A DNA stretch of 64,000 nucleotides from the NCBI GenBank assembly GCA_963575745.1, contig CAUYUJ010015704.1, positions 661,340-725,339 on the forward strand. The letters run 5' to 3'. Positions within the stretch are counted from its first letter, which is position 1. Each line of letters opens with the position of its first letter. The notes beneath the pieces are model-generated. The model had not been told where the DNA came from. It saw only the letters and a list, made by a program, of their open reading frames with translations, and searched no databases. This document shows positions 1 to 64,000 of the stretch, piece after piece. Source of the stretch: Prorocentrum cordatum. Taxonomy: Eukaryota; Sar; Dinophyceae; Prorocentrales; Prorocentraceae. The translations under genes were made by a program, and so were the position numbers.

Positions 1-2
1 AG

Positions 3-557
3 AAGGTCAAGCTCTGCATCGAGGAGGTGCAGGGCCGCAACTGCCTCACGGACTTCCACGCGCTGGAGCTTACGCGCGACAAGCAGCAGTCCCTGATCCG
101 CAAGTGGCACACACTGATCGAGGCCCACGTGGACGTAAAGACCACGGACGGGTACCTCGTGCGCCTCTTCTGCCTCGCGTTCACCAAGAAGCAGCCGGGG
201 CAGGAGAAGAACAACTGCTACGCGCAGACGGCCCAGATCCGCAAGATTCGTAAGAAGATGACGGACATCATGACTGGCGAGGTCAACAAGGTGCAGCTCC
301 GGGACCTTGTGAAGAAGCTCATCCCCGAGTCCATCGGCAAGCAGATAGAAAAGGAGACGCAGGGCATATTTCCCCTGAAGGATGTCCACATTAAGAAGGT
401 TAAGATTCTCAAGAAGCCCAAATTCGATATTACCAAGCTCATGGAGATGCACACTGGTGGTGATGACGCGGGCGTTGAGATGCTCCGGCCAGAGGAAGAC
501 GAGGCGAAGAACCTCTTGACCGCCAGCGTGGAGAAGGCCGACGAGGACGACGAGTGA
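3..557 (+). CDS. RPS3A: 40S ribosomal protein S3a (eS1), C-terminal part, 5' end outside window
   Basis: This is a structural protein of the small ribosomal subunit, located in the cytosol near the mRNA exit side. The frame is open from base 3 and ends at TGA 555-557, giving about 184 residues of a family normally near 260, so roughly the first 75-80 residues lie upstream of the window. Recognisable eS1 segments, in order, are the block around [13 protein letters not shown], the [20 protein letters not shown] strand region, [13 protein letters not shown], and the [19 protein letters not shown] region. An acidic tail ends in DEDDE. No intron is visible in this part. G/C is strongly preferred at third positions, as expected for a highly expressed dinoflagellate gene. 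It is the only conserved housekeeping gene in the window, and a microsatellite begins about 340 bp downstream. The identification rests on recognised family sequence. Confidence 0.95.
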
Positions 558-894
558 GCAGAGCTCCTTACTCCTGCTTCTCCCTCATCCCTCCTCCGAA
601 CACTTCTCCTCAACTTTCGGCTTCTCCTTGGCCTGGTCGGATCGGCCGTGTTGCCTTACCGCAATGATCGCGATCGCCACCACACCTGCGTCCACGGTCA
701 CAAATAGAAGGCCGTCCTTCATGTGAGCGCAATAGAAGCACTTGATAATCCTCTTCCTCTCTCGTTTGTTGCCTCTTCCACTCTCCCTTACTGTGCATCC
801 TTCCCTCGCAGCTGTTCCCTCTCTCCCTCATCCCCCCTCTCTCCGTCATCCCCCCCATCCCTCATCACCACCACCCTCATCGTGTTCATCATGT
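558..894. other. 3' flank of RPS3A, no gene seen
   Basis: This stretch is rich in CTCC/TCCC and leads into the CAT microsatellite. I see no AATAAA-type polyadenylation signal, which is normal for dinoflagellates, and no convincing ORF. Confidence 0.6.
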
Positions 895-1535
895 ACAGAG
901 TCGTCTTCCTCGTCCTCGACATCATCATCATCATCATCATCATCAGCAGCAGCATCAGCATTATCACCATCACCATCAGTATCACAATCAGCATCAGCAT
1001 CAGCATCATCAGCATCATCAGCATCCGCACCATCCTCAACACCATCATCATGATCATCAGCATCACCACCATCATCACATTCAATATCATCATCATCATC
1101 ATCGTCATCATCAGCATCATCAGCATCATCATCAGTATCACCACTATCATCCTCGACACCATCATCATCACCATCATAATCATCGCCGCCATCAAGCACC
1201 CACCATCAATCATAATCACCACCATCAACATCATCACCACCAACATCATCATCATCAGCATCATCATCACCATCACCCTCATCATCACCACAAGCATCAT
1301 CACCATCACATCATCATCAGTACCATCATCGTCGTCAGTTGTTTTATCCGCGTGATCATCCGCAGCATCATCGTCACAGTCACCATCATCGTCATCATCA
1401 TCACCATCATCATCGTCGTCGTCGTCGTTGTCGTCGCGTCGCCATCTTCGTCATCGGCATCACCAGCACCATCAGCATCATCAGCACCATCATCATCAGC
1501 ATCAGCATCATCGTCATCATCATCATATTTAGCCT
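895..1535. repeat. Long imperfect CAT/ATC trinucleotide microsatellite
   Basis: About 640 bp is built almost entirely of CAT/ATC triplets interrupted by CAG, CAC and CGT. It is open in several frames on both strands only because it encodes low-complexity Ile/Ser/His or Met/Asp runs, so those ORFs are not genes. Confidence 0.93.
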
Positions 1536-1869
1536 CATGACCATGACCATTTTCCAACGACCTGAGAGCGATATAAGAAGGAAAGGATTGTGCATGCCAA
1601 CTTGCAAAAAGTCAGACTCGTCGCAGAGAGCTGTGACCCTCGAACGCTGCTCGGGGCATGATGCCTGCAAGAGTGCTTACACACTGAGGCCTAGCAGCAT
1701 GCGGGGGCAGCTGGATCATAGAAGTCAGTTGCCACGAGATCGTCGGCCTCGTATTTGTTATAAGCAGGTACGGGGTCGGCAAGCTGCTCTAGCAGCTGCT
1801 CGCCTCCCTCCGAGCTGGGTGAGGCAATGCGGGCAGGGGCGGTGCGGGCGGCTGGCAGAAATCCACCAC

Positions 1870-2912
1870 TCACGAACCTAATCTGTGTGACATTCCCTCG
1901 CTGCTCGTCTCGAGCCAACGGCCCACCTCGTCCTCGAGCCAGCCCGGTGGTGCCACCCCTTTGTGGTGAATCGCTGCGTCCTCGGCCCGCAGGGCCTTCC
2001 GTATGAGAGACCTCCCCTCCCAGCTGTCGGCGCCGAATATGACTTTCATCTTCTGCGATTCGTAGCAGCTCTCCAAGCGTATGAAACTCACGGCGCTCTC
2101 CATGGCGTTGTCGATGTCGGGCTCCGCCTCCGCCTCTGCCTCTAAGCTCTAAGCACTTCACCAGGTACAGCGCCAGTAGGTTCTTGTCCTTGCTGCTCCA
2201 CGTCTTGATCTGATGCTCGCCTCGGCGGGCTAGCCGCCCGCCTCGGCGCTTCGGCTTCCTGCGGCGGTCGCCGTCCTCCTCGCCCTCGCCCTCCATGTCC
2301 ACGTCGGCCGCTGCCGCTGCTCCGCGAGGCGGCCGGGGGCCCGTCAGCCTGGGCTTGGCCGCTGGTGGTGTTCCCCCGGCTCTCCCCGAGCTTGGCCCAG
2401 ATCCTCGCGAGGCCTGGGAGGAGCTCAGGGGGTGGCACCACGCTGCCTTCGCGGGCAGCAGGGCTTTCGCCTTCGCCTCGTCCATCACGTCCTCTGGCAT
2501 CTTCGTCTTGAGGCGCAGCAGGTGGAGGTGGTAGTGTCGGGGTTGCCGCTGCCTGTCGTGTCCACGCTGGGGCTGGGGCTGTTTCGTGGCTTGCAATCGA
2601 TGTTGCTCTCGAGGCACCAACACTGAGTGGTTTCGCTCGGGCGGGGGGCTTCACGCGAGCTGGCAGGATGAGTCGGTCAGCAGCACGTCTCAGCTCGCGT
2701 CTGGCCGCCAATGTGTCCTCCACAGCTCGTGAGAGATGCGGTGGGAGCGGCGATGTGGAGGGCCCACTCGAAGGTTGGGTGGTGGTGCCAGCAGCCTCTC
2801 TGCGAGATATGGCCTTGAGCGACGAGCCCGATGAAGACGGAGGAATGTGAGTGGTTACGTGTTGCAGTAGCTTCTCAGGGTCATAATATTCAGGAATGCA
2901 TGCAGTATCCAC
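1870..2912 (-). pseudogene. Decayed minus-strand hypothetical protein, possibly mobile-element ORF1
   Basis: Two overlapping minus-strand frames look protein-like, not random. The upstream frame (2,912 to 2,142) starts MDTACIPEYYDPEKLLQHV and becomes Pro/Ala-rich. A second frame carries a basic stretch near 2,230 followed by HQIKTWSSKDKNLLALYLVK. A third (2,103 to 1,870) reads MESAVSFIRLESCYESQK and then a segment with KGVAPPGWLEDEV. To join them needs at least two frameshifts, so this is probably a degraded gene or a multi-exon gene whose junctions I cannot place. The block around KGVAPPGWLEDE reminds me of ORF1-type proteins of dinoflagellate LINE elements, and LINE tail sequence lies on the same strand at 4.7-5.5 kb. 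That link is inference. Function is unknown. Confidence 0.35.
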
Positions 2913-3187
2913 TTGATACTCAGCTATAGGGCATGTCGTACATGCTGAAGGTGTCCATGGATATACATGATGTGTGGGCTTCGCGATACACCTACCATGT
3001 AGCCATGATCGTCGTGAGAGCCCGTTTCTTGATTGCTTGGGGCATGAGGGGCGTCATGGCCCCCGCTCCCCCCCACCCCTATGACGTAACGCTCCCCCCC
3101 CAGTGCGCTCCGGGCACTGCCGCCGTGCGCGTTGGGATCCGCGTAGGTGTCCGCGTAGGAATCCGCATAGGTGTCTGGTCCGCAGGA

Positions 3188-3235
<48 letters not shown>

Positions 3236-3245
3236 CGTCGTCGTC
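3188..3245. repeat. (GTC)n microsatellite
   Basis: An uninterrupted run of about 16 GTC triplets is followed by diverged GTC/CGT copies. Confidence 0.95.
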
Positions 3246-3429
3246 GCTCGTGGTTCGTCGCTCGTTGCTCATTGTCGTCGTGCGCGCGGACGCGGCTGGA
3301 GCCTGTTTTTTAGTCCGGGCCGATGACGGCAATCATCTGGGGGGGGGGAGGGGGTCGATGACGTCACGTTTCGCGCTGGCGGCGTCCGGGAATGCTTAGG
3401 AATGACGGAGGACGGGTAGCACGAACATG

Positions 3430-3728
3430 TAGGTGGCGATATGCACCACAATGCTTGTGTACATCACAGTGCCCGCGTGCACCGCAGCACCTGTGCACAC
3501 CACACCGCCGATGTACACCACAGCAGCCGCGTGCAACACAGCGTCAGTTTGTGCCACCGTGCCTGCGGGCACAGCAGCTCCTGCGTACACCACAGCGCTT
3601 CCGTACCCCACACCAGCCGTGCGCAACACAGCACCAGTGTACACCACAATGCCTGCGTGCATTGCAGTGCCTGTGTGCGCCATGGCGCCTGTGTGCACCA
3701 CATCAGCCGTGTGCAACACAGCACAATT
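3430..3728 (-). repeat. 18-bp minisatellite, orientation 1
   Basis: About 16 imperfect copies of an 18-bp unit are present. Read on the minus strand the unit is close to GGCGCTGTGGTGCACACA. The 18-bp period is a multiple of three, so long false ORFs rich in Val, His, Thr and Ala arise in several frames. The same unit recurs in the opposite orientation at 4,166-4,466. Confidence 0.85.
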
Positions 3729-4165
3729 GTTGTGTATAGAATTTCAGAAGGGATCCTTGTGACAAAATGGAGCGCGTGTGGATTCCAGAGAGAACAATGG
3801 AAAACAAATCCTCATGGACAGAGGAGCGCCGTTGGAATCTACGAGTCCCCCCGAGTCCGCCCGCATCACCCTAACTCCCATTTGCGTCCTGGAGGCTCCA
3901 GCTAAACTGGCCGTCCGAGAACCAAGTGGACCGATTCAATCGACCATTCTGCGGTGCACGCTGAGATGTGCACGTGCGTTGCAACGTCAAGCCGCACGAC
4001 GGGGGGTAAGAAGGAGGAAGAGGAGGAGGCGGAGGAGGAGGAGGAGGAGGAGGTGGAGGTGGAGGTGGAGGAGGAGGGACGAAGGAAGAACGCCACATTC
4101 GATTCTCAGAACTTTCCTGGCGTGGCGTTTCGTTGTCCGCAGCAAATCTTGACGTACACGCTCCT
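3729..4165. other. Spacer between the two inverted 18-bp arrays, no gene seen
   Basis: This is unique-looking DNA with a GGA/GGT-rich microsatellite at about 4,012-4,085. I see no supported gene. The arrays on either side point in opposite directions. Confidence 0.6.
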
Positions 4166-4466
4166 TCTACCTGTCCTGTGCACGCAGGCGCTGTGGTGTA
4201 CACCAGCGCTGCGTTGCACGCGGATGCTGTGGTGTAGACGGGCGCCGTGGCGTACACAGGCGCTGCGGTGCACGCAAGCACTGTGGTGTTCACAAGCGTT
4301 GTGTTGCACATGGCTGCTGCGGTGTCTGTACACCGGCGCTGTAGTGCTCCCAAGTATTGTGGTATACACGGGCGGTGCGTTGCACACGGCTGTTGCGGTG
4401 TACGCAGGCGCTGTGGTGCACACGCGCGGTGTGGTGCACGCGAGCGTTGTGGTGCACACAGGCGCA
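4166..4466 (+). repeat. 18-bp minisatellite, orientation 2
   Basis: About 16 copies of an 18-bp unit near GGCGCTGTGGTGCACACA are read on the plus strand. This is the same family as 3,430-3,728 but inverted. It is followed by CGTCGCTCGTCGCTCGTCG microsatellite, a sequence type that also lies outside the left array. Confidence 0.85.
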
Positions 4467-4675
4467 ATGGGCAGATCGCCACTGACATGCTGCTCGCGTC
4501 GTCGCTCGTCGCTCGTCGCTCGTCGCGTCGTGAGCGCGGGCGCGGCTGTGGTGCCGGAGCCACTCGGCGGGGGTGGGCGTCACGTCATACCCCTCCCGCA
4601 CTTCCCCCCCCCATGACGCCCGTCATCGCCGAACATAAAGAAACGCGCTCTAAGTGTCGCACAGCGTGATCTACA

Positions 4676-5549
4676 TTAGGAATGCCGTATTGCATACATG
4701 TGCTTGTTGTCGCACTGTAGGGTCGTTAATCGTTGGGGTTGTCCGTGTCCTTCAGCTTTGCTTTTGGTTTGATGGTTTACCAACTGTCGTATTGTACCAA
4801 ACCTAAGACCGCACCCAGGGAACCCAAATAAGAAAGGGAGAAGGAGACCATCGTCGCTGTCGGTCTCAGCCTGCTGATTCTGGGACGGGACGGCCTCCAG
4901 GATCGCGCTTCCCTCGGGGGGGGTCCACTTGCATGTCCAGAAGCCTGCGCGTAGCGCTCGTATATCACACAGAAGAAAGGCGTCACGAATGTTGTCATCG
5001 ATCCAGAGTTTTTTCATCGTCCGCAGTTGCCACAGCTCTCGGAGTGATTCGCCAATCGAATGCGAAATGAGGCACTCGAGGTCGGCAGAGAGCTGGCGTG
5101 CCCATGGATGAGCACGCTCGCCGATCTCGCCCTGCTCATTGAGGGTGGAGACAGACACAGGGCGGTTGCTTGTGGCCGCCTGCTTCTCAAAATCATATAT
5201 TTCCAAAAAGTCCGCGAGGAACTGACCGTGGTGGCTGACGTTACTTATTATGATTTGCCACCATCTGAGACGCCGCACTAAAAGCTCGATAGCAGTAGGG
5301 GCCACTTGCCATTCACGAAAGATCATGAGCGTTGTCACCGATCGACGATGGCCATCAGGGTCCTGATGATGCGCAGCTCCCTTTAACAGGACTCGTACTT
5401 TCTTGGCTAGCGGCTAGCGTACGGTCTAGTCGGTGTACCTCACGGGGGCGCAATCTGTAGTTCTCGAGGCCCGACCAGACGCGGCCCGCGACGTTCGACA
5501 GGAACGACAACCTTTTGTTGTTCCCATTGGAGAACCAGGAGTCACCCAA
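4676..5549 (-). pseudogene. LINE-type retrotransposon ORF2, C-terminal fragment
   Basis: Read on the minus strand, the frame from 5,549 contains NYRLRPREVHRLDRTLAAS, then shifts near 5,370 into a 220-residue frame ending at 4,676. That second frame contains ELLVRRLRWWQ, a region HHGQFLADFLEIYDFE, and near its end CGLRFGTIRQLVNHQ followed by KAEGHG, which resembles a C2H2-type finger. The RRLRWWQ and HH.Q pattern after the reverse-transcriptase core, followed by a finger-like segment, is how I recall dinoflagellate LINE ORF2 tails. The RT core itself is absent, so this is a 5'-truncated copy, as is usual for target-primed insertions. One frameshift and the truncation make it non-functional. 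The assignment comes from pattern recognition only. Confidence 0.5.
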
Positions 5550-6075
5550 CCGAGTCCACCCTATGTGGCCTGATGTAATGCGTTCGTGTAGTTCACGCTG
5601 TCAGTGTAGGGATAGGTGTGTATATATATATATATATCCACCGAAGTGTATGAGTTTTTGGACCGCGTTACCCGAGATACGTCGCTCAGCTTCTTTCGTG
5701 GCCGCTCGGTTGGCTAGGCTGACAAGGGTATCCTGCGCGCGCCGGCATGGCGAAGTCGGGCAGCACGCGGCAAGCGCCCACGGAAGGCAGCACGCAGCAC
5801 GCGTGGATCGTTCCACCTTCGGGTGATCGCGGCTTCCCGACAGCGCATTGCGTTCGGTGTCGGCCGACGCCGACGTTAAATCTTGAACGCCCGCGCTGCT
5901 GTCGCAGCGTCACAGCACGGCGCAAGCTTGCCGTGGGCCCACTGAGGTTCGAACCGTTTCCCTGAAACTGCCTGAGACGTGACATCTACACGGGCAGAGA
6001 GCGCATGGTTTCCCCACCCACGCTCCGGCAGGTCATTTGCCCATGAATTCTCACTGTGGGGCTATATCTGTTGAC
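5550..6075. other. Intergenic, no gene seen
   Basis: A short TA run lies at 5,621-5,637. Otherwise the sequence looks unique. A GGTTCGAACC palindrome near 5,945 did not extend into a tRNA fold. Confidence 0.5.
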
Positions 6076-6960
6076 GCTTCGCGTGTCCCCGCCAGCCTTC
6101 AGGAAAAGACCCCCAGTCGAGTTGCCTTGCTCAGGGAAGTGTGGGAGAATGCGGTGGAACAAGGAGGCGGGGGGAGGGTGGGAGGCAACCGACAAACTGA
6201 AGCTCGGGATCAGCATGAGCAGATCCAGTAGTCAATCATGCTGATGTATATATCGATGTATGTCTTTGGATGTGTGAGCCTCTGGGATGATTTGTTGGGG
6301 CAATATTCGGGCACTCTTGGAAGTCTCTGGATGCCTTCGGGGCTCGCTTGGGGCCCTCGTGGGGGCTTGGCGGGGTCCTGTTTGGGCCAGCTTGGAAGAC
6401 ATCGATCACACAACGGGGCGACTTCAGTTCACCTCGCCCCGTTGCAGCCCGAACAATCGCCACTATGGGCCAGTTCGAGACGATGCTGAGGCGCTTCTGG
6501 GGGCCGTCGGGGCCGCCTCGGAGCCCTTTTATGGGCTCCGCTTGAAGCTCTCTTGAGCGATGTTGGAGACATCTTGAGGCCTCTGAAGCATATCGGACGC
6601 GAAAAGGCGAGAGAGAAATACAGCATTGAACAGCCGAGTTTTTCCGAAGGGTGTTGGCCTCTCGGGGGCATCTGATGCTCAGTGGCCAATGTGGAGCTCC
6701 TGGGGCGAATTTGGAGTTACTTGGAAGCATGGCGGAAGACACGAACAGCCACCTAGGGCCAGCCATTTTGGAAGCCATGTGGGCAATTTGGGGCCATAAT
6801 AGAGCCACCTGGTGCATGTTTGGAAGCTCAGCGCTCACGCCACCCTTCACCTCGACACAGGGGAAGGTGTAGGGGTAGGGGGGGCAAACCCATCCCCTAA
6901 GAGGATTATTGAGGGTTAAATCCTTACACAAACTGCGCAGAGAGGGCCAGCGGGACTCCC
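6076..6960 (+). mobile_element. Short repeat family, copy A (diverged)
   Basis: The left end reads GCGTGTCCCCGCCAGCC, matching the left ends of copies B, C and D. The interior has decayed CTTGG/GGCCTC tandem motifs followed by GAAGACATCGATCAC, equivalent to the GAGGAGATCGATCAAAG motif of the other copies. The right part has the conserved GGGGTAGGGG...CAAACCC...CCCC segment at about 6,855-6,900. It is strongly diverged and has no coding capacity. Confidence 0.5.
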
Positions 6961-7799
6961 ACATGCTCATGCAGGGCGGCTGGGCTTCCATCTCTTCTTC
7001 CCCCTTGCCCCCTCCCTCTCATCAGTTTGGCGTCTACCTTGATTGAGGGCGAATGGATATGATAGTTGTGTTCTTCCTCTCTTCCTCGATGTTTCCCCGC
7101 AACGTTCGGAAATGATGCTCATGGTCATTCAAATTACGTTGTCGGAGGACGGCTCCTTCTCGAAGTCGAGCTCTCGAACACGGCTTGCTCACCAGATAGT
7201 TGTTGAGCTTCTTGGATGCCCAGCATGTGGCAGTTGAACGGGTGGATGGACATCATGGCGGTTTCAAGTTTGCGCGCTCGCCTCGTCGCCGCGGCAATGC
7301 TTACCGGGCCGCTCTCCTAGCTAACATGATGAGGTGCGCTTCCTTTTGTCAGGCACGTTATGCATTGGGTACACCATGCGACGAAGCTTGAATACGACTG
7401 TCGATTCGCAAGGGCATCCAGGGGCCACACCTTTCCAGTCCTCCTGGGGTCACCCGCCGCAGGGCCAAAGGATTCTGACCCTCAGGCCTCGCCAGGCCCT
7501 GAATCTGATGGGGGTGAGGGGCGCTCGTTTACCACAAGCCCAGGTGCCCCGGGTCGCGTGAGTGGCCCTGTGTGGTCGCGATGGCGTTGTTGCTTAGAAA
7601 AATAGCCAAACCCCAGTCGCTCTCGCTCTACATTTAATGACGCTCGTGCGACGGGATCTCTGCACCGCACGTAAATCTCGGGGAGCTGACGCGTGCTGGG
7701 TCTACTCTGGTCTTCGAGGTCATTCTCGCCAGCATCCCCCCTCATCCATCAATGCTGCTTAGGAAGAGGACGATCGGGCAAGCTTGATGCTGGCGAGGA
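6961..7799. other. Intergenic, no gene seen
   Basis: No ORF with protein-like composition, tandem repeat or terminal repeat was recognised here. Confidence 0.5.
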
Positions 7800-7913
7800 G
7801 AGGGACAGTGACTCTTCGTCGTCATCATCATCCTCATCATCACCCCCATCGTCCACATCGTTCTCGTCACCCTTCTTACTCATCCTCCTCTTCACCATCA
7901 TTACCATCATTAC

Positions 7914-7989
<76 letters not shown>

Positions 7990-8035
7990 GTCATCACCAC
8001 CACCACCACCAGCATCATCCTGCTCGTCATCATCA
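7800..8035. repeat. CAT/ATC microsatellite
   Basis: Nearly pure ATC/CAT triplets run over about 130 bp (roughly 7,900-8,030) with less regular copies upstream. The same motif is found 3' of RPS3A. Confidence 0.93.
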
Positions 8036-8341
8036 AGTTGTCCTTCGTCGTCCCCCCTCCATCTATCACTCGTCGGCCCCTTTGCATCCCTATTCCAATC
8101 GCTGTCTCCCTTCCCCGCGCTCTCTCCGTCCCTCCCGTCCTGGGACTGGGCAGGCTCTCAAACGTAGGTTGACCATGCAGAATCGAGACTACCCTTGTGT
8201 CCTGTCTGTCGCGTTTACCGTCGCCTTCTTGGTTAGAGCACCTATTGCCCTCGGGAAGACTTCGGTCCCCTCGGGTGTCGTCTGCAATCCGCCCTGACTG
8301 TAGCAGAGGGGGAGTGGGAGCAAGAAGCGAAAGGGCATAAC
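8036..8341. other. Intergenic with one weak short ORF (8,175-8,297, +)
   Basis: A 40-residue ORF begins MQNRDYPCVLSVAFTVAFLV, with a hydrophobic start like a signal peptide or membrane segment. It has no partner exon that I can see and no recognised family, so it is not called as a gene. Confidence 0.3.
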
Positions 8342-8555
8342 AGAGAGAGAGAGAGAGAGAGGCGAGCTCGGACTGAAGGGACGGGAGGACGAGTGAGGCA
8401 GAGGGAAGGAACCTGCAGGGAGGTGGCGTGGTGGCGGAAGTAGAGGGGGCCGAGCCCAGACGTCCGACGTCGTGACGGTGCAACATGTGGCCCGATGGGT
8501 CGTGACCGATGGGTCTATCGATGGAGTCATGTACATGTTATATATATATATATGG

Positions 8556-8599
<44 letters not shown>

Positions 8600-8606
8600 A
8601 AACGAA

Positions 8607-8637
<31 letters not shown>

Positions 8638-8644
8638 GAGAGAA
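8342..8644. repeat. (GA)n microsatellites
   Basis: Pure or nearly pure GA runs occur at about 8,342-8,362 and 8,562-8,644, with a short TA run at 8,538-8,552. Confidence 0.9.
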
Positions 8645-8764
8645 ACCAACCACAATCGATATCAACGATGTATGTTTGCCAGCGTGGACCCCAAATCGCG
8701 TGCTGCTGGCAACATAGGTTGTGCAGTCGATGTGGAGACATGCGTACATATATTATCGGGTGCA

Positions 8765-8890
8765 CCCTGAGTGGTGCAATCTTTGCGGTGGCACCTATGT
8801 GGTTCAACCGGTGTGGTGCGATACATGTGGTGCGACCAATATTGCGCGATCTACGTTGTGCGATTTATGTTGTGCCGCATATGCGGCGCA
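8765..8890 (+). repeat. Diverged 18-20-bp minisatellite related to the 3.4/4.2-kb arrays
   Basis: Five to six copies of a unit near GTGGTGCGATACATGT occur immediately before the large tandem array. The unit resembles the TGTGGTGCACAC unit near 4.3 kb. Confidence 0.55.
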
Positions 8891-8929
8891 GTAGACAATG
8901 TGCAATCGAAGTTGCGCAAATGAGTTTAA

Positions 8930-9634
8930 CAAACGAGCTGACACATCCCATGCTCTTGCAAACATCCCACCCACCCGCCCGCAACTTCGTTTGCAAAACC
9001 CATGTGGTGGCGATTGCGATGCAAGGTTGGCGTTGGCCGGTGCATCTCTGCGGCCGCGCCAACCCTAGCACGCGCGCGCAGCGGCCAGCTAGTATGGCGC
9101 CACCGACGCGGCCGCACTGGTGCTGACCGCTGGGCGCGTCCCAGCGGGCCTCCACTGCGACTCGGCGACTTGGGCGGGCGCTGTATCATGGCAACGCCGG
9201 CAACGGCAGACACGATGATTTGTTGTGGCGATTTTGGTGGCGATGTGCGCACCGACGAAGGCGCGGCCAGTGCGAACGCCGATGCTGATCATGCCGACGA
9301 CGATGACGGCGTGATCGCGTCGGTGATGATGGTTTTGGAAAAGGTTCGGCATGCGCGCGCGGCCGACGCGCGAGAGCGACCCGCATGGTTTCATTTCACA
9401 CGGATTCTGCCCCCCACCCCACCCCCCAGCACCGGCGCAAAGGCGTGCGAATGATGTCGACATGCGGCGCCAGAGGCCCGCTTGGTAGAATTCGATGAAC
9501 AAGTTGAAAAACAAAGGGAAAAACATGTTTTTTGCATGATTCCGCATGAGCAAGCGAGCAAATTTGTTTTGTTGAAACCTGATGTTGCGAAACCGCCATG
9601 TGTTTTTTGGGGGAATCGTTCTTTTTTCATTTGA
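8930..9634 (+). repeat. About 1.3-kb tandem array, first unit (left part)
   Basis: This contains the landmarks of the array unit in order: GCAAAACCCATG, CTCTGCGGCCGCGCC, CCCAGCGGG, the GACGACGAC-rich block, GCGCGCGGCCGACGCGCGAGAG, a C-rich tract, and TGATGTTGCGAAACC. The unit is interrupted at 9,640 by the copia element and resumes at 29,297. Confidence 0.85.
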
Positions 9635-9639
9635 AAATT
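9635..9639 (+). repeat. Target-site duplication AAATT (left copy)
   Basis: AAATT directly precedes the 5' LTR and is repeated directly after the 3' LTR at 29,292-29,296. Five bp is the usual size for Ty1/copia integration. Confidence 0.85.
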
Positions 9640-9937
9640 TGTCGAGCCCACATGCATAATACAGACATCGACGCAAGCTGTGGGACCCCCCAGCCGGCTG
9701 AGACATAGCTTATCCCACAGTGTGGGATAAGGCATGCAGAGCGTATGTTGTGCAAGCGCTGCAGTGTGGCACGCCGTAGCGGTGACCGGTTCGTGTCCCA
9801 ACAGCTACACGGATGGCCGCTTCGATAGCGGATGGGCCGGCACGCCCAACATGTAGCAGCAGTCAGTTTGTGTGCATTCGCGTCGCGACTGCCGTTTGCG
9901 CTCAAGCCCTTCTCTTGGCAGGAAAAGCACCACGTCA
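9640..9937 (+). repeat. 5' LTR of copia element
   Basis: It starts TGTCGAGCCCACATGC and ends CACGTCA, so it has the canonical TG...CA termini. It is nearly identical to 28,991-29,291 apart from scattered substitutions and small indels near the middle. It presumably carries the promoter and polyadenylation signals, but none was recognised. Confidence 0.92.
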
Positions 9938-9955
9938 TGGTAGCGGAGCCGTGGT
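9938..9955 (+). other. Primer-binding site
   Basis: TGGTAGCGGAGCCGTGG follows the LTR directly. It resembles the TGGTATCAGAGC primer-binding site of many copia elements, which pairs with the initiator-methionine tRNA 3' end. The exact tRNA is inferred. Confidence 0.65.
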
Positions 9956-10140
9956 AACACACGGCTCGGCAATCCTGATCGCCGCAACGCCCACCAAGCG
10001 TGGGCATCGATCCACCAGCAGGGCTGCGGCCCGCGTGCGCCGTGGCTCGGCGCGCAGGCTAGTGCCCCGGGCTGCGGGTGGCCCCGCGCCGAGGCGCACG
10101 ACACAGCGCCGGGTAGCGGGTAGCCCCGCACCCTGGCACC

Positions 10141-11283
10141 ATGGAGGAGCTGCGCGTGTCGATGGAGGCGTAGAACGCCCGGCTGCAAACATAGGAGAAC
10201 GTCGTGCAGCAGCTCCAGGGCGAGAGGCAGCAGCTCCAGCAGGAGCTCCAACAGCCCAGGCAGGCGCCTCGCGTGGAGCCGGCGCCACCTCCGAGCGGGG
10301 TGGTAGACACCAGAGTGGTCGGCAAGCCGGGCGACTTCGCGGGCGACGTGACGAAGTTCGCGGACTGGAGCTTCAAGATGAAGTCCTACCTCGGAGCCGT
10401 GGACCACAAGTACCAGGGCAAGCTGATGGAGGCAGAGCAGTCACAGGTCACGATACGGAGCGCCACGATGGAGCCGGACGTCGCCAGGCTCAGCACGCAG
10501 CTGTACTACATCCTCGTGATGACCACGTCCGGGTCGGCACTGGACAAGTGCCACAACGCGGGGGTGAACGAAGGGTTCGAAGCGTGGCGCCAGTTCGTGC
10601 TGGAGTGGGAGCCGAAGCTGAGGAACCGGTTCGTCGGTCTTCGCATGCAGGCGATGGCTTGCAAGTTCACGGGAGACATTCCCAGCGCTCTCGCAGCCTT
10701 CGAGCGCCTCGTGCGGGACTACGAGAGCCAGTCCAACAAGAATATCGACGACGACGAGAAGATCGGCGTGGTTCTGCTGGGCATGGAGGACTCCAGGGTC
10801 AAGGAGCACCTGATTCGGAACAGCGCCGGCCTCGACACGTGGCCCAAGATGCGCGAGGAGATCTTGGAGATCACCCGGACCCAACAGTACGTCGACTCGC
10901 AGCCGACGCCCATGCAGCTCGGAACCGTCCCTCGGGGAGGCAAGGGCCCCAAAGGCGGGAGGCCGATAGGGGGCAAGGATCCGAAGGGCGCCGGCAAGAA
11001 AGGCAAGGACAAGGGAGGCAAGGCCGACGGCGGGAATAACCAGAACGGCGAGAAGGAGTGCTTCTACTGCAGGAAGAAAGGCCACGTGAAGGCCGAGTGC
11101 AGGAAGAGACAGCGAGACCTCGCCGCAGCGGCGAACAGGCGGGGGCCGCTCGCCGCGACTCCAGGAGGGCACAGCGCACCCTCCTCGGGGGTTCCGCCGC
11201 CGCCGCCGCCAGTCCAGACACCGCCAGGACAACCGCTGTCGGCGCTGCTGCTGAGCCAGCACACGTCGACCTTCGTCCTCTAG
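10141..11283 (+). pseudogene. gag: copia Gag with CCHC zinc knuckle
   Basis: Gag coats retrotransposon RNA inside virus-like particles. The natural start is ATG 10,141, giving a coiled-coil-like N-terminus rich in Gln and Leu (QQLQGERQQLQQELQQP), but TAG codons at 10,171 and 10,192 interrupt it; the rest is open from 10,195. The middle, from about VVGKPGDFAGDVTKFADWSFKM onward, is the copia-type Gag core with a conserved W and an LLGMEDSRVKEHL helix. After a Gly/Lys-rich linker comes the nucleic-acid-binding knuckle CFYCRKKGHVKAEC, which fits CX2CX4HX4C. The frame stops at TAG 11,281. The protease frame overlaps by up to 226 bp in a different frame, so either a ribosomal frameshift or a mutation separates gag from pol. 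Both early stops would be one change from CAG. Confidence 0.88.
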
Positions 11284-11957
11284 GAGCTCTGCCCACCGCC
11301 GCAGCTAGCAGCGGCAGCGCAGCGGCCATACTGGGCCGCGACACGGACAGACCCGCCCCAGTGCTGGCAGCGACGCGGACGGACGCGAAGTACCTCATGA
11401 TCGACACGCGTGCTGGGGCGAGCGTGTTCCCGCGAGGACTCGACCCAGCAGCCGAGGGCGATTCGACAGTGGGCCCGGCGCGGCTCGCGACGGCGACGTC
11501 GCACGACCCGGTCGTCGGCGACAGTGGGAAACGGTCCCGCTTCGGGCCGCAGGGCGGCCGGCAAGTCACGGTGAGGTACAGCGAGGCCGAGGTGAAGTTC
11601 CCGATCGTTAGCGTCGCGGAGGCGGCAGGCCAGGGCAACTGGTTCCTCTTCGACCCGGGTCATCAGGTGATGCTGCCCAGCGAAGCGTCTCTGGACCTCA
11701 AGCGGATCTCGCAACTTCCCAACACGGTGAACTTGGAGAAGCACCGCGGGGTGCACTGGCTGCCGCGTCATTTGGAGGAGCCGCGGGACGCGACGCCCCT
11801 GTGTCCAGTGCGGCCGGCGGCTGAGGTCCAGCAGGCGCCGGCGCAGGCTCCAGCCCAGGAGCCAGGACAGGAGGCAAGGGCCTACGGCAGCGGTCTGGGC
11901 GCGGGCAGCCCCGCCCCGGCGCAGCTGCGGGGGGGCGAGGAGAGCCGTGCAGTTTAG
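11058..11957 (+). pseudogene. pol: copia Pol, aspartic protease region
   Basis: The retroviral-type protease processes Gag-Pol. In this frame the segment KYLMIDTRAGASVFPRG, at about 11,390-11,440, matches the protease active site, where hydrophobic residues precede D-[ST]-G-A. Here the triad reads D-T-R-A-G-A, an apparent insertion or substitution that may inactivate it. Downstream strands such as VTVRYSEAEVKFPIVSVAEA and GNWFLFDPG fit the copia protease fold. The frame differs from gag and equals that of the integrase region. A single TAG (11,955-11,957) separates protease and integrase. The part before about 11,284 overlaps gag and is probably not used. Confidence 0.75.
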
Positions 11958-13703
11958 CACAAGAAGCTCCCTCCAGAGGTGTCGAAGCTCGAGTTCGACA
12001 CCCACCAGATCACGCACTTGCCGTTCCGCTCGTGGTGCCCCCATTGCGCAATGGGCAAGGCCAGCGACGACGCCCATCGCCCGCGCCCTGACGCAACCAA
12101 GGGCGAGGCTAGGTTTGCCATGGATAACTTCTTCCTGGTGGGGGCCGTCGACCCGCAGCGGTTAAAGTCCGCGCTCAACTGCCTGGACATGCTCAGCGGC
12201 GCCGTCTTCGCAGCGACGGTGGTCAAGGGCGGCGATCCGTGCGCGCTGGCCGTCGTCATCGAGGCTCTGAAGTACACGGGCCTGACACGCGTGGCGATCC
12301 TCTGCGACCAGGGGAACGCCGTCAAGGAGCTGGCCGACAACGTCCGGGACAGCCGCGCCCACGAGACATCGCTGCTGAACACCCCGAAGGGGTCCGGCGC
12401 CAGCGATGGAGGCATCGAGCGGGCGAACTACGAGGTCGAGAAGCAGCTCAGGACGCTCTGGTCGCGTTTCGAGCAGTGCTACAACCTGACGGTGGACTTG
12501 GAGCACAAGATCTCGCCGTTCATGGTCAGGCGCGCTGCCTGGCTCCTGACCCACTTCCAGGTGAAAGCGGACGGCAAGACGGCTTACGAGAGGCTTCGCG
12601 GTCGACCTTACCGAGGCCAGGTTTCGGAATTCGGCGAGTCCGTCTTCTACCGGGGCCCGCAGAAGGCGCCCGACATGCCCGAGCTGGACTCCAGGTGGAT
12701 GCTGGGCGCGTGGCTCGGCAAGAGCTTGGCCTCCGACGAGCACTACGTCGGCACTCCCGCCGGGGTGCGCCGATGCCGGTCCATCTGGAGGCGCCCGGAA
12801 AGTGCGCGCTGGGGCCGGAAGATCTTGGATTCCATGGTCGGCGAGCCCTGGAATCCCAAGGGCGCCGGCGATGCGCCGAAGGCGGCTGCTCCGAGGGGCG
12901 TCTACATCACGCTGGACAGGCAGACCCAGCATGGCGGCGCTCCAGGGTGCCCGGCGTGCTTCGGACACGCGAAGGTGCACTCGCCTCAGTGCCGGGCACG
13001 CTTCCAGGAGATCATGGACAGGGACTCTCAAGCCAAGGCGGAGGCCCCGGCTGCGGGTAGCACCGCGCCGGCGGATCAGCAGCCCGGAGCAGGAGCTGCA
13101 AGCGGTTCGGCGGCAGGCGCTGCCGGGTCAGCATCGGCGTCGGCGGCGGGCAGCCCCGCGCCGGCCGCCGGCAGCATGCCGGCAGGGAGCTCTGGGGGGA
13201 CCGCTCCCATGGAGCTGAGCGGGGATACGGGCGGGTCCGCTCCCTCTCCTGATGCCTCCCTGGCTGATGGCACGCAGGTGGACGCGACCACCGACGACCG
13301 CAAGAAGCAGAAGATCTTGGCCGGCATGCCGACCCTCCACGCAGAGGACCCCGAGTATCCCAATTTGGACGTGCCCTCCGGATTTCTTGCCGCAGCCGAG
13401 TTGGACAACTCGGAGTGGACCCAGCAGATCATCGACTGGGGGCGGACGCGCTACGGGGTCAAGAGCGGCAAGGCGCTGGACAAGCAGAAGGTGTACGAGG
13501 GGCGCGTCCGCGAGCTCGCGAACATGGAGAGGCTCGGCGTCGGCGAGCCGATCTCTATCGCGGATGCTCGTTCGCTCGGCCTGGAGATCGTCTACTCCAA
13601 GTGGCTGGAGGACGCGAAGCCGACCGCCGAGGGCGAGATGGCGGTGAGGCGCGGGCTCGTGGCGACGCAGGTGAGCACTTACAACTGGGAGGACGTGACC
13701 CAG
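11958..13703 (+). pseudogene. pol: copia Pol, integrase region
   Basis: Integrase inserts the cDNA into the genome. The zinc-binding HHCC motif is visible as HQITHLPFRSWCPHC, just after the TAG at 11,955. The catalytic triad is D (in FAMDNFFLVG, codon near 12,123), D (in AILCDQGNAV, near 12,306) and E (in GGIERANYEVEKQL, near 12,417). The spacing is about D-60-D-36-E, as expected for Ty1/copia integrases. The C-terminal half contains a GKSLASDEHYVGTPAGVRRC block and then a low-complexity Ala/Gly/Ser/Pro linker (about 13,050-13,210) built of GCGGGYAGCMCCGC-type repeats. The frame runs without a stop to 13,703, where the DNA transposon interrupts between codons CAG and GCC. Confidence 0.9.
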
Positions 13704-13736
13704 CCCAGAGGTCCTCAGGATCTTGTTTTTCGATCC
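13704..13736 (+). repeat. Left terminal inverted repeat (33 bp)
   Basis: It starts CCCAGAGGTCCTCAGGATCT and ends TTTTTCGATCC. It is identical, base for base, to the reverse complement of 27,001-27,033. Confidence 0.95.
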
Positions 13737-13970
13737 TGACTCTAGGATCTGAAAATCCGATCCCAAAGAAGGAAAATCAGATCCTGACACTAGGATCTGA
13801 AAATCCGATCCCAAATCCTCAGGATCCAACCCTGGGCTTCCGGTCGAAAAATCCGATCCTGAACGATCGAAAATCAGATCCTGGATCTAGGATCTGAAAA
13901 TCCGATCCCACATCCTCAGGATCCGATCTTGGCCGTGGCCCATTTTAAAATCCGATCCAAACGTTTTATC
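13737..13970 (+). repeat. Left subterminal repeats of the 13.3-kb element
   Basis: At least eight full or partial copies of AGGATCTGAAAATCCGATCC and its variants lie here. The motif is nearly palindromic, because GGATC at one end is mirrored by GATCC at the other. Such arrays are typical binding sites for transposon-encoded proteins in EnSpm/CACTA elements; that role here is inference. Confidence 0.88.
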
Positions 13971-14145
13971 GAACTAGAAACATACGCCAAATATAAGTGA
14001 CTGAAGGTTTTTAACAGCTGCATAAGAACTGCGACTGTTTGGCTCGAGTTTACACAGTTTCTCTGGCTATTCATATAATGATATAAACAATTGCCGCCTC
14101 GACTGCTTCAAATCAGCACGCCCCCTCACACGGATCACGGCCCAC

Positions 14146-14967
14146 GTGGAGTTTGGCAGCCCCCCCCCCCCCCTTCGAGCAACCCCCGAAGCACCCCCAT
14201 TCGACCCAAGTGGCGTAGAGCCGACCGACGTAGTTTGCGGCAATGATGTATCGGGGGAAGGATCGTTTCAGCCCCCCCCCTCCGTTGCTCATACCACAGC
14301 GGCTTGGCTCAAGGCGATGAAAAGACCTGCAGGGGCCACCGAACCACCAGGGCCCGCAGAGTCTCCGCATCCACCTTCACCGTCCCCCGATTCTTTGACG
14401 CAGGGCAAGGTTCGTAAGAGCTGGGACGATGAGAGCGCGCTGGCAGACTTGTTAGAGCAGTATGTGTCATCAGCGGCCAAGTTCGTATGCAGGGAGGATT
14501 ATGACGGCACGCCAAACCACGACACTTTGACCAAGTGGAAGGACCTTCTCGTCTCGATCCTGGAACGCGCAGGCGGCGCAGGGATCGTTCCAACTACGGC
14601 GAACGCGTTCGAGGAGGTCGCTCGGAGGAACCAGAACAAGAAACGCTGGCAGGTCGTTGGCGCAGAGGTCAAGCCTTGGGCAACCGCCCAAGGTAAGCGG
14701 CTCAGGGCCATGCTCCGCGACGTGGGGCAAGGCCTTTGCATGGCCAGAACGAGGCCTCACAAGGCTGCGCCAGACTGGCTCGCGCCATTTCTTGCAGTTC
14801 AGGGGCGTAAACCACTGGGCCAAAAGCATCCTGGATCGTCGAAAGCATCGCGCGTAGACGCAAACCCGTCACGTTCCATCGGATCCCGTCGAGATGCGAT
14901 GGCGCACGATGGAACGCGATGGGTTGACGTCTGCGTGGGCGCGTTCGGGGATCAGCGGACTTCCTGA
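14146..14967 (+). CDS. Hypothetical protein or exon in the 13.3-kb element
   Basis: No family was recognised. The convincing part starts after an acceptor-like TTTGACGCAG at 14,394-14,403, where an exon beginning GGCAAGG would encode GKVRKSWDDESALADLLEQY. It continues through LTKWKDLLVSILERAGG and RRNQNKKRWQVVGAEV. The region is helical and charged, with many K, R, W and E, and shows G/C third-position preference. The N-terminal portion before 14,404 is Pro-rich and may be untranslated or a separate exon. The end near 14,940 is uncertain, because the sequence from about 14,860 becomes GATGGAACG-type repeat. The exon probably belongs to the same multi-exon gene as the downstream exons to 19.8 kb, but the joins cannot be proven by eye. 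Confidence 0.45.
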   Translation: MEFGSPPPPLRATPEAPPFDPSGVEPTDVVCGNDVSGEGSFQPPPSVAHTTAAWLKAMKRPAGATEPPGPAESPHPPSPSPDSLTQGKVRKSWDDESALADLLEQYVSSAAKFVCREDYDGTPNHDTLTKWKDLLVSILERAGGAGIVPTTANAFEEVARRNQNKKRWQVVGAEVKPWATAQGKRLRAMLRDVGQGLCMARTRPHKAAPDWLAPFLAVQGRKPLGQKHPGSSKASRVDANPSRSIGSRRDAMAHDGTRWVDVCVGAFGDQRTS

Positions 14968-14999
14968 GACTTCGGGGCGAGGTTCGAAGATATTCTGGA

Positions 15000-15215
15000 T
15001 GGCATAATAATCGAGGGGAGGGTGACTCTCCTTCCGACGAGGCGTTCCCATTCCCCCCCCTCCCGTCTTCCTTCTTCCTCCTCCTTCCCCCTTCCTCCTC
15101 CTCCCCCTCCTGCCCCTCCTCCTTCTACCCTTCCTCCGCCCCTTCCGACGGCGCGCGCCCAACCCCCTGGCGTCTCCAAGGGAGGGGGGTGATTATTTGA
15201 CAATCCAGAATAAGC
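15000..15215 (-). repeat. Short element, left member of an inverted pair inside the 13.3-kb transposon
   Basis: The inner part contains CCGACGGCGCGCGCCCAACC and GGGGGGTGATTATTTGACAA. The reverse complement of both is found at 20,855-21,045, so the two copies face each other. A CCTCC-rich core fills the middle. No coding capacity is seen. Confidence 0.7.
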
Positions 15216-15362
15216 CTAGCGAGAAATGCCTGTTTGCGAACCTACGAGGTTCGGACTGATGACGGACCATCTCCCGGTCAGGCTGCGGCGGCGTCTCCGC
15301 CGCCATCCGTTGCTGCAGACACCTCCGTGAAGTTCGCGTGCGAGTGCGACGAGGAGACGCAG

Positions 15363-15695
15363 GCAAGGCAAGGGGGGGGGGAGGAGGAGGATGAGGAGGA
15401 GGGGGAGGAGGGGGAGGAGGAGGAGGAGGAGGAGGAGGGGGAGGAGGAGGAAGGAGGAGGAGGAGGAGGAGGAGGAGGAGGGGAGGAGGGGAGGAGGAAG
15501 GAGGAGGAGGGGGAGGAGGAGGAGGAGGGGGAAGAGGAGGAGGATGAGGATGGGGAGGATGAGGAGCACGACGAGGAGCAGGAGCAGGAGAGAGGAGGGG
15601 AGGGGAGGAGGAGGAGGTGGAGGAGGAGGAGGAGGAGGAGGAGGAGGAGAAGGAGGAGGAGGGAGGAGGAGGAGGAGGAGGAGGAGGAAGCCCCC
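15363..15695 (+). repeat. GGA/GAG purine-rich microsatellite
   Basis: About 330 bp of GGA/GAG triplets make long Glu/Gly/Arg pseudo-ORFs on one strand and Pro/Ser/Leu on the other. None of these is a gene. Confidence 0.93.
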
Positions 15696-15706
15696 GTGTA
15701 GGCGGG

Positions 15707-16517
15707 CTTCAGATGGCAGATGATGATGAAGGCCGATGGCACCACTTACCGCCAGAGTGCGCATGCTCCAGACCACCACGCATGGGTGCAGAGCCAGGTG
15801 AACTTGCAGTCGTATATTTTGCCAACGAGGAGGGCGATGACACGCCCTGGGAGATTCCGAACTTGACCGTCGGAGAGCTGACGGCGCGCCCATGCGACCC
15901 CAGACCCAACAAAACCATAGCAGAGGCGCACACACAAAAAAAACAACACAAAAAAAAACAGAAAGTCGTCCTCCGTGCCAACAAGGAGTTTGCGAACCAG
16001 GAGAAGGGCAGACCCTGCAAGAAGATGCTGCAGATGCAATTTCGTGGGGGCGAAGGGCTTCGACAAGTGACACAGATGGTTGTTTCGGACTTGTCAGAGG
16101 AGAAATTTAGGGAAGCGACCACCTACATGAGAACCCTCATGGAGAAGTTCGCGCGTGGCGAACTGGACAAGGACGGCGCGATGAAGCTCAAGAGCGAGTG
16201 GGAGATCGCTTTCAAGGCGGGGGGGGGGGCGAGTCCCAGGTCAGAGCTCCGTCGCCATGAAACGCCCATCGGCAGCACCCAAATCAGCACTGAGGCGCCC
16301 AGCGGCATGCGACGAAGCTGCAGGCGGAGAAGAACTGGACCAACATGCTGAAGAGCACGAGGAACCCAGTCAGACGATCAGGAAGCCTGCGGCCGCATCC
16401 ACCCTCGACCCCATCAGAACTCCGAGTCCGAAGAGGAGGCGTGTACTGCCTGCTGCTGAGCCCGAGATTGAGGTCCCGCGCCCTGGTCAGATTCCTTCGT
16501 CTAGCGATGACGGCTGA
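15707..16517 (+). CDS. Hypothetical protein or exon with MKRPSAAPK motif in the 13.3-kb element
   Basis: No recognised domain. The protein-like part starts after the purine tract: ELAVVYFANEEGDDTPWEIP, then a basic stretch, then GRPCKKMLQMQFRGGEGLRQ and DLSEEKFREATTYMRTLMEK, a helical region ending in KSEWEIAFKAGGG. A poly-G run at about 16,217-16,226 marks a +1 change of frame, after which the frame reads MKRPSAAPKSALRRPAACDE and stops at TGA near 16,517. MKRP-Ala-type starts are common in dinoflagellate multi-copy protein families, so a separate gene start at 16,257 is an alternative to a frameshift. An A-rich insertion near 15,935-15,960 encodes a Lys/Gln run. Exon limits are not resolved. 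Confidence 0.45.
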
Positions 16518-16876
16518 AGTGCGTCTTGGGACTAAAAAATGCAAAACTTCTGGGGGGGTCACCTGTCTCTCCCATCCGCCTCACTCATGTGATGGCATAT
16601 AGCATGAGTGCCATGTGTGTGAAAATACAAAATAAACCCAACAGAAAGCAAGCTTCGCTGTGAAATCGTCAGAGGCTGAAGGGAGAGTAGTATTCGCATG
16701 GAGCATTCGTAATGGCGATGGGCATTCGAGGGCCCCACATCTGACTTCCGCCTCGCCCCCCCCCCCCCCCCGCCCCCACCTGCGCTGCCATTGTTTGCTC
16801 AGAAGCACGTCTCAAACGTTAATGCCGACCTTTTACGATTTCACGACCAGCACGAGCAGCTGGGCAGCAGATCAGC

Positions 16877-17422
16877 ATGGCAAAGGTCAGGGAGCCAACA
16901 CTAGGGGGAGGGTGGAGGAGGTTGGAGGTGGAGACAACGAAAACTGAACCAAGAAAACGAAACCCAGGATGGAGGGACGACTGGAGGAGGAGAGGGAGGT
17001 TCAGTGGAGAGGTTTCTCCCCGCCCCCACAAGGGCGCCATTCCCAACATTCCCGACGGGAGTTCGACGCAGAGCGAGGGCGCACCAGAACAACAGAGCGA
17101 CGCACCCGGCGGACCTGGTTCGAACGACGACGGCGAGACCCCTACACCCTGTGGCGCGGCTCCAGAGGCTTCAGAGGACGAATCGTCAGAGGGATTTCCA
17201 GGGCAAGGGCCACATGACGAGGCTTCAGAGGACAAGGCCTCAGAGGCTGTGCCGGAGGAGAGCCCTCGAGGGGGTCAGCCAGATGAGCTTGCATCAGATG
17301 ATGAGCGCGCTTCACCCTATGCTGAGGTCAGCGCAGAGGGCAGGGAGATCTTCGAGGGCCTCAGCGCTGCGAGCGCCCGCATGCAGAAAGGGGTTCTTGG
17401 GCGAAGAAGGGGTGGAGAATGA
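16877..17422 (+). CDS. Acidic low-complexity hypothetical protein or exon
   Basis: The frame is open for 181 codons. The first third is basic and Arg/Trp-rich and may not be coding. From about 17,030 the composition becomes acidic, with Ser/Glu/Asp-rich phrases such as APEASEDESSEGFPGQGPHD and EASEDKASEAVPEESPRGG. It ends in a helical EVSAEGREIFEGLSAASARM segment followed by a GGA-rich microsatellite. The pattern of SEDE-type acidic linker followed by a helical segment matches its neighbours in the element, so it is probably an internal exon of the same gene. No domain or function was recognised. Confidence 0.35.
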   Translation: MAKVREPTLGGGWRRLEVETTKTEPRKRNPGWRDDWRRRGRFSGEVSPRPHKGAIPNIPDGSSTQSEGAPEQQSDAPGGPGSNDDGETPTPCGAAPEASEDESSEGFPGQGPHDEASEDKASEAVPEESPRGGQPDELASDDERASPYAEVSAEGREIFEGLSAASARMQKGVLGRRRGGE

Positions 17423-17679
17423 GGAGGAGGAGGAGGAGGAGGAGGAAAGGAGGAGGAGGAGGAGGAAGAGGAGAAGGGGAGCACACCGCCACACTACATC
17501 CGATGTCATTGCTTGCCATCGCGATGCGATGGACTGCGAGGGCCCTGACCGACAAACGACGTGGGCATCCCAATTCTCAAACTCATCCAGGCCCCAACCC
17601 TCTTCCCCCCCTCCGTCCTGATACTCTTCTACCCCCTCCCCTGATCCACTCGTCGTCCTCCGCCTCTTCTTTTTCTTAG

Positions 17680-18024
17680 GTTCTCAACTTGACGGTGAGC
17701 CAGTTCCTGGAGCAGGCGAACCGCGAGAAGCAGGTTGCAGCTGAGCGGTTGTCCAGCGTGGCGGGGGGCGACCCTTCGAAGTCCGAGGCCATGCTGTGGG
17801 ACATGGCGAAGCTGGCCGCAGAGGAGATGAAGCACGATGGTCCAGACATGGACGAGGAGGATGTTGACAAGCTCACGCCGTTCTTGAAGGCCGAGTTCGC
17901 CTTCTGGTCGGAGATCAAGGAGCAGGGCTTCTTCGCCCCAGCGGGCGCCAAAGTCCACGCGGTTGGGAACCGCTGGCAAAGGTGGCGATCGGCCAAACTA
18001 CCCGGTCCCAGGCAATCGCGATGA
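17680..18024 (+). CDS. Exon of the multi-exon gene in the 13.3-kb element
   Basis: A pyrimidine-rich intron end CTTCTTTTTCTTAG (to 17,679) is followed by G, the AG|G acceptor context usual in dinoflagellates. The exon then encodes VLNLTVSQFLEQANREKQVA, continues through KSEAMLWDMAKLAAEEMKHD and DKLTPFLKAEFAFWSEIKEQ, and is mostly helical and acidic. The exon end is uncertain and probably lies between 17,930 and 18,024, because the last residues are basic and less protein-like. The next acceptor-like sequence is at 18,088. I associate this type of protein with large dinoflagellate-specific multi-copy families of unknown function; that is recall, not a search. Confidence 0.5.
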   Translation, partial: VLNLTVSQFLEQANREKQVAAERLSSVAGGDPSKSEAMLWDMAKLAAEEMKHDGPDMDEEDVDKLTPFLKAEFAFWSEIKEQGFFAPAGAKVHAVGNRWQRWRSAKLPGPRQSR

Positions 18025-18088
18025 TTGCTAAACCTCATCCACCTCCCCCCTCATCTCCTTTCCTCCTCCTCCCCCTCTTTTTTGTCAG

Positions 18089-18400
18089 CTCTACGGAGCG
18101 GAAGCAGTGAGATGGCGCTGACGGGGGTAACCCAAGCAACGCCATCTGAGAGGATCAACACGCGCAGCCTGAGGCCGAGAGTCGCTTGGCCTGTCCTGAC
18201 AGGGAGATGAAGAAGAAGGACAGCAATTGGGCCGCCGACTACAAGAAGTGCAAGACTGACGTCGCCAAGAGCAAGCTGCGGTCCAAGTGGGCCGAGGAGA
18301 AGTGCGATACCTACAAGCAGGAGCGCAGCGTGATCCTCAAGAAGACGAAGAAGACTTTGAAGAAGAAGTACCTCGGGAGTGGCAACGACTTGGCTTCGCC
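18089..18400 (+). CDS. Lys-rich exon of the multi-exon gene
   Basis: A strong pyrimidine tract ending TTTTTTGTCAG (to 18,088) looks like an intron acceptor. The supported coding part, from about 18,205, reads EMKKKDSNWAADYKKCKTDV, then AKSKLRSKWAEEKCDTYKQE, and ends in a Lys-rich KKTKKTLKKKYLG segment. A poly-C tract follows at 18,409-18,420. The high Lys/Trp/Glu helical content matches the exons before and after it. The function is unknown, although the basic helices would suit nucleic-acid or chromatin contact; that is speculation. Confidence 0.45.
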
Positions 18401-18660
18401 TCGGACCCCCCCCCCCCCCCTCAGTCGCGCACTGGCATCGGACCTCTGGCCCGTCATCGAATCGAACGTTCGGGCCCAAATGGGCTCTGTGCGCAATGGG
18501 TGCGTCCGGGACGAATGGGCTGGATCAGTGTTCACGTGCTGCGCTCAGTCGGCAGAAACTTCAGAGTTGTAGACGGGTTTGGGGTCCAAGGTTGACGTTT
18601 GCCCACGGGGTGTGCAACGCGTGAGCCCTGATATAGTCATCTAGTCGTTGTGATCCTGCA

Positions 18661-18911
18661 GGTCCGTCTTGCCGCTGGGCCGCATCGCATGGCTCGAGGG
18701 AGGAGGCAAGTCAGGAATGGACGCGGCAATCCAGAACTGCATCAGCTGCGCCCAAGCAGGGCCCACGTTCTACAGGTGCCACAACTTCACGAAGAAGGTC
18801 CGCTTCTACTACAACGCGGACGAGGAGGATGAGAGCATGGAGGAGCAGTGGGAGATGAAGATGCAGTGGCTGCACAAGCGCAGCATCAAGGTCAGGCAAC
18901 GAGAGATGTGA
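18661..18911 (+). CDS. Exon with PLGRIAWLEGGGKSGMDAA motif
   Basis: The acceptor ATCCTGCAG (to 18,660) is followed by G, again AG|G. The exon encodes VLPLGRIAWLEGGGKSGMDA, then QNCISCAQAGPTFYRCHNF, then an acidic NADEEDESMEEQWEMKMQWL segment. The likely donor is AAG|GTCAGG at about 18,892-18,894, so the final residues to 18,911 are probably intron. The PLGR...GG... block resembles a recurrent motif of dinoflagellate multi-copy proteins. A possible micro-exon follows at 18,997-19,010, between TACTTGCAG and GTGAGC, but it is too short to support alone. Confidence 0.5.
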
Positions 18912-19079
18912 TTCCATTCGCGCCTCGTCCGACGTGCGAAAGCAAATTCAGGATCCTCGTCGTCACGCTGGACTCGTCCACATACGTACTTGCAGGGTCC
19001 CAAGTCCTGGTGAGCTGGCGTGGAGAACCACACCTATCGTTGCTCACTCAAGGCAGCCACTGCGCACGGTGAAGGCAGC

Positions 19080-19804
19080 AGCGGTCCGACCGCGTCGGGG
19101 CCGCGCAGGCGGCCGCGGGTCAGGGTTCGAGGAAGATCGCCAAGGGGGCCACCAGCATCGACGGCGAGGAGCCGACGCCTGATCCACCAACCAAGCAGTG
19201 CCGAGAGAAACTGGGCAAGATGCGCGACGAGCAGGCGGATGAGCAACCGCAACCACCACGTAAGCGGCCCAAGGCGGAGCCTGCACTGCCTGCGGCGCCT
19301 GCAGAAGAGGAGGGGGATGCGGCGGCGCCTTCAGCGAAGCCGAGGGGCAAGGCCAAGGCCAAAGCGAGGGCCGAGGCAGGCGCGAAAGGGCTCGCTGGTA
19401 TCAAGGGCAACTCCGAGGCCAAGGCGAAATCGATGAAGCTGAACTTTGCATGCGCCGTCGCGCAGGCCGACAACTTCCTCGAATCCAAATTTGAACCAGA
19501 CAAGCAGCTCAAGAGCGAGTGGACTTGGGCAAAGCAGGACCTCGCCGAGCTCCAGCAGCAGCTCACGTCCCTGAAGAGCGCCCAGGTCAATGACAGCTTC
19601 GCGAACGACTTCCTCTCGTCCATGGACTTCGCCACGTTCAAGAATGAGAAGCTGACCAGTATGGAGGTGCAGGGCTTCATGGTGGCCCTCGACAAGTTCT
19701 CGAACCTCGTGGACCAGCCGATCCTCGACGCAGCGCAGACCATCGAGATGCTGAACGAGCAGATGGCGCTGCGCAGGGCAGCCAAGAGGTCGTGGGGACC
19801 TTGA
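19080..19804 (+). CDS. C-terminal exon of the multi-exon gene in the 13.3-kb element
   Basis: From about 19,220 the frame is open to TGA near 19,804. It begins MRDEQADEQPQPPRKRPKAE, contains an Ala/Lys-rich linker (KPRGKAKAKARAEAGAKG) that is histone-H1-like in composition, and then a well-formed helical domain with LNFACAVAQADNFLESKFEP, LKSEWTWAKQDLAELQQQL and NDFLSSMDFATFKNEKLTSM. It ends RAAKRSWGP. The exon start is not certain; coding probably extends 5' to about 19,080 in another frame. This is the clearest coding segment in the left half of the transposon. No known domain is recognised. The long helices look like a coiled coil. Confidence 0.55.
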
Positions 19805-20284
19805 GCCTCGCACCCGTCCGACCCCTCGCTCTCCCCCCCTCCAGTTCCCCCTCTTCCACGCCCTCCCCAATGTTCTCCTCCTCCTGATCCTCCGCCTCCT
19901 CCTGCTCCTCCCTCCCTCCTGCATCTCTTCCTGCTCCTCCTCCCTCTGTTCCTCCTCCGCCTCCTATCTTATCATCCTGCCCCTGCTCCGCTCGAGTGCC
20001 CGGTAGGCTCCGAGAGGGTCTCGCGAAGCTGATGGGCCTGCAGTTTGGGCCTTTGCGCTCCCACGGCTGTAGAGATATGTGAAGGGGGGAAGCGGATTGG
20101 GGAATGAGGGCCACTTCGGAGGCCCATTGGACGACCCATGATGGGGGCACGGAGAGAAAACCGTCGAGTGGAGTGCGAAATCGTAGCTGAAGGGCCTGGA
20201 TTAACGCTGAAACCTAAGAAAAGAGCGAGCAACTCGAAAAATCATAGGTTTGGCCCTCGGAGGGCTCGCTTCGAGCAATACTGG
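19805..20284. other. Noncoding, CTCC-rich then unique
   Basis: A pyrimidine-rich CCTCC tract at about 19,830-19,970 follows the stop codon. The rest shows no supported gene. Confidence 0.55.
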
Positions 20285-20465
20285 ACCGATGGGAGGCCGA
20301 TGGAAGGCGATGGACGGCGATGGAATCGGCGATGGAATCGGCGATGGATCGGCGATGGAACCAGGCCACCATCTGCGATAGGGATGCTCTGAATCGACCC
20401 GTTCCATCGATGGAATCGGCCATCGATGGAAGGAGACGGAAGGCGATGGAAGGAAGGCGATGGAA
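20285..20465 (+). repeat. GATGGAATCGGC short tandem/dispersed repeats
   Basis: At least ten copies of GGCGATGGA or GATGGAATCGGC lie here, some inverted. Related GATGGAACG/GTTCCATCG sequence occurs at 14,870-14,915 and 25,200-25,250, all inside the transposon. Confidence 0.75.
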
Positions 20466-20854
20466 CCCCTATTTCTGCTGTCGGGATGCTGTTTGAAGGG
20501 TTTCAGCGATCTTGCGCTGAGATTTTCGATAGCCCATCTGCTTCTACATGCTGTTAGGCGTCTCTTGCTTGACCTGAAGCACCCGGTCTCGCTCTCTGTC
20601 CTGTTCCCGCGCTCCCAGCCCCAAACCTTCTGACGTTGCTCGGCTACGCCCCATTCAATTTGTCTTTGTGCCACGAATAGCACTGCCGGGCAGAGTTGCT
20701 ATGCGGCTCCCCTAGGGGTGGGGGTGCGATAGCACACAGAGAGATATGATGTCCAAAATGGAACACAATCGCAAACTGCACGCCCCGTGCGACGTCAACC
20801 CTCCACGCTTTGGCCCCCGCCATCCTTCACAGGAGGCACGAATGCAGCGTTCTC

Positions 20855-21045
20855 TGGATTGTTTAATAATCACCCCCGCCCCCGTGGAGGCCTCAAGGGG
20901 GTTGGGCGCGCGCCGTCGGAAGAGGTGGAGGAGGGGTTGGGGGAGGAGGGGTGGAGGAGGGGGAGTGGGAGGAGGAAGGAGGAGGGAGGAGGGGCGGGGG
21001 GAGGATGGAGGAGCTCCGTCGGAAGGCTAATCACGACCCCTCGAG
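20855..21045 (+). repeat. Short element, right member of an inverted pair inside the 13.3-kb transposon
   Basis: It reads GGATTGTTTAATAATCACCC and later GGGTTGGGCGCGCGCCGTCG. Both are reverse complements of sequence at 15,000-15,215. It ends in CCGTCGGAAGGCTAATCACG just before the transposase-like gene. Confidence 0.7.
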
Positions 21046-21078
21046 AAATATGTCACCCAGAGTACAATCAGTAAGAAC

Positions 21079-23480
21079 GTGGCGGGGCAGGAGGCGGAAG
21101 TTCTTGAACATTGTGTCGCGAGCGTCCAATCGTCATCGCATCAACCCGTAAACGCGCAGCCATCGGGCCCGACCGCGCAACCATACTCGGTTTTTTGTCT
21201 AATGAACGAGGAAGATGAATCTCAGCGGGCGCGATGGCGAGAGGGCGGACACAATTTGTTGCGACATTTGCTTTCGTTGAAAGCCCAAGGTAAAATCGCT
21301 GCAGCAGACCTGCGCATCGCTGCTCATATTGCAAATGAAGCTGGGTGCATCGGCGCTGAGTTTTCCAGATTCGGCATGCCGCCAGGGCGGCAGACAGGAA
21401 AATACCAACAAAAGCTTAACGGTGCACTACCCGGTCCAGGGCCCGTGGTGTGGGGCAGGATCCCGACGATGCTCAGAAGTACCAGCGCGCGTTCAAAAAC
21501 ATATGTGCCTTTTGCTGCCGTTTGGGAGTTGATGCACGATGACATTCAACGTGGCCCTGATATGTTGGATGCCCCGTCGAGTATGTCTTGGCCGCGGGTT
21601 TACCATGAGCACTCTGTGACGTTGGACTGCAGGGCAAAAAATGAAAGGGACCCCATCCCCATAGCGTTTTACATCGATGGTGTAGCCTATACCTCGCATA
21701 TCGCAGGTCGTTCCGACTCGATCGAAGGTTGTTGGATCATCAATCTCGCCAATGAGAAGAGGTATTGGTTTGGGGGGCTCAGAACTAACGACTGCTGTAG
21801 ATGCGGATGCAGGGGGTGGGACAGCTACTTTCCAATGATGAGTTGCGTGGGGTGGGTATTAGAACAGCTAGCTAAAGGGAAACGGTTCAACAGACTGTGG
21901 GATGGTTCAGAATATGAGCCTTGGGACCCATTGACACATTTGAGACGTGAGCGGGGTGGTGACCTAGGGTTTAGGTGTGCGTGCATCTGGATTAAAGCGG
22001 ATCTTGCGGAGAATTCGCATACGTTGGGCTTTCCTAGCGTCAACAGTTCAATGAATGTGTGTCCATTCTGTAGGTGCACTAGTAGCGATTGTCACGCAAG
22101 ATACGCCAACGCAAGATTGGACAGCATCCCGTGGGCGAGAAAAACAAAAGACAGCTACGACAGGCAGTGCTCTCAGTGTAGCAAGGTTCGTGTCATTCAG
22201 ACTTGTGAGCAACAGGCCGCCGTGATGAAGCAGGGGCGCTTGACCCCAATGGAAGGTAAAGGTTATGGGGGGGGAGAACTCTGCTGGCCGACGTGCCTGC
22301 CCTGCAACTTCTCGCAGGGGATCGGCTGGAACCGTTCGACGGTTTCAGAGACCCTGCAGATTTCGAGCGAAAGCAACCTCCATTTCAGTGCTTGTTTTGG
22401 CGGGAGTCTCTGAGTGCAGATCGGAAGCTCGAAGATTCGATTGTCCACAGACGCCCTCTCTTTGATGATGAAATTGGCACGTCCGTCGAACACTTGGCCG
22501 TAGACGTTCTGCATTCATTATACTTTGGCCCAGTGCAACGAGTCTCGTCTGCAATCTTTTGGAGGCTGGCGCTGGCGAGCCCTTGGAGGGTACGAGCGTC
22601 CACCGCTGACCAACGCGTAGAAATCTGTATCAAGCAGCTGCGTCAAGACCTGATCCAGTGGCAACATAATCAGAAAAATCCTACTTCGGATCGCATCAAT
22701 GACTGGACTCGGAGCATGATGGGGGACATCAAAGGGGCAGTTAATTCGCGGGAGCTCTGTCACGATGGTGGTGGGCTGAAACTGAAAGCAGCGGAATCTG
22801 GAATCGTGCTTTTGTGGGCGGTGTCCCTATTGATTCGGTTCTCTGAGCACATACCGTTTGCCGAGGATCTAATGAAAGCGGGCGAGGCGCTGCTTCGCTA
22901 CGCGGATGTTATCAGGGCTTGTCCTCGTGTCCCTGCTGCCGCTCGGTGTGAGGAATTGCTCGCCATGTGACGTCGTGCAACGTCTACAGCCAGGCTGCCA
23001 AAGTGTCCCCCGCACCAAAGTACCATTTCTTTTACGAGATGGCCGTGGGGATCGAACTGCGTCGGGGCGGGCTGCAATAATATTGCTTTGCGATTTCGGC
23101 GTCAACCCGGTAAGGCTAGAGCATCGACGCGAGTTTTAAAATGGCAGGCACTGATGGCGAGGATAGGCAAGCTCACACCATGGGGAATCGCGTCAAAACC
23201 ATATTGTTGCAGCTCGCCCCAGAGGATTCCATTTTTGGGGAACCCATTTTTCTACGCGTGTTGGAGGGGCGAAGGGCTGAACCATGTTCTCAGAACCTTG
23301 GCAGCATCGTCGCATCGGATCACCTTTTACTTGCGCATCCATGCATCATTCAATCTCATCGGAAGCATGGGGCTCAATTCTTACATACATGGTCATTCTG
23401 ATGATATACATTTACTTGCCATAGAAGATGGCGGCCTTGAACAATCCATGGGCGTCGAGGCTGCCTGGGTGGATTCCTGA
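21079..23480 (+). pseudogene. Decayed transposase-like protein of the 13.3-kb element
   Basis: The frame 21,079-22,360 contains AFYIDGVAYTSHIAGRSDS, RYWFGGLRTNDCCRCGCRGW and DLGFRCACIWIKADLAENSH, then TLGFPSVNSSMNVCPFC. After a frameshift near 22,290-22,320 the next frame continues with GDRLEPFDGFRDPADFERKQ and DDEIGTSVEHLAVDVLHSLY to 22,970. A third frame has KVSPAPKYHFFYEMAVGIEL, and then GNPFFYACWRGEGLNHVL with a histidine-containing ITFYLRIHASFN. An Asp in a DG pair, a second Asp before a CPxC, and a C-terminal GNP..Y....E.LN segment recall transposases of the CACTA/Plavaka type and a large dinoflagellate protein family. At least three frame changes make this copy inactive. The DDE reading is inference from spacing and position in a TIR element. 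Confidence 0.5.
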
Positions 23481-23485
23481 TGTCG

Positions 23486-24151
23486 CGGAGGGGGAGCTTG
23501 TGCGGCGTGGCTCGTGGCAAAAAGTTGTTCCCGTTACCGCCCTCATGGCAATCGCGAATGAGATTTCATTCCTGTGGACAGTGCCCGCGAGGACTCATTA
23601 TGTCTTCTATTCGCCGGGCATGCGGAGGCGTGCCGCTTCGCTCGGGGGAGAGGTCACGGCACTTCCAGCGTTGAGTATGCCATCGAATTCGATCAGGACG
23701 TTACGCGTTTGCCAGGTATGATGTGGGCATTGTGGTGCGTCATGAGGCTCAAAGAGGGAGCCTTGCTGTGGTGCAGTCCCGAATGCAGGACGTGGCTATC
23801 ATTCCTGTCACGTGCAACATACCTACGGACAGAGGACAATGGGTGGTATGGTGCGGCAACCAATGCATCCAATGTGAAAACTGCGACAGATGCAACTCAC
23901 TGTGCTACCGTAATGCCGCTGCCTCAGGTTTGTGTTTCTTGGGGGATGTTGCCGCGGGGCTCGGTGCACGAGGTTTTAAAGCTAAAGCAAACCCTGGGGA
24001 ACTCTGCAGTGACCTGGGGTGCCTTCCTGGGGCATCTAGTGTTGTTCGTTGTTTTCGGTTTGGGGGGCAATCCTTGCACATCTCGGTGCGCCCCTCGTTC
24101 GACCCAGGTATCGCTGCCAATCGGAAGGTGATCGGATCTCAGGTCTACTGA
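23486..24151 (+). pseudogene. Possible methyltransferase-like relic in the 13.3-kb element
   Basis: The frame 23,574-24,131 contains GTSSVEYAIEFDQDVTRLPG followed by WALWCVMRLKEGALLWCSPE and CRTWLSFLSRATYLRTEDNG. This matches in outline a dinoflagellate repeat-associated family that I recall having an E/D-rich SAM-pocket strand (here AIEFD) followed by a G-PC-S motif (here CSPEC). On that reading it would be a degraded class-I, DNA-cytosine-like methyltransferase domain. The catalytic Pro-Cys pair is not intact here (SPEC). Frames shift at both ends, and a second frame (23,723-24,151) overlaps. I cannot exclude that the similarity is coincidental. Confidence 0.3.
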
Positions 24152-25560
24152 TATCGGTCGGGGTCGATCGCCGAAGGCACCGCCGACTCCGATGTTCAGA
24201 TTGGTTCTTGAATGAGCGTGTGGCTTAGGTCGTGGCTCATACATCGGGCGCACTTTCGGGGCGTGCATTGGGCGATCGGGCAACCGCTGTGCTCGCTACT
24301 ATACAAATTTGGCCCCGTGCGCTCGACAATTCGAATGACAGGCGCAGTGAGATACACGACTTCGCTATCAGCGTTTGGCGGTGCCTCCCAGAAGACCCTA
24401 GAGATATATTGCACAGTTCCAGAGGACGGTGGATCACCCAAACCATACACGCATCAAGTCTGATGACCCCTCCCCTAAACACACTAACTAGAAAAACGAG
24501 CAAAGAGGCAGCGCCCACGATAAATGTTTGTCCTTCGGGGGGGGGGGGGGGGGGGGGGGGGGCTCGGATCAGGGGTGCAATGAGTGAATGGGCAATGGGT
24601 CCCTCAGTAGAGTCAATCCGCACGCGTCGGTGGCAATGGACAAGGGTGTCTCCATGAGCGCAACATGTTTGATATGGGGTCTCGCCAAGCTTCGTGGGAA
24701 CACACCATCATCAAGCCTTCCATCGGCCGTGAGACCTTGGATTCCAGATCCAGCGAACCTGGGTGCAGCGCCACCTCCGCATCTGCCCCCCAGGAAATCA
24801 TGGAGGAACACATCGCCAGGACAATCAGGGGCGGCAGGGCCAGGCTCCGAGCTGATTCGATGAAGGCGCAGCCGCTCTATGAGGTGACAGCGGATGGATT
24901 TGTCGTTGGCAGGCGGCGCGAAATGCGTGCGAGTCAGCGGTATCCGCCCGAGCTTGCAGAGGCGATTGCGAATGTAGCGACCGCGCTCCAATCCATTGTA
25001 GTTGAGGACTCTTCGCAGGCTGTTTGAGGCCAGGTGTCAGTTCGAAAAAGTGGGGGGGAAAGGGTTTTGAACCAGGTGCCTGGTATGATCTTCCTGGGGC
25101 GGCGTTGTTTTCGTTTCCTTTGGTTGCCGTTCCAATGTCTTGCGTGAGATCTCGGCGGAGCGCTGCTGACTGAAGACGTGAGGATGCGTTTCGTGCAAGG
25201 GGGAGCATCGAGTTCCATCGCATGCCATCGCCGCGCGAAGGCAATGGAATTGAGTTCAATCGAGTCGAACGCATTGTCATGCTATGAACGCTTTTGGCTT
25301 CAGTTCCTCTTGACAATATGAAGCGGTCTTTTTCGCCACCCCCTGCCGCGGGCAATGGGCAGGACAGGCAGCCAACAACTCCTGTTGGAACCAAGAGGCC
25401 TCGTGGAAAATTTCGCGTCAACCCACCTTCCACTGCAGACCTTGACCATGCACCTACGGGCGTCACATACTGATGGAGTAGGTTGCATGGCCAAGGTCTG
25501 CTGGGGAAGGTCGGTGGACGCGACATCTCCACATCAGTTGCACGTGAGAAGGTAAACATT
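24152..25560. other. Right interior of the 13.3-kb element, no confident gene
   Basis: A poly-G run of about 22 bp lies at 24,540-24,562. An ORF at 24,665-25,027 (+, 120 aa) has a protein-like tail, VTADGFVVGRRREMRASQRY and then PPELAEAIANVATALQS, and could be a last exon. Its N-terminal part looks random. Nothing else is supported. Confidence 0.4.
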
Positions 25561-25564
25561 GCGT

Positions 25565-25650
25565 CGCCTAAAGTCGAGGCCTGGCGGCCAACTCCGCTTA
25601 ACCAATAACGTAACTAAATCGAGGCCTGGCGGCCAATTCCGCGACGCCAT
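25565..25650 (+). repeat. Two direct copies of a TCGAGGCCTGGCGGCCAA motif
   Basis: TCGAGGCCTGGCGGCCAA followed by [CT]TCCGC occurs twice about 48 bp apart, separated by TTAACCAATAACGTAAC. The core GGCCTGGCGGCC is partly palindromic. Confidence 0.8.
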
Positions 25651-25674
25651 TAAAAGTACAGTGAACTGATGGCT

Positions 25675-25880
25675 TTGAATGAGGAGCTGAAGGGGGAGGA
25701 GGCGGAGGAGGAGGAGGAGGAGGAGGCGGAGGTAGGAGGGGTAGAACGAAGGAGGGCGAGGAGGAGGACGAGGAGGAGGGGGAAGAGGAGGAGGGGAGAA
25801 GAGGCGGGAGGCCGAGGAAGAGGTCGCGGAGGAGCTAAAGGCAGGAGGAGGAGGAGGAAGGAAGAGGACAACAAGCAGGG
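25675..25880 (+). repeat. GGA/GAG purine-rich microsatellite
   Basis: About 200 bp of GAG/GGA triplets. All overlapping ORFs are low complexity. Confidence 0.9.
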
Positions 25881-26249
25881 GATTCGGCGAGCAACCTGGC
25901 AAGAGGGGATTTCATATTGATGCACCCGGTGCTGCAAGACATTCCCCAGGGATGTGCCAGGTGCGCCAGAGACCTCGCCAGACGGTCCCCACGGCCGCGG
26001 CGAACGCCCGCTGGAATGGCGACAGCCGCGTCCACGAGGGAAACTTTGGGAAAGTTGGAATGGCGAAAGCCCTATGACTCTACGAATGCCACAACACAAG
26101 TTGTAAACCAGCACGCGTTGCGCAACCTATGGCCGCAACCTGTGCGTAACCTATGGGCCGCGCGCCGCGTGAACCCAGCCATGCAACCACAAGGTATACA
26201 ACGAATCAGAGTCAAAACCACACAGGAAGTCAACAAGCAAAGCTGATAT

Positions 26250-26745
26250 TCTTCACGTTTCGCGCATCCCCACCAGCCCATCCAGAAACGGTGCTTGGGA
26301 AGGAGGAGGCAAAGGAGGAACAAGAGGAGGAAGAGAGGGCTGGCGGAATCGCCAGAGGCCTCTCGAACTCTCTTGGGATGCATTTTGGGAGCTGGTTGGA
26401 AGATTACTGGAGCGTCTTGGGGGCCTCTCGGCGGTCTCTGGGGGCGCCTTGGAGAGGCATGCGCGGGCAGGTTGCGCCCCGCCCGCCCGCCCGCAGGGCG
26501 AAAGAGGAGGGTCTAATACAGAGTTGGCGCCATCTTGGAGGACATCGATCAAAGAAGGGGGTTGTGTCAAATATGTGGGGGTGTTGAATTTCAGCCTTCC
26601 CAGGAGCCGAACATGCGCCCTCTGACACCTCGCGGGGCGCCCAGCCCACGCGGGGGGGAGCGGGGCAAACACCTCCCCGAAGGAGAAGAAAAGGGTTGGA
26701 AGAGAAATCTCGTTAGACCACCTACGTTTAAATAGCTGGTGATCT
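26250..26745 (+). mobile_element. Short repeat family, copy B, nested in the 13.3-kb element
   Basis: The left end is CGCATCCCCACCAGCCCATC. The interior has GGCCTCTCGG-like repeats, CATCTTGGAGGACATCGATC and AAAGAAGGGGG. The right part has CAAACACCTCCCCGAAGG and ends ACCACCTACGTTTAAATAGC followed by TGGTGAT. It is a decayed copy of the same family as 47,733-48,325. Confidence 0.75.
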
Positions 26746-26794
26746 TAAGAATAAGTAAGTTTTATGATTCAAATACAAAGCGAATATACGATAA

Positions 26795-27000
26795 CACCTG
26801 GATCTAGGATCTAAAAATCCGATCCCAAATCTGCAGGATCCGATCCTGCGTCTTGGATCTGAAAATCCGATCCCACATCATGCAAAATCCGATCCAGGAT
26901 CGAGGATTTGAAAAGCCGATCCCAAATCCCTTGGATCCGATCCTGCGTCTTGGGTCTGAAAATCCGATCCCAAAGCCTTTGGATCCGACCCTGGGCCCTT
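26795..27000 (-). repeat. Right subterminal repeats of the 13.3-kb element
   Basis: Several copies of GGATCTGAAAATCCGATCCC and inverted or variant forms fill this interval, mirroring 13,737-13,970. Confidence 0.88.
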
Positions 27001-27033
27001 GGATCGAAAAACAAGATCCTGAGGACCTCTGGG
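27001..27033 (-). repeat. Right terminal inverted repeat (33 bp)
   Basis: It ends GATCCTGAGGACCTCTGGG and is the exact reverse complement of 13,704-13,736. The flanking AG at 27,034-27,035 duplicates 13,702-13,703. Confidence 0.95.
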
Positions 27034-27608
27034 AGGCCACGCCGCCCATCAAGGAATCCAGGATGATCGTGAGCATGGCTGCCACGAAGACCAATGCCAA
27101 GGGGCAGCGCGACTGGTTGATCGGCCTCCACGACATCCGAGTGGCATTCTTCCACGCCGCTGGGTCGGGGAGGGTGGTGATCATTCCGCCTCGTGGTCTG
27201 GCGCCTCCTGGCGTGGGCTGGCGAGCTCTGGAGGCCATGCATGGGACGCGCGAGGCCAGCAAGTGCTGGGGCAACGAGGTCACCGACACTATGAAACTCG
27301 AGGGCGCCAGGCAGGTCGTAGTGGTGCCCATGATGTTCGTCTCCGACAGCTTCGGGTGCGCCACGTGCTGCCACGGCGACGACTTCCTGACGGCAGGCGC
27401 GGCTTCCGCCCTCGACGAGATTGACCGGGTGCTGACGAAGAACTTCGATGCGGAGATTTTGCCTCGGATCGGACCGCCGGCGCACGGCGGCGAGTTAGTT
27501 GAAGGGCAGCACCTGGGAAGGGCGATCCGCTGGACACCCGGGGGTTTCGAATGGGAGACCAATCCCAAGCATAAGGGGGGATCTCCTGAGCCTGGCAGGG
27601 CTCAGTAA
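27034..27608 (+). pseudogene. pol: copia Pol, reverse transcriptase region
   Basis: This is the RNA-dependent DNA polymerase domain, continuing the pol frame cut at 13,703. It opens with ATPPIKESRMIVSMAATKTN. The first catalytic Asp block is GLHDIRVAFFHA, equivalent to the DV..AFL motif of other copia RTs. It is followed by WRALEAMHGTREASKCWGNE, the equivalent of the ALYGLKQ...W region, and by the catalytic pair in CCHGDDFL at about 27,363-27,386. The domain is shorter than typical, and the region between IIPPRGLAPPG and WRALE is abbreviated. A G-run near 27,578 shifts the frame just before the SLAGLSKDSKGAPTP segment, which belongs to the next piece. Confidence 0.9.
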
Positions 27609-28357
27609 GGACTCGAAGGGCGCACCGACGCCGTCGTCTAAGTCGACCGCGGCCGGCAGGCGCGACAGGGGCGACGACGTGGAGGGCGAGGCCGCGACGA
27701 GCTTCAAGCAGGCCGCCGGCACCGCGCTGCACCTGCCCATCGACCGCCCAACCATCCAGTTCGCTACGTCGCAGGTGATGGCCGGGATGAGCATGCCGAA
27801 GGTGTTGCACGGCTTGCAGCTGAAGCGCGTGACGCGCTACGTGCTCAAGCACCCGACGGAGGCGTGGCTTTTCAGGTGCCAGAAGGAGCCCGGCGGTCTG
27901 CCCGTCTACACGGACACGGACTGGGCAGCCGACGAGCTGAAATGGAAGTCAACCTCGTGCACGGTGGAGCGGTACGGGGACCACATGCTGGATTGCAGCG
28001 TGGCCAAGCAGGCGACGATCGCGCTGTCAAGCGTCGAGGCCGAGTTCTACGGCATCGCGCGCGCGGTGGCGAATTGGGAAGCAGACGAGCCAGATCCTAT
28101 GCCAGATGGGCCTTGCGAGCGATCTGACCGTAGCGTCAGACAGCTCGGCCGCGCGAGGCATGCGCGGCCGGGCGGGTTCCGGCAAGGTCCGGCATTTGGC
28201 GATAAAGGAGCTGTGGGTGCAGGAAGCGCTGAGGAACAAGGAGTTCGAGCTCGCGATCGCGGACGCGCTCCTGAATTGGGCCGACATCGGCATGAAGGCG
28301 CATGCAGCGGAGAGGCCGGACTCCCTAGTCAGGCAACTTCCGCTTCGCCGCCTGTGA
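27600..28357 (+). pseudogene. pol: copia Pol, connection and RNase H region
   Basis: RNase H degrades the RNA strand of the hybrid during reverse transcription. After the frameshift near 27,578 the frame reads SLAGLSKDSKGAPTPSSKST, then the connection helix HGLQLKRVTRYVLKHPTEAW. The RNase H motifs follow: VYTDTDWAAD (first Asp, about 27,904), STSCTVERYGDHM, and QATIALSSVEAEFYGIARAV (Glu, near 28,040). A second frameshift near 28,090-28,105 precedes ASDSSAARGMRGRAGSGKVR (third Asp) and ELWVQEALRNKEFELAIADA, ending RQLPLRRL and TGA at 28,355. The domain order and catalytic residues are complete, but two frameshifts make this copy inactive. Confidence 0.88.
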
Positions 28358-28990
28358 GAGGGGCTGGCGGCGGCGATTGTACATGCACTTTGCGCGCGTT
28401 AAGCCCATGCCCGCCTAAGACACCGTAGGTGTGGAGAAGGCGCGCGCCGGCTGCATGCCACCCTGGCCTTCGTGGCCGTGGAGGGGATCACGCACTCCGT
28501 CCGCACCGCGTCCGGAAGACAATGAGTTTGATGCGACGGTCGCGGGTGGCACCGCACGGCATCTGGACAGCGACACTTCTGATGCGATGGCTGCGGGTAG
28601 CACCGCGCCAGCGCAGGCGATCCAGGAGGGCGCGGGCAGCGCCGCCCGTGATCGCGAGGCTCACGCCGAGGAATGCCCTGGGGCGACCTTCCGTGCCAGG
28701 TTGGGCCCAAGGCGGCGGCCAAGAGGGTCGCTGTGACCGGGTGGTCGCGGGCAGCTCCGCACCGCTGAACTTCGCCGCGCGCGCCGGCAGGCGGCGAGAC
28801 GTGAGCCCGGTCGGGCCGAGGAGCCCAGCCCGACCAGGCGGGAGTGATCCTGAACGACTGGTGAGAGTAGGGACAGACCCTCGGACGAGGGGAGGAGGCG
28901 ACTGCCGTAGCTTTGGCATCGCCTGGCTGCTTTCTTGCATGTGACGCCCCCTGTCGCTTGGCCCAAGATGGGCCGGCAGCCATGGAGGGG
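28358..28990 (+). other. copia 3' untranslated region with polypurine tract
   Basis: No ORF is supported. The GCGGGTAGCACCGC-type motif recurs at about 28,545, 28,590, 28,633 and 28,748. The interval ends in a short polypurine tract, GGAGGGG (28,984-28,990), directly abutting the LTR, the expected plus-strand primer. Confidence 0.7.
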
Positions 28991-29291
28991 TGTCGAGCCC
29001 ACATGCCTAATGCAGACATCGACGCAAGCTGTGGGAACCCCAGCCGGCTGAGACATAGCTTATCCCACAGAGCGGGATAAGGCATCCAGAGCGTATGTTG
29101 TGCAAGCGCTGCAGCGTGGCACGCCGTAGCGGTGACCGGTTGTCGCGTTTCCCAACAGCTACGCGGATGGCCGCTTCGATAGCGGATGGGCCGGCACGCC
29201 CAACATGTAGCAGCAGTCAGTTTGTGTGCATTCGCGTCGCGACTGGCGTTTGCGCTCAAGCCCCTCTCTTGGCAGGAAAAGCATCACGTCG
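28991..29291 (+). repeat. 3' LTR of copia element
   Basis: It starts TGTCGAGCCCACATGC and ends CACGTCG, whereas the 5' LTR ends CACGTCA, so the terminal A has mutated. The two LTRs differ at roughly a dozen visible positions, including a small indel near the middle, which indicates that the insertion is not recent. Confidence 0.92.
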
Positions 29292-29296
29292 AAATT
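29292..29296 (+). repeat. Target-site duplication AAATT (right copy)
   Basis: It matches 9,635-9,639. Joining the flanks here restores a continuous tandem-array unit. Confidence 0.85.
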
Positions 29297-31827
29297 GTAA
29301 CGAAGCCGATTGTTTTTGAAGGATTTCGGCATGCGCGCGCGACGGCGCGCGCGCGTGCATTTCGCCCCCATTTCTTCGCAAAAAGCTTCTCGCGACGGCA
29401 CGCGCGCAAGGGCGTTCTAACAATTTCGACATGCGCGCGCGAAGCCCGTTTTGGTCACATCCATTGCGACTGTTGAAAACCTATGAGTGTCTCAAGAATT
29501 CGCAAGAGCGCGCGCGCACCTGTTTTTGTTCTTGGAAATCCGCCTTGCGAATCCATGGGGTTTATATATATATATATATATGTATATCCCCCCCGGCGCT
29601 CGATATTGCAATCTTTCCGAATCCAAAAGGTTTTCGAAGGATTCCGGCATGCGCTCGCGACGACGCGCGCGCGCATGTCGTCCCATTTGCTGCAGGGGAC
29701 GCGTGACAATTCATGATTTGTGGTAAACGAGTGCTCTCGCGCAGTATCTGTTGCAGAAGATGACGGGCGGGTCGGGCCCGGCCTGGCGGGGATGGTACGA
29801 ATTCACATTTAGGACGGACGATGGGGCAGACAAAATATGTACATGGGAACACAAACAGGTGCACCGATAAAGCGGGGGGGAATCGAATTCTGTTTAGAAA
29901 AGAAGATCTATGTTGTGTTGTCTAAGCGCGATGCAACCTTTGTGGTGCTCTGGTTTTCACAGCCGAGCTGGCGCGTCCCATGCTCTTGCAAACATCCCAG
30001 CCGCCCACCCGCAACTGGGTTTGCAAAACCGATGCGGCGGCGATTGCGATACATGCTTGGCGTTGGCTGGTGCATCTCTGCGGCCGCGCCAACCCTAGCG
30101 CGCGCAGCGGCCGGCTAGTTTGGGGCAGCCGACGCGGCCGCGGTGGAGCTGGCCGCTGGGCGCTTCCCAGCGGGCACTTCATTGCGATCTGGTAATTTGG
30201 GCGGGCGCGGTATCATGGCAACGCCGACTGCGGTAGAGACGACGGTGATACCGGCGATGTTGGCGACGATGCTCCCGCCGACGACGGCGCGGCCAGCGCG
30301 GGCGCCGACGCTGATCGCGCCGACGACGACGACGGCGCCCCCGCGTCGGTGATGGAGGTTTTGGAAAGAGTTCGACGCGCGCGCGCGGCCATCGCGCGAG
30401 AGCGCCCCGCGCGGTTTCATTTGACGCGGATCGCGCCCCCCCCCCCCCCCCGCACGCGCGCGAGGGCGCGCGGGTGATGTTGGGGCGCGGCGCCTCAGGC
30501 CCGCGCGGCAGAATCCCATGAAGTTGGAAGAAACAATGGTTTCCCAAAAAATTCGCATGAGCGCGCGCATGTTTCTTTGTAAACTGATGTTGCGAAACCA
30601 TGTGTTCTTGAATGCGGTTTGGACATTCTGTTTTGAAGTCGTCTACGAAACTGGCGGTGTTAGAAGGATTCCGGCACGCGCGCGCGACGACGCGCGCGCG
30701 TGCACTTTCTATGTTTCTATCCAAAGGCTTCTCGCGACGACGCGCGCGCAAAGGCGCTCGGACGATGTCGGCGCGCGCGCGAAGGCCTTTTGGTAAGACG
30801 TTATGAGCGCGTTGAAAATTCTTGGGGTACTTTTAGAATGCGCAGAAGCGCGCGTTTGTTCTTGAAAGTCCGCGCTGCGAAACCACGCGCGGTTATATGG
30901 TTGTTTTTGGGGTGATCGATTTTGCTATCCTTCCGAAACCAGGAGTTGACAAAGGGTTTTGGCACGCGCGCGCGACGGCGCGCGCGCACTTCGCCGCGTT
31001 TTTTCCCCAAGGGACGTTTGGCAACTTATGTTTTTTGATAAACGAGTGTGCGCTCACGTTGTATTTGCTGTAGAGGATGACGGGGGGGTCTATGCTGGGA
31101 TGGCATGAGTTCACATGTAGGATAAACGATGGGGCATAATCACATGTAAGCAGAAATGCGAGAAAGGGCGCGGATAATCCTGGTGTTGGGGGGGGGGGGG
31201 CTCCCTTTGCGTGAAGGGAGAATCCGCCAATGGTTTCAATGAGTTGTTAACCCCACTGCTCGCGCAACCGCTGCTCTGCGGCCGCGCCAGCCCTGGCGCG
31301 CGGGCAGCGGCCAGCTAGTTTGGCGCGACCAACGCGGCCGCGGCGGCGCTGACCGATGGGCGCATCCCTGCGGGCGCTTCAGCGCGCGTCGGCGGCTTGG
31401 GCGGGCGCGGCATCGCGGCGTCTTCGACGACGGTGGACGCGGCGATGATAGCGGCGGCGTTGGCGACGATGCTGACGGCGACGACGGCGCGGCCAGTGGC
31501 GGCGCCGATGCTGACCGCGCCGACGACGAGGACGGCGTCCTCGCGTTGGTGATGAAGGTCTTGGAAGGAGTTAAACGCGCGCGCGCGTCCGGCGCGCGAG
31601 AGTGGCCGCGCGGCATGGCATTATTTGACGCGGATTGTGCCACCGCCCCCCCCCCCCCCCGGCACGCGCGCAAGGGCGTTCGAATAATTTTGGCGCGCGG
31701 CGCGAGAGGCCCGCTTGGCAGAATTCCATCAACAAGTTGCACCACTTATGGTATTCTAAATGATTCGCAGCGCGGGCGCAGGCATTTTTGAAAGCTGATG
31801 TTGCGAAACCCTATGTTTTTTTTTTGC
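29297..31827 (+). repeat. About 1.3-kb tandem array, units 1 (rest), 2 and 3 (left part)
   Basis: The unit has a fixed order of landmarks: GCAAAACC.ATGCGGCGG, CTCTGCGGCCGCGCC, a GACGACGAC block, a poly-C run, TGATGTTGCGAAACC, a GCGCGCGCGACGACGCGCGC palindrome after GGATTCCGGCA, a second palindrome with CTCGCGAC, and then GAGTGCGCGC...GAGGATGACGGGG. The CTCTGCGGCC landmark recurs at about 30,080 and 31,273. ORFs here are by-products of the GC content; no gene is seen. Confidence 0.85.
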
Positions 31828-31899
31828 CCCAGCTCTTGATGAGTTGGGCCCTCGATGTGAAGAGACAGCGCCACGCGTCTCCCTCCTCTTCCCGCTGCG

Positions 31900-32510
31900 C
31901 CCCTGTCGGCGCGCCCCCCGCGCGCTGCGTGACCCAATAGGGAGTTCCACCGAAGGTCCCAGAGGCGGAACTCGCACGGCATCCCGCGCCATTTTGGCAC
32001 GCGCTTCGCGGCCCCATGGGGGGGCCCACCCAAGGTCCCAGCGGCGGAACTCGCGTGGAATCCCCGCCCCATGTTGGCGCACCACTCACACGTTTCGTGG
32101 CCCCATAGGGAGCTCCACCACATGGCGCGCCCCTCACGCTTTTCGCGGCCCCATACGGAGCTCCACTTCAGGTTCCAGCGGCGGAACTCGCATGGCGACC
32201 CCGCCCCATTTTGGCACTCCCCTCGCACGGCTCGCGGCCCCATCGGGGGCTCCACCGGAGGCCCCAGTGGCAGGATTCGCATGGCGGCCCCGCTCTATTT
32301 TGGAACGCCCCTCGCACGGTTCGCGGCACCGCATTGAGCTCCACCGAAGGCCCCAGCGGCAGGGTTCGCATGGCGGCCCCGCCGCATATTGGCGCGCACC
32401 TCGCGCGCTTCGTGGCTCCATAGGGGGCCCCGCGTTAGGTCCGGCGACGGAGCTCGCGCGGCGGCGCCGCCCCATCATGGCACGCCCGAGAGGCGGCGGC
32501 CCTCGCCAGA
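31900..32510 (-). repeat. 88-bp satellite, locus 1
   Basis: About seven diverged copies of a unit containing TCGCGGCCCCATAGGGAGCTC, CACCGAAGG and CCCCATTTTGGCAC. The orientation is the same as at 62.6 kb and opposite to 43.4 kb. Confidence 0.85.
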
Positions 32511-33774
32511 AGCTGGGCTTCACCGAGTTCATCCGCGAGGCGTGACCTGAGGAGCGGCCCGCCCGGGCCTCGCCGTCTCCACCGTTTGGCCTCGCGCCGC
32601 GGGCGACCCGCGCGCGTCGCAGGGGCCGTCTCGGGGCGACCAGCGCCTCGCTCGCCCCCGTCGTCGCTCTGCCCGGCGGCCAGAGCCTTGCTTGCTTTCG
32701 GCCAGCCAGCTAGCTCTCCTTGCTCCGCGCGGCGGGCGACCCGCGCGCGTCGCCGGGGCCCCTTCGACCGGCGCGCGTCGCGGGACTCCGCGCGGCGCCG
32801 CGCTTGCAGCCATGGGCGCTGGCGCGCGCGGGCAAAAAGGCAGAAGAAGAACGGGGGGGAAGCGGGCGCGATTCTCGCGAGGGGCGCGCCGACATTTGGA
32901 ATCCAATGCCCCTCTGTTATGAGGCCGTTGTTTAGGAGAGGAAACAGAGGACAGAGTGTTTACACCTTTTTGATGAATTAGTGAATTCAGCATGGGTCCG
33001 GCTCGAAGTGCCTCGAAGAAAGCGCGCGCACCCGAAGTGCAGACATATGGCTATATGCGGACCCGGGACACTTTGCTTCCCGTCGTCGTCCTCGCCCTTG
33101 CTCCGTTCCCCTTCCTTTCCTCCCTCCCCTGGATGGTGTCGAAAGCGTCCGCGGCTCGGGCGGGGGGGCCCCCCCTTCCCACCTCCCTTATTATTCCTAG
33201 CTCCTCTTTGCCTCCCTGCTCCACCGTCCGTCGTCCTAACTCGCCCGCCCTCCTTGTTCGAAAAGTGAAGTCCCTGGTGCCGCGTGCCCGCGTCAGCGGT
33301 AAATGATTTTTCGGTATCCGAGCATAGCGGCGCAACCAAACAGAGGGGAATGCCACTGCGAGAGTTCGGGGCGCAACCAAAATGCGGGGCCGCCGAGCAC
33401 AGTCGCATCGCTAACATGTAAATTATAGGCGCCTGCGGCGAGGTCCGCCCCCCTGCCAGAGCAGTGGTCTTTATGGCGACGCGTGGAGCTTTGACTGTTA
33501 AGAGGTCCATGGCATGTGACATCTTTCGTGTTTTCGGATTGTTGCGCGGTATTCTTTGGAGTCCTTCGAGGCCTTTTGGGGCGTCTTCGGGCCGTTGGGG
33601 GCCGCTTTGGCGCCGCGTTGCACCGCGGCCGCCCTGGGCCAGGGAAGCACGCATTCGCGGTTCTCTCGGGGGCGCCCTGGGCCGGGGAAGTGTGTATTTG
33701 CATTCCCCCTAGCTGGGCATGTCATGCTCGGATGTGGATTGGCAAAGTCGGGGCGCCCTCGAGGTGGCGAGCGT
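32511..33774. other. Interior of the 3.2-kb insertion, no gene seen
   Basis: GC-rich sequence with GCGGGCGACCCGCGCGCGTCG repeated several times (near 32,598, 32,730 and 32,770). CGTCG and CTCC tracts follow. ORFs are compositional. Confidence 0.5.
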
Positions 33775-33935
33775 TTGCCTTGTCGACATGCGCAGATCAA
33801 GGTGTGATCTGTGTACACAGCTTGTGTCTTCAACTGTGTATTTTCGTGTGTGGGCCCGCTGTTTACACAGATCGTGGTGTGATCTGTGTACGCAGATCTC
33901 GTTCCCATCTGTGTATTTGGAGTGTGTCCCTCGCG
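33775..33935 (+). repeat. GTGTGATCTGTGTAC short direct repeats
   Basis: GGTGTGATCTGTGTAC[AG]CAG occurs twice about 70 bp apart, with CTGTGTATTT and TGTGTTTGG-like fragments between and after. A related CAACTGTGCATTTG is at about 34,027. Confidence 0.65.
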
Positions 33936-35072
33936 GGTGGTGTTGGCTGGGCGGGAATTTTCGCGTTTCTCTCCCGGCTGGTCCAGGGGGGGCGTCGTGC
34001 GCGGTCGAAATGCACAACTCGTATCTCCAACTGTGCATTTGTTGCGCGCCGTTCGCTGGAGTGGTCACTGGGCGGGAGTTTTCCGCGGGTGTCCCGGCTG
34101 GCCTAGGAGGGGGCCGTGGTCTGGGCATGCAAAGGCGCGGGGGGGTGGGGATGATGGGCTGCGGGAGTGAAGGGGTTGGATAGGAGGGGTGGCCTAGGGG
34201 CCAAGGATGAACGGGAGTGGACGAGAGCGGAGGAAATGAGCCCAGGAAGATTTGCATCATCGGCGTCAGCATCACGAGGGCGAGGGAGTTGGGGGGGGGC
34301 GGAAGTCGGGGGCATGATGTGCACTAGGGCGTAGAGGATGGGAGGAGGGCAGGCGCGTGGACGATGGGCGAACGAATCCGGCGCAGGAGGACGACGAGGA
34401 ACGACGTGAATTGGCACATGGGGGGGGAGCAATGTGGATGAAGGGCATGATGAGGACCGGGGCAATCGGTGGGGCATGAGGAGGGTGGGGCCACAGCGAA
34501 GGGATATTTGGAAGAGGCGGGAGGCGGGGCATGAGTTCGAGGCGGGCGCCAGCTAACGATTAGCTGAACAGTGTTTTGCGCGTCCTTGCGCCCCCAGAAC
34601 ACAGTGACCGGTTGCAGAACTTCATGATATGGGTAATCGTGCGCTTCGTGCTTCCAGGCCAAAGGCTCGAGTCCGCGACGCCCCTTGGCGTCGCGATGAT
34701 GCCGCCCCGATTTGCCAGACCGCGCATGCACAGATGCGCAGAATATGCGTTGCAACGTTTGTTTCATGACCCTCTCTATTTTAACAGACCCACGTTGGAA
34801 TCCAAGCCGACATGGGCGTCGACAGTTCTGCGCGTAGACTCGCGCGCGCGAAGATTCATTCACAATCAGACTCAGTCGCGCTCTGACTCGCCCGCTCTCA
34901 GTCTCTCCCACGCAGTCATGTCGCCTTCGCTCGCGCCGCGTGCCCCGCCGCGGACGTCGGCGCGCCCCTCGCGCGGTTCGTTGCCCCAGAGGGGGCGCGG
35001 GCGGAGATGGCATGCGCGATTGCGGCATTCGCAACTGCATGCGTTTGGGTCCTTCGCCAGGCTAATTATGGT
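33936..35072. other. Rest of the 3.2-kb insertion, no gene seen
   Basis: No protein-like ORF. The GGCTCGAGTCC near 34,665 was examined as a tRNA T-arm but no cloverleaf follows. Confidence 0.45.
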
Positions 35073-38000
35073 TGCGGGGCGCTCGGTTTTGAATTCCCTG
35101 CGAAACGCGAGGTATTTTACATATTTGGGCACGCGCGCGCGACGACGCGCGCGCGCTTCTTTGCGCTTCTTTTGCAGGGGGCTCTCGCGACAGCACGCGC
35201 GCGAGGGCGCCCGATTGATTTCGACATGCGCGCGCGAACGTCGTTGTTGCAGCATGTTTCGAAACTGTTGAACAACCGATGCTTTTCTCGAGAATTCGCA
35301 AGAGCGCGCGCAAGTAGTTCTTTTTTGAAAAAATAGGTTCGAAGCTTTGTTTTTCAATGTGCATTGAGCGCTCGATTTTGAATGCCTTGCGAAACCTGAG
35401 CAGAACAAATCGTCACGCGCGCGCGGCGAGGCGCGCGCGTCCACTTCGTTTTGATTTGTGCAGGGGGTTCTTGGACACTGATTGTAGATGAACGAGTGCG
35501 CGCGCATTTCTTGTGCAGAGTATGACGGGGAGGGGTCGATGCCGGTCTGCTTGGGATGGCATGAATTCATTCGGATGGGCGGTGAGGCAGAACCACATGT
35601 CAATTGCAAGACGATGAAGGGGGCCGGATAATCGAGGGGGGCTCTAATTTGTGTTAAGAAAGGATAATTAATTCCTGTTCGCAGTGAGTCGCCAACTCCA
35701 CTGCCCCCGCAATCATCCCGCACACCCGCCCGCAACTGGGTGTTCAAAACCCACTCGCCGGCGATTGCGATGAGTGCTCGGCGTTGGCTGGGGCATCTCT
35801 GCGGCCGCGCAAGCCCGCGCATGCTCGCACGCGTGGCGGCCAGCTAGCTCCGCGCGACCGACGTGGCCGCGGCGGCGCTGACCGCTGGGCACATCCCAGC
35901 GGGAACTTCATTGCACGTCGGTAACTCGGGCGTGGCGGTACCGCGGCGACGTCGACAACGGCATGCGCGACGATGATGGTAGCGGCGTTGGTGACGACGA
36001 TGACAGCGGAAACGGCGTGGCCAGTGGCAGCGTCGATGTCGATCGCGCCGACGACGACGACGGCGCTCCCGCATCGGTGATAGAGGCTTTGGAAGGAGAT
36101 CGACGCGCGCGCGCGGCCGACGCGCGAAGTGGCCAGCATGGCATCATTTGACGCGGATCGCTCCCCCCCCCCCCCCCCCTCTTCAAGCACGCGCGCAAGG
36201 GTGTTCGAATGATCTCGGCATGCGGCGCGAGATGCCTGTTGGGCAGACTTCCGTGAGCACGTTGAAAAACTTTTTGGTTTCTGCTAGATTCGCCAGAGCG
36301 CGAGCGCGAGCGTCTTTGACAACGGACGTTGCAAAACCATATGTTTTTCTTTGTTTTCGGGGAGTTCGGTTTTGACATCTTTGCGACACCGAAGGTTTTG
36401 GATGGATTTCGGCACGCGCACGCGACGGCGCGCGCGCGCGTGCACTTCGCTTTTTTTTGGCAACGTATGCTTGCGGCAGCGCTCGCGCGTGAGCGCTCGA
36501 GCGATTTCGACGTGCGCGCGCGAGTCGTTTTTGTTGTACCGTTTGAAAATGTTGAAAACCCGATGGCGTTCTTGAGTTCGCGAGGGCGCGCGTGCAAGCT
36601 TTTTCGGAAAGCCACGTTGCGAAACTTATTCTCTGGTTTCGAGTTTTTTAATCGGCGTAGCTGTTTTTGAAGTCCGCACGCAGCCGTAGGTTTTTGAAGG
36701 ATTCCGGCGTGCGCGAGGCGAGCAACGGCGCGCTCGCGCGCGCTCCGTTATATTCGTTGCCAGGGATTCTTGGAAACTCATGATTTGTGATAAGCGAGTG
36801 AGGCGGGTGGGCGATGCCGGCCCTGCTGGGATGGTCTGAATTTAAAGTTTGGATGGGCGAGGGGGCAGAATCATATGCAAATTGCAATGCGAATTGGGGT
36901 GCCGACAATCCTGGGGGGGGCGGAGAATCGATTGATTATCCTGGTGAGAAACGCGAGTTCACGAATGCTGTCAGTGAGTTGTCAACTCCACTGCTCGCGC
37001 AACCACCCCGCCCGCCCGTCCGCCTGCAACTTGGCGCGCAAAACCCATGCGGCGGTGTTTGCGATAAGTTCTTGGCGATGGCTGATGCATCCCCGCGCGC
37101 CAGCCCGCGCAGGCTCGCGCGCGAAATGGTCAATTTGTTCAGCGCGACCGACGCGGCCGCACTCGCGCTGGCCGCAGGGCACTTCCCAGCGGGCACTTCG
37201 TTGCGCGTCGGTGACTGGGACAGGCGCGGCATCGCGGCGACGCCGACAACGTCGAACGCGACGATTAGAGTAGCGATGAGGGTGACGATGGTGGCGATGG
37301 CGACGGCAAGGCCAATGTCCGCGCCGATGTCGATCGCGCCCGCCTGCAACGATGACGGCGCGCTCGCGTCGGCGATGAAGTTTGCGGGGGGAGTTCGACG
37401 CGCGCGCGCGGTCGAGCCGCGCGGGCGGCCTGCGCTGAGTTATGCGACGCCGATCGTGCCCCCCAGCGCGTGCGCAGGGTCGTTCAGATGAGTTCGACGC
37501 GTGGCGCGAGAGGCCCGCTTGGCAGAAATACATGACAACCTTGAAGACATGGACGTTCCAACGCAATTGTTTTAATTTGTTTTGTCGGGGGCGCCCTTGT
37601 TTTGAAATCCGCATATAACACTAAGTGTTTGAAGGGTGCCCACGCGCGCGCGACGACGCACGCCTTTCCCGCATGTTGCATGAAGTTCCTTGCGACATCA
37701 CGCGCGCAAGGGCGCTCGGATGATTTCGACGCGCGCGAGCGAGAGGCCCGTTCGGTAGCACGAGATGAACACGTAGAACAGACAATCGATGTGTTTGAAG
37801 CATCGGCAAGAGCGCGAGCGCAGACTTTGTTTGAACATCGCCGTTGTGGAGCCATGCGTGTGACATCTGTTTTCGCGGCGCGAAACCTCATGTTGTTCTA
37901 CAAGGTTTCGGCCTTCAGGCGCGACGACGCGCGCGCGTGCGCACTCCGTCTCATCTGTTGCGACGGATTTCTGGCAGCTCGTGGTTTTTCTTCCCCCCCA

Positions 38001-39475
38001 TAAGCGAGCGCGCGCGCATCGTATCTTCTGCAAAGGATGAGGGCAACCAGTTCCGGCCTGCCTGGGATGGTTTGAATTCGTATTTTGGATGAGCGATGGG
38101 GGCAGGATCGCACGTGCATTGCACACCCCCAGGTGGCACCGATAAGTCTTGGGGGAGAGGTGGATCCTATTTGTTTGTTGGGGGAGGAAGATATTTTCTG
38201 GCCGCAGTGAGAGCCCGCTGCTCGCGCAACCATCCCACCCACCCACCCGCCCGCAACTTAGTGTGCAAAACCCATGCGGCGGCGACTGCGATGAGTGCTT
38301 GGCGTTGGCTGATGCATCCCCGCGGCCGCGCAAGCCCGCGCATGCTCGCGCGCGAACTGGTTTCGCGCGACCGAAGCGGCCGCGCTCGCGCTGGCGGCCG
38401 GGCAATTCCCAGCGGAAGCTTCAGTGCGAGTCGGCGACTTGGGCGAGCGCGGCATCATGGCAACGTCGACGAGGGTAGACGCGATGATGGTAACTGCGGC
38501 GCTGGCGACGATGGTGGCAACGATAACGACGACGGCAGCGCCAGTGACGGCGCTGATGCTGATCAGGCCGGCGACGATGACGGCGTTCTCGCGTCGGTGA
38601 TGCACAATTTGGACGGAGTTCGACATGCGCGCGCGGCCGACGCGCGAGAGTGGCCCGCACGATATTATTTGACACGGATCATGCCCCCCAGCACGCGCTC
38701 CGGCGCCAACGTGTTCGAATGGTTTCGACATGCGGCGCGAGAGGCCCGTTTGGCCGAATCGAACGAACATGGTTCCCGAAAGAATTTGAAGGAACGCGAG
38801 GGGGGCCATTTTTGAACGCTGATGTTGCAAAACCAAGTAGGTATATAATTTTTCAGGACGCTCGATTCTGGCATCCCTACGAAACTTGGGGTTCTTGAAG
38901 GATTCCCGCATGCGCGCGCGACGACGCGCGCGCGAATTTCGTCCCATTCGCTGCAAGGGGTTCTTTCGACAGCACGCGCGCAAGGGCGTTCGAGCCATTT
39001 CGACACGCGCGCGCGAGAGGCACGTTTCGTAGCACGTGATGAACATGTTGAACTACGGCTTCCCATCAGCAAAATCGCGAACGGAGGCTTTTGGTTGAAC
39101 CTTTATATTGTTGCGAAACCATGTGTGGTGTTTTATGTTACCGGGATTCGATTTTGAACGCCCTACGAAACCCACAGTTGTCCAATGATTTCGGCATGCG
39201 GGCGTGACGACGTGCGCGTGTGTTTTTCGTTTGGTTTTTGGTTGGTTGGCAAAGGGCTGGTGAACAAAAACTGATGGATATTGATGAACGAGTGCGCGCG
39301 CATTGCGTTCTCTGCCGAGGATGAGGGGGGAATATCGGTTTGGCTGGGATGCTATGGGTTTACATGTAGTGCGGACGATGGGGCAGAATCATATGCAAAT
39401 TGCAATGCGAAGTTGGGGCCCGTTAGGTCCGGGGGGGAGGGGGGGAGATCCGATTACTTTACCAGGAAAACAGTG
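35073..39475 (+). repeat. About 1.3-kb tandem array, units 3 (rest) to 6
   Basis: Landmark CTCTGCGGCC or its equivalent recurs at about 35,795, 37,092 and 38,318, spacings of about 1,295 and 1,226 bp. GCGCGCGCGACGACGCGCGC-type palindromes appear about twice per unit. The last unit fades after a GGGGCAGAATCATATGCAAA landmark at about 39,380. This landmark is shared with 36,860. Confidence 0.85.
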
Positions 39476-41440
39476 AATCGATGCGAGGCGTCGCCGAGTC
39501 CGCGACGGCGACCATGGAAACGCCAGACCTATTCGCAGGCAAAGATGACGGACGGCGACGAGGCGGCGACCGGGCGGCGACGGCGAATACGGAGCCGCCA
39601 GACCAGCCCGCAGGCACAGCTGCCCAGAAAAGGGCTACGCACCCCTAACCTAAGTGCAAGCACCGTTTGGAGCGTGGGCACGCCCAAGGTCTGTTGCATC
39701 GCAGCGCAAGAATCAGAGCGGCACGGCCGTGGAGCGAGGCGCGCCGCCGACCCGGGCAGCGTGCCCGAGCTTTGGAAGGCGGGGCCCGTGGAGGTGTACA
39801 GCGGCCAGGCCCAGAAGGAGACTGGCCCCGCCGCCCCTCCGAGCCCTTGTTCCCTTCGCAGCCCATACCTCCGTCCCCTCCTCTTCCTCCCTTTTTCCAT
39901 CCCGCCCTTTACCACCTCCTCCTCCTCCTTCTCCTCCTCCTCTTCCTCCTCCTCCTCCTCGTCCTCCTCTTCCTCCTCCTCCCCCCTCCTCCTTGCGCAC
40001 CTCCCTTTCTTCGGGCGCTTCCTAATGGACAACCGGCCCTCTCACTCCTTGTTCTTCTCCCCCTCCTCCTCCCTTCCTCTCCTCCTCCTCCTCTTTCTCC
40101 TCCTTCTCCTCCTCCTCCTCTTCCCTCTCTTTCCTCGAAGAGAGCTCGTCTTCACGAAACCGCCAAAGTTCTTTGTCGTCGTCGTCCTCATCTCTCGATG
40201 GACACTCCTCGTTTTTCGTCCCTCGAAGACAGCACGTCTCCGCCCTCCCCAGACCCAGATCTCCCTACCTTCAGGGGCGGATTAACCGACTCCTGGCAAA
40301 CCGACAGTGCCTGCTCACCCTCAATAGTAGCTGTGCGGATACGCCCGCATTGACTCGCAACACGTACCGTGTTCAACAAGTCTGGTTTGAACATGCCGCG
40401 CGTTGGTTCGGCGCGTGTTGGCCGACCCCTTTGGCGAACGTATCGCGCCAGACCTACGTTTTCAGCGTACGTGTTGAGATCCGTGCCAGCATTTGACGAG
40501 CTGTGCGTAGCGTATCATGGCAGCAGAGCGCTCCAGGCACCCCTCTTCGCACACTCGTCCGTGTCCCGTCGGAAGGCGAGGGGCTCGTTGCGGCAGGGGC
40601 TCGTCACGGAAGAGGTCGGCTTGGCCGCGCCTTCTTTCTTTTCCGTGTCCTCTCCTCCAAAATAGCACGTCTTCGCGACACGGCCATCCTCAGTAGCCCT
40701 TGCCCTCCTCGTCTTCCCCCTTTTTCCTTTTGCTCCTACTCCAGCTCCTCCGCCGCCGCGCCGCTTTTCGAAGACCTCGCCTAGACCTCCGAAGGATCGA
40801 GGTTCCAGGACGAGGACGAGGAGGAGAATGAGTGGGAGGCTCGAGGAGGAAAAGGAGGAGGACCTGGAGGACGAGGAGGAGAAGGGCCACCTGATCCTCC
40901 TCGTCGTCTCCCTCCTCTCCCTCCTCGGCCGCGTCCTCGAAGTTCGATGGCCCATGCCTTTTTTGAATAGCTTTCCGCCCCACGTGGACCTCCAGAAGCC
41001 TCCTAGTCGCCACGATTTGGGTCCGCCCCGAAGCTCTGGCCAGAACGCTCTCCAGTATTTTCCCAGGGGCTGATTTCTGAAAGCCGAGCCCAGACCTCCC
41101 GAGACTCCGAGGCAGGGGCGAGCCCAAGGGGGAATGCTGAGGGGGCGGGCCTTTTCAGAAGGCTCGGAAGGCCTCGGGCCTTCGAGAGGTGCTCTGAGCC
41201 TCCTCCGACGACAGAGGCGGCTTCTCAGAAGGCGCGAGGGCTTCTGAGAAGTCCCGCCGCCTTCGGAGGCATGCTCCCTCCCACTTACCCCCCCCCTCCT
41301 GGGCGCCAGCACTGACAGCAGCACCAGCACCAACACCGACACCAGCACCGACAACAGCAACCGATGGAGACAAGAGCAACCGATCTGAGTCTTGGGTTCA
41401 TGTCATACGGAGGAGTACCTCCACCGCTTTGGCACACGCC
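39476..41440. other. Intergenic, mostly microsatellite and purine/pyrimidine blocks
   Basis: CTCCTC-rich tracts at about 39,905-40,135 and GAGGA-rich tracts at 40,805-40,890. A frame at 39,525-39,850 is open but shows no recognised family. No gene is called. Confidence 0.5.
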
Positions 41441-41444
41441 AAAC

Positions 41445-41815
41445 GAGCACGAGTCGACGATTGGACCGACGTATACTTCAAGTGAAAATGGGCGTTCGCA
41501 GCACGCGTGGCCAACCACGATCACGACAGGTGGACACGACTGAGTGCAAGCTGGGACCCATGTACACACGACCTACGCCCAGCCTTTCGCCGACATGGCG
41601 GGCAAAATCATATTTGGCATGATGACATTGTATCTTATCTACATGACGTGGCCGACACCGACAACGATTTCAAATGGTGGGTGTTGGCCCAGAACCTACC
41701 ATGGTGGAAGACTCGTGAAGAAGGCTTCTTGGATTATATGCGTCGCTTCCTCCACTACGGCAATTACAACGAGCGAGCCTTCTGGCGCTCCGGCGCCCCA
41801 GCCGGGCTCTCATAG
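41445..41815 (+). pseudogene. LINE ORF2 extreme C-terminal fragment
   Basis: In one frame the sequence reads RARVDDWTDVYFK, a TGA stop near 41,482, and then KWAFAARVANHDHDRWTRLS followed by WDPCTHDLRPAFRRHGGQNH and IWHDDIVSYLHDV. It ends with WWVLAQNLPWWKTREEGFLD. The order W..GH-like residue, R/H-D-RW, W.P, R..GG/GRP..W.DD[IL] and W...A......W...E..F is the usual ending of LINE ORF2 proteins in many eukaryotes, including dinoflagellates. The RT core is missing and one stop is internal, so this is a dead 5'-truncated copy on the plus strand. A CT microsatellite follows. Confidence 0.55.
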
Positions 41816-41843
41816 GGCCGTCCTTGCAGGACGTTTTCTGGCG

Positions 41844-41844
<1 letters not shown>

Positions 41845-41882
<38 letters not shown>

Positions 41883-41884
41883 CC
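41845..41884. repeat. (CT)n microsatellite
   Basis: About 20 CT dinucleotides with few interruptions. Confidence 0.95.
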
Positions 41885-43359
41885 CTCCCTGGGCGTGCCG
41901 CCGACCGAGGTCTCGTGGGTGTCTGCTCTGCCTCGGGTCTGTCTCGTGGCCGTCGGCAGAGGCAGCTCGGGAACAGCGCAAGCTGCCCAAGGGGAAGTGG
42001 CCGAGAGGTCCAGGAGGAATCCGAGGCCTCGCGAAGGCTCGAGGCTCGAAGGCTGAGGCTCGAAGGGCTCGATGTGTCTTGTTCGTGCCTGGGTTCTCAT
42101 GGGGCGCTCGCGTCGCCACTGCCGCGTCCGCCTCGAAATGCAAGCCACAACGCACTCTTGGAGAGGTCGATCCGGGGGCCAGGGTTTGAGGTAGGGGGCT
42201 CCGAACTTAAGCCTTCAACTCCCCGCGTGTCCCTTCGATTCCGGCCTCCTGGAGGCCGCTTGTGGACCAGGGGGGGGCTATCACACATTGCTCGGGGACG
42301 AAAGCTGCCCCCCCCGGGGAGGGGTCGGGAGTTCTGGGGTCGCGGACTGAACAAAAACCTGTCGTCGGACGTCTGGCGACACTCAGCGGGTCGAACATTG
42401 TCGAGACGGCCCGTGTTTTGCCATTCGGGGCCTCTCGCAGGCTCATCAGCAGACATGACTCAAGTCATTGAGATACTTGGGACCATCAGCAGACATGACT
42501 CAAGAGGCTTACGCCATTCCGCCGACCCCCAGAAGGGTGAATTCGTCAGGAGTCGTGCCACCGTGCCTGGCCTGTGGGTCAGGACCCTCGGGGATGCAGC
42601 TGAGGGTCTCCTGGAATGCCTCTCGGGGGCCTCTTGGAGGGCCCTTGGGGGCATCTGATTGGCTTCTGGGGGCCTCTCGGGGGCCTCTTTGGTGTCTCTT
42701 GGAAACCTCGTGGGGCCTCTTCTGTGGGCGCCTGTGACACTTTTGAGACCTTCAGCTGTAATTACTCTGGAGGAGAAGCCGGCCCCGTGTAAGGGGTCGA
42801 GAGGTCGGAGTGGGCATGTCTCGAACAAGTCGATCCCTCGAGTGTTCGGGTCCCTCGGTTATCAAGGCGCCTGGGTCCAGGATCCAGGTCGTCGAGTGTC
42901 TCTGTGTTTCTGGTGGGGACGTCCGCGGGAGCCCTCTGCAGGTCTGTGGTCTCTGGAACCCCCCAGGTGGCCAGTCTCTGGGATTTCTCTCCTGCTGCTG
43001 CTCACGCATGTACCCGACGATGCGTTGTTTTTCATCCGCGGTCACTGTTTCCCAATACGTGTGCCGTCAAGCTTCGCAGAAGTTCCTTTCCAGAGTTTTT
43101 CCAGAGCTCCTTCGAAGGACCTTCCAGAAGCTTCTGTCGCCCTGCTATCCGGGTTAGGGGCACCACAAGTTTTCTTCCGCAGTTACAAGGTTCTTGTCCA
43201 TTTCATTGGGAACAGCGTTCGTCCCGGATCAATTTCTTGTGGGCCGCGGGCCCCAAGGCAGCCCCTTTTGAAGCAAAAATCGTGTGGAATCAGGATTGAG
43301 GACATGAGATAACCCAACCATACGCATTTGTGAATACCACGTTGTGGGTACAGCTGCCA
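41885..43359. other. Intergenic, no gene seen
   Basis: Contains GCAGACATGACTCAAG twice (about 42,449 and 42,490), GGCCTCTCGGGGGCCTCTTGG-like decay of the short repeat family near 42,610-42,730, and a segment resembling 47.2 kb (AAGCCGGCCCC...AAGGGGTCGAGA). No ORF is convincing. Confidence 0.5.
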
Positions 43360-44945
43360 GTGGAGCTCCCTATGGGGCCACGAACCGTGTGAGGGGTGTG
43401 CCGAAATGGGGCGGCGGTGCCATGCGGACCCTGCCACCGGGAACTTCGGTGGAGCTCCCTATGGGGCCACGAAACGTGTGAGGGGTGTACCGAAATTGGG
43501 CGGCGGTGCCATGCGGACCCTCCCGCTGGGGCCTTCGGTGGAGCTCCCTATGGGGCCACGAAACGTGTGAGGGGTGTACCGAAATTGGGCGGTTGCCCAT
43601 GCGGACCCTTCCGCTGGGGCCTTCGGTGGAGCTCCCTATGGGGCCACGAAACTTGTGTGCGGTGTGCCGAAATGGGGCGGCGGTGCCATGTGGACCCTCC
43701 CGCTGGAGCCTTCGGTGGAGCTCCCTATGGGGCCACGAAACGTGTGAAGGGTGTGCCGAAATGGAGCGGCGGTGCCATGCGGACCCTGCCGCTGGGGCCT
43801 TCGGTGGAGCTCCCTATGGGGCCACGAAACGTGCGAGGGGTGTGCCGAAATGAGGCGGTGGTACCATGGTGTGCCGAAATTGAGCGGTGGTGCCATGCGA
43901 ACCTTCCTGCTGGGGCCTTCGGTGCAGCTCCCTATGGGGCCACGAAACGCGTGTGCGGTGTGCCGAAATGGGGCGGCGGTGCCATGCGGACTTTCTGGTG
44001 GAGCTCCCTGTGGGGCCACGAAGCGTGCGAGGGGTGTGCCGAAATGGGGCGGCGGTGCCATGTGGACCCTCCCGCTGGAGCCTTCGGTGGAGCACCCTAT
44101 CGGGCCACGAACCTAGCGAGGGGTGTGCCGAAATGAAGCGGTGGTGCCATGCGGACCCTTCCACGGGAGCCTTCGGTGGAGCTCCCTACGGGGCCATGGT
44201 TCTTGTGAAGGGTGTGCCGAAATTGGGCGGTGGAGCCCCCGATGGGGCCACGAAACGTGTGTGAGAGGTGTGCCGAAATGGGGTGGTGGTGCCATGCTGA
44301 CCTTCCCGCTGGGACCTTCGGTGGAGCTCCGTATGGGGTCACGAAACGTGTGAGGGGTGTGCCGAAATGGTGTGTGGAACCGCATGCGGGCGCTGCCGTT
44401 TGGGCCTTCGGTGGAGCCCCCATACGGGGCCACGAAATTTGTGAGAGGTGTGCCGAAATGAGGCGGCGGTGCCATGCGGACCCTCCCGCTGGGGCCTTCG
44501 GTGGAGCCCTCCATGGGGCCACGAAACGTGTGAGAGGTGTGCCGAAATGGGGTGGTGGTGCCATGCTGACCCTCCTGCTGTGGCCTTCGGTGGAGCTCCC
44601 TATGGGGCCACGACACGTGTGAGGGGTGTGCCGAAATGGTGTGTCGAACCGCATGTGGGCACTGCCGTTGGGGCCTTCGGTGGAGCCCCCTACGGGGCCA
44701 CGAAACTTGTGAGGGGTGTGCCGAAATGGGGGTGGAACCGCATGCGGGCGCTGCCGCTGGGGCCTTCGGTGGAACACCCTATGGGGCCACGAAACTAGTG
44801 AGGGGTGTTCCGAAATGGGGGTGGAACCGCACGCGAACGCAGTCACTGTGGCCTTCGGTGGAGCTCCGTATGGGGTCACGAAACGTTTGCGGGGTGTGCG
44901 GGAATGTAGGGGTGGAACCGCATGCGGACGCAGCCGCTGTGTGCT
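43360..44945 (+). repeat. 88-bp satellite, locus 2
   Basis: About 18 copies. GGTGGAGCTCC starts at 43,448, 43,537, 43,625, 43,714 and 43,803, a period of 88-89 bp. The unit carries CTATGGGGCCACGAAACGTG, AGGGGTGTGCCGAAATGGGG and CGGCGGTGCCATGCGGACCC. Later copies switch to a variant with GTGGAACCGCATGCGGGCG. The sequence preceding the array (AACCCAACCATACGCATTTG) is the inverted form of sequence flanking loci 1 and 3. Confidence 0.93.
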
Positions 44946-45140
44946 GGAGCAACGATCGGAGCCTCCACTTCCGAAGGCCCTGTACCTGATGAGAGAGAAC
45001 CCCGCGCTCTTCGACTCCGCCGTGGAGGAAGAGCTCGAGGCGCTGGCCGTCCAGCGGGACGAGGACCCGAATCAGAAGTGGGGGGAGGACGAGGCGGGGC
45101 GGCTCGAGCAGGGAGGCAGGAGAGGGAGGGAGGATTGAGG
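44946..45140 (+). CDS. Possible exon fragment of unknown protein
   Basis: Directly after the satellite a frame reads PLPKALYLMRENPALFDSAV then EEELEALAVQRDEDPNQKWG and ends RRGRED before TGA. The composition is helical and acidic with G/C third positions, so it looks like a real coding fragment, not satellite translation. No start, splice site or family was recognised. It may be a piece of host gene left beside the satellite. Confidence 0.3.
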
Positions 45141-47732
45141 CTGGAGGCAGCAGCACGAGGAGGAAGAACACGGAGGGACGGTGGAGTGAGGAGGATGCTC
45201 GTTTTCTTATTCACTTTTTTGCCGACCGGCGCGGTTCCTCGCACCCCCCCCTTCGGGAGTAGGTCTTGGCTACTTGGGGCGCCTGTTTCCAGCAGGTGCA
45301 GTCTCCCCCATAGGACGCACTGTTGTCAAACAGTCGCATTCAGCAGAGGTCCAGAGCCAGACCCTCCCCCCCCCCTTTCCGCCCAATGTCGGAACGCCGA
45401 ACAAGAAAGCGTTCACATGGAGGGCGGGCGGATCAGGCAGACGAGGAGAGGAATGGGGGAGGCGTCATGGAGGGCGCCAGGCAAGGTTGGACATACGCCC
45501 GCCTCCGTGTGTCGTGAAGAGCACGACGGACAAATTTGACGGGTCGTGGCCTCCCCTTGGAAGGGAAAGTGTCCAGAGTTCCTGGGGGCCACGTTGCGAA
45601 CAAATCACGCTGGCGGAGTTCTGGGTACCACGATCTCCGACGATTCGATGTTTCAAATCCTGGTGGTTTCCCTTGATGTCGCCTCCTGGGCCCGATGTCG
45701 GGCCGCAGGGGCCTCCAGGGAAGTGGGCGGGTGGCTCCAAGGCCGCGGACTGAGAAGAACCCACCACCGGATGTCTGGGCAGTTGTCGGCCGGTGCTGGT
45801 GGCCTGCCTCCAGGCCGCTCAGAGGGGGGTCGGAGGTTCATGCCGCATCGGCGGTGCATCGGCGATGCAGCTCGATTCGCAGCCCTATGTTTTTCATCCA
45901 GGCATCGCCGTTGCATTGCCGATGCATCGGCGATGCGGCGCCACCCCCCGACCCCATTTCTTCGTTTCCCAGCTGGGCGGCCTCCACTACCAGGAAGCTG
46001 GATATACGTGGGGCGCTCCAGAAAATGGAAGGCCTGCGGAAGTAAAATGGCGGCGGGCCCGCCAGCGGAATGTTGACGGACGTTGGCGGACGTAAACATT
46101 GCACCCCCGAGAGATGCCGTTGTTTTTTTGGTGGGGCTTCTGGTTGTCGGTGCGGTTGGCATGAAGAGGTTGGCCTGGATGAAAGTTGTATGCGCACGTG
46201 GCCATTTGTTGTTCTAGCGCTCGGTCCTTCGATGGCCGTGTTTCTCACCGGTCGTGTACACCCGGCTCCCGCATGTTATCCAGCGCGCGGCTTTCTGGTG
46301 ATCTTGTCGCCGCCAGCCAAAATGGGTCCAATCTCCTGGCGGACCCCGCGGGACAGCGCAGGCATGTGCCAGGCGAGGAGAGCGCGCAGCGTTGCTTGCC
46401 ACGAAGAGTGGCCCGAGTGCCGAGCCGCGCACGGGCACGCAGCCACGTTCCCCCCGCGCAGGCCGCCTCCGCGCAGGTCACGGAAGGCGCTGCCCACGCT
46501 TCTCCACGTGAGGCGCTCAAAACAGGGCCCTGTCTTCGAGGATCGAAGGAGTTGTCACCTCTTCCTCGGCGGACGGCGGCGGAAGGGCGGCAGAAGATCT
46601 GCGGAAATTAAACGAGGCCGCCTCCGCCGGCGCAAGCCGGCGTAAGGGCGGAAGTGAAGCATGCGCCCCCAAGAGATAACAGCATATTTGGGTTCAGGGT
46701 TTCTGGAACCCGTCACGTCTTTTTCCGGCTCGCCCCCCTCCAGAGAAGGCAGTTTACAATTTTTTCGTAGTGAAGGCGCACACCATTTCATTCAGTCAGA
46801 CAGCTTAGTGGAGGTCCAAGAATGTGCCTCAGGTTTTTCATTGAGGGCGAGCAGAAAAGTTGCCTTCAGTGAGGAAAAATGCTGCCTTCGGTCACGGAAG
46901 GAGTTGCCCGCGTTTCTCTATGTATTTTTCCCTCTCGCCTTCCAGAGGAGGAGGACCAGAAGGCGCAGTTGGAGAGCGACGGCATCAAGGACCCGTCGAA
47001 AGTCGAGAGTCCAGAAGTCTCTGGTTATCTTGTGCCTTTTGGGGCCTTCGCGAGACTCCTCGTCACCACGACTGGATCTGCCTCGAAATTCTCGCCAGGA
47101 CGCACCCAAGGACAGGTCCAGGGACCGAGTTTTGAGCGACGCCGTAAATCAATACGATGGAAGGATTGTTACTTTTTTCAGCTTCTGTGGGCTCTTGCCA
47201 GGCCCCAGAACCAAACATGTGAACGACTCGGGATGATAAGCCGGCCCCTGGGAAGGGGTCGAGATTCTAGGGGCGCGCGCCGTGTAAAATTGTGACGTCG
47301 TGGCCGGGGGATCACCCAGGCCTTCAGCGCCACGAGTAAGACCGCGTCGGTCGTTCATCCGCAGTTTACAAACCTCCTGAGGCCACGGCCTCGCCCATCC
47401 GGTCTTGAGTAGGCCTGGACGCCGTCCGCAACGGTGGTCGCATCGCATCGCATCGTATCAGGCCCCGTTGTCATCACGGTGAGATCGCTGGTCGAGAAAC
47501 CGGTCTCCCAGAGGTGGGTCGGGAGTTCTGGGGGCCAGTGGCTGTCTGCGCGCTTGGGTTTGGCTAGGTTGCGCCCCCTTAGTCTGCGCACTGAATGTCG
47601 CTCTTGCCTAGGGTCACTCTTGCGCGTAGCCGAGTCCAAGGTGGAGGGAGAGGACCAGGTCGGACCAGGGGGTGTGGATACCATTTTCACGGCCATAAGG
47701 TCTTCCAGAGTTATGCCCCCCCTTTCCTTTCA
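45141..47732. other. Intergenic, no confident gene
   Basis: GCATCGGCGATGC occurs several times at 45,855-45,940. A 46,050-46,090 segment with GACGGACGTTGGCGGACG is repetitive. AAGCCGGCCCCTGGGAAGGGG at 47,239 resembles 42,777. Open frames lack recognised motifs. Confidence 0.45.
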
Positions 47733-48325
47733 ATATTCTAGTCGCTTCGCGTATCCCCACCAGCCCGTCCAGAAACGACGCCCAGGCGAGTAGAGGGTCG
47801 TCCTGAGGGGCTTTTCGGCGTCTTGGGTGCCTCGGGGGGGCCTCTGTGGGCCGTTCGGAATCCTCTTTGGGGCCTCCTGGGGGCCTCTTGGGGCCTCTTG
47901 GGGTGGGGCCTCTGGGAGCGCCTTGGGTGCCTCTGGGGGGTCTCTTGGGGCCTCTTGGGGGTCTCTTGGGGGCCTCCTGGGGGCCTCTTGGGGGGCCTCT
48001 TGGGGCCATCTTGGGGCCATCCTGCGGCCTCTTGGGGCATCCTGGGGGCCTCTTGCGGCCATCGTGGAGGAAATCGATCAAAGAAGGGGGGTTCCTAAAT
48101 TTCAGCCCCCCCCTCGGAAGACCAAAATGGGGCCCAAACAGTAAAATCAATGATTTTGGCTTCCTCGCCGAGGCCGTTTTGGACGCTCTGACCGATCGCG
48201 GCCCCCCCTGTCCAGGTCAGTGGGGAGGGGGTAGGGGGAGGGGTAAACCCCTCCCCGAAGGGGAAGAAGGAGGGGTGGAAGAGGACACGCTCTAAACCAC
48301 CGACGCCCAGAGGGCTGGTGGGATT
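47733..48325 (+). mobile_element. Short repeat family, copy C (best preserved)
   Basis: The left end is ATTCTAGTCGCTTCGCGTAT then CCCCACCAGCCCGTCCAG. The interior is a run of GGCCTCTTGG/GGGCCTCTTG units (47,820-48,060), then CATCGTGGAGGAAATCGATC and AAAGAAGGGGG, AAAATCAATGATTTTGG, and a GGTAAACCCCTCCCCGAAGG block. It ends CCCAGAGGGCTGGTGGGATT. ATCCC[C]ACCAGCCC at the left mirrors GGGCTGGTGGGAT at the right as a terminal inverted repeat. No ORF of its own. Confidence 0.8.
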
Positions 48326-48650
48326 TTCCCTGGCCCCATCTCGTCCGCGCTCATGCCTCGGGCCATGATGCGCTAACCCCCCCACTTCGGCGCACCCGAG
48401 CAACGTCCCGAACCAAATCGCGACATGGCATGTCGGAGCCGGGCTGTCGACAAAGATCCGCCCAAGTAAGCGTCTTCCGCCGCCCTCGGAACGCAGATTT
48501 CGACCCACCGAGCCATCCCAGAAATGTGGAAACGCTTCAGGGGCAATCAGTGGATCCCTTCGCGCACACCCTCACAGCATAGAGGGGCCCAAGACGGCCG
48601 AGACAGCACCAGTACGGTCCGAAAGGGCCCCAAGACGGTCCAAGAGGGCC
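48326..48650. other. Upstream of the relict spliced leader, no gene seen
   Basis: Unique sequence with CCAAGACGG repeated three times (about 48,590-48,645) just before the leader. Confidence 0.45.
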
Positions 48651-48688
48651 TCCGCAGCCATTTTGGCTCAAGCCGTTTCGGCTCTAGC
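48651..48688 (+). other. Relict dinoflagellate spliced leader, one good and one decayed copy in tandem
   Basis: The first copy (48,651-48,672) matches the 22-nt dinoflagellate leader at all but one position: its core CCATTTTGGCTCAAG is intact and the base after TCCG is changed (TCCGCAGCC, canonical TCCGTAGCC). Directly after it, CCGTTTCGGCTCTAG matches the leader core at 12 of 15 positions. Leaders are added to mRNA by trans-splicing, so a genomic copy followed by an older truncated copy is the known signature of repeated mRNA reverse transcription and reinsertion. The downstream DNA should therefore derive from a processed transcript. Confidence 0.85.
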
Positions 48689-48823
48689 GATTGATTTCAA
48701 GTATACCTTCTAGCTCAACGTTTCTGATCCAGGCGACTGCATCGAATTCTCTTCTGCAGCTTACGTCTTACTCTACAATGATGGACTCGCCAACGAGGCA
48801 GGCAACATCTCAGCGGAGCCAAA

Positions 48824-49383
48824 GTGGTATCCCCAACGCCACTTGCAATGCTTGCGGCTTCTGCGTCCCGCTTGGAATATGCAGTTTCACCCGTCAGAGC
48901 ACGTCAACGACGGATACTTCCGTATCTTTCGCATCTTACCCAATCATTGCTGACTCCGCATCATACCAAGGTTCAGATGGCATTTGTTCTTCGCGGCCCT
49001 GAAGAAGCCAAAGGCGGCCGCGCACCCGAGAACCCACCCAAGAACGCGCAGGACTCAACTTGGGCGGGCCCTAGCGGCGCCCAGCCAGCTTCTCGCGAGC
49101 GCCCGCCGGCTCGGACAATGAGCTGCGCTCCCCCGCTCCACGGCGTCGCTGGAGCAGCGCCGAACAATGCGCCCAGCATGCCGCCGCGCTCCGCCGCCAG
49201 GGCCGCGCCTGCCAGGGGGCCTGCGGGCGACTGGCTCCAGCAGGCGGAGTCCGCCCGCGCAGGGGCGGGCAGGGGCCTTGGGCAGCTCGCGGCCGCCGGC
49301 AAGGCGCTGGAGATGCACCGGGATAGGCTCCTGGAGTTGGAGCAGCAGCTGCTGGCAGAGCTGCGGCCCAGGATGCCGACCTG
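48824..49383 (+). CDS. Hypothetical protein downstream of the relict spliced leader
   Basis: The frame is open for 186 codons and ends at TGA 49,382. The protein-like portion begins near 48,978 with MAFVLRGPEEAKGGRAPENP, becomes Pro/Ala-rich, and ends with a helical GPAGDWLQQAESARAGAGRG, then KALEMHRDRLLELEQQLLAE, which looks like a short coiled coil. The start is uncertain; the methionine in VQMAFVLRG is the more plausible one because the preceding residues are compositional. LINE RT sequence follows within 50 bp in the same frame register after the stop. No family was recognised. It could be the ORF1 or N-terminal segment of that LINE, carried with the leader as one processed transcript. 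Confidence 0.4.
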
Positions 49384-49429
49384 ACGGAGCTAGATTTCTA
49401 GTACGGCGAACCCGTGGCCAGCACGCTGG

Positions 49430-50030
49430 TGCCGATCGAAAAGGCAGCGCCCGTCGCCCCTGGTGTTCCAGCCAGCACCACGCTTATGACCCGATGGCTG
49501 TGATGCAGAGTGACCCGCTGGTCCTGTCAAGCCGGTCTGTTGTCCACGCCGTCAGCCACTGGCTCTCGGAGGCTTGCACCGCAGGGCTCGAAATGGACCA
49601 CACGAAAGCGCACAACAGTATCGCGCGCCGCATCGTTGAGGAGGCGTTCGGAAAAGAGGTAGTTCCCGAGACGGTCATCCTGACGTGCCGGCTGGCTTGG
49701 GCTGGCCCTCGCGTTTGTTGCGTCTCGGACGAGCTCGCAGAGGCCATCTGGCCCACCAAGGCCCTGCCACAGGGCGGTAGCTGCGCCCCGGGGGCCATGA
49801 CGGCGGCCCTCGTCCGCCTTGTGTTGGGCGCTCATGGACGACAGATGCTTGGGCGCGAAGGGTGAGCGCGCCGCCGCAGACCTGCGGCCCGTCTTCGAGG
49901 CCACGCAGGCCTTCGACTCCCACGTCGGCGTCGTGGAGAACGCCACCAAGCGCCAAGAGTGGGACGCTCAGGGCAAGCAGCTGGTTGAGCACTTAGGCTT
50001 CGCGGCGGCACCGGCAGCAGATCCGTCCCA
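49430..50030 (+). pseudogene. LINE reverse-transcriptase fragment
   Basis: Target-primed retrotransposons use this domain to copy their RNA. The frame from about 49,480 shows VSHWLSEACTAGLEMDHTKA then HNSIARRIVEEAF, equivalent to the D..KAFDS..R motif, and KALPQGGSCAPGAMTAALVR, equivalent to the GLPQGDPLSP motif. A frameshift at about 49,820-49,830 leads to WALMDDRCLGAKGERAA, the catalytic [YFL].DD motif with both Asp present, and then TQAFDSHVGVVENATKRQEW and GKQLVEHLGF, matching the post-catalytic region of dinoflagellate LINEs as I recall it. The domain is shortened and frameshifted, so it is inactive. The sequence after 50,030 is unrelated repeat. Confidence 0.6.
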
Positions 50031-50218
50031 ACCCATCTTCCCCATGGGAGGCTGGAACAAGCTGCTCGTTGCCCTCGCGGTTCTCGCCTTGCTCCCGGGT
50101 GCCATGGACGCGCGCGAACGGTTCAGCCCCCCGTGGAGTTGGGCAGCCCCGCTAATGGCACCTGTTCCCCGCGCAGTGCCGGGCCAGCTGCTCCGGGCAA
50201 TCGTATGTTCAAAGTGGA

Positions 50219-50335
50219 CGGGCGCGCCGGCCCATCCGCCATCGCTGCTGGCCTGGACAGGCGTGCCAGCCCTCCGCTGTTGATGCTGGTTTGGGCAGGC
50301 GCGCCGGCCCATCCGCTATCGATGCCGGCCATCCA
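50219..50335 (+). repeat. Three copies of an approximately 38-bp repeat
   Basis: The unit begins GGCGCGCCGGCCCATCCGC and continues ATCG[CA]TG, with a middle variant GGCGTGCCAGCCCTCCGC. The GGGCCGGC[AG]CGCCCAA sequence of the copia LTR is similar to the reverse complement of the core, which may be chance. Confidence 0.65.
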
Positions 50336-51204
50336 CGTCGCATTGTTCAACCCGTTCATTCTTTATTTGTCGTGACTGAGCTTGATTTTCAATATGCAGC
50401 AGACGTTCGCAGACACGCCCGCTCTCGTCGCAACTTGACTATCGTCTCAAGGACGCGGCAGATCCTTGACACCATCAGCCACGATACTAGGGGAACCAAG
50501 GTTGTGTCTCACACTGGTGCCGTATGAAATGACCGTGCTGATCACCTGGCAAATTGCTGTCTAAATTGTACGTCGTCTCCCGTGCCATCGTTTTCTACGG
50601 TTTCAAGGTGGGCACGAGCTTCTCGGTAAGCATTGGCATTTTGTCAAAGTGGCCCTTGGATTTTTTTTATCAGGCGCTTGTGATTTCTGCCACCCCCAGT
50701 GACGCCCGCGAATTTTCCGCCGAGTGGAATTGGTCGCGGTTGGACGGGGCTGGACCCGCCGCGCCCGTCTTCGAGGTCATGGCGGCACAGCTGCAGGGCT
50801 TCGAGGAGAACGTCCGGAAGTGGAGTGCGAGGCGGCTGCGTCGCACGAGGAGCCTGGACTCCAGTCGTTTTTTCGCCCAGAGGCGATCGTTCGGCTGCAC
50901 GAACTCGTTGTGCAGGAGATGAAGGCGCAAAGCAGCACGCGTTGAGGATGAAGGGTTCGCCTTGACCTTCACCGCTCATCCACGGACTGGGTGTCCAGAG
51001 TATCTCGCGGAGATCGATGGCATATATTAGTGCCGATGTCAATCGGTGATCCTCTCCCTTTCTCCTGTCCGGCGCTTTGCTGTGCTCAAAACGTTCGCTG
51101 CTGCGTGGACCTCGCGCAGTAAATTGCATAATATTTCGCAGTGTCTCCTTGGCTGCCCGAGCTGCACTGACACACTCTAGTTCAATTGTAGGTGTCCTAA
51201 TGTT
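50336..51204. other. Intergenic, no confident gene
   Basis: An ORF at 50,554-50,922 is open but no motif was recognised. Nothing else is supported. Confidence 0.4.
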
Positions 51205-52745
51205 TGTTCCAACTGGATGTTTTGTCCCAGCCCTCCTTGGCTGGGTATTCGTTCTGATTCGAGCACTACGGTCACGTCCTTCTCCTCCCGCCTCCTGCTT
51301 CGGCCTCCCGCCCCCATCCTTCTTGTCTCCTCTTGCCTTGCCTTGGGGGGGCTGCGATCTGCGAAAGTGTTGCCACTTTCGAGGGCTGCTGGTGGGTCCA
51401 GCGGGGTGAGGCACAGCGCGGATCTGAGCGGGAACTCCCCGTCCTTGGGGGGTTGCGATTTGTAAAAATGTCGCCAGGTTGGAGGGCTGTTGGTGGGTTG
51501 AACGATGTGAGGCACCGCGCGGATCTGAGCGGGACCTCCCCGTCCCTGGGGGGCTGCAATCTGCCAAACGGTCGCCACTTTCGAGGGTTGCTGGTGGGTC
51601 CAGCGAAGTGAGGCACCGCGCGGGTCTGAGCGTGACCTCCCCGTCCCTGGGGGGCTGCGATCTGCGAAGTTGCTGTCAGTTTCGAGGGTTGCTGGTGGGT
51701 CCAGCGGGGTGGGGCAACGCGTGGATCTGAGCGGACCTCCCCGTCCCTGGGGGGCTGCGATTTGTCAAATTCTTGTGATTTTCGAGGGCTGCTGGCGGGT
51801 AGTGAGGCACAGCGCGGGTCTGAGCGGGACCTTCCCGTCTTTGGGGGGCTGCAATCTGCAAAATTGTCGCCACCTTCGAGGGTTGCTGGTGGGTCCAGCG
51901 GGGTGGGGCACCGCGCAGATCTGAGCGGGAACTCTTCGTCCCTGGGGTCTGCGATATGCGAAATGGTCGCCACTTTCGAGGGCTGCCGGTGGGTCCAGCG
52001 TGGTGAGGCAACGCGCGGATCTGAGCGGGACCTCCCCGTCCCTTGGGGGCTGCGATCTGCGAAATTGTCGCCACTTTCGAGGGATGCTGGTGGACCCAGC
52101 GGAGTGAAGCACCGCGCGGATCTGAGCGGGGACCTCCCTGTCACTGGGGGGCTGCGATCTGCGAAGTTGTCGCCACTTTCGAGGGATTGCTGGTGGGTCC
52201 AGCGGAGTGGGGCACTGCGCCCATCTGAGCGGGACCTCCCCGTCCCTGAGGGGTTGCGATTTGCCAATGCGTCGCCACTTTCGAGGGATGCTGGTGGGTG
52301 CAGCGAGGTGAGGCACGGCGCCCGCGGAGTGAAGCACCGCGCGGATCTGTCCTTGGGGGGCTGCGATCTGAGAGAGTGTCGCCACTTTCGAGGGTTGCTG
52401 GTGGGCTCGTCACTTTCGAAGGCTGCTGGTGGGTCCAGTGGACCATGCCCATTTGTTGCTGTCCCGCCGACGTTTCAAGCCCCTTGCCCACCGCCTCCTT
52501 TTGGACCTTGCGTCTGCCTTAGTGATTCAGGAGTTCACTTAGTTACTTATCGTGTTTCCCTTGATCTGGGACATGCGAACCTTCCGAATGTCGCTCGCAG
52601 AAGTATATGCGTCCATGTCACGTCGCCGCCTTCTCGTCAAATCTCCCAAACTGCTCCTGCCCAGCATTGCGCAGAGGTTGGGTTCGTCGCTTGGGTAATT
52701 TTTCACTGACTTGAATTCGCGGCGTGCTGGTCCTGCTTTTTTTGA
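51205..52745 (+). repeat. Duplicated segment 1 with 101-bp satellite (51,345-52,440)
   Basis: About eleven copies of an approximately 101-bp unit containing GAGGCACCGCGCGGATCTGA, GCGGGACCTCCCCGTCC, GGGGGGCTGCGATCTGCGAA and GTCGCCACTTTCGAGGG. The 5' flank (CCCTCCTTGGCTGGG, CTCCTCCCGCCTCCTGC) and 3' flank (GACGTTTCAAGCCCCTTGCC through GTCAAATCTCCCAA) are shared with 54,655-55,985. Confidence 0.92.
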
Positions 52746-53919
52746 ACACGGCTGCGCAGACAACGTCAATACATCTGATACATGTGGGCATCGTGCCATG
52801 GCGTAGTCAAGTATCTTTCCGACTGCCATACGCAGTTTTATCATTCAGCCTACATCCATATAGTTCCATTTCGTGTCCGCACCATGTCCATTTTCAATGT
52901 TATTGGTTGTGCTCGCGAGGGCCTCGGTCTGGGATCCGTCCAGTCTAGGTCGGCCTGCGCACGCGCACGTTTGACTGTCCTTAGTCGGCCATGTCTTGAT
53001 GTTGATTGCCCGTTGTCCTCCTCCCCTCTTCTTCTTTCGTATGTTTTTGTTGTTGAATGCGCCGTGATTTGAATTAAGCAGGAAAGATTCGGCGAACACC
53101 GGGGGGTGGGGCGGTCGATGGTGAGGGGGATCAAGGCAGACTTGCAACAATCTAATCAGAGCATACTTCGGGCATGTTGCGCATACGCCTTGCGCAAGGC
53201 TCATTTAGCAGTTCGACACCGCGTTGTCTCGCGTTGAGATATCCGCTGCGCCCGCAGGACTGTCCCCTCGCTCTTCCTCCTCCTCCTCCTTCCTCGCCCT
53301 CCCGCAGGCGCGCTGCTGGCGGCAAGCTTGCACACGAATATCCATCTTCGCTCTGGACGCTACGTGGGCACGGCGTCCGTTTGTTACTTTCGGTAGAGCT
53401 TTGAGCTTTCCTCGCAAACTTTTGCTCCCGCGTGGCCTTTCTCTCTGCTGATCAGATTGTGCTTTAGTCTGGGTTGAGCCGTGTGGGCTCCGACTCCCGA
53501 ATGCGGCTTCGGACTCCAGCGTGACAAACATATCGCTATTATTGTTTGTTGTGCTCCAACCCAAAAAAACGTTCCAAGAGGGCCTCTGGATCCAAGACGG
53601 CTTCACAGAGGAGCCCAAGACAGGCTCCAGAGCCCAGGCAGGCCCCACGAGAAACTATCAAGGAATACAGACGAGAGCTGCGCCAGGAGAAATCACGTAG
53701 CACCCCGCTGTTGCGGATAAGAGTGAGGGGGCGGCGGGAACGTCGGCAGTCTGCGACGCTATGAAGAAGCACGCCGCCGGCGTTAATTTCTACAATTTTT
53801 ACAACGAGCCCGCAGGAGGGGCCCGTTTTGTTTGTTAAAGCAATGTGGGTGGGACGCGGTTGTGTCGCGGGGCGGGTCCCGGGTTGGGTTGCGGGTGGGT
53901 CGCGGGTGGGACGACGACA
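52746..53919. other. Intergenic, no confident gene
   Basis: Short CCTCCTCCT tracts near 53,275. No ORF with a recognised motif. Confidence 0.45.
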
Positions 53920-54115
53920 ACAACAACGCAACGCAACGCAACGCAACGCAAGAATTACAACAGCAACCGCAGCAATGATAACAACAACGACAATGACAAT
54001 GACAGTAACAACAATAACAACAACAACAACCATCACAACAACAACAACATACCACTCACAATTACAACACCACCACCAACACCAACAACAACAGCAATAC
54101 CAACAATAATCAGTT
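53920..54115 (+). repeat. ACA/AAC and CAACG microsatellites
   Basis: CAACGCAACGCAACGCAACG is followed by AAC/ACA triplets over about 190 bp. Confidence 0.92.
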
Positions 54116-54284
54116 TACATTTGTTCGTTCTTACCTGCTCGCGTGACATTCAACACGCATATATCCAACCCTCGATGCCCGCCCACTTCGTCTTTGATCG
54201 TACCCTCTTAGGGGAATATCTTTCTTACCTGCAATGTGTATTTCGCGCAGCCCCTAAGGCAGGAGAAGAAAGGACGGATGAAAA

Positions 54285-54650
54285 GAATGGACAAGGGGCA
54301 GGCGGGTTGCTGAAACGTACGTCCTGCATGAATCGCGAGGAAGTCTGGAGCGATCGCGCGATTTCCGAATGAATCGTGTGAGTATTATCAACGGCGAGAG
54401 CATGACTCCTGAGTGCCGAGGGTGCGGCGCCGGAGTAAATTGTGAGGAACTCACACGCGAGAGTGCGATTCTTGTATACATTATGAGGAAGTCCCGCGCG
54501 GAAGCACGATTTGGAATATTTTGTGAGGAAGTATCAGGCGGGAGCCGCTGTTGCTGTTAAGGGGGGGCAACAACCCAATCAGTTTCTTTTGTAAAAAAGG
54601 GTGCGAGCCCCATGAAACGCACTTAAATTGAAAATGCCATGTGCCCCAGA
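54285..54650 (+). repeat. Dispersed repeat, copy 1
   Basis: GGCGGGTTGCTGAAACGT, TCCTGCATGAATCGCGAGGA, TGTGAGGAAGTATCAGGCGG and GAGCCGCTGTTG are all shared, in the same order, with 61,905-62,260. GTGAGGAAGT-like phrases recur several times within it. Confidence 0.8.
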
Positions 54651-54654
54651 GGGG

Positions 54655-55985
54655 GATCATCAATACTTTGTTCCAACCCTCCTTGGTTGGGCGTTCGTTT
54701 CAAATAGAGCACTGCGGACGCGTCCTTCTCCTCCCGCCTCCTGCCTCCCGCCTCCCGCCCCCCCTCTTTCCCTCCCTCCTTCTTGTCTCCTCTTGCCTTG
54801 CCTGGGGGGCTGCGATCTGCGAAGCTGTCGCCACTTTCGAGGGCTGCTGGTGGGTCCAGCGGAATGAGGCACCGCGCGGATCCAGGCGGGACCTCCGCGT
54901 CCTTGGGGAGCTGCGATCTGCGAAATTGTCGCCACTTTCTTCGAGGGCTGCTGGTGGGTCCAGCGGAGTGAGGTACCGCGCGGATCTGAGCGGGACCTTC
55001 CCGTCCGTGGGGGGCTGCGATCTGCGAAATTGTCGCCACTTTCGAGGGCTGCTGGTGGGTCCAGCGGAGTGAGGCACCGCGCGGATCTGAGCGGGACCTC
55101 CCCGTCCCTTGGGGGGCTGCGATCTGCGAAATTGTCACCACTTTCGAGGGCTGCTGGTGGGTCCAGCGGAATGAGGCACCGCGCGGATCCGGGCGTGACC
55201 TCCGCGTCCTTGGGGGGCTGCGATCTGCGAAATTTTCGCCACTTTCGTCGAGGGATTGCTGGTGGGTCCAGCGGAGTGAGGCACCGCGCGGATCTGAGCG
55301 GGACCTCCCCGTCCCTTGGGGGGCTGCGATCTGCGAAATTGTCGCCACTTTCGAGGGCTGCTGGTGGAGTGGGGCACCGCGCGGATCTGAGCGGGACCTC
55401 CCCGTCCGTGGGGGGCTGCGATCTGCGAAATTGTCGCCACTTTCGAGGGCTGCTGGTGGGTCCAGCGGAGTGAGGCACCGCGCCGATCTGAGAGGGACCT
55501 CCCGTCCCTGGGGGGCTGCGATCTGCGGAACCGTCGCCACTTTCGAGGGCTGCTGGTGGGTCCAGCGGAGTGAGGCACCGCGCGGATCTAAGCGGGACCT
55601 CCCCGTCCGTGGGTGGCTGCGATCTGCGAAATTGTCGCCACTTTCGAGGGCTGCTGGTGGGCTCGCCACTGTGGAAGGCTGCTGGTGGGTCCAGCGGAGT
55701 GAGGCACTGCGCAGACTTTAGCGGGGCCTCGCCGTCCTTGGGGGGCCAGGTCATGTTGTTGTTGCCCCGCCGACGTTTCAAGCCCCTTGCCCACCGTCTC
55801 CTTTTGGACCTTGTGTCTTCCTTAGGTTCACTTAGTTACTTATCGTGTTTCCCTTGATTGGGGACCTGCGAACCTTCCGAATGCCGTTCGTAGAAGTATA
55901 TACGTCCATGTCACGTCGCCGCCTTCTCGTCAAATCTCCCAAGTTACTCCTGCCCCACATTGCGCAGGGGTTGGGTACGTCGCCA
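54655..55985 (+). repeat. Duplicated segment 2 with 101-bp satellite (54,800-55,735)
   Basis: About nine copies of the same 101-bp unit as at 51.3-52.4 kb with the same 5' and 3' flanks. The offset is about 3.45 kb. Minus-strand ORFs up to 373 codons here are satellite translation. Confidence 0.92.
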
Positions 55986-56254
55986 AGGTAATGTTCAGCA
56001 GTGGGTTTCAGCACCAACAACCACAACAACAGCAACAACCATCATCGTGTTAAGTCCGTTTGCTCCTATCTGCTCAAGTGCTAATCAATACGTGTATCCC
56101 GAGCCTTCGGTACCCGCCCTCGTCGTCTTCGATCGTACCCCCTTGGGGGTAGATCTTCATTACCTGGCACGTGCATGTAGTGCAGCCCCTAAAACAGGGG
56201 AAGAAAGGACGGGAGAAGGGGAAGGGAAAATGATGGGGCACGAGAGAAATTCTA

Positions 56255-56945
56255 GACGCTTCGCGTATCCCCACCAGCCCGTCCAGAAATGAGCCCCAGA
56301 GGAGTGGAGGTGATGAGGGAAGCGGGGGAGCATGCAGAAGAACAAAGAGCGGGTTAAGCCGCCATACGTTCCAAGAGGGGGAGGATGTAGGAGGAGTCGT
56401 CGTCGTCGGAGTAGGAGGAGGAAGACGAGGAGCAGGAGGAGGAGCAGGAGGAGGAGGGGGAGGAGGAAGAGGAGGAGGAGGAGGAGGAAGATGAGGAGGA
56501 GGAGATGGAGGAGGGCGAGGACGAGGAGGACGAGAAGGAGGAGGAGGAGGAGGAGAAGGAGGAGGAGGAGGAGGGGGAGGGGGAGGAGGGAGGAGGGAGA
56601 AAAAGAGGAGGAGGAGGAGGACAATGGCGAGCTTGGGGGCCTCTTGGGCCGTCTTTGGGGCCTCTTGGCGGTCCCGGGGGCCTCTTGCGTATCTCGGGGA
56701 GCTTCTTGTGTCCTTTTGGGAGTCTCTTGGAGGCCTCTTGGAGGCCTCTTGGGGGCCTCTTGGGGCCTCTTGGGGCCCTCTTGGGGCGCTCTTGGGGCGC
56801 TCTTGGGAGCCTTCGGGGCGCTCTTGGGGCCATCTTGGAGGAGATCTATCAAGAAGGGGGGGTTGCTTATTAGCGTTGCCCCTCTAGAGTGCCTCGAATC
56901 GCTTCTTGGGCCTTCCTAGAGGCCAAAATCCGTCCAAAACCTGGG
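56255..56945 (+). mobile_element. Short repeat family, copy D (left end and repeat core)
   Basis: The left end ATTCTAGACGCTTCGCGTAT then CCCCACCAGCCCGTCCAG is nearly identical to copy C. A GAG microsatellite (about 56,400-56,620) has expanded inside. The GGCCTCTTGG run, CATCTTGGAGGAGATCTATC and AAAATCAATGTTTTTT follow. The family's right end is missing here; the nearest is at 61,825, beyond the EEP gene. Confidence 0.75.
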
Positions 56946-57094
56946 GAAAATCAATGTTTTTTACCTAACAGCGAAGACTGATAGGTTTCTAGTTGACTCA
57001 AAAGAGCTCACAGATCACTCTACAGGGGGGTCTGGGCAGGTGTTGGGGCGTTTCCGGGCGGCATGAGCCGGGCTCGTTTTTCACTAACAGTCAC

Positions 57095-57500
57095 ACACTT
57101 CGTGCTCTTCGCCTTCCCAGAACTCCATTCCCAGGCCACATTCTGGGGGGCCGGATGCAACAGTCACACACAAAGTGCTCTTCGACATCCCAGAACGCCA
57201 TTCCCGGGCCACATTCTGGGGGGCCGGATGCAACAGTCACACACTTCGTGCTCTTCGAGTTCCCAGAACGCCATTCCCGGGCCACATTTTGGATGCCCGG
57301 AGCCAACTGTAGGCCACTTCGTGCTCTTCGATTTCCCAGAACTCCATTCCCGGGCCACATTTTGAATGCCCGGAGCCAACTGTAGGCCACTTCGTGCTCT
57401 TCGAGTTCCCAGAACTCCATTCCCGGGCCACATTTTGAATGCCCGGAGCCAACTGTAGGCCACTTCGTGCTCTTCGAGTTCCCAAAACTCCCATTCCTGG
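57095..57500 (+). repeat. 73-bp tandem repeat
   Basis: Five and a half copies. AACTGTAGGCCACTTCGTGC starts at 57,305, 57,378 and 57,451, exactly 73 bp apart. Earlier copies have CAACAGTCACACA in that position. Each unit contains TTCCCAGAACTCCATTCCCG. Confidence 0.92.
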
Positions 57501-57504
57501 GCTA

Positions 57505-57630
57505 CCAGGAGGAGGAGGGGAGGGGGAGGACTACCAGGAGGAGGAGGAGGAGGAGGAGGAGGAGGAGGAGGAGGAGGAGGAAGAGGAGGAGGAGGACGAG
57601 GAGGAGGAGGAGGAGGAGGAGGAGGACATT
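57505..57630 (+). repeat. GGA/GAG microsatellite
   Basis: About 120 bp of nearly pure GAG triplets about 150 bp upstream of the EEP gene. Confidence 0.95.
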
Positions 57631-57776
57631 GCCGGGCAACATTTTGAATAGCCAGACGCTTCATATTCCTTCCGCCACAGCTGTGTTTGGTTCAGGACTT
57701 GCTAGTGACACTGCAGTCCTCTGCATTCAATTGGCCACTACATTCATTCACTGCAGTCCACTGAGTTTTGATTGCA

Positions 57777-59963
57777 ATGGCGTTCCCCTGGCCGTACCCC
57801 CATGTCCAACGTTCATCCGCAGCCTCTGCTCCGCGAGGCTCGTCCGAAGTGTCGCCGCCTCGCGGTGCTTCTCAGCCTGCGCCGCCTCGCGGTGCTTCTC
57901 AGCCTGCGGAGGAAGGTGGACAGACGCCTGGTTCTGGCGCTGTGCAGCCTGCGTCTTTCACGGTCGCCTCGTTCAATTTCGGGTTCGAGCAGGGCATGAT
58001 GACTGGTAAGCAGGCGGCCACTCACTGCGCTAACTTCGGAAGGTTGTGCGCCAAGATAGTGGAGACCGCTGATGCTGATATGGTCTGTGGCTGCGAGGTC
58101 GGTGCGTTCCGTGAAGGCTTTCGCCGAGCAGGGATCAACGTGACAGAGATCCTCAGTAAGCCTTTCGGTGATGGCATTCGCTTCTTGGAGGTCGACAACT
58201 ACTTGACTCTCTGGGGGTTCCGCGGTGCTTCTCAGCCTGCGGAACTGACTCTGTGCGAAGACAGCAAAGTTTACAGGCCTCCTAGCGGCCGAGATATTGA
58301 TGCTGTTATTTCACATTTTGAGGTGAACAAACCAGGCCATGACAAGTTCCACGTGGTGATCGCCAACATGCACATCGTGTGCGGCAAGAAACCGCCGAGC
58401 ATCCAGACTCGAAAGCGGACAGTTCGCCATCTCCGCTTGCACCTGGACGGCCTGGCCAAGATTCTTGAGAATCTAAACGAGGCAGTCGTTGTGCTTGTAG
58501 TCGGCGACGACAACCTCACTTTCCAGGAGGCGCGGGAGGCTTACCAGCGCGAGCAGAACGACGAGAAGGTATGGGAGGTCCATGCCACTCCGGCCGACCT
58601 CAAAGGCGACCACGTCGCGGTCTGCGGAGCAGTCGCCCGTTTCTGCTCCATTGCCGTTGGCGCGTCTTTTACGGATCGTGGCATGCGCAACGACGCACAC
58701 GATGCGGTGGCGGTTGTGCTCACTCTCCCTGGTGCTATTCAGCCTGGGGAGAGCAAGAGGCGGAAAATTGTCGTCGAAAACGTCTCCGACGCCGACGTCA
58801 GCGTACAGGCGGACCGCGAGTCTTCTGTGCATTGGGATCGGTCGCCGAGTTCTGCTCCTCCGCTTTCACCGACTTCACCGGGTGATCCCGACTACGTCGA
58901 GGATGTCGTTCAGAATCGCGCGGACGACTTGCACAGGGAGCTGAGGAAGCTTTGGGACGACAGGTACGACGAGGAGTACGATCCGAAAGTCCTCCATCAT
59001 CTCAGTCTCTTGCTTTTCAAAAAGAGGAAGTCCACGGAGCCAGCGGACACTGATCCAGCTGGCGCTCCTCAGCCTGGCTCGGAATATGACACGGCCTTTG
59101 CGTCTCAGGAGGAGACTGGCCGAGCCATTCTCTCTGTCCTTAAGCTTCGACATGACTTTCTGCGGAGCAAGAACATCGACGACATGCGCTACGTTCTCAC
59201 GGAGCCTGAGCGCCAGGAATTGGTCAGAGTAGCTCGCGACCAGTACGAGCAGTCGCGGCAGCAGCGTGCGCTTCAGGAACGGGATATCGAAAAGGGAAAA
59301 GCGAAAGGCAAGTCTGCGCCACAAGGGGGCCATGCGGTTCCGCAGGGTCCGAACAAAGGGCCAGGCGGTAAGAAAGGTTCTCACGGTGCTTCTCAGCCTG
59401 CGGGAAAAGGTGGCCAGGCCAAGGGTGCAGGTCTGGGTAGCGTCGCCAAGTTTGTGAAAGACCAGAAGCGTAAGCGGTGGCATCGCCATTTGCAACGTGT
59501 GGCCGGTACTAAACAGATCTGGGAGGTGCTGGCCTTCTCAGGGCGCTTCGACGTTGATTGGTTAACGCAAGCGTTGCAAGCTGATCACAGTGAGGGCCGT
59601 GATGCAGCAGTTCCCGAGGAAGCTCTGCGGCAACAGCGGCGCCGGCTGCACCACCAGAAGGCCGAGGCCATCGCGCGCTACAACGAGGGGGAGCGGCTTT
59701 CCCTATATCTGTCTGCCCAGGCTGGCCAGGCAAAGCCGAACTTCACGCGCAGGCAGCAGGACGTGTTGCAGATGTTTGAGAGCGGAGCGCTGCTTCAAAT
59801 CCGCAACCAAGCGATTCTGGCGTGCGGGCACGGCCGTCTGTTCAGGGGCGATGGCGACTACCTGGACATCGGCGGCAGCACGGGCGGTGGCTCCAGGCGC
59901 ATCATCGATTCTTGGCAGCCGCCGGACTGGCGTGACTTCCTCCAAGACGATCAGGACATCTGA
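57777..59963 (+). CDS. EEP (endonuclease/exonuclease/phosphatase)-like protein with RGASQPA repeats
   Basis: A 728-residue intact frame starts at ATG 57,777 (MAFPWPYPHVQ) and stops at TGA 59,961-59,963. The N-terminal 60 residues hold two RGASQPA repeats. Residues of about 62-320 fit the EEP fold: FTVASFNFGFEQG (Asn near 67), ADMVCGCEVGAFREGF (Glu near 107), HVVIANMHIVCG (Asn near 197, His near 199), VVLVVGDDNLTF (the GDxN motif near 243-246) and NDAHDAVAVVL (catalytic His near 308). These are the metal and nucleophile positions of AP endonucleases, DNase I and LINE endonucleases. Residues of about 330-728 are charged and helical with an internal GASQPA and a Lys/Gly-rich linker, and show no RT motif. 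Substrate is unknown: nucleic acid or phosphodiester is inferred from the fold. It may be a host gene or a captured or truncated retroelement endonuclease. Confidence 0.75.
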   Translation: MAFPWPYPHVQRSSAASAPRGSSEVSPPRGASQPAPPRGASQPAEEGGQTPGSGAVQPASFTVASFNFGFEQGMMTGKQAATHCANFGRLCAKIVETADADMVCGCEVGAFREGFRRAGINVTEILSKPFGDGIRFLEVDNYLTLWGFRGASQPAELTLCEDSKVYRPPSGRDIDAVISHFEVNKPGHDKFHVVIANMHIVCGKKPPSIQTRKRTVRHLRLHLDGLAKILENLNEAVVVLVVGDDNLTFQEAREAYQREQNDEKVWEVHATPADLKGDHVAVCGAVARFCSIAVGASFTDRGMRNDAHDAVAVVLTLPGAIQPGESKRRKIVVENVSDADVSVQADRESSVHWDRSPSSAPPLSPTSPGDPDYVEDVVQNRADDLHRELRKLWDDRYDEEYDPKVLHHLSLLLFKKRKSTEPADTDPAGAPQPGSEYDTAFASQEETGRAILSVLKLRHDFLRSKNIDDMRYVLTEPERQELVRVARDQYEQSRQQRALQERDIEKGKAKGKSAPQGGHAVPQGPNKGPGGKKGSHGASQPAGKGGQAKGAGLGSVAKFVKDQKRKRWHRHLQRVAGTKQIWEVLAFSGRFDVDWLTQALQADHSEGRDAAVPEEALRQQRRRLHHQKAEAIARYNEGERLSLYLSAQAGQAKPNFTRRQQDVLQMFESGALLQIRNQAILACGHGRLFRGDGDYLDIGGSTGGGSRRIIDSWQPPDWRDFLQDDQDI

Positions 59964-59982
59964 GTTTTGCAAGTCTCTCTGC

Positions 59983-60230
59983 CCGCGGTGCTTCTCAGCC
60001 TGCGGTCTGCCGCTCTCCAGCTGCGGTCTCGAGCAGTAGTGTTCGAAAGCATGCGAGTTCCTGCGGTGCTTCTCAGCCTGCAGGTTTCGCAGCCTGCGCT
60101 CTGCAGTACAAGTGCTTTTCAGCATGCGACATCCTGCGGTGCTTCTCAGCCTGCAGGGTTCGCAACGTGCGGTTTGCAATGCATTCCTTTTCAGTATGCG
60201 AGTTCCTGCGGTGTTTCTCAGGCTGCAGGG
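59983..60230 (+). repeat. 72-79-bp tandem repeat containing the GCGGTGCTTCTCAGCCTGC motif
   Basis: GCGGTGCTTCTCAGCCTGC occurs at about 59,984, 60,063 and 60,135, with a variant at 60,208. Intervening TTTTCAGCATGCGA-like sequence is also periodic. The same motif encodes the GASQPA repeats in the gene just upstream. Confidence 0.88.
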
Positions 60231-60515
60231 CTCCGAGGCTCTTCGCTTCGATGCCATTGTTTTCAGACACCGTAGCTCCGTTCCGTAAACGTCTTCCAAG
60301 AGCCGCTCGCAACCTTTTGCAGCTGGCTGTCTGCACGCTTCGCCGGCTTTTGCTGCGCGGACACTTTTCACACACACGTCAGCGCCGTTTGTAGGCGTCA
60401 GAAAAACATGTAGACATTCACGAAGGGCTCAGTCTGTATATCGTCACATCATTACATACGCAGTCGTCGAACACATCGGTGTACATTCAGCGCTTTGTCC
60501 TTCTAGCTGGGTTGC
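60231..60515. other. Downstream spacer, no gene seen
   Basis: Unique-looking sequence, possibly 3' untranslated region of the EEP gene. Confidence 0.45.
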
Positions 60516-60860
60516 TTCGTGCTGAGGCTGAGGCTGATGCAGGCTGAGGCTGAGGCAGGCTGAGGCTGAGGCCGAGGCTGACGGCAGACTGAGGCTGAGG
60601 CTGAAGCAGGCTGAGGCTGAGGCAGAGGCAGGCTGAGGCTGAGGCTGAAGCTGAGGCAGGCTGATGCTGAGGCAGGCTGAGGCTGAGGCTGAGGCTGATG
60701 CAGGCTGAGGTTGAGGCAGTCTGAGGCTGAGGCCGAAGCTGAAGGCAGACTGATGCTGAGGCTGAAGCAGGCTGAGGCTGAGGCTGAGGCAGGCTGAGGC
60801 TGAGGCAGGCTGAGGCTGAGGCTGAGGCAGGCTGAGGCTGAGGCTGTGACTGCGACTGCC
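60516..60860 (+). repeat. GAGGCT hexamer minisatellite
   Basis: More than forty GAGGCT/GAGGCA/GATGCA hexamers in higher-order groups such as GGCTGAGGCTGAGGCAGGCT. Minus-strand translation is Leu/Ser/Gln/Pro and is not a gene. Confidence 0.93.
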
Positions 60861-61004
60861 GTTGCCACTGCGACTGTCATCGCGAATGCGACTACGACTG
60901 CGAGAACAGCAGAACTCTACAACTGGATTCTCATTTGAATCTTAAGGGGAATGCTTCCAGATATGCTCCTACACATCGCTGTTAGGTTGCTTTGCCGGGA
61001 TAAT

Positions 61005-61830
61005 TGCTTTCTCGCCTTTTCGCTCTTGGAGCCGTCTTGGGCCATCTTGGGAGCATCTTGGGGCCTCTTGGGGGTCTCTTGGGAGCCTCTTGGGGGCATC
61101 TTGGGGGCCTCTTGGGGCCTCTTGGGGCCCTCTTGGGGCGCTCTTGGGGCGCTCTTGGGGCGCTCTTGGGAGCCTTCGGGGCGCTCTTGGGGCCATCTTG
61201 GAGGAGATCGATCAAAGAAGGGAGGGTCGTATATTAGCGCTGCCCCTCTAGAGTGCCTCGAGTCGCCTCTTGGGCCCCCCAAGAGGCCAAAATCCTTCCA
61301 AAACCTAGGTAAAATCAATGTTTTTTGCTTTCTCGCCTTTTCGCTCTTGGAGCCGTCTTGGGCCATCTTGGACTCTCTTGGGGCCTCTTGGGGGTCTCTT
61401 GGCAGCCTCTTAGAGGCTTCTTGGGGGCCTCTTGGGGTCTCTTGGGGCGCTCTTGGGGCGCTCTTGGGGCGCTCTTGGGAGCCTTCGGGGCGCACTTGGG
61501 GCCATCTTGGAGGAGATCTATCAAAGAAGGGGGGAGCCTTAATTAGCCTCGCCCCTCTAGAGTGCCTCGGATCGCCTCTTGGGCCCCCCCAAGAGGCCAA
61601 AATCCTTCCAAAACCTAAGGAAAATCAATGTTTTGTGTTTTCTCGCCTTTTCGCTCTTGGAGCAGTCTTGGGCCATCTTGGGCGTCCCAACGCGTCGCGG
61701 AACGCCCCGTCCAGGTCAGTGGGGAGGGGTAAGGGGAGGGGTAAACCCCTCCCCGAAGGGAAAGAAGGGGGGTTGGCAGAGGAAACTCTCTAGACCACCT
61801 ACGCCCTAAAGGGCTGGTGGGATTAGCAGG
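61005..61830 (+). mobile_element. Short repeat family, copy E, with internal 310-bp duplication and right end
   Basis: A segment of about 310 bp (CTTTCTCGCCTTTTCGCTC, the GGCCTCTTGG run, GGAGGAGATCGATCAAAGA, CCAAAATCCTTCCAAAACC, AAAATCAATGTTTT) is present twice in full (from about 61,008 and 61,325) and begins a third time at about 61,640. It then joins the GGTAAACCCCTCCCCGAAGG block and ends CCCTAAAGGGCTGGTGGGAT, the family's right terminus. Confidence 0.78.
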
Positions 61831-61904
61831 AGGGGGGCAAGGAGCAGAAAACAAGTAGTAGAACCACGGCGGGCAGGTCGGGAACGCGGGACCAGGCGAC
61901 CAGG

Positions 61905-62095
61905 TCGAGCAGGCGGGTTGCTGAAGCGTGGGTCCTGCATGAATCGCGAGGAAGTCTCAAGCGATAGCGGGATTCCCAAAGAAAAACATGATAAAGCCAA
62001 ACGCGAGAGCGTGACTTTTGAGCGCCGAGTCCGCATCGTCTGAATAAATTGTGAGGAAGTCCCACGTGTTGTGAGGAAGTATCAAGCGGGAGCCG

Positions 62096-62127
<32 letters not shown>

Positions 62128-62260
62128 GCTGCTGCTGCTGCTGCTGCTGTTGTTGTTGTATTTCGGGGGCCAACAACGCAGTTTGAGGAGGAAGGCTTTC
62201 CTTGTGGAGGGGTACTTCAATGGAAAATAGCAATATGTTACCGGAGGGGGGGTCAACACT
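61905..62260 (+). repeat. Dispersed repeat, copy 2, with (TGT)n expansion
   Basis: It shares GGCGGGTTGCTGAAGCGT, TCCTGCATGAATCGCGAGGA and GTGAGGAAGTATCAAGCGGG with 54,285-54,650. A TTG/TGC triplet run at 62,096-62,160 replaces the short TGTTGCTGTT of copy 1. Confidence 0.8.
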
Positions 62261-62519
62261 AATGATTTTTCCAAAGTGAGACTTCGAATAGCAGAATCCG
62301 CGCCGCGGGGTACCACTTCAGCCACGCACCCAGGGATAGAGAATGACCATTCGGCCCCCTCGCTCTGATTATGCCTCCAGCACTAGGGCTGGGGCTGAAA
62401 GCAACGTACGCGAGGTCGGAGCATCGGGGCCAGGGCCAGCGCGTGGCAGCGCCGGGGCCTCGGCCCTCGTCCATCATTTTCATTGAATCAGTGCGATGCG
62501 TTGTGGGCGTTTTCCCAAC

Positions 62520-63630
62520 CATCCTGTGGTGTTGGGTCCTCGTTTTGAAGAGACGCTCCCCGCGTTCTCCTCCTTCCTTCCTTCCTTCCTTCCTCCTCCC
62601 CGTCCTCCTCCCGCTCACCCCCCCTCCCGTCACCCCCCTCATTTTGGCACACCCCTCACACGTTTGGTGGCCCCATAGGGAGCTCCACCGAAGGCCCCAG
62701 TGCTACCGTCAACCGTCCACATGCGTCCCCCGCACCCATTTCGGCACACCCCTCACACGCTTCACGGCCCCATAAAAAGCACCGACGGCTCCAGTGCCAC
62801 CGTCCACATGTGTCCCCCGCACCCATTTCGGCACACCCGTCACACGTTTCGCGGGCTCCAGGGGCACCGCCCGCATGCGTCCCCCGCACCCTTTTTGGCA
62901 CACCCCTCACACGTTTCGTGGCGAAATAGGGAGCTCCACCGAAGGCTCAAGTGCCACCGTCCACATGCGTCCCCCGCACCCATTTCGGCACACCCGTCAC
63001 ACGCTTCGTGGCTCCATAGGGAGCTCCACCGAAGGCCCCAGTGCCACCGTCCACATGCGTCCCCCATTTCGGCACACACACACACACACACATCACGCGC
63101 TTCGTGGCCCCATAGGGAGCTCCACCGAAGGCTCCATTGGCACCGCCCACATGTGTCCCCCATCCCCATGTCGGCACACCCCTCACACGCTTCGTGGCCC
63201 CACAGGGAGCTCCACCGACGGCCCCAGCGCCACCGTCCACATGCGTCCCCCACAGCAATATCGGCACCCCCCTCACACGCTTCGTGGCTCCAGAGCTCCA
63301 CCGAAGGCCCCAGTGCCACCGTCCACATGCGTCCCTCATACCCCTTTTGGCACACCCCTCACACGCTTCGTGGCCCCATAGGGGGCTCCGCCGAAGGCTC
63401 CAGGGGCACCGCCCGCATGCGTCCCCCACAGCCATTTCGGCACCCTTCTCACACGTTTCGTGGCCCCATAGGGAGCTCCACCGAAGGCCCCAGTGCCACC
63501 GTCCACATGCGTCCGCCGTACCCATTTCGAAAGGAGCGCTACCGAAGAAGATGTTCACAATTGCGGTACTCACAACTTCGTATGGTTGGGTCCTTTGCCA
63601 TGCTAGTTTTGCATCGGGATGCGATACGTG
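62520..63630 (-). repeat. 88-bp satellite, locus 3, with conserved flanks
   Basis: About ten to eleven copies between 62,640 and 63,530 of a unit with CATTTCGGCACACCCCTCAC, CTTCGTGGCCCCATAGGGAG and CTCCACCGAAGGCCCCAGTG. The left flank (GTTGGGTCCTCGTTTTGAAG) matches the left end of the 31.8-kb insertion. The right flank (CGTATGGTTGGGTCCTTTGC) matches its right end and, inverted, the flank of locus 2. Confidence 0.92.
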
Positions 63631-64000
63631 TATTTCCAGCGTGTCATTGATAATACCTTGCGACCGCCAGCGCCATGCGTGGTGTGTTCCACGCACTGAT
63701 CGCGGTTCCCTCCTCTGTCCTCGTCCACGGCCGCTCTTCCTCTTTTCAGTCAGCATCGGTCGCAAATAGCTTTGATGCGTCTCGGCTGTTGTTATGTGAT
63801 GCTTCGTGTTTTAGAAATTCTCGTAGTTCCTGTTATCTGGTTCGGCTCATCCCGCCACCGCGCGTGGGTTGTGGATCAGAGGCATCTTGGACACATGTTG
63901 GGGCCTCTTGGGATACCTCTTGGGTGCCTTTTGGAAGCCTCTTGGGTGCCTTTTGGATGCCTTTTGGGACATCTGCGAGTCCCCTGGGGGCCTCTTGGAG
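63631..64000. other. Unique spacer, then start of another GGCCTCTTGG-type repeat
   Basis: No gene seen to about 63,880. From there CATCTTGGACACATGTTGGG and GCCTCTTGGG units to the window end match the core of the short repeat family (copy F, truncated by the window). Confidence 0.6.

Follow-up and report, generated by a model that had tools for sequence, protein, structure and literature searches.

A nested DNA transposon of Prorocentrum cordatum with its own termini and a transposase family predicted to have a RAG1-type fold

Introduction

What kind of transposon interrupts the pol gene of a copia-like retrotransposon in the dinoflagellate Prorocentrum cordatum, and is it a known type of cut-and-paste element? 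Dinoflagellate genomes are very large and, to our knowledge, the case for DNA transposition in them comes more by inference from introners than from defined autonomous elements. The interrupted gene lies in a stretch of 64,000 nucleotides (the window), with a G+C content of 60.05%; the part of PMC10666404 used here reports 59.7% for P. cordatum. Comparisons with known systems were based on parts of PMC12730594, PMC10666404, PMC7789003 and PMC9860276. As described in the part of PMC12730594 consulted, the transposases of the CMCT clade (CACTA-Mirage-Chapaev-Transib) have in common C(2)C and H(3-4)H in the region from the second Asp to the last Glu; its elements have 2-5-bp target duplications and, mostly, CA..TG ends.

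Results

The original prediction of perfect 33-bp terminal inverted repeats flanked by AG was borne out: all 33 bases match, the next base outward no longer pairs, and AG lies outside both ends (Table 1). Allowing up to 3 mismatches, the window has two matches to the first 20 bases of the terminus, one at each end of the element, where 0.02 would be expected.

Table 1. Coordinates of the transposon, its coding pieces and the interrupted retrotransposon (positions in the window).
Feature	Position	Strand	Basis or remark
Host copia-like LTR retrotransposon	9640..29308	+	LTRs at about 9640-9951 and 28991-29308
Copia pol, part before insertion	11958..13703	+	joined-frame and relative comparison
Left AG target duplication	13702..13703	.	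flank comparison
Whole transposon	13704..27033	+	13,330 bp; terminal inverted repeats, 2-bp duplication, empty-site frame
Left terminal inverted repeat, 33 bp	13704..13736	+	33/33 identical to right repeat
Left subterminal array, unit AAAATCCGATCC	13752..13958	+	7 matches at ≤1 mismatch, all +
Open frame outside transposase	15563..16351	+	block 15788-16218 kept between copy groups; codon-position changes 61:32:36
Transposase, first piece (frame 1)	21190..22262	+	53% identity to P0001
First Asp, IDGVAYTS	21673-21696	+	motif search
CRCGC, first piece		+	motif search
Second Asp, KADLAE	21994-22011	+	motif search
CPFC	22060-22077	+	motif search
Transposase, second piece (frame 3); DRLEP, DVLHSLYFG	22260..22967	+	44% identity to P0001
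KYHFFYE, H(3)E site (frame 2)	23018..23038	+	motif search
Transposase, C-terminal piece (frame 3)	23187..23402	+	39% identity to P0003, 49% to P0008
GEGLN, presumed catalytic Glu, in C-terminal piece	23268-23282	+	motif position
Block kept between copy groups, probably coding	24223..24408	+	codon-position changes 31:10:6
Right subterminal array, unit AAAATCCGATCC, left-array orientation	26814..26970	+	5 matches at ≤1 mismatch, all +; blastn of the two ends
Right terminal inverted repeat, 33 bp	27001..27033	-	33/33 identical to left repeat
Right AG target duplication	27034..27035	.	flank comparison
Copia pol, part after insertion	27036..27605	+	joined-frame and relative comparison

When the element was deleted together with one AG (13,332 bp, a multiple of 3), a copia pol frame of 772 codons without a stop was obtained. 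The joined protein had 18 relatives in a protein search, 12 of them listed with an RVT_2 domain, the best being an 'unnamed protein product, partial [Prorocentrum cordatum]' at 90% identity; the RVT_2 match of the host element falls under the curated cut-off. Seventeen of these relatives align over the junction without any gap there, the eighteenth having no alignment at the site, and the Q-A pair at the insertion point is kept in 16 of the 17, which supports the loss of exactly the element and one AG. Removal thus restores the copia frame, as originally claimed. The nesting had also been said to date the element precisely. It does make the element younger than the copia insertion, and this is a relative order only, with no date attached.

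Two other placements of the ends were considered. CA..TG ends two bases further in, which would suit the CMCT clade, were rejected: they have no matching 2-5-bp flanks, and leave in the copia frame two surplus codons that are absent from all 17 aligned relatives. An introner, with the AG duplication as splice acceptor, was set aside, as the GT nearest the left end leaves 7 bases and shifts the frame; among the canonical donors considered, no GT-AG splice at the transposon ends preserved the copia frame.

The LTRs of the host element are 92.8% identical to each other. Diverged repeats (about 67-78% identical) flank it at 8925-9607, 29955-31820 and 35069-39410, as if the copia element sat inside an older repeat. 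Third-position G+C is 0.55-0.57 in the transposase pieces (21190-23402) and 0.79-0.87 in the copia frames (10195-13703, 27036-27605). Tandem repeats with units of about 89-101 bp form long arrays at 43271-44941, 51221-52702, 54667-55995 and 62628-63529; the arrays at 43-45 kb and at 62.6-63.5 kb are related to each other, one being inverted with respect to the other.

A search of the host genome for inverted pairs of the terminus had been proposed beforehand, and was done on the window's own assembly (4.13 Gb, 21,875 contigs). The exact 20-mer terminus occurred 10 times (control, 0); these matches make up four inverted pairs, with spans of 13.2-13.8 kb, and leave two singles. The single on contig C16844 has a partner end with one mismatch, giving five full-length copies in all, four of them additional to the window copy. 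Every copy is flanked by an exact 2-bp duplication (AG, CA, TT, TT and CC), the chance probability of five such matches being (1/16)^5; the C16844 boundary is less certain because its left flank ends in CCC. The ends of the window element are therefore defined to the base, as predicted, and neither an absence of other pairs nor an inconsistent duplication, which had been named as evidence against the prediction, was found in the window's own family. The other single, an orphan 20-bp terminus (G000:C8424:408776), has no transposase similarity in the 18 kb around it, and no partner at up to 4 mismatches in these 18 kb, which include 594 N.

All 10 ends of the five copies start with CCCAGAGGTCCTCAGGAT, giving CCC..GGG termini, and their first 18 bases are identical. 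The copies fall into two groups, the window copy with C13820 and C17366 (91.0-93.7% identical), and C17432 with C16844 (94.5%); between the groups, alignable sequence amounts to 3.1-4.1 kb and is 71.0-72.4% identical.

Behind the termini lie GATC-rich subterminal arrays, in which the unit AAAATCCGATCC has a main spacing of 48-50 bp. All 12 matches of this unit in the window (at most 1 mismatch; 0.41 expected) fall within about 260 bp of the ends and on the + strand. Array polarity was identical in the five copies once these were turned alike, the second copy group using a different unit. Thus the termini are inverted, and the arrays are direct.

The frame at 21031-22413 has 31 relatives overall in protein databases (10 in the first search), including proteins from Symbiodinium sp. 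CCMP2592, Amphidinium carterae and a Pyramimonas transcriptome. The last of these, from a green alga, contributed P0006 and P0028; P0028 is 59% identical to P0001, which could reflect horizontal spread or contamination. In the window copy the transposase is spread over three frames (frame 1 to about 22262, frame 3 to 22967, frame 2 at about 23018, then 23187-23402). The last gap is probably an intron, because the alignment to the other copy group continues through it. No unbroken transposase core was found in the five full-length copies by tblastn with P0001.

Domain searches gave no family. None of the 31 relatives is listed with a Pfam domain; Pfam scans of 10 window frames, and of 10 of the 31 relatives with one window piece, yielded weak matches only, below cut-offs, and an NCBIfam scan of 3 relatives and 2 window frames yielded none. 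A PDB sequence search returned no transposase, and no RAG1 or Transib chain at the thresholds used; its match to a viral VP3 (about 50 residues, E 0.0046) was taken as chance. Among 203 pattern stretches in viral contigs no relative was found, and the terminus was absent from these contigs as well.

Nine blocks are alignable between the window copy and C17432. Seven lie outside the core and the right end; in two of these most changes fall at a single codon position, the pattern expected of coding DNA, and the other five are flatter. The window frames scanned in this extra-gene region matched no significant Pfam or NCBIfam family. They may be accessory genes of the transposon.

Motif spacings of the transposase were counted within intervals bounded by the search patterns, rows cut short being excluded. 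From the second Asp to the Cys the relatives have 20 residues in 25 of 27 cases and 19 in two; from the second H/E to the Glu, 20 in 8 of 9 and 21 in one. H(3)H was present in 11 of 16 and H(3)E in 5. The relatives thus carry the C(2)C and H(3-4)H motifs of the CMCT clade, and their C(2)C and H(3)H are spaced much as in RAG1, the vertebrate enzyme that cleaves antibody genes. In the window copy the site is H(3)E, so that its subgroup shows the His pair only by half. The 2-bp duplications of the five copies fall in the 2-5-bp range of the clade. The CCC..GGG ends differ from CA..TG and do not exclude membership in the clade, because the part of PMC12730594 consulted gives CA..TG for most cases only.

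Fold was assessed on relatives, by structure alignment (VIA-align) over Foldseek's top 1000 chains; the high-confidence model is that of relative P0012, which is only 31% identical to P0001 and is not the window protein. The fold matches included RAG1, an amphioxus RAG-like protein and HzTransib, and the RAG1 core fold is predicted for the relatives. These matches would suit a Transib- or RAG-type element proper, which we nevertheless regard as highly improbable: the sequences matched neither RAG1 nor Transib chains of the PDB at the thresholds used, the ends are CCC and not CAC, and all five copies have 2-bp duplications, whereas that of Transib is 5 bp.

Matches to protein P0001 were found in at least 70 stretches of the genome; 55 have no internal stop, and some of those are short pieces. 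Stretches do not equal copies, and 70 is a lower bound because 68 of 5009 candidates were scored. Three transposase-matching stretches lie on one contig within 63 kb (G000:C17289:24388-87305). From one distant subfamily (32% identity to P0001), two copies agree at 97.6% over 12.4 kb and have a common right edge that ends in CCCTGGGGTCCACAGGATCT, homologous to the window terminus. The pattern CCCWGRGGTCCWCAGGATCT had 25 genomic matches (control, 0).

An ordinary CACTA/EnSpm element, its termini drifted from CAC..GTG, would also show CMCT motifs alike in the relatives, a 2-bp duplication and subterminal repeats. We consider it unlikely, since the same CCC start is found at all 10 ends and the distant terminus group retains a homologous CCC end, which makes the CCC terminus an old trait of the family; moreover, no significant Pfam match was obtained.

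Among five pairs of the distant terminus group, a 2-bp duplication was found in C336 only (TT); the flanks of the others do not match (C40, AG/AA; C6458, CT/AA; C9369, TG/CG; C13364, CT/AG). The sequence to the left of C6458 recurs to the right of C13364, and C6458 has its right flank in common with C40, at 100% over 400 bp each. Such identical 400-bp flanks on different near-identical copies (L076/L079 and L078/L080 on C13364, C6458 and C40) could be assembly mis-joins. The odd flanks of the group may come from assembly joins between near-identical copies or from recombination, an explanation that covers the pairs other than C9369. To the further idea that the window element itself reflects an assembly artefact or a segmental duplication instead of transposition we give next to no credence. 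The oddly combined flanks of the distant group would speak for it; against it, each of the five copies of the window's family has flanks of its own, pairwise identity among them is 71-94.5%, they share common ends with exact 2-bp duplications, and copia pol relatives are continuous over the insertion site.

Discussion

The evidence supports a genuine, nested, full-length DNA transposon belonging to a divergent CMCT-clade lineage with its own termini. Very probably, the window element is a full-length, coding-dead copy of a P. cordatum cut-and-paste family, whose DDE transposase has a predicted RAG1 core fold and belongs to the CMCT clade. This reading draws directly on the ends, the 2-bp duplication, the copy pairs, and the motif spacing and predicted fold of the relatives. 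Against it stand the three frames of the window transposase, the broken core that tblastn shows in all five copies, the four of five distant-group pairs without a 2-bp duplication, H(3)E in the window subgroup, and a high-confidence model that is of P0012 and not of the window protein.

The transposon most likely works like other RAG1-fold cut-and-paste enzymes. The transposase would recognise both the CCCAGAGGTCC...GGACCTCTGGG termini and, behind them, the one-way arrays, and would pair both ends; its DDE site would cut the element out, in the manner of RAG1 and Transib, and the excised element would be joined to a target whose strands are cut 2 bp apart. The enzyme that moved the window copy may have come from an unbroken relative, or the move may predate the breaks in its frames.

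With at least 70 matching stretches, many of them unbroken, a predicted RAG1 fold, 2-bp duplications and its own termini, the family is a defined element to test, and adds a protist outgroup for the RAG1/CACTA fold. We see the chances as evenly balanced for a broader reading, that of a superfamily-level RAG1-fold lineage of dinoflagellates, perhaps of other algae, with CCCnGnGGTCC termini, a free 2-bp target and direct subterminal arrays, abundant and partly unbroken in P. cordatum, and a living outgroup for the origin of the RAG1/CACTA fold. In the literature surveyed by title and abstract, no such family is named in dinoflagellates.

The family shares with CACTA/EnSpm the CMCT motifs (in the transposase relatives), a short duplication and subterminal repeats. 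Its arrays run one way at both ends, whereas those of En/Spm run both ways. The EnSpm families described in PMC12730594 (in part) have CAC..GTG ends and 3-bp duplications, against CCC..GGG and 2 bp here, so that the original view of ends unlike CACTA, in a divergent CACTA-like lineage, holds for the termini and for the motifs of the relatives. Plavaka is likewise of the CMCT clade with a 2-bp duplication, but its ends are TGT..ACA or CATCA..TGATG (same source, in part). The TA duplication of ESTA was not found among the five duplications of the family. Some dinoflagellate introners have terminal inverted repeats and target duplications, and the parts of the introner literature covered do not give their mobilising enzyme; those of Symbiodinium have 4-bp duplications (PMC9860276, in part), whereas the window transposon is 13.3 kb long with a 2-bp duplication. 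Transib, RAG1 and RAG-like elements share the predicted core fold, and differ in duplication length and in their CAC ends. By the terminal features tested, the window family is therefore set apart from EnSpm, Plavaka, ESTA and Transib.
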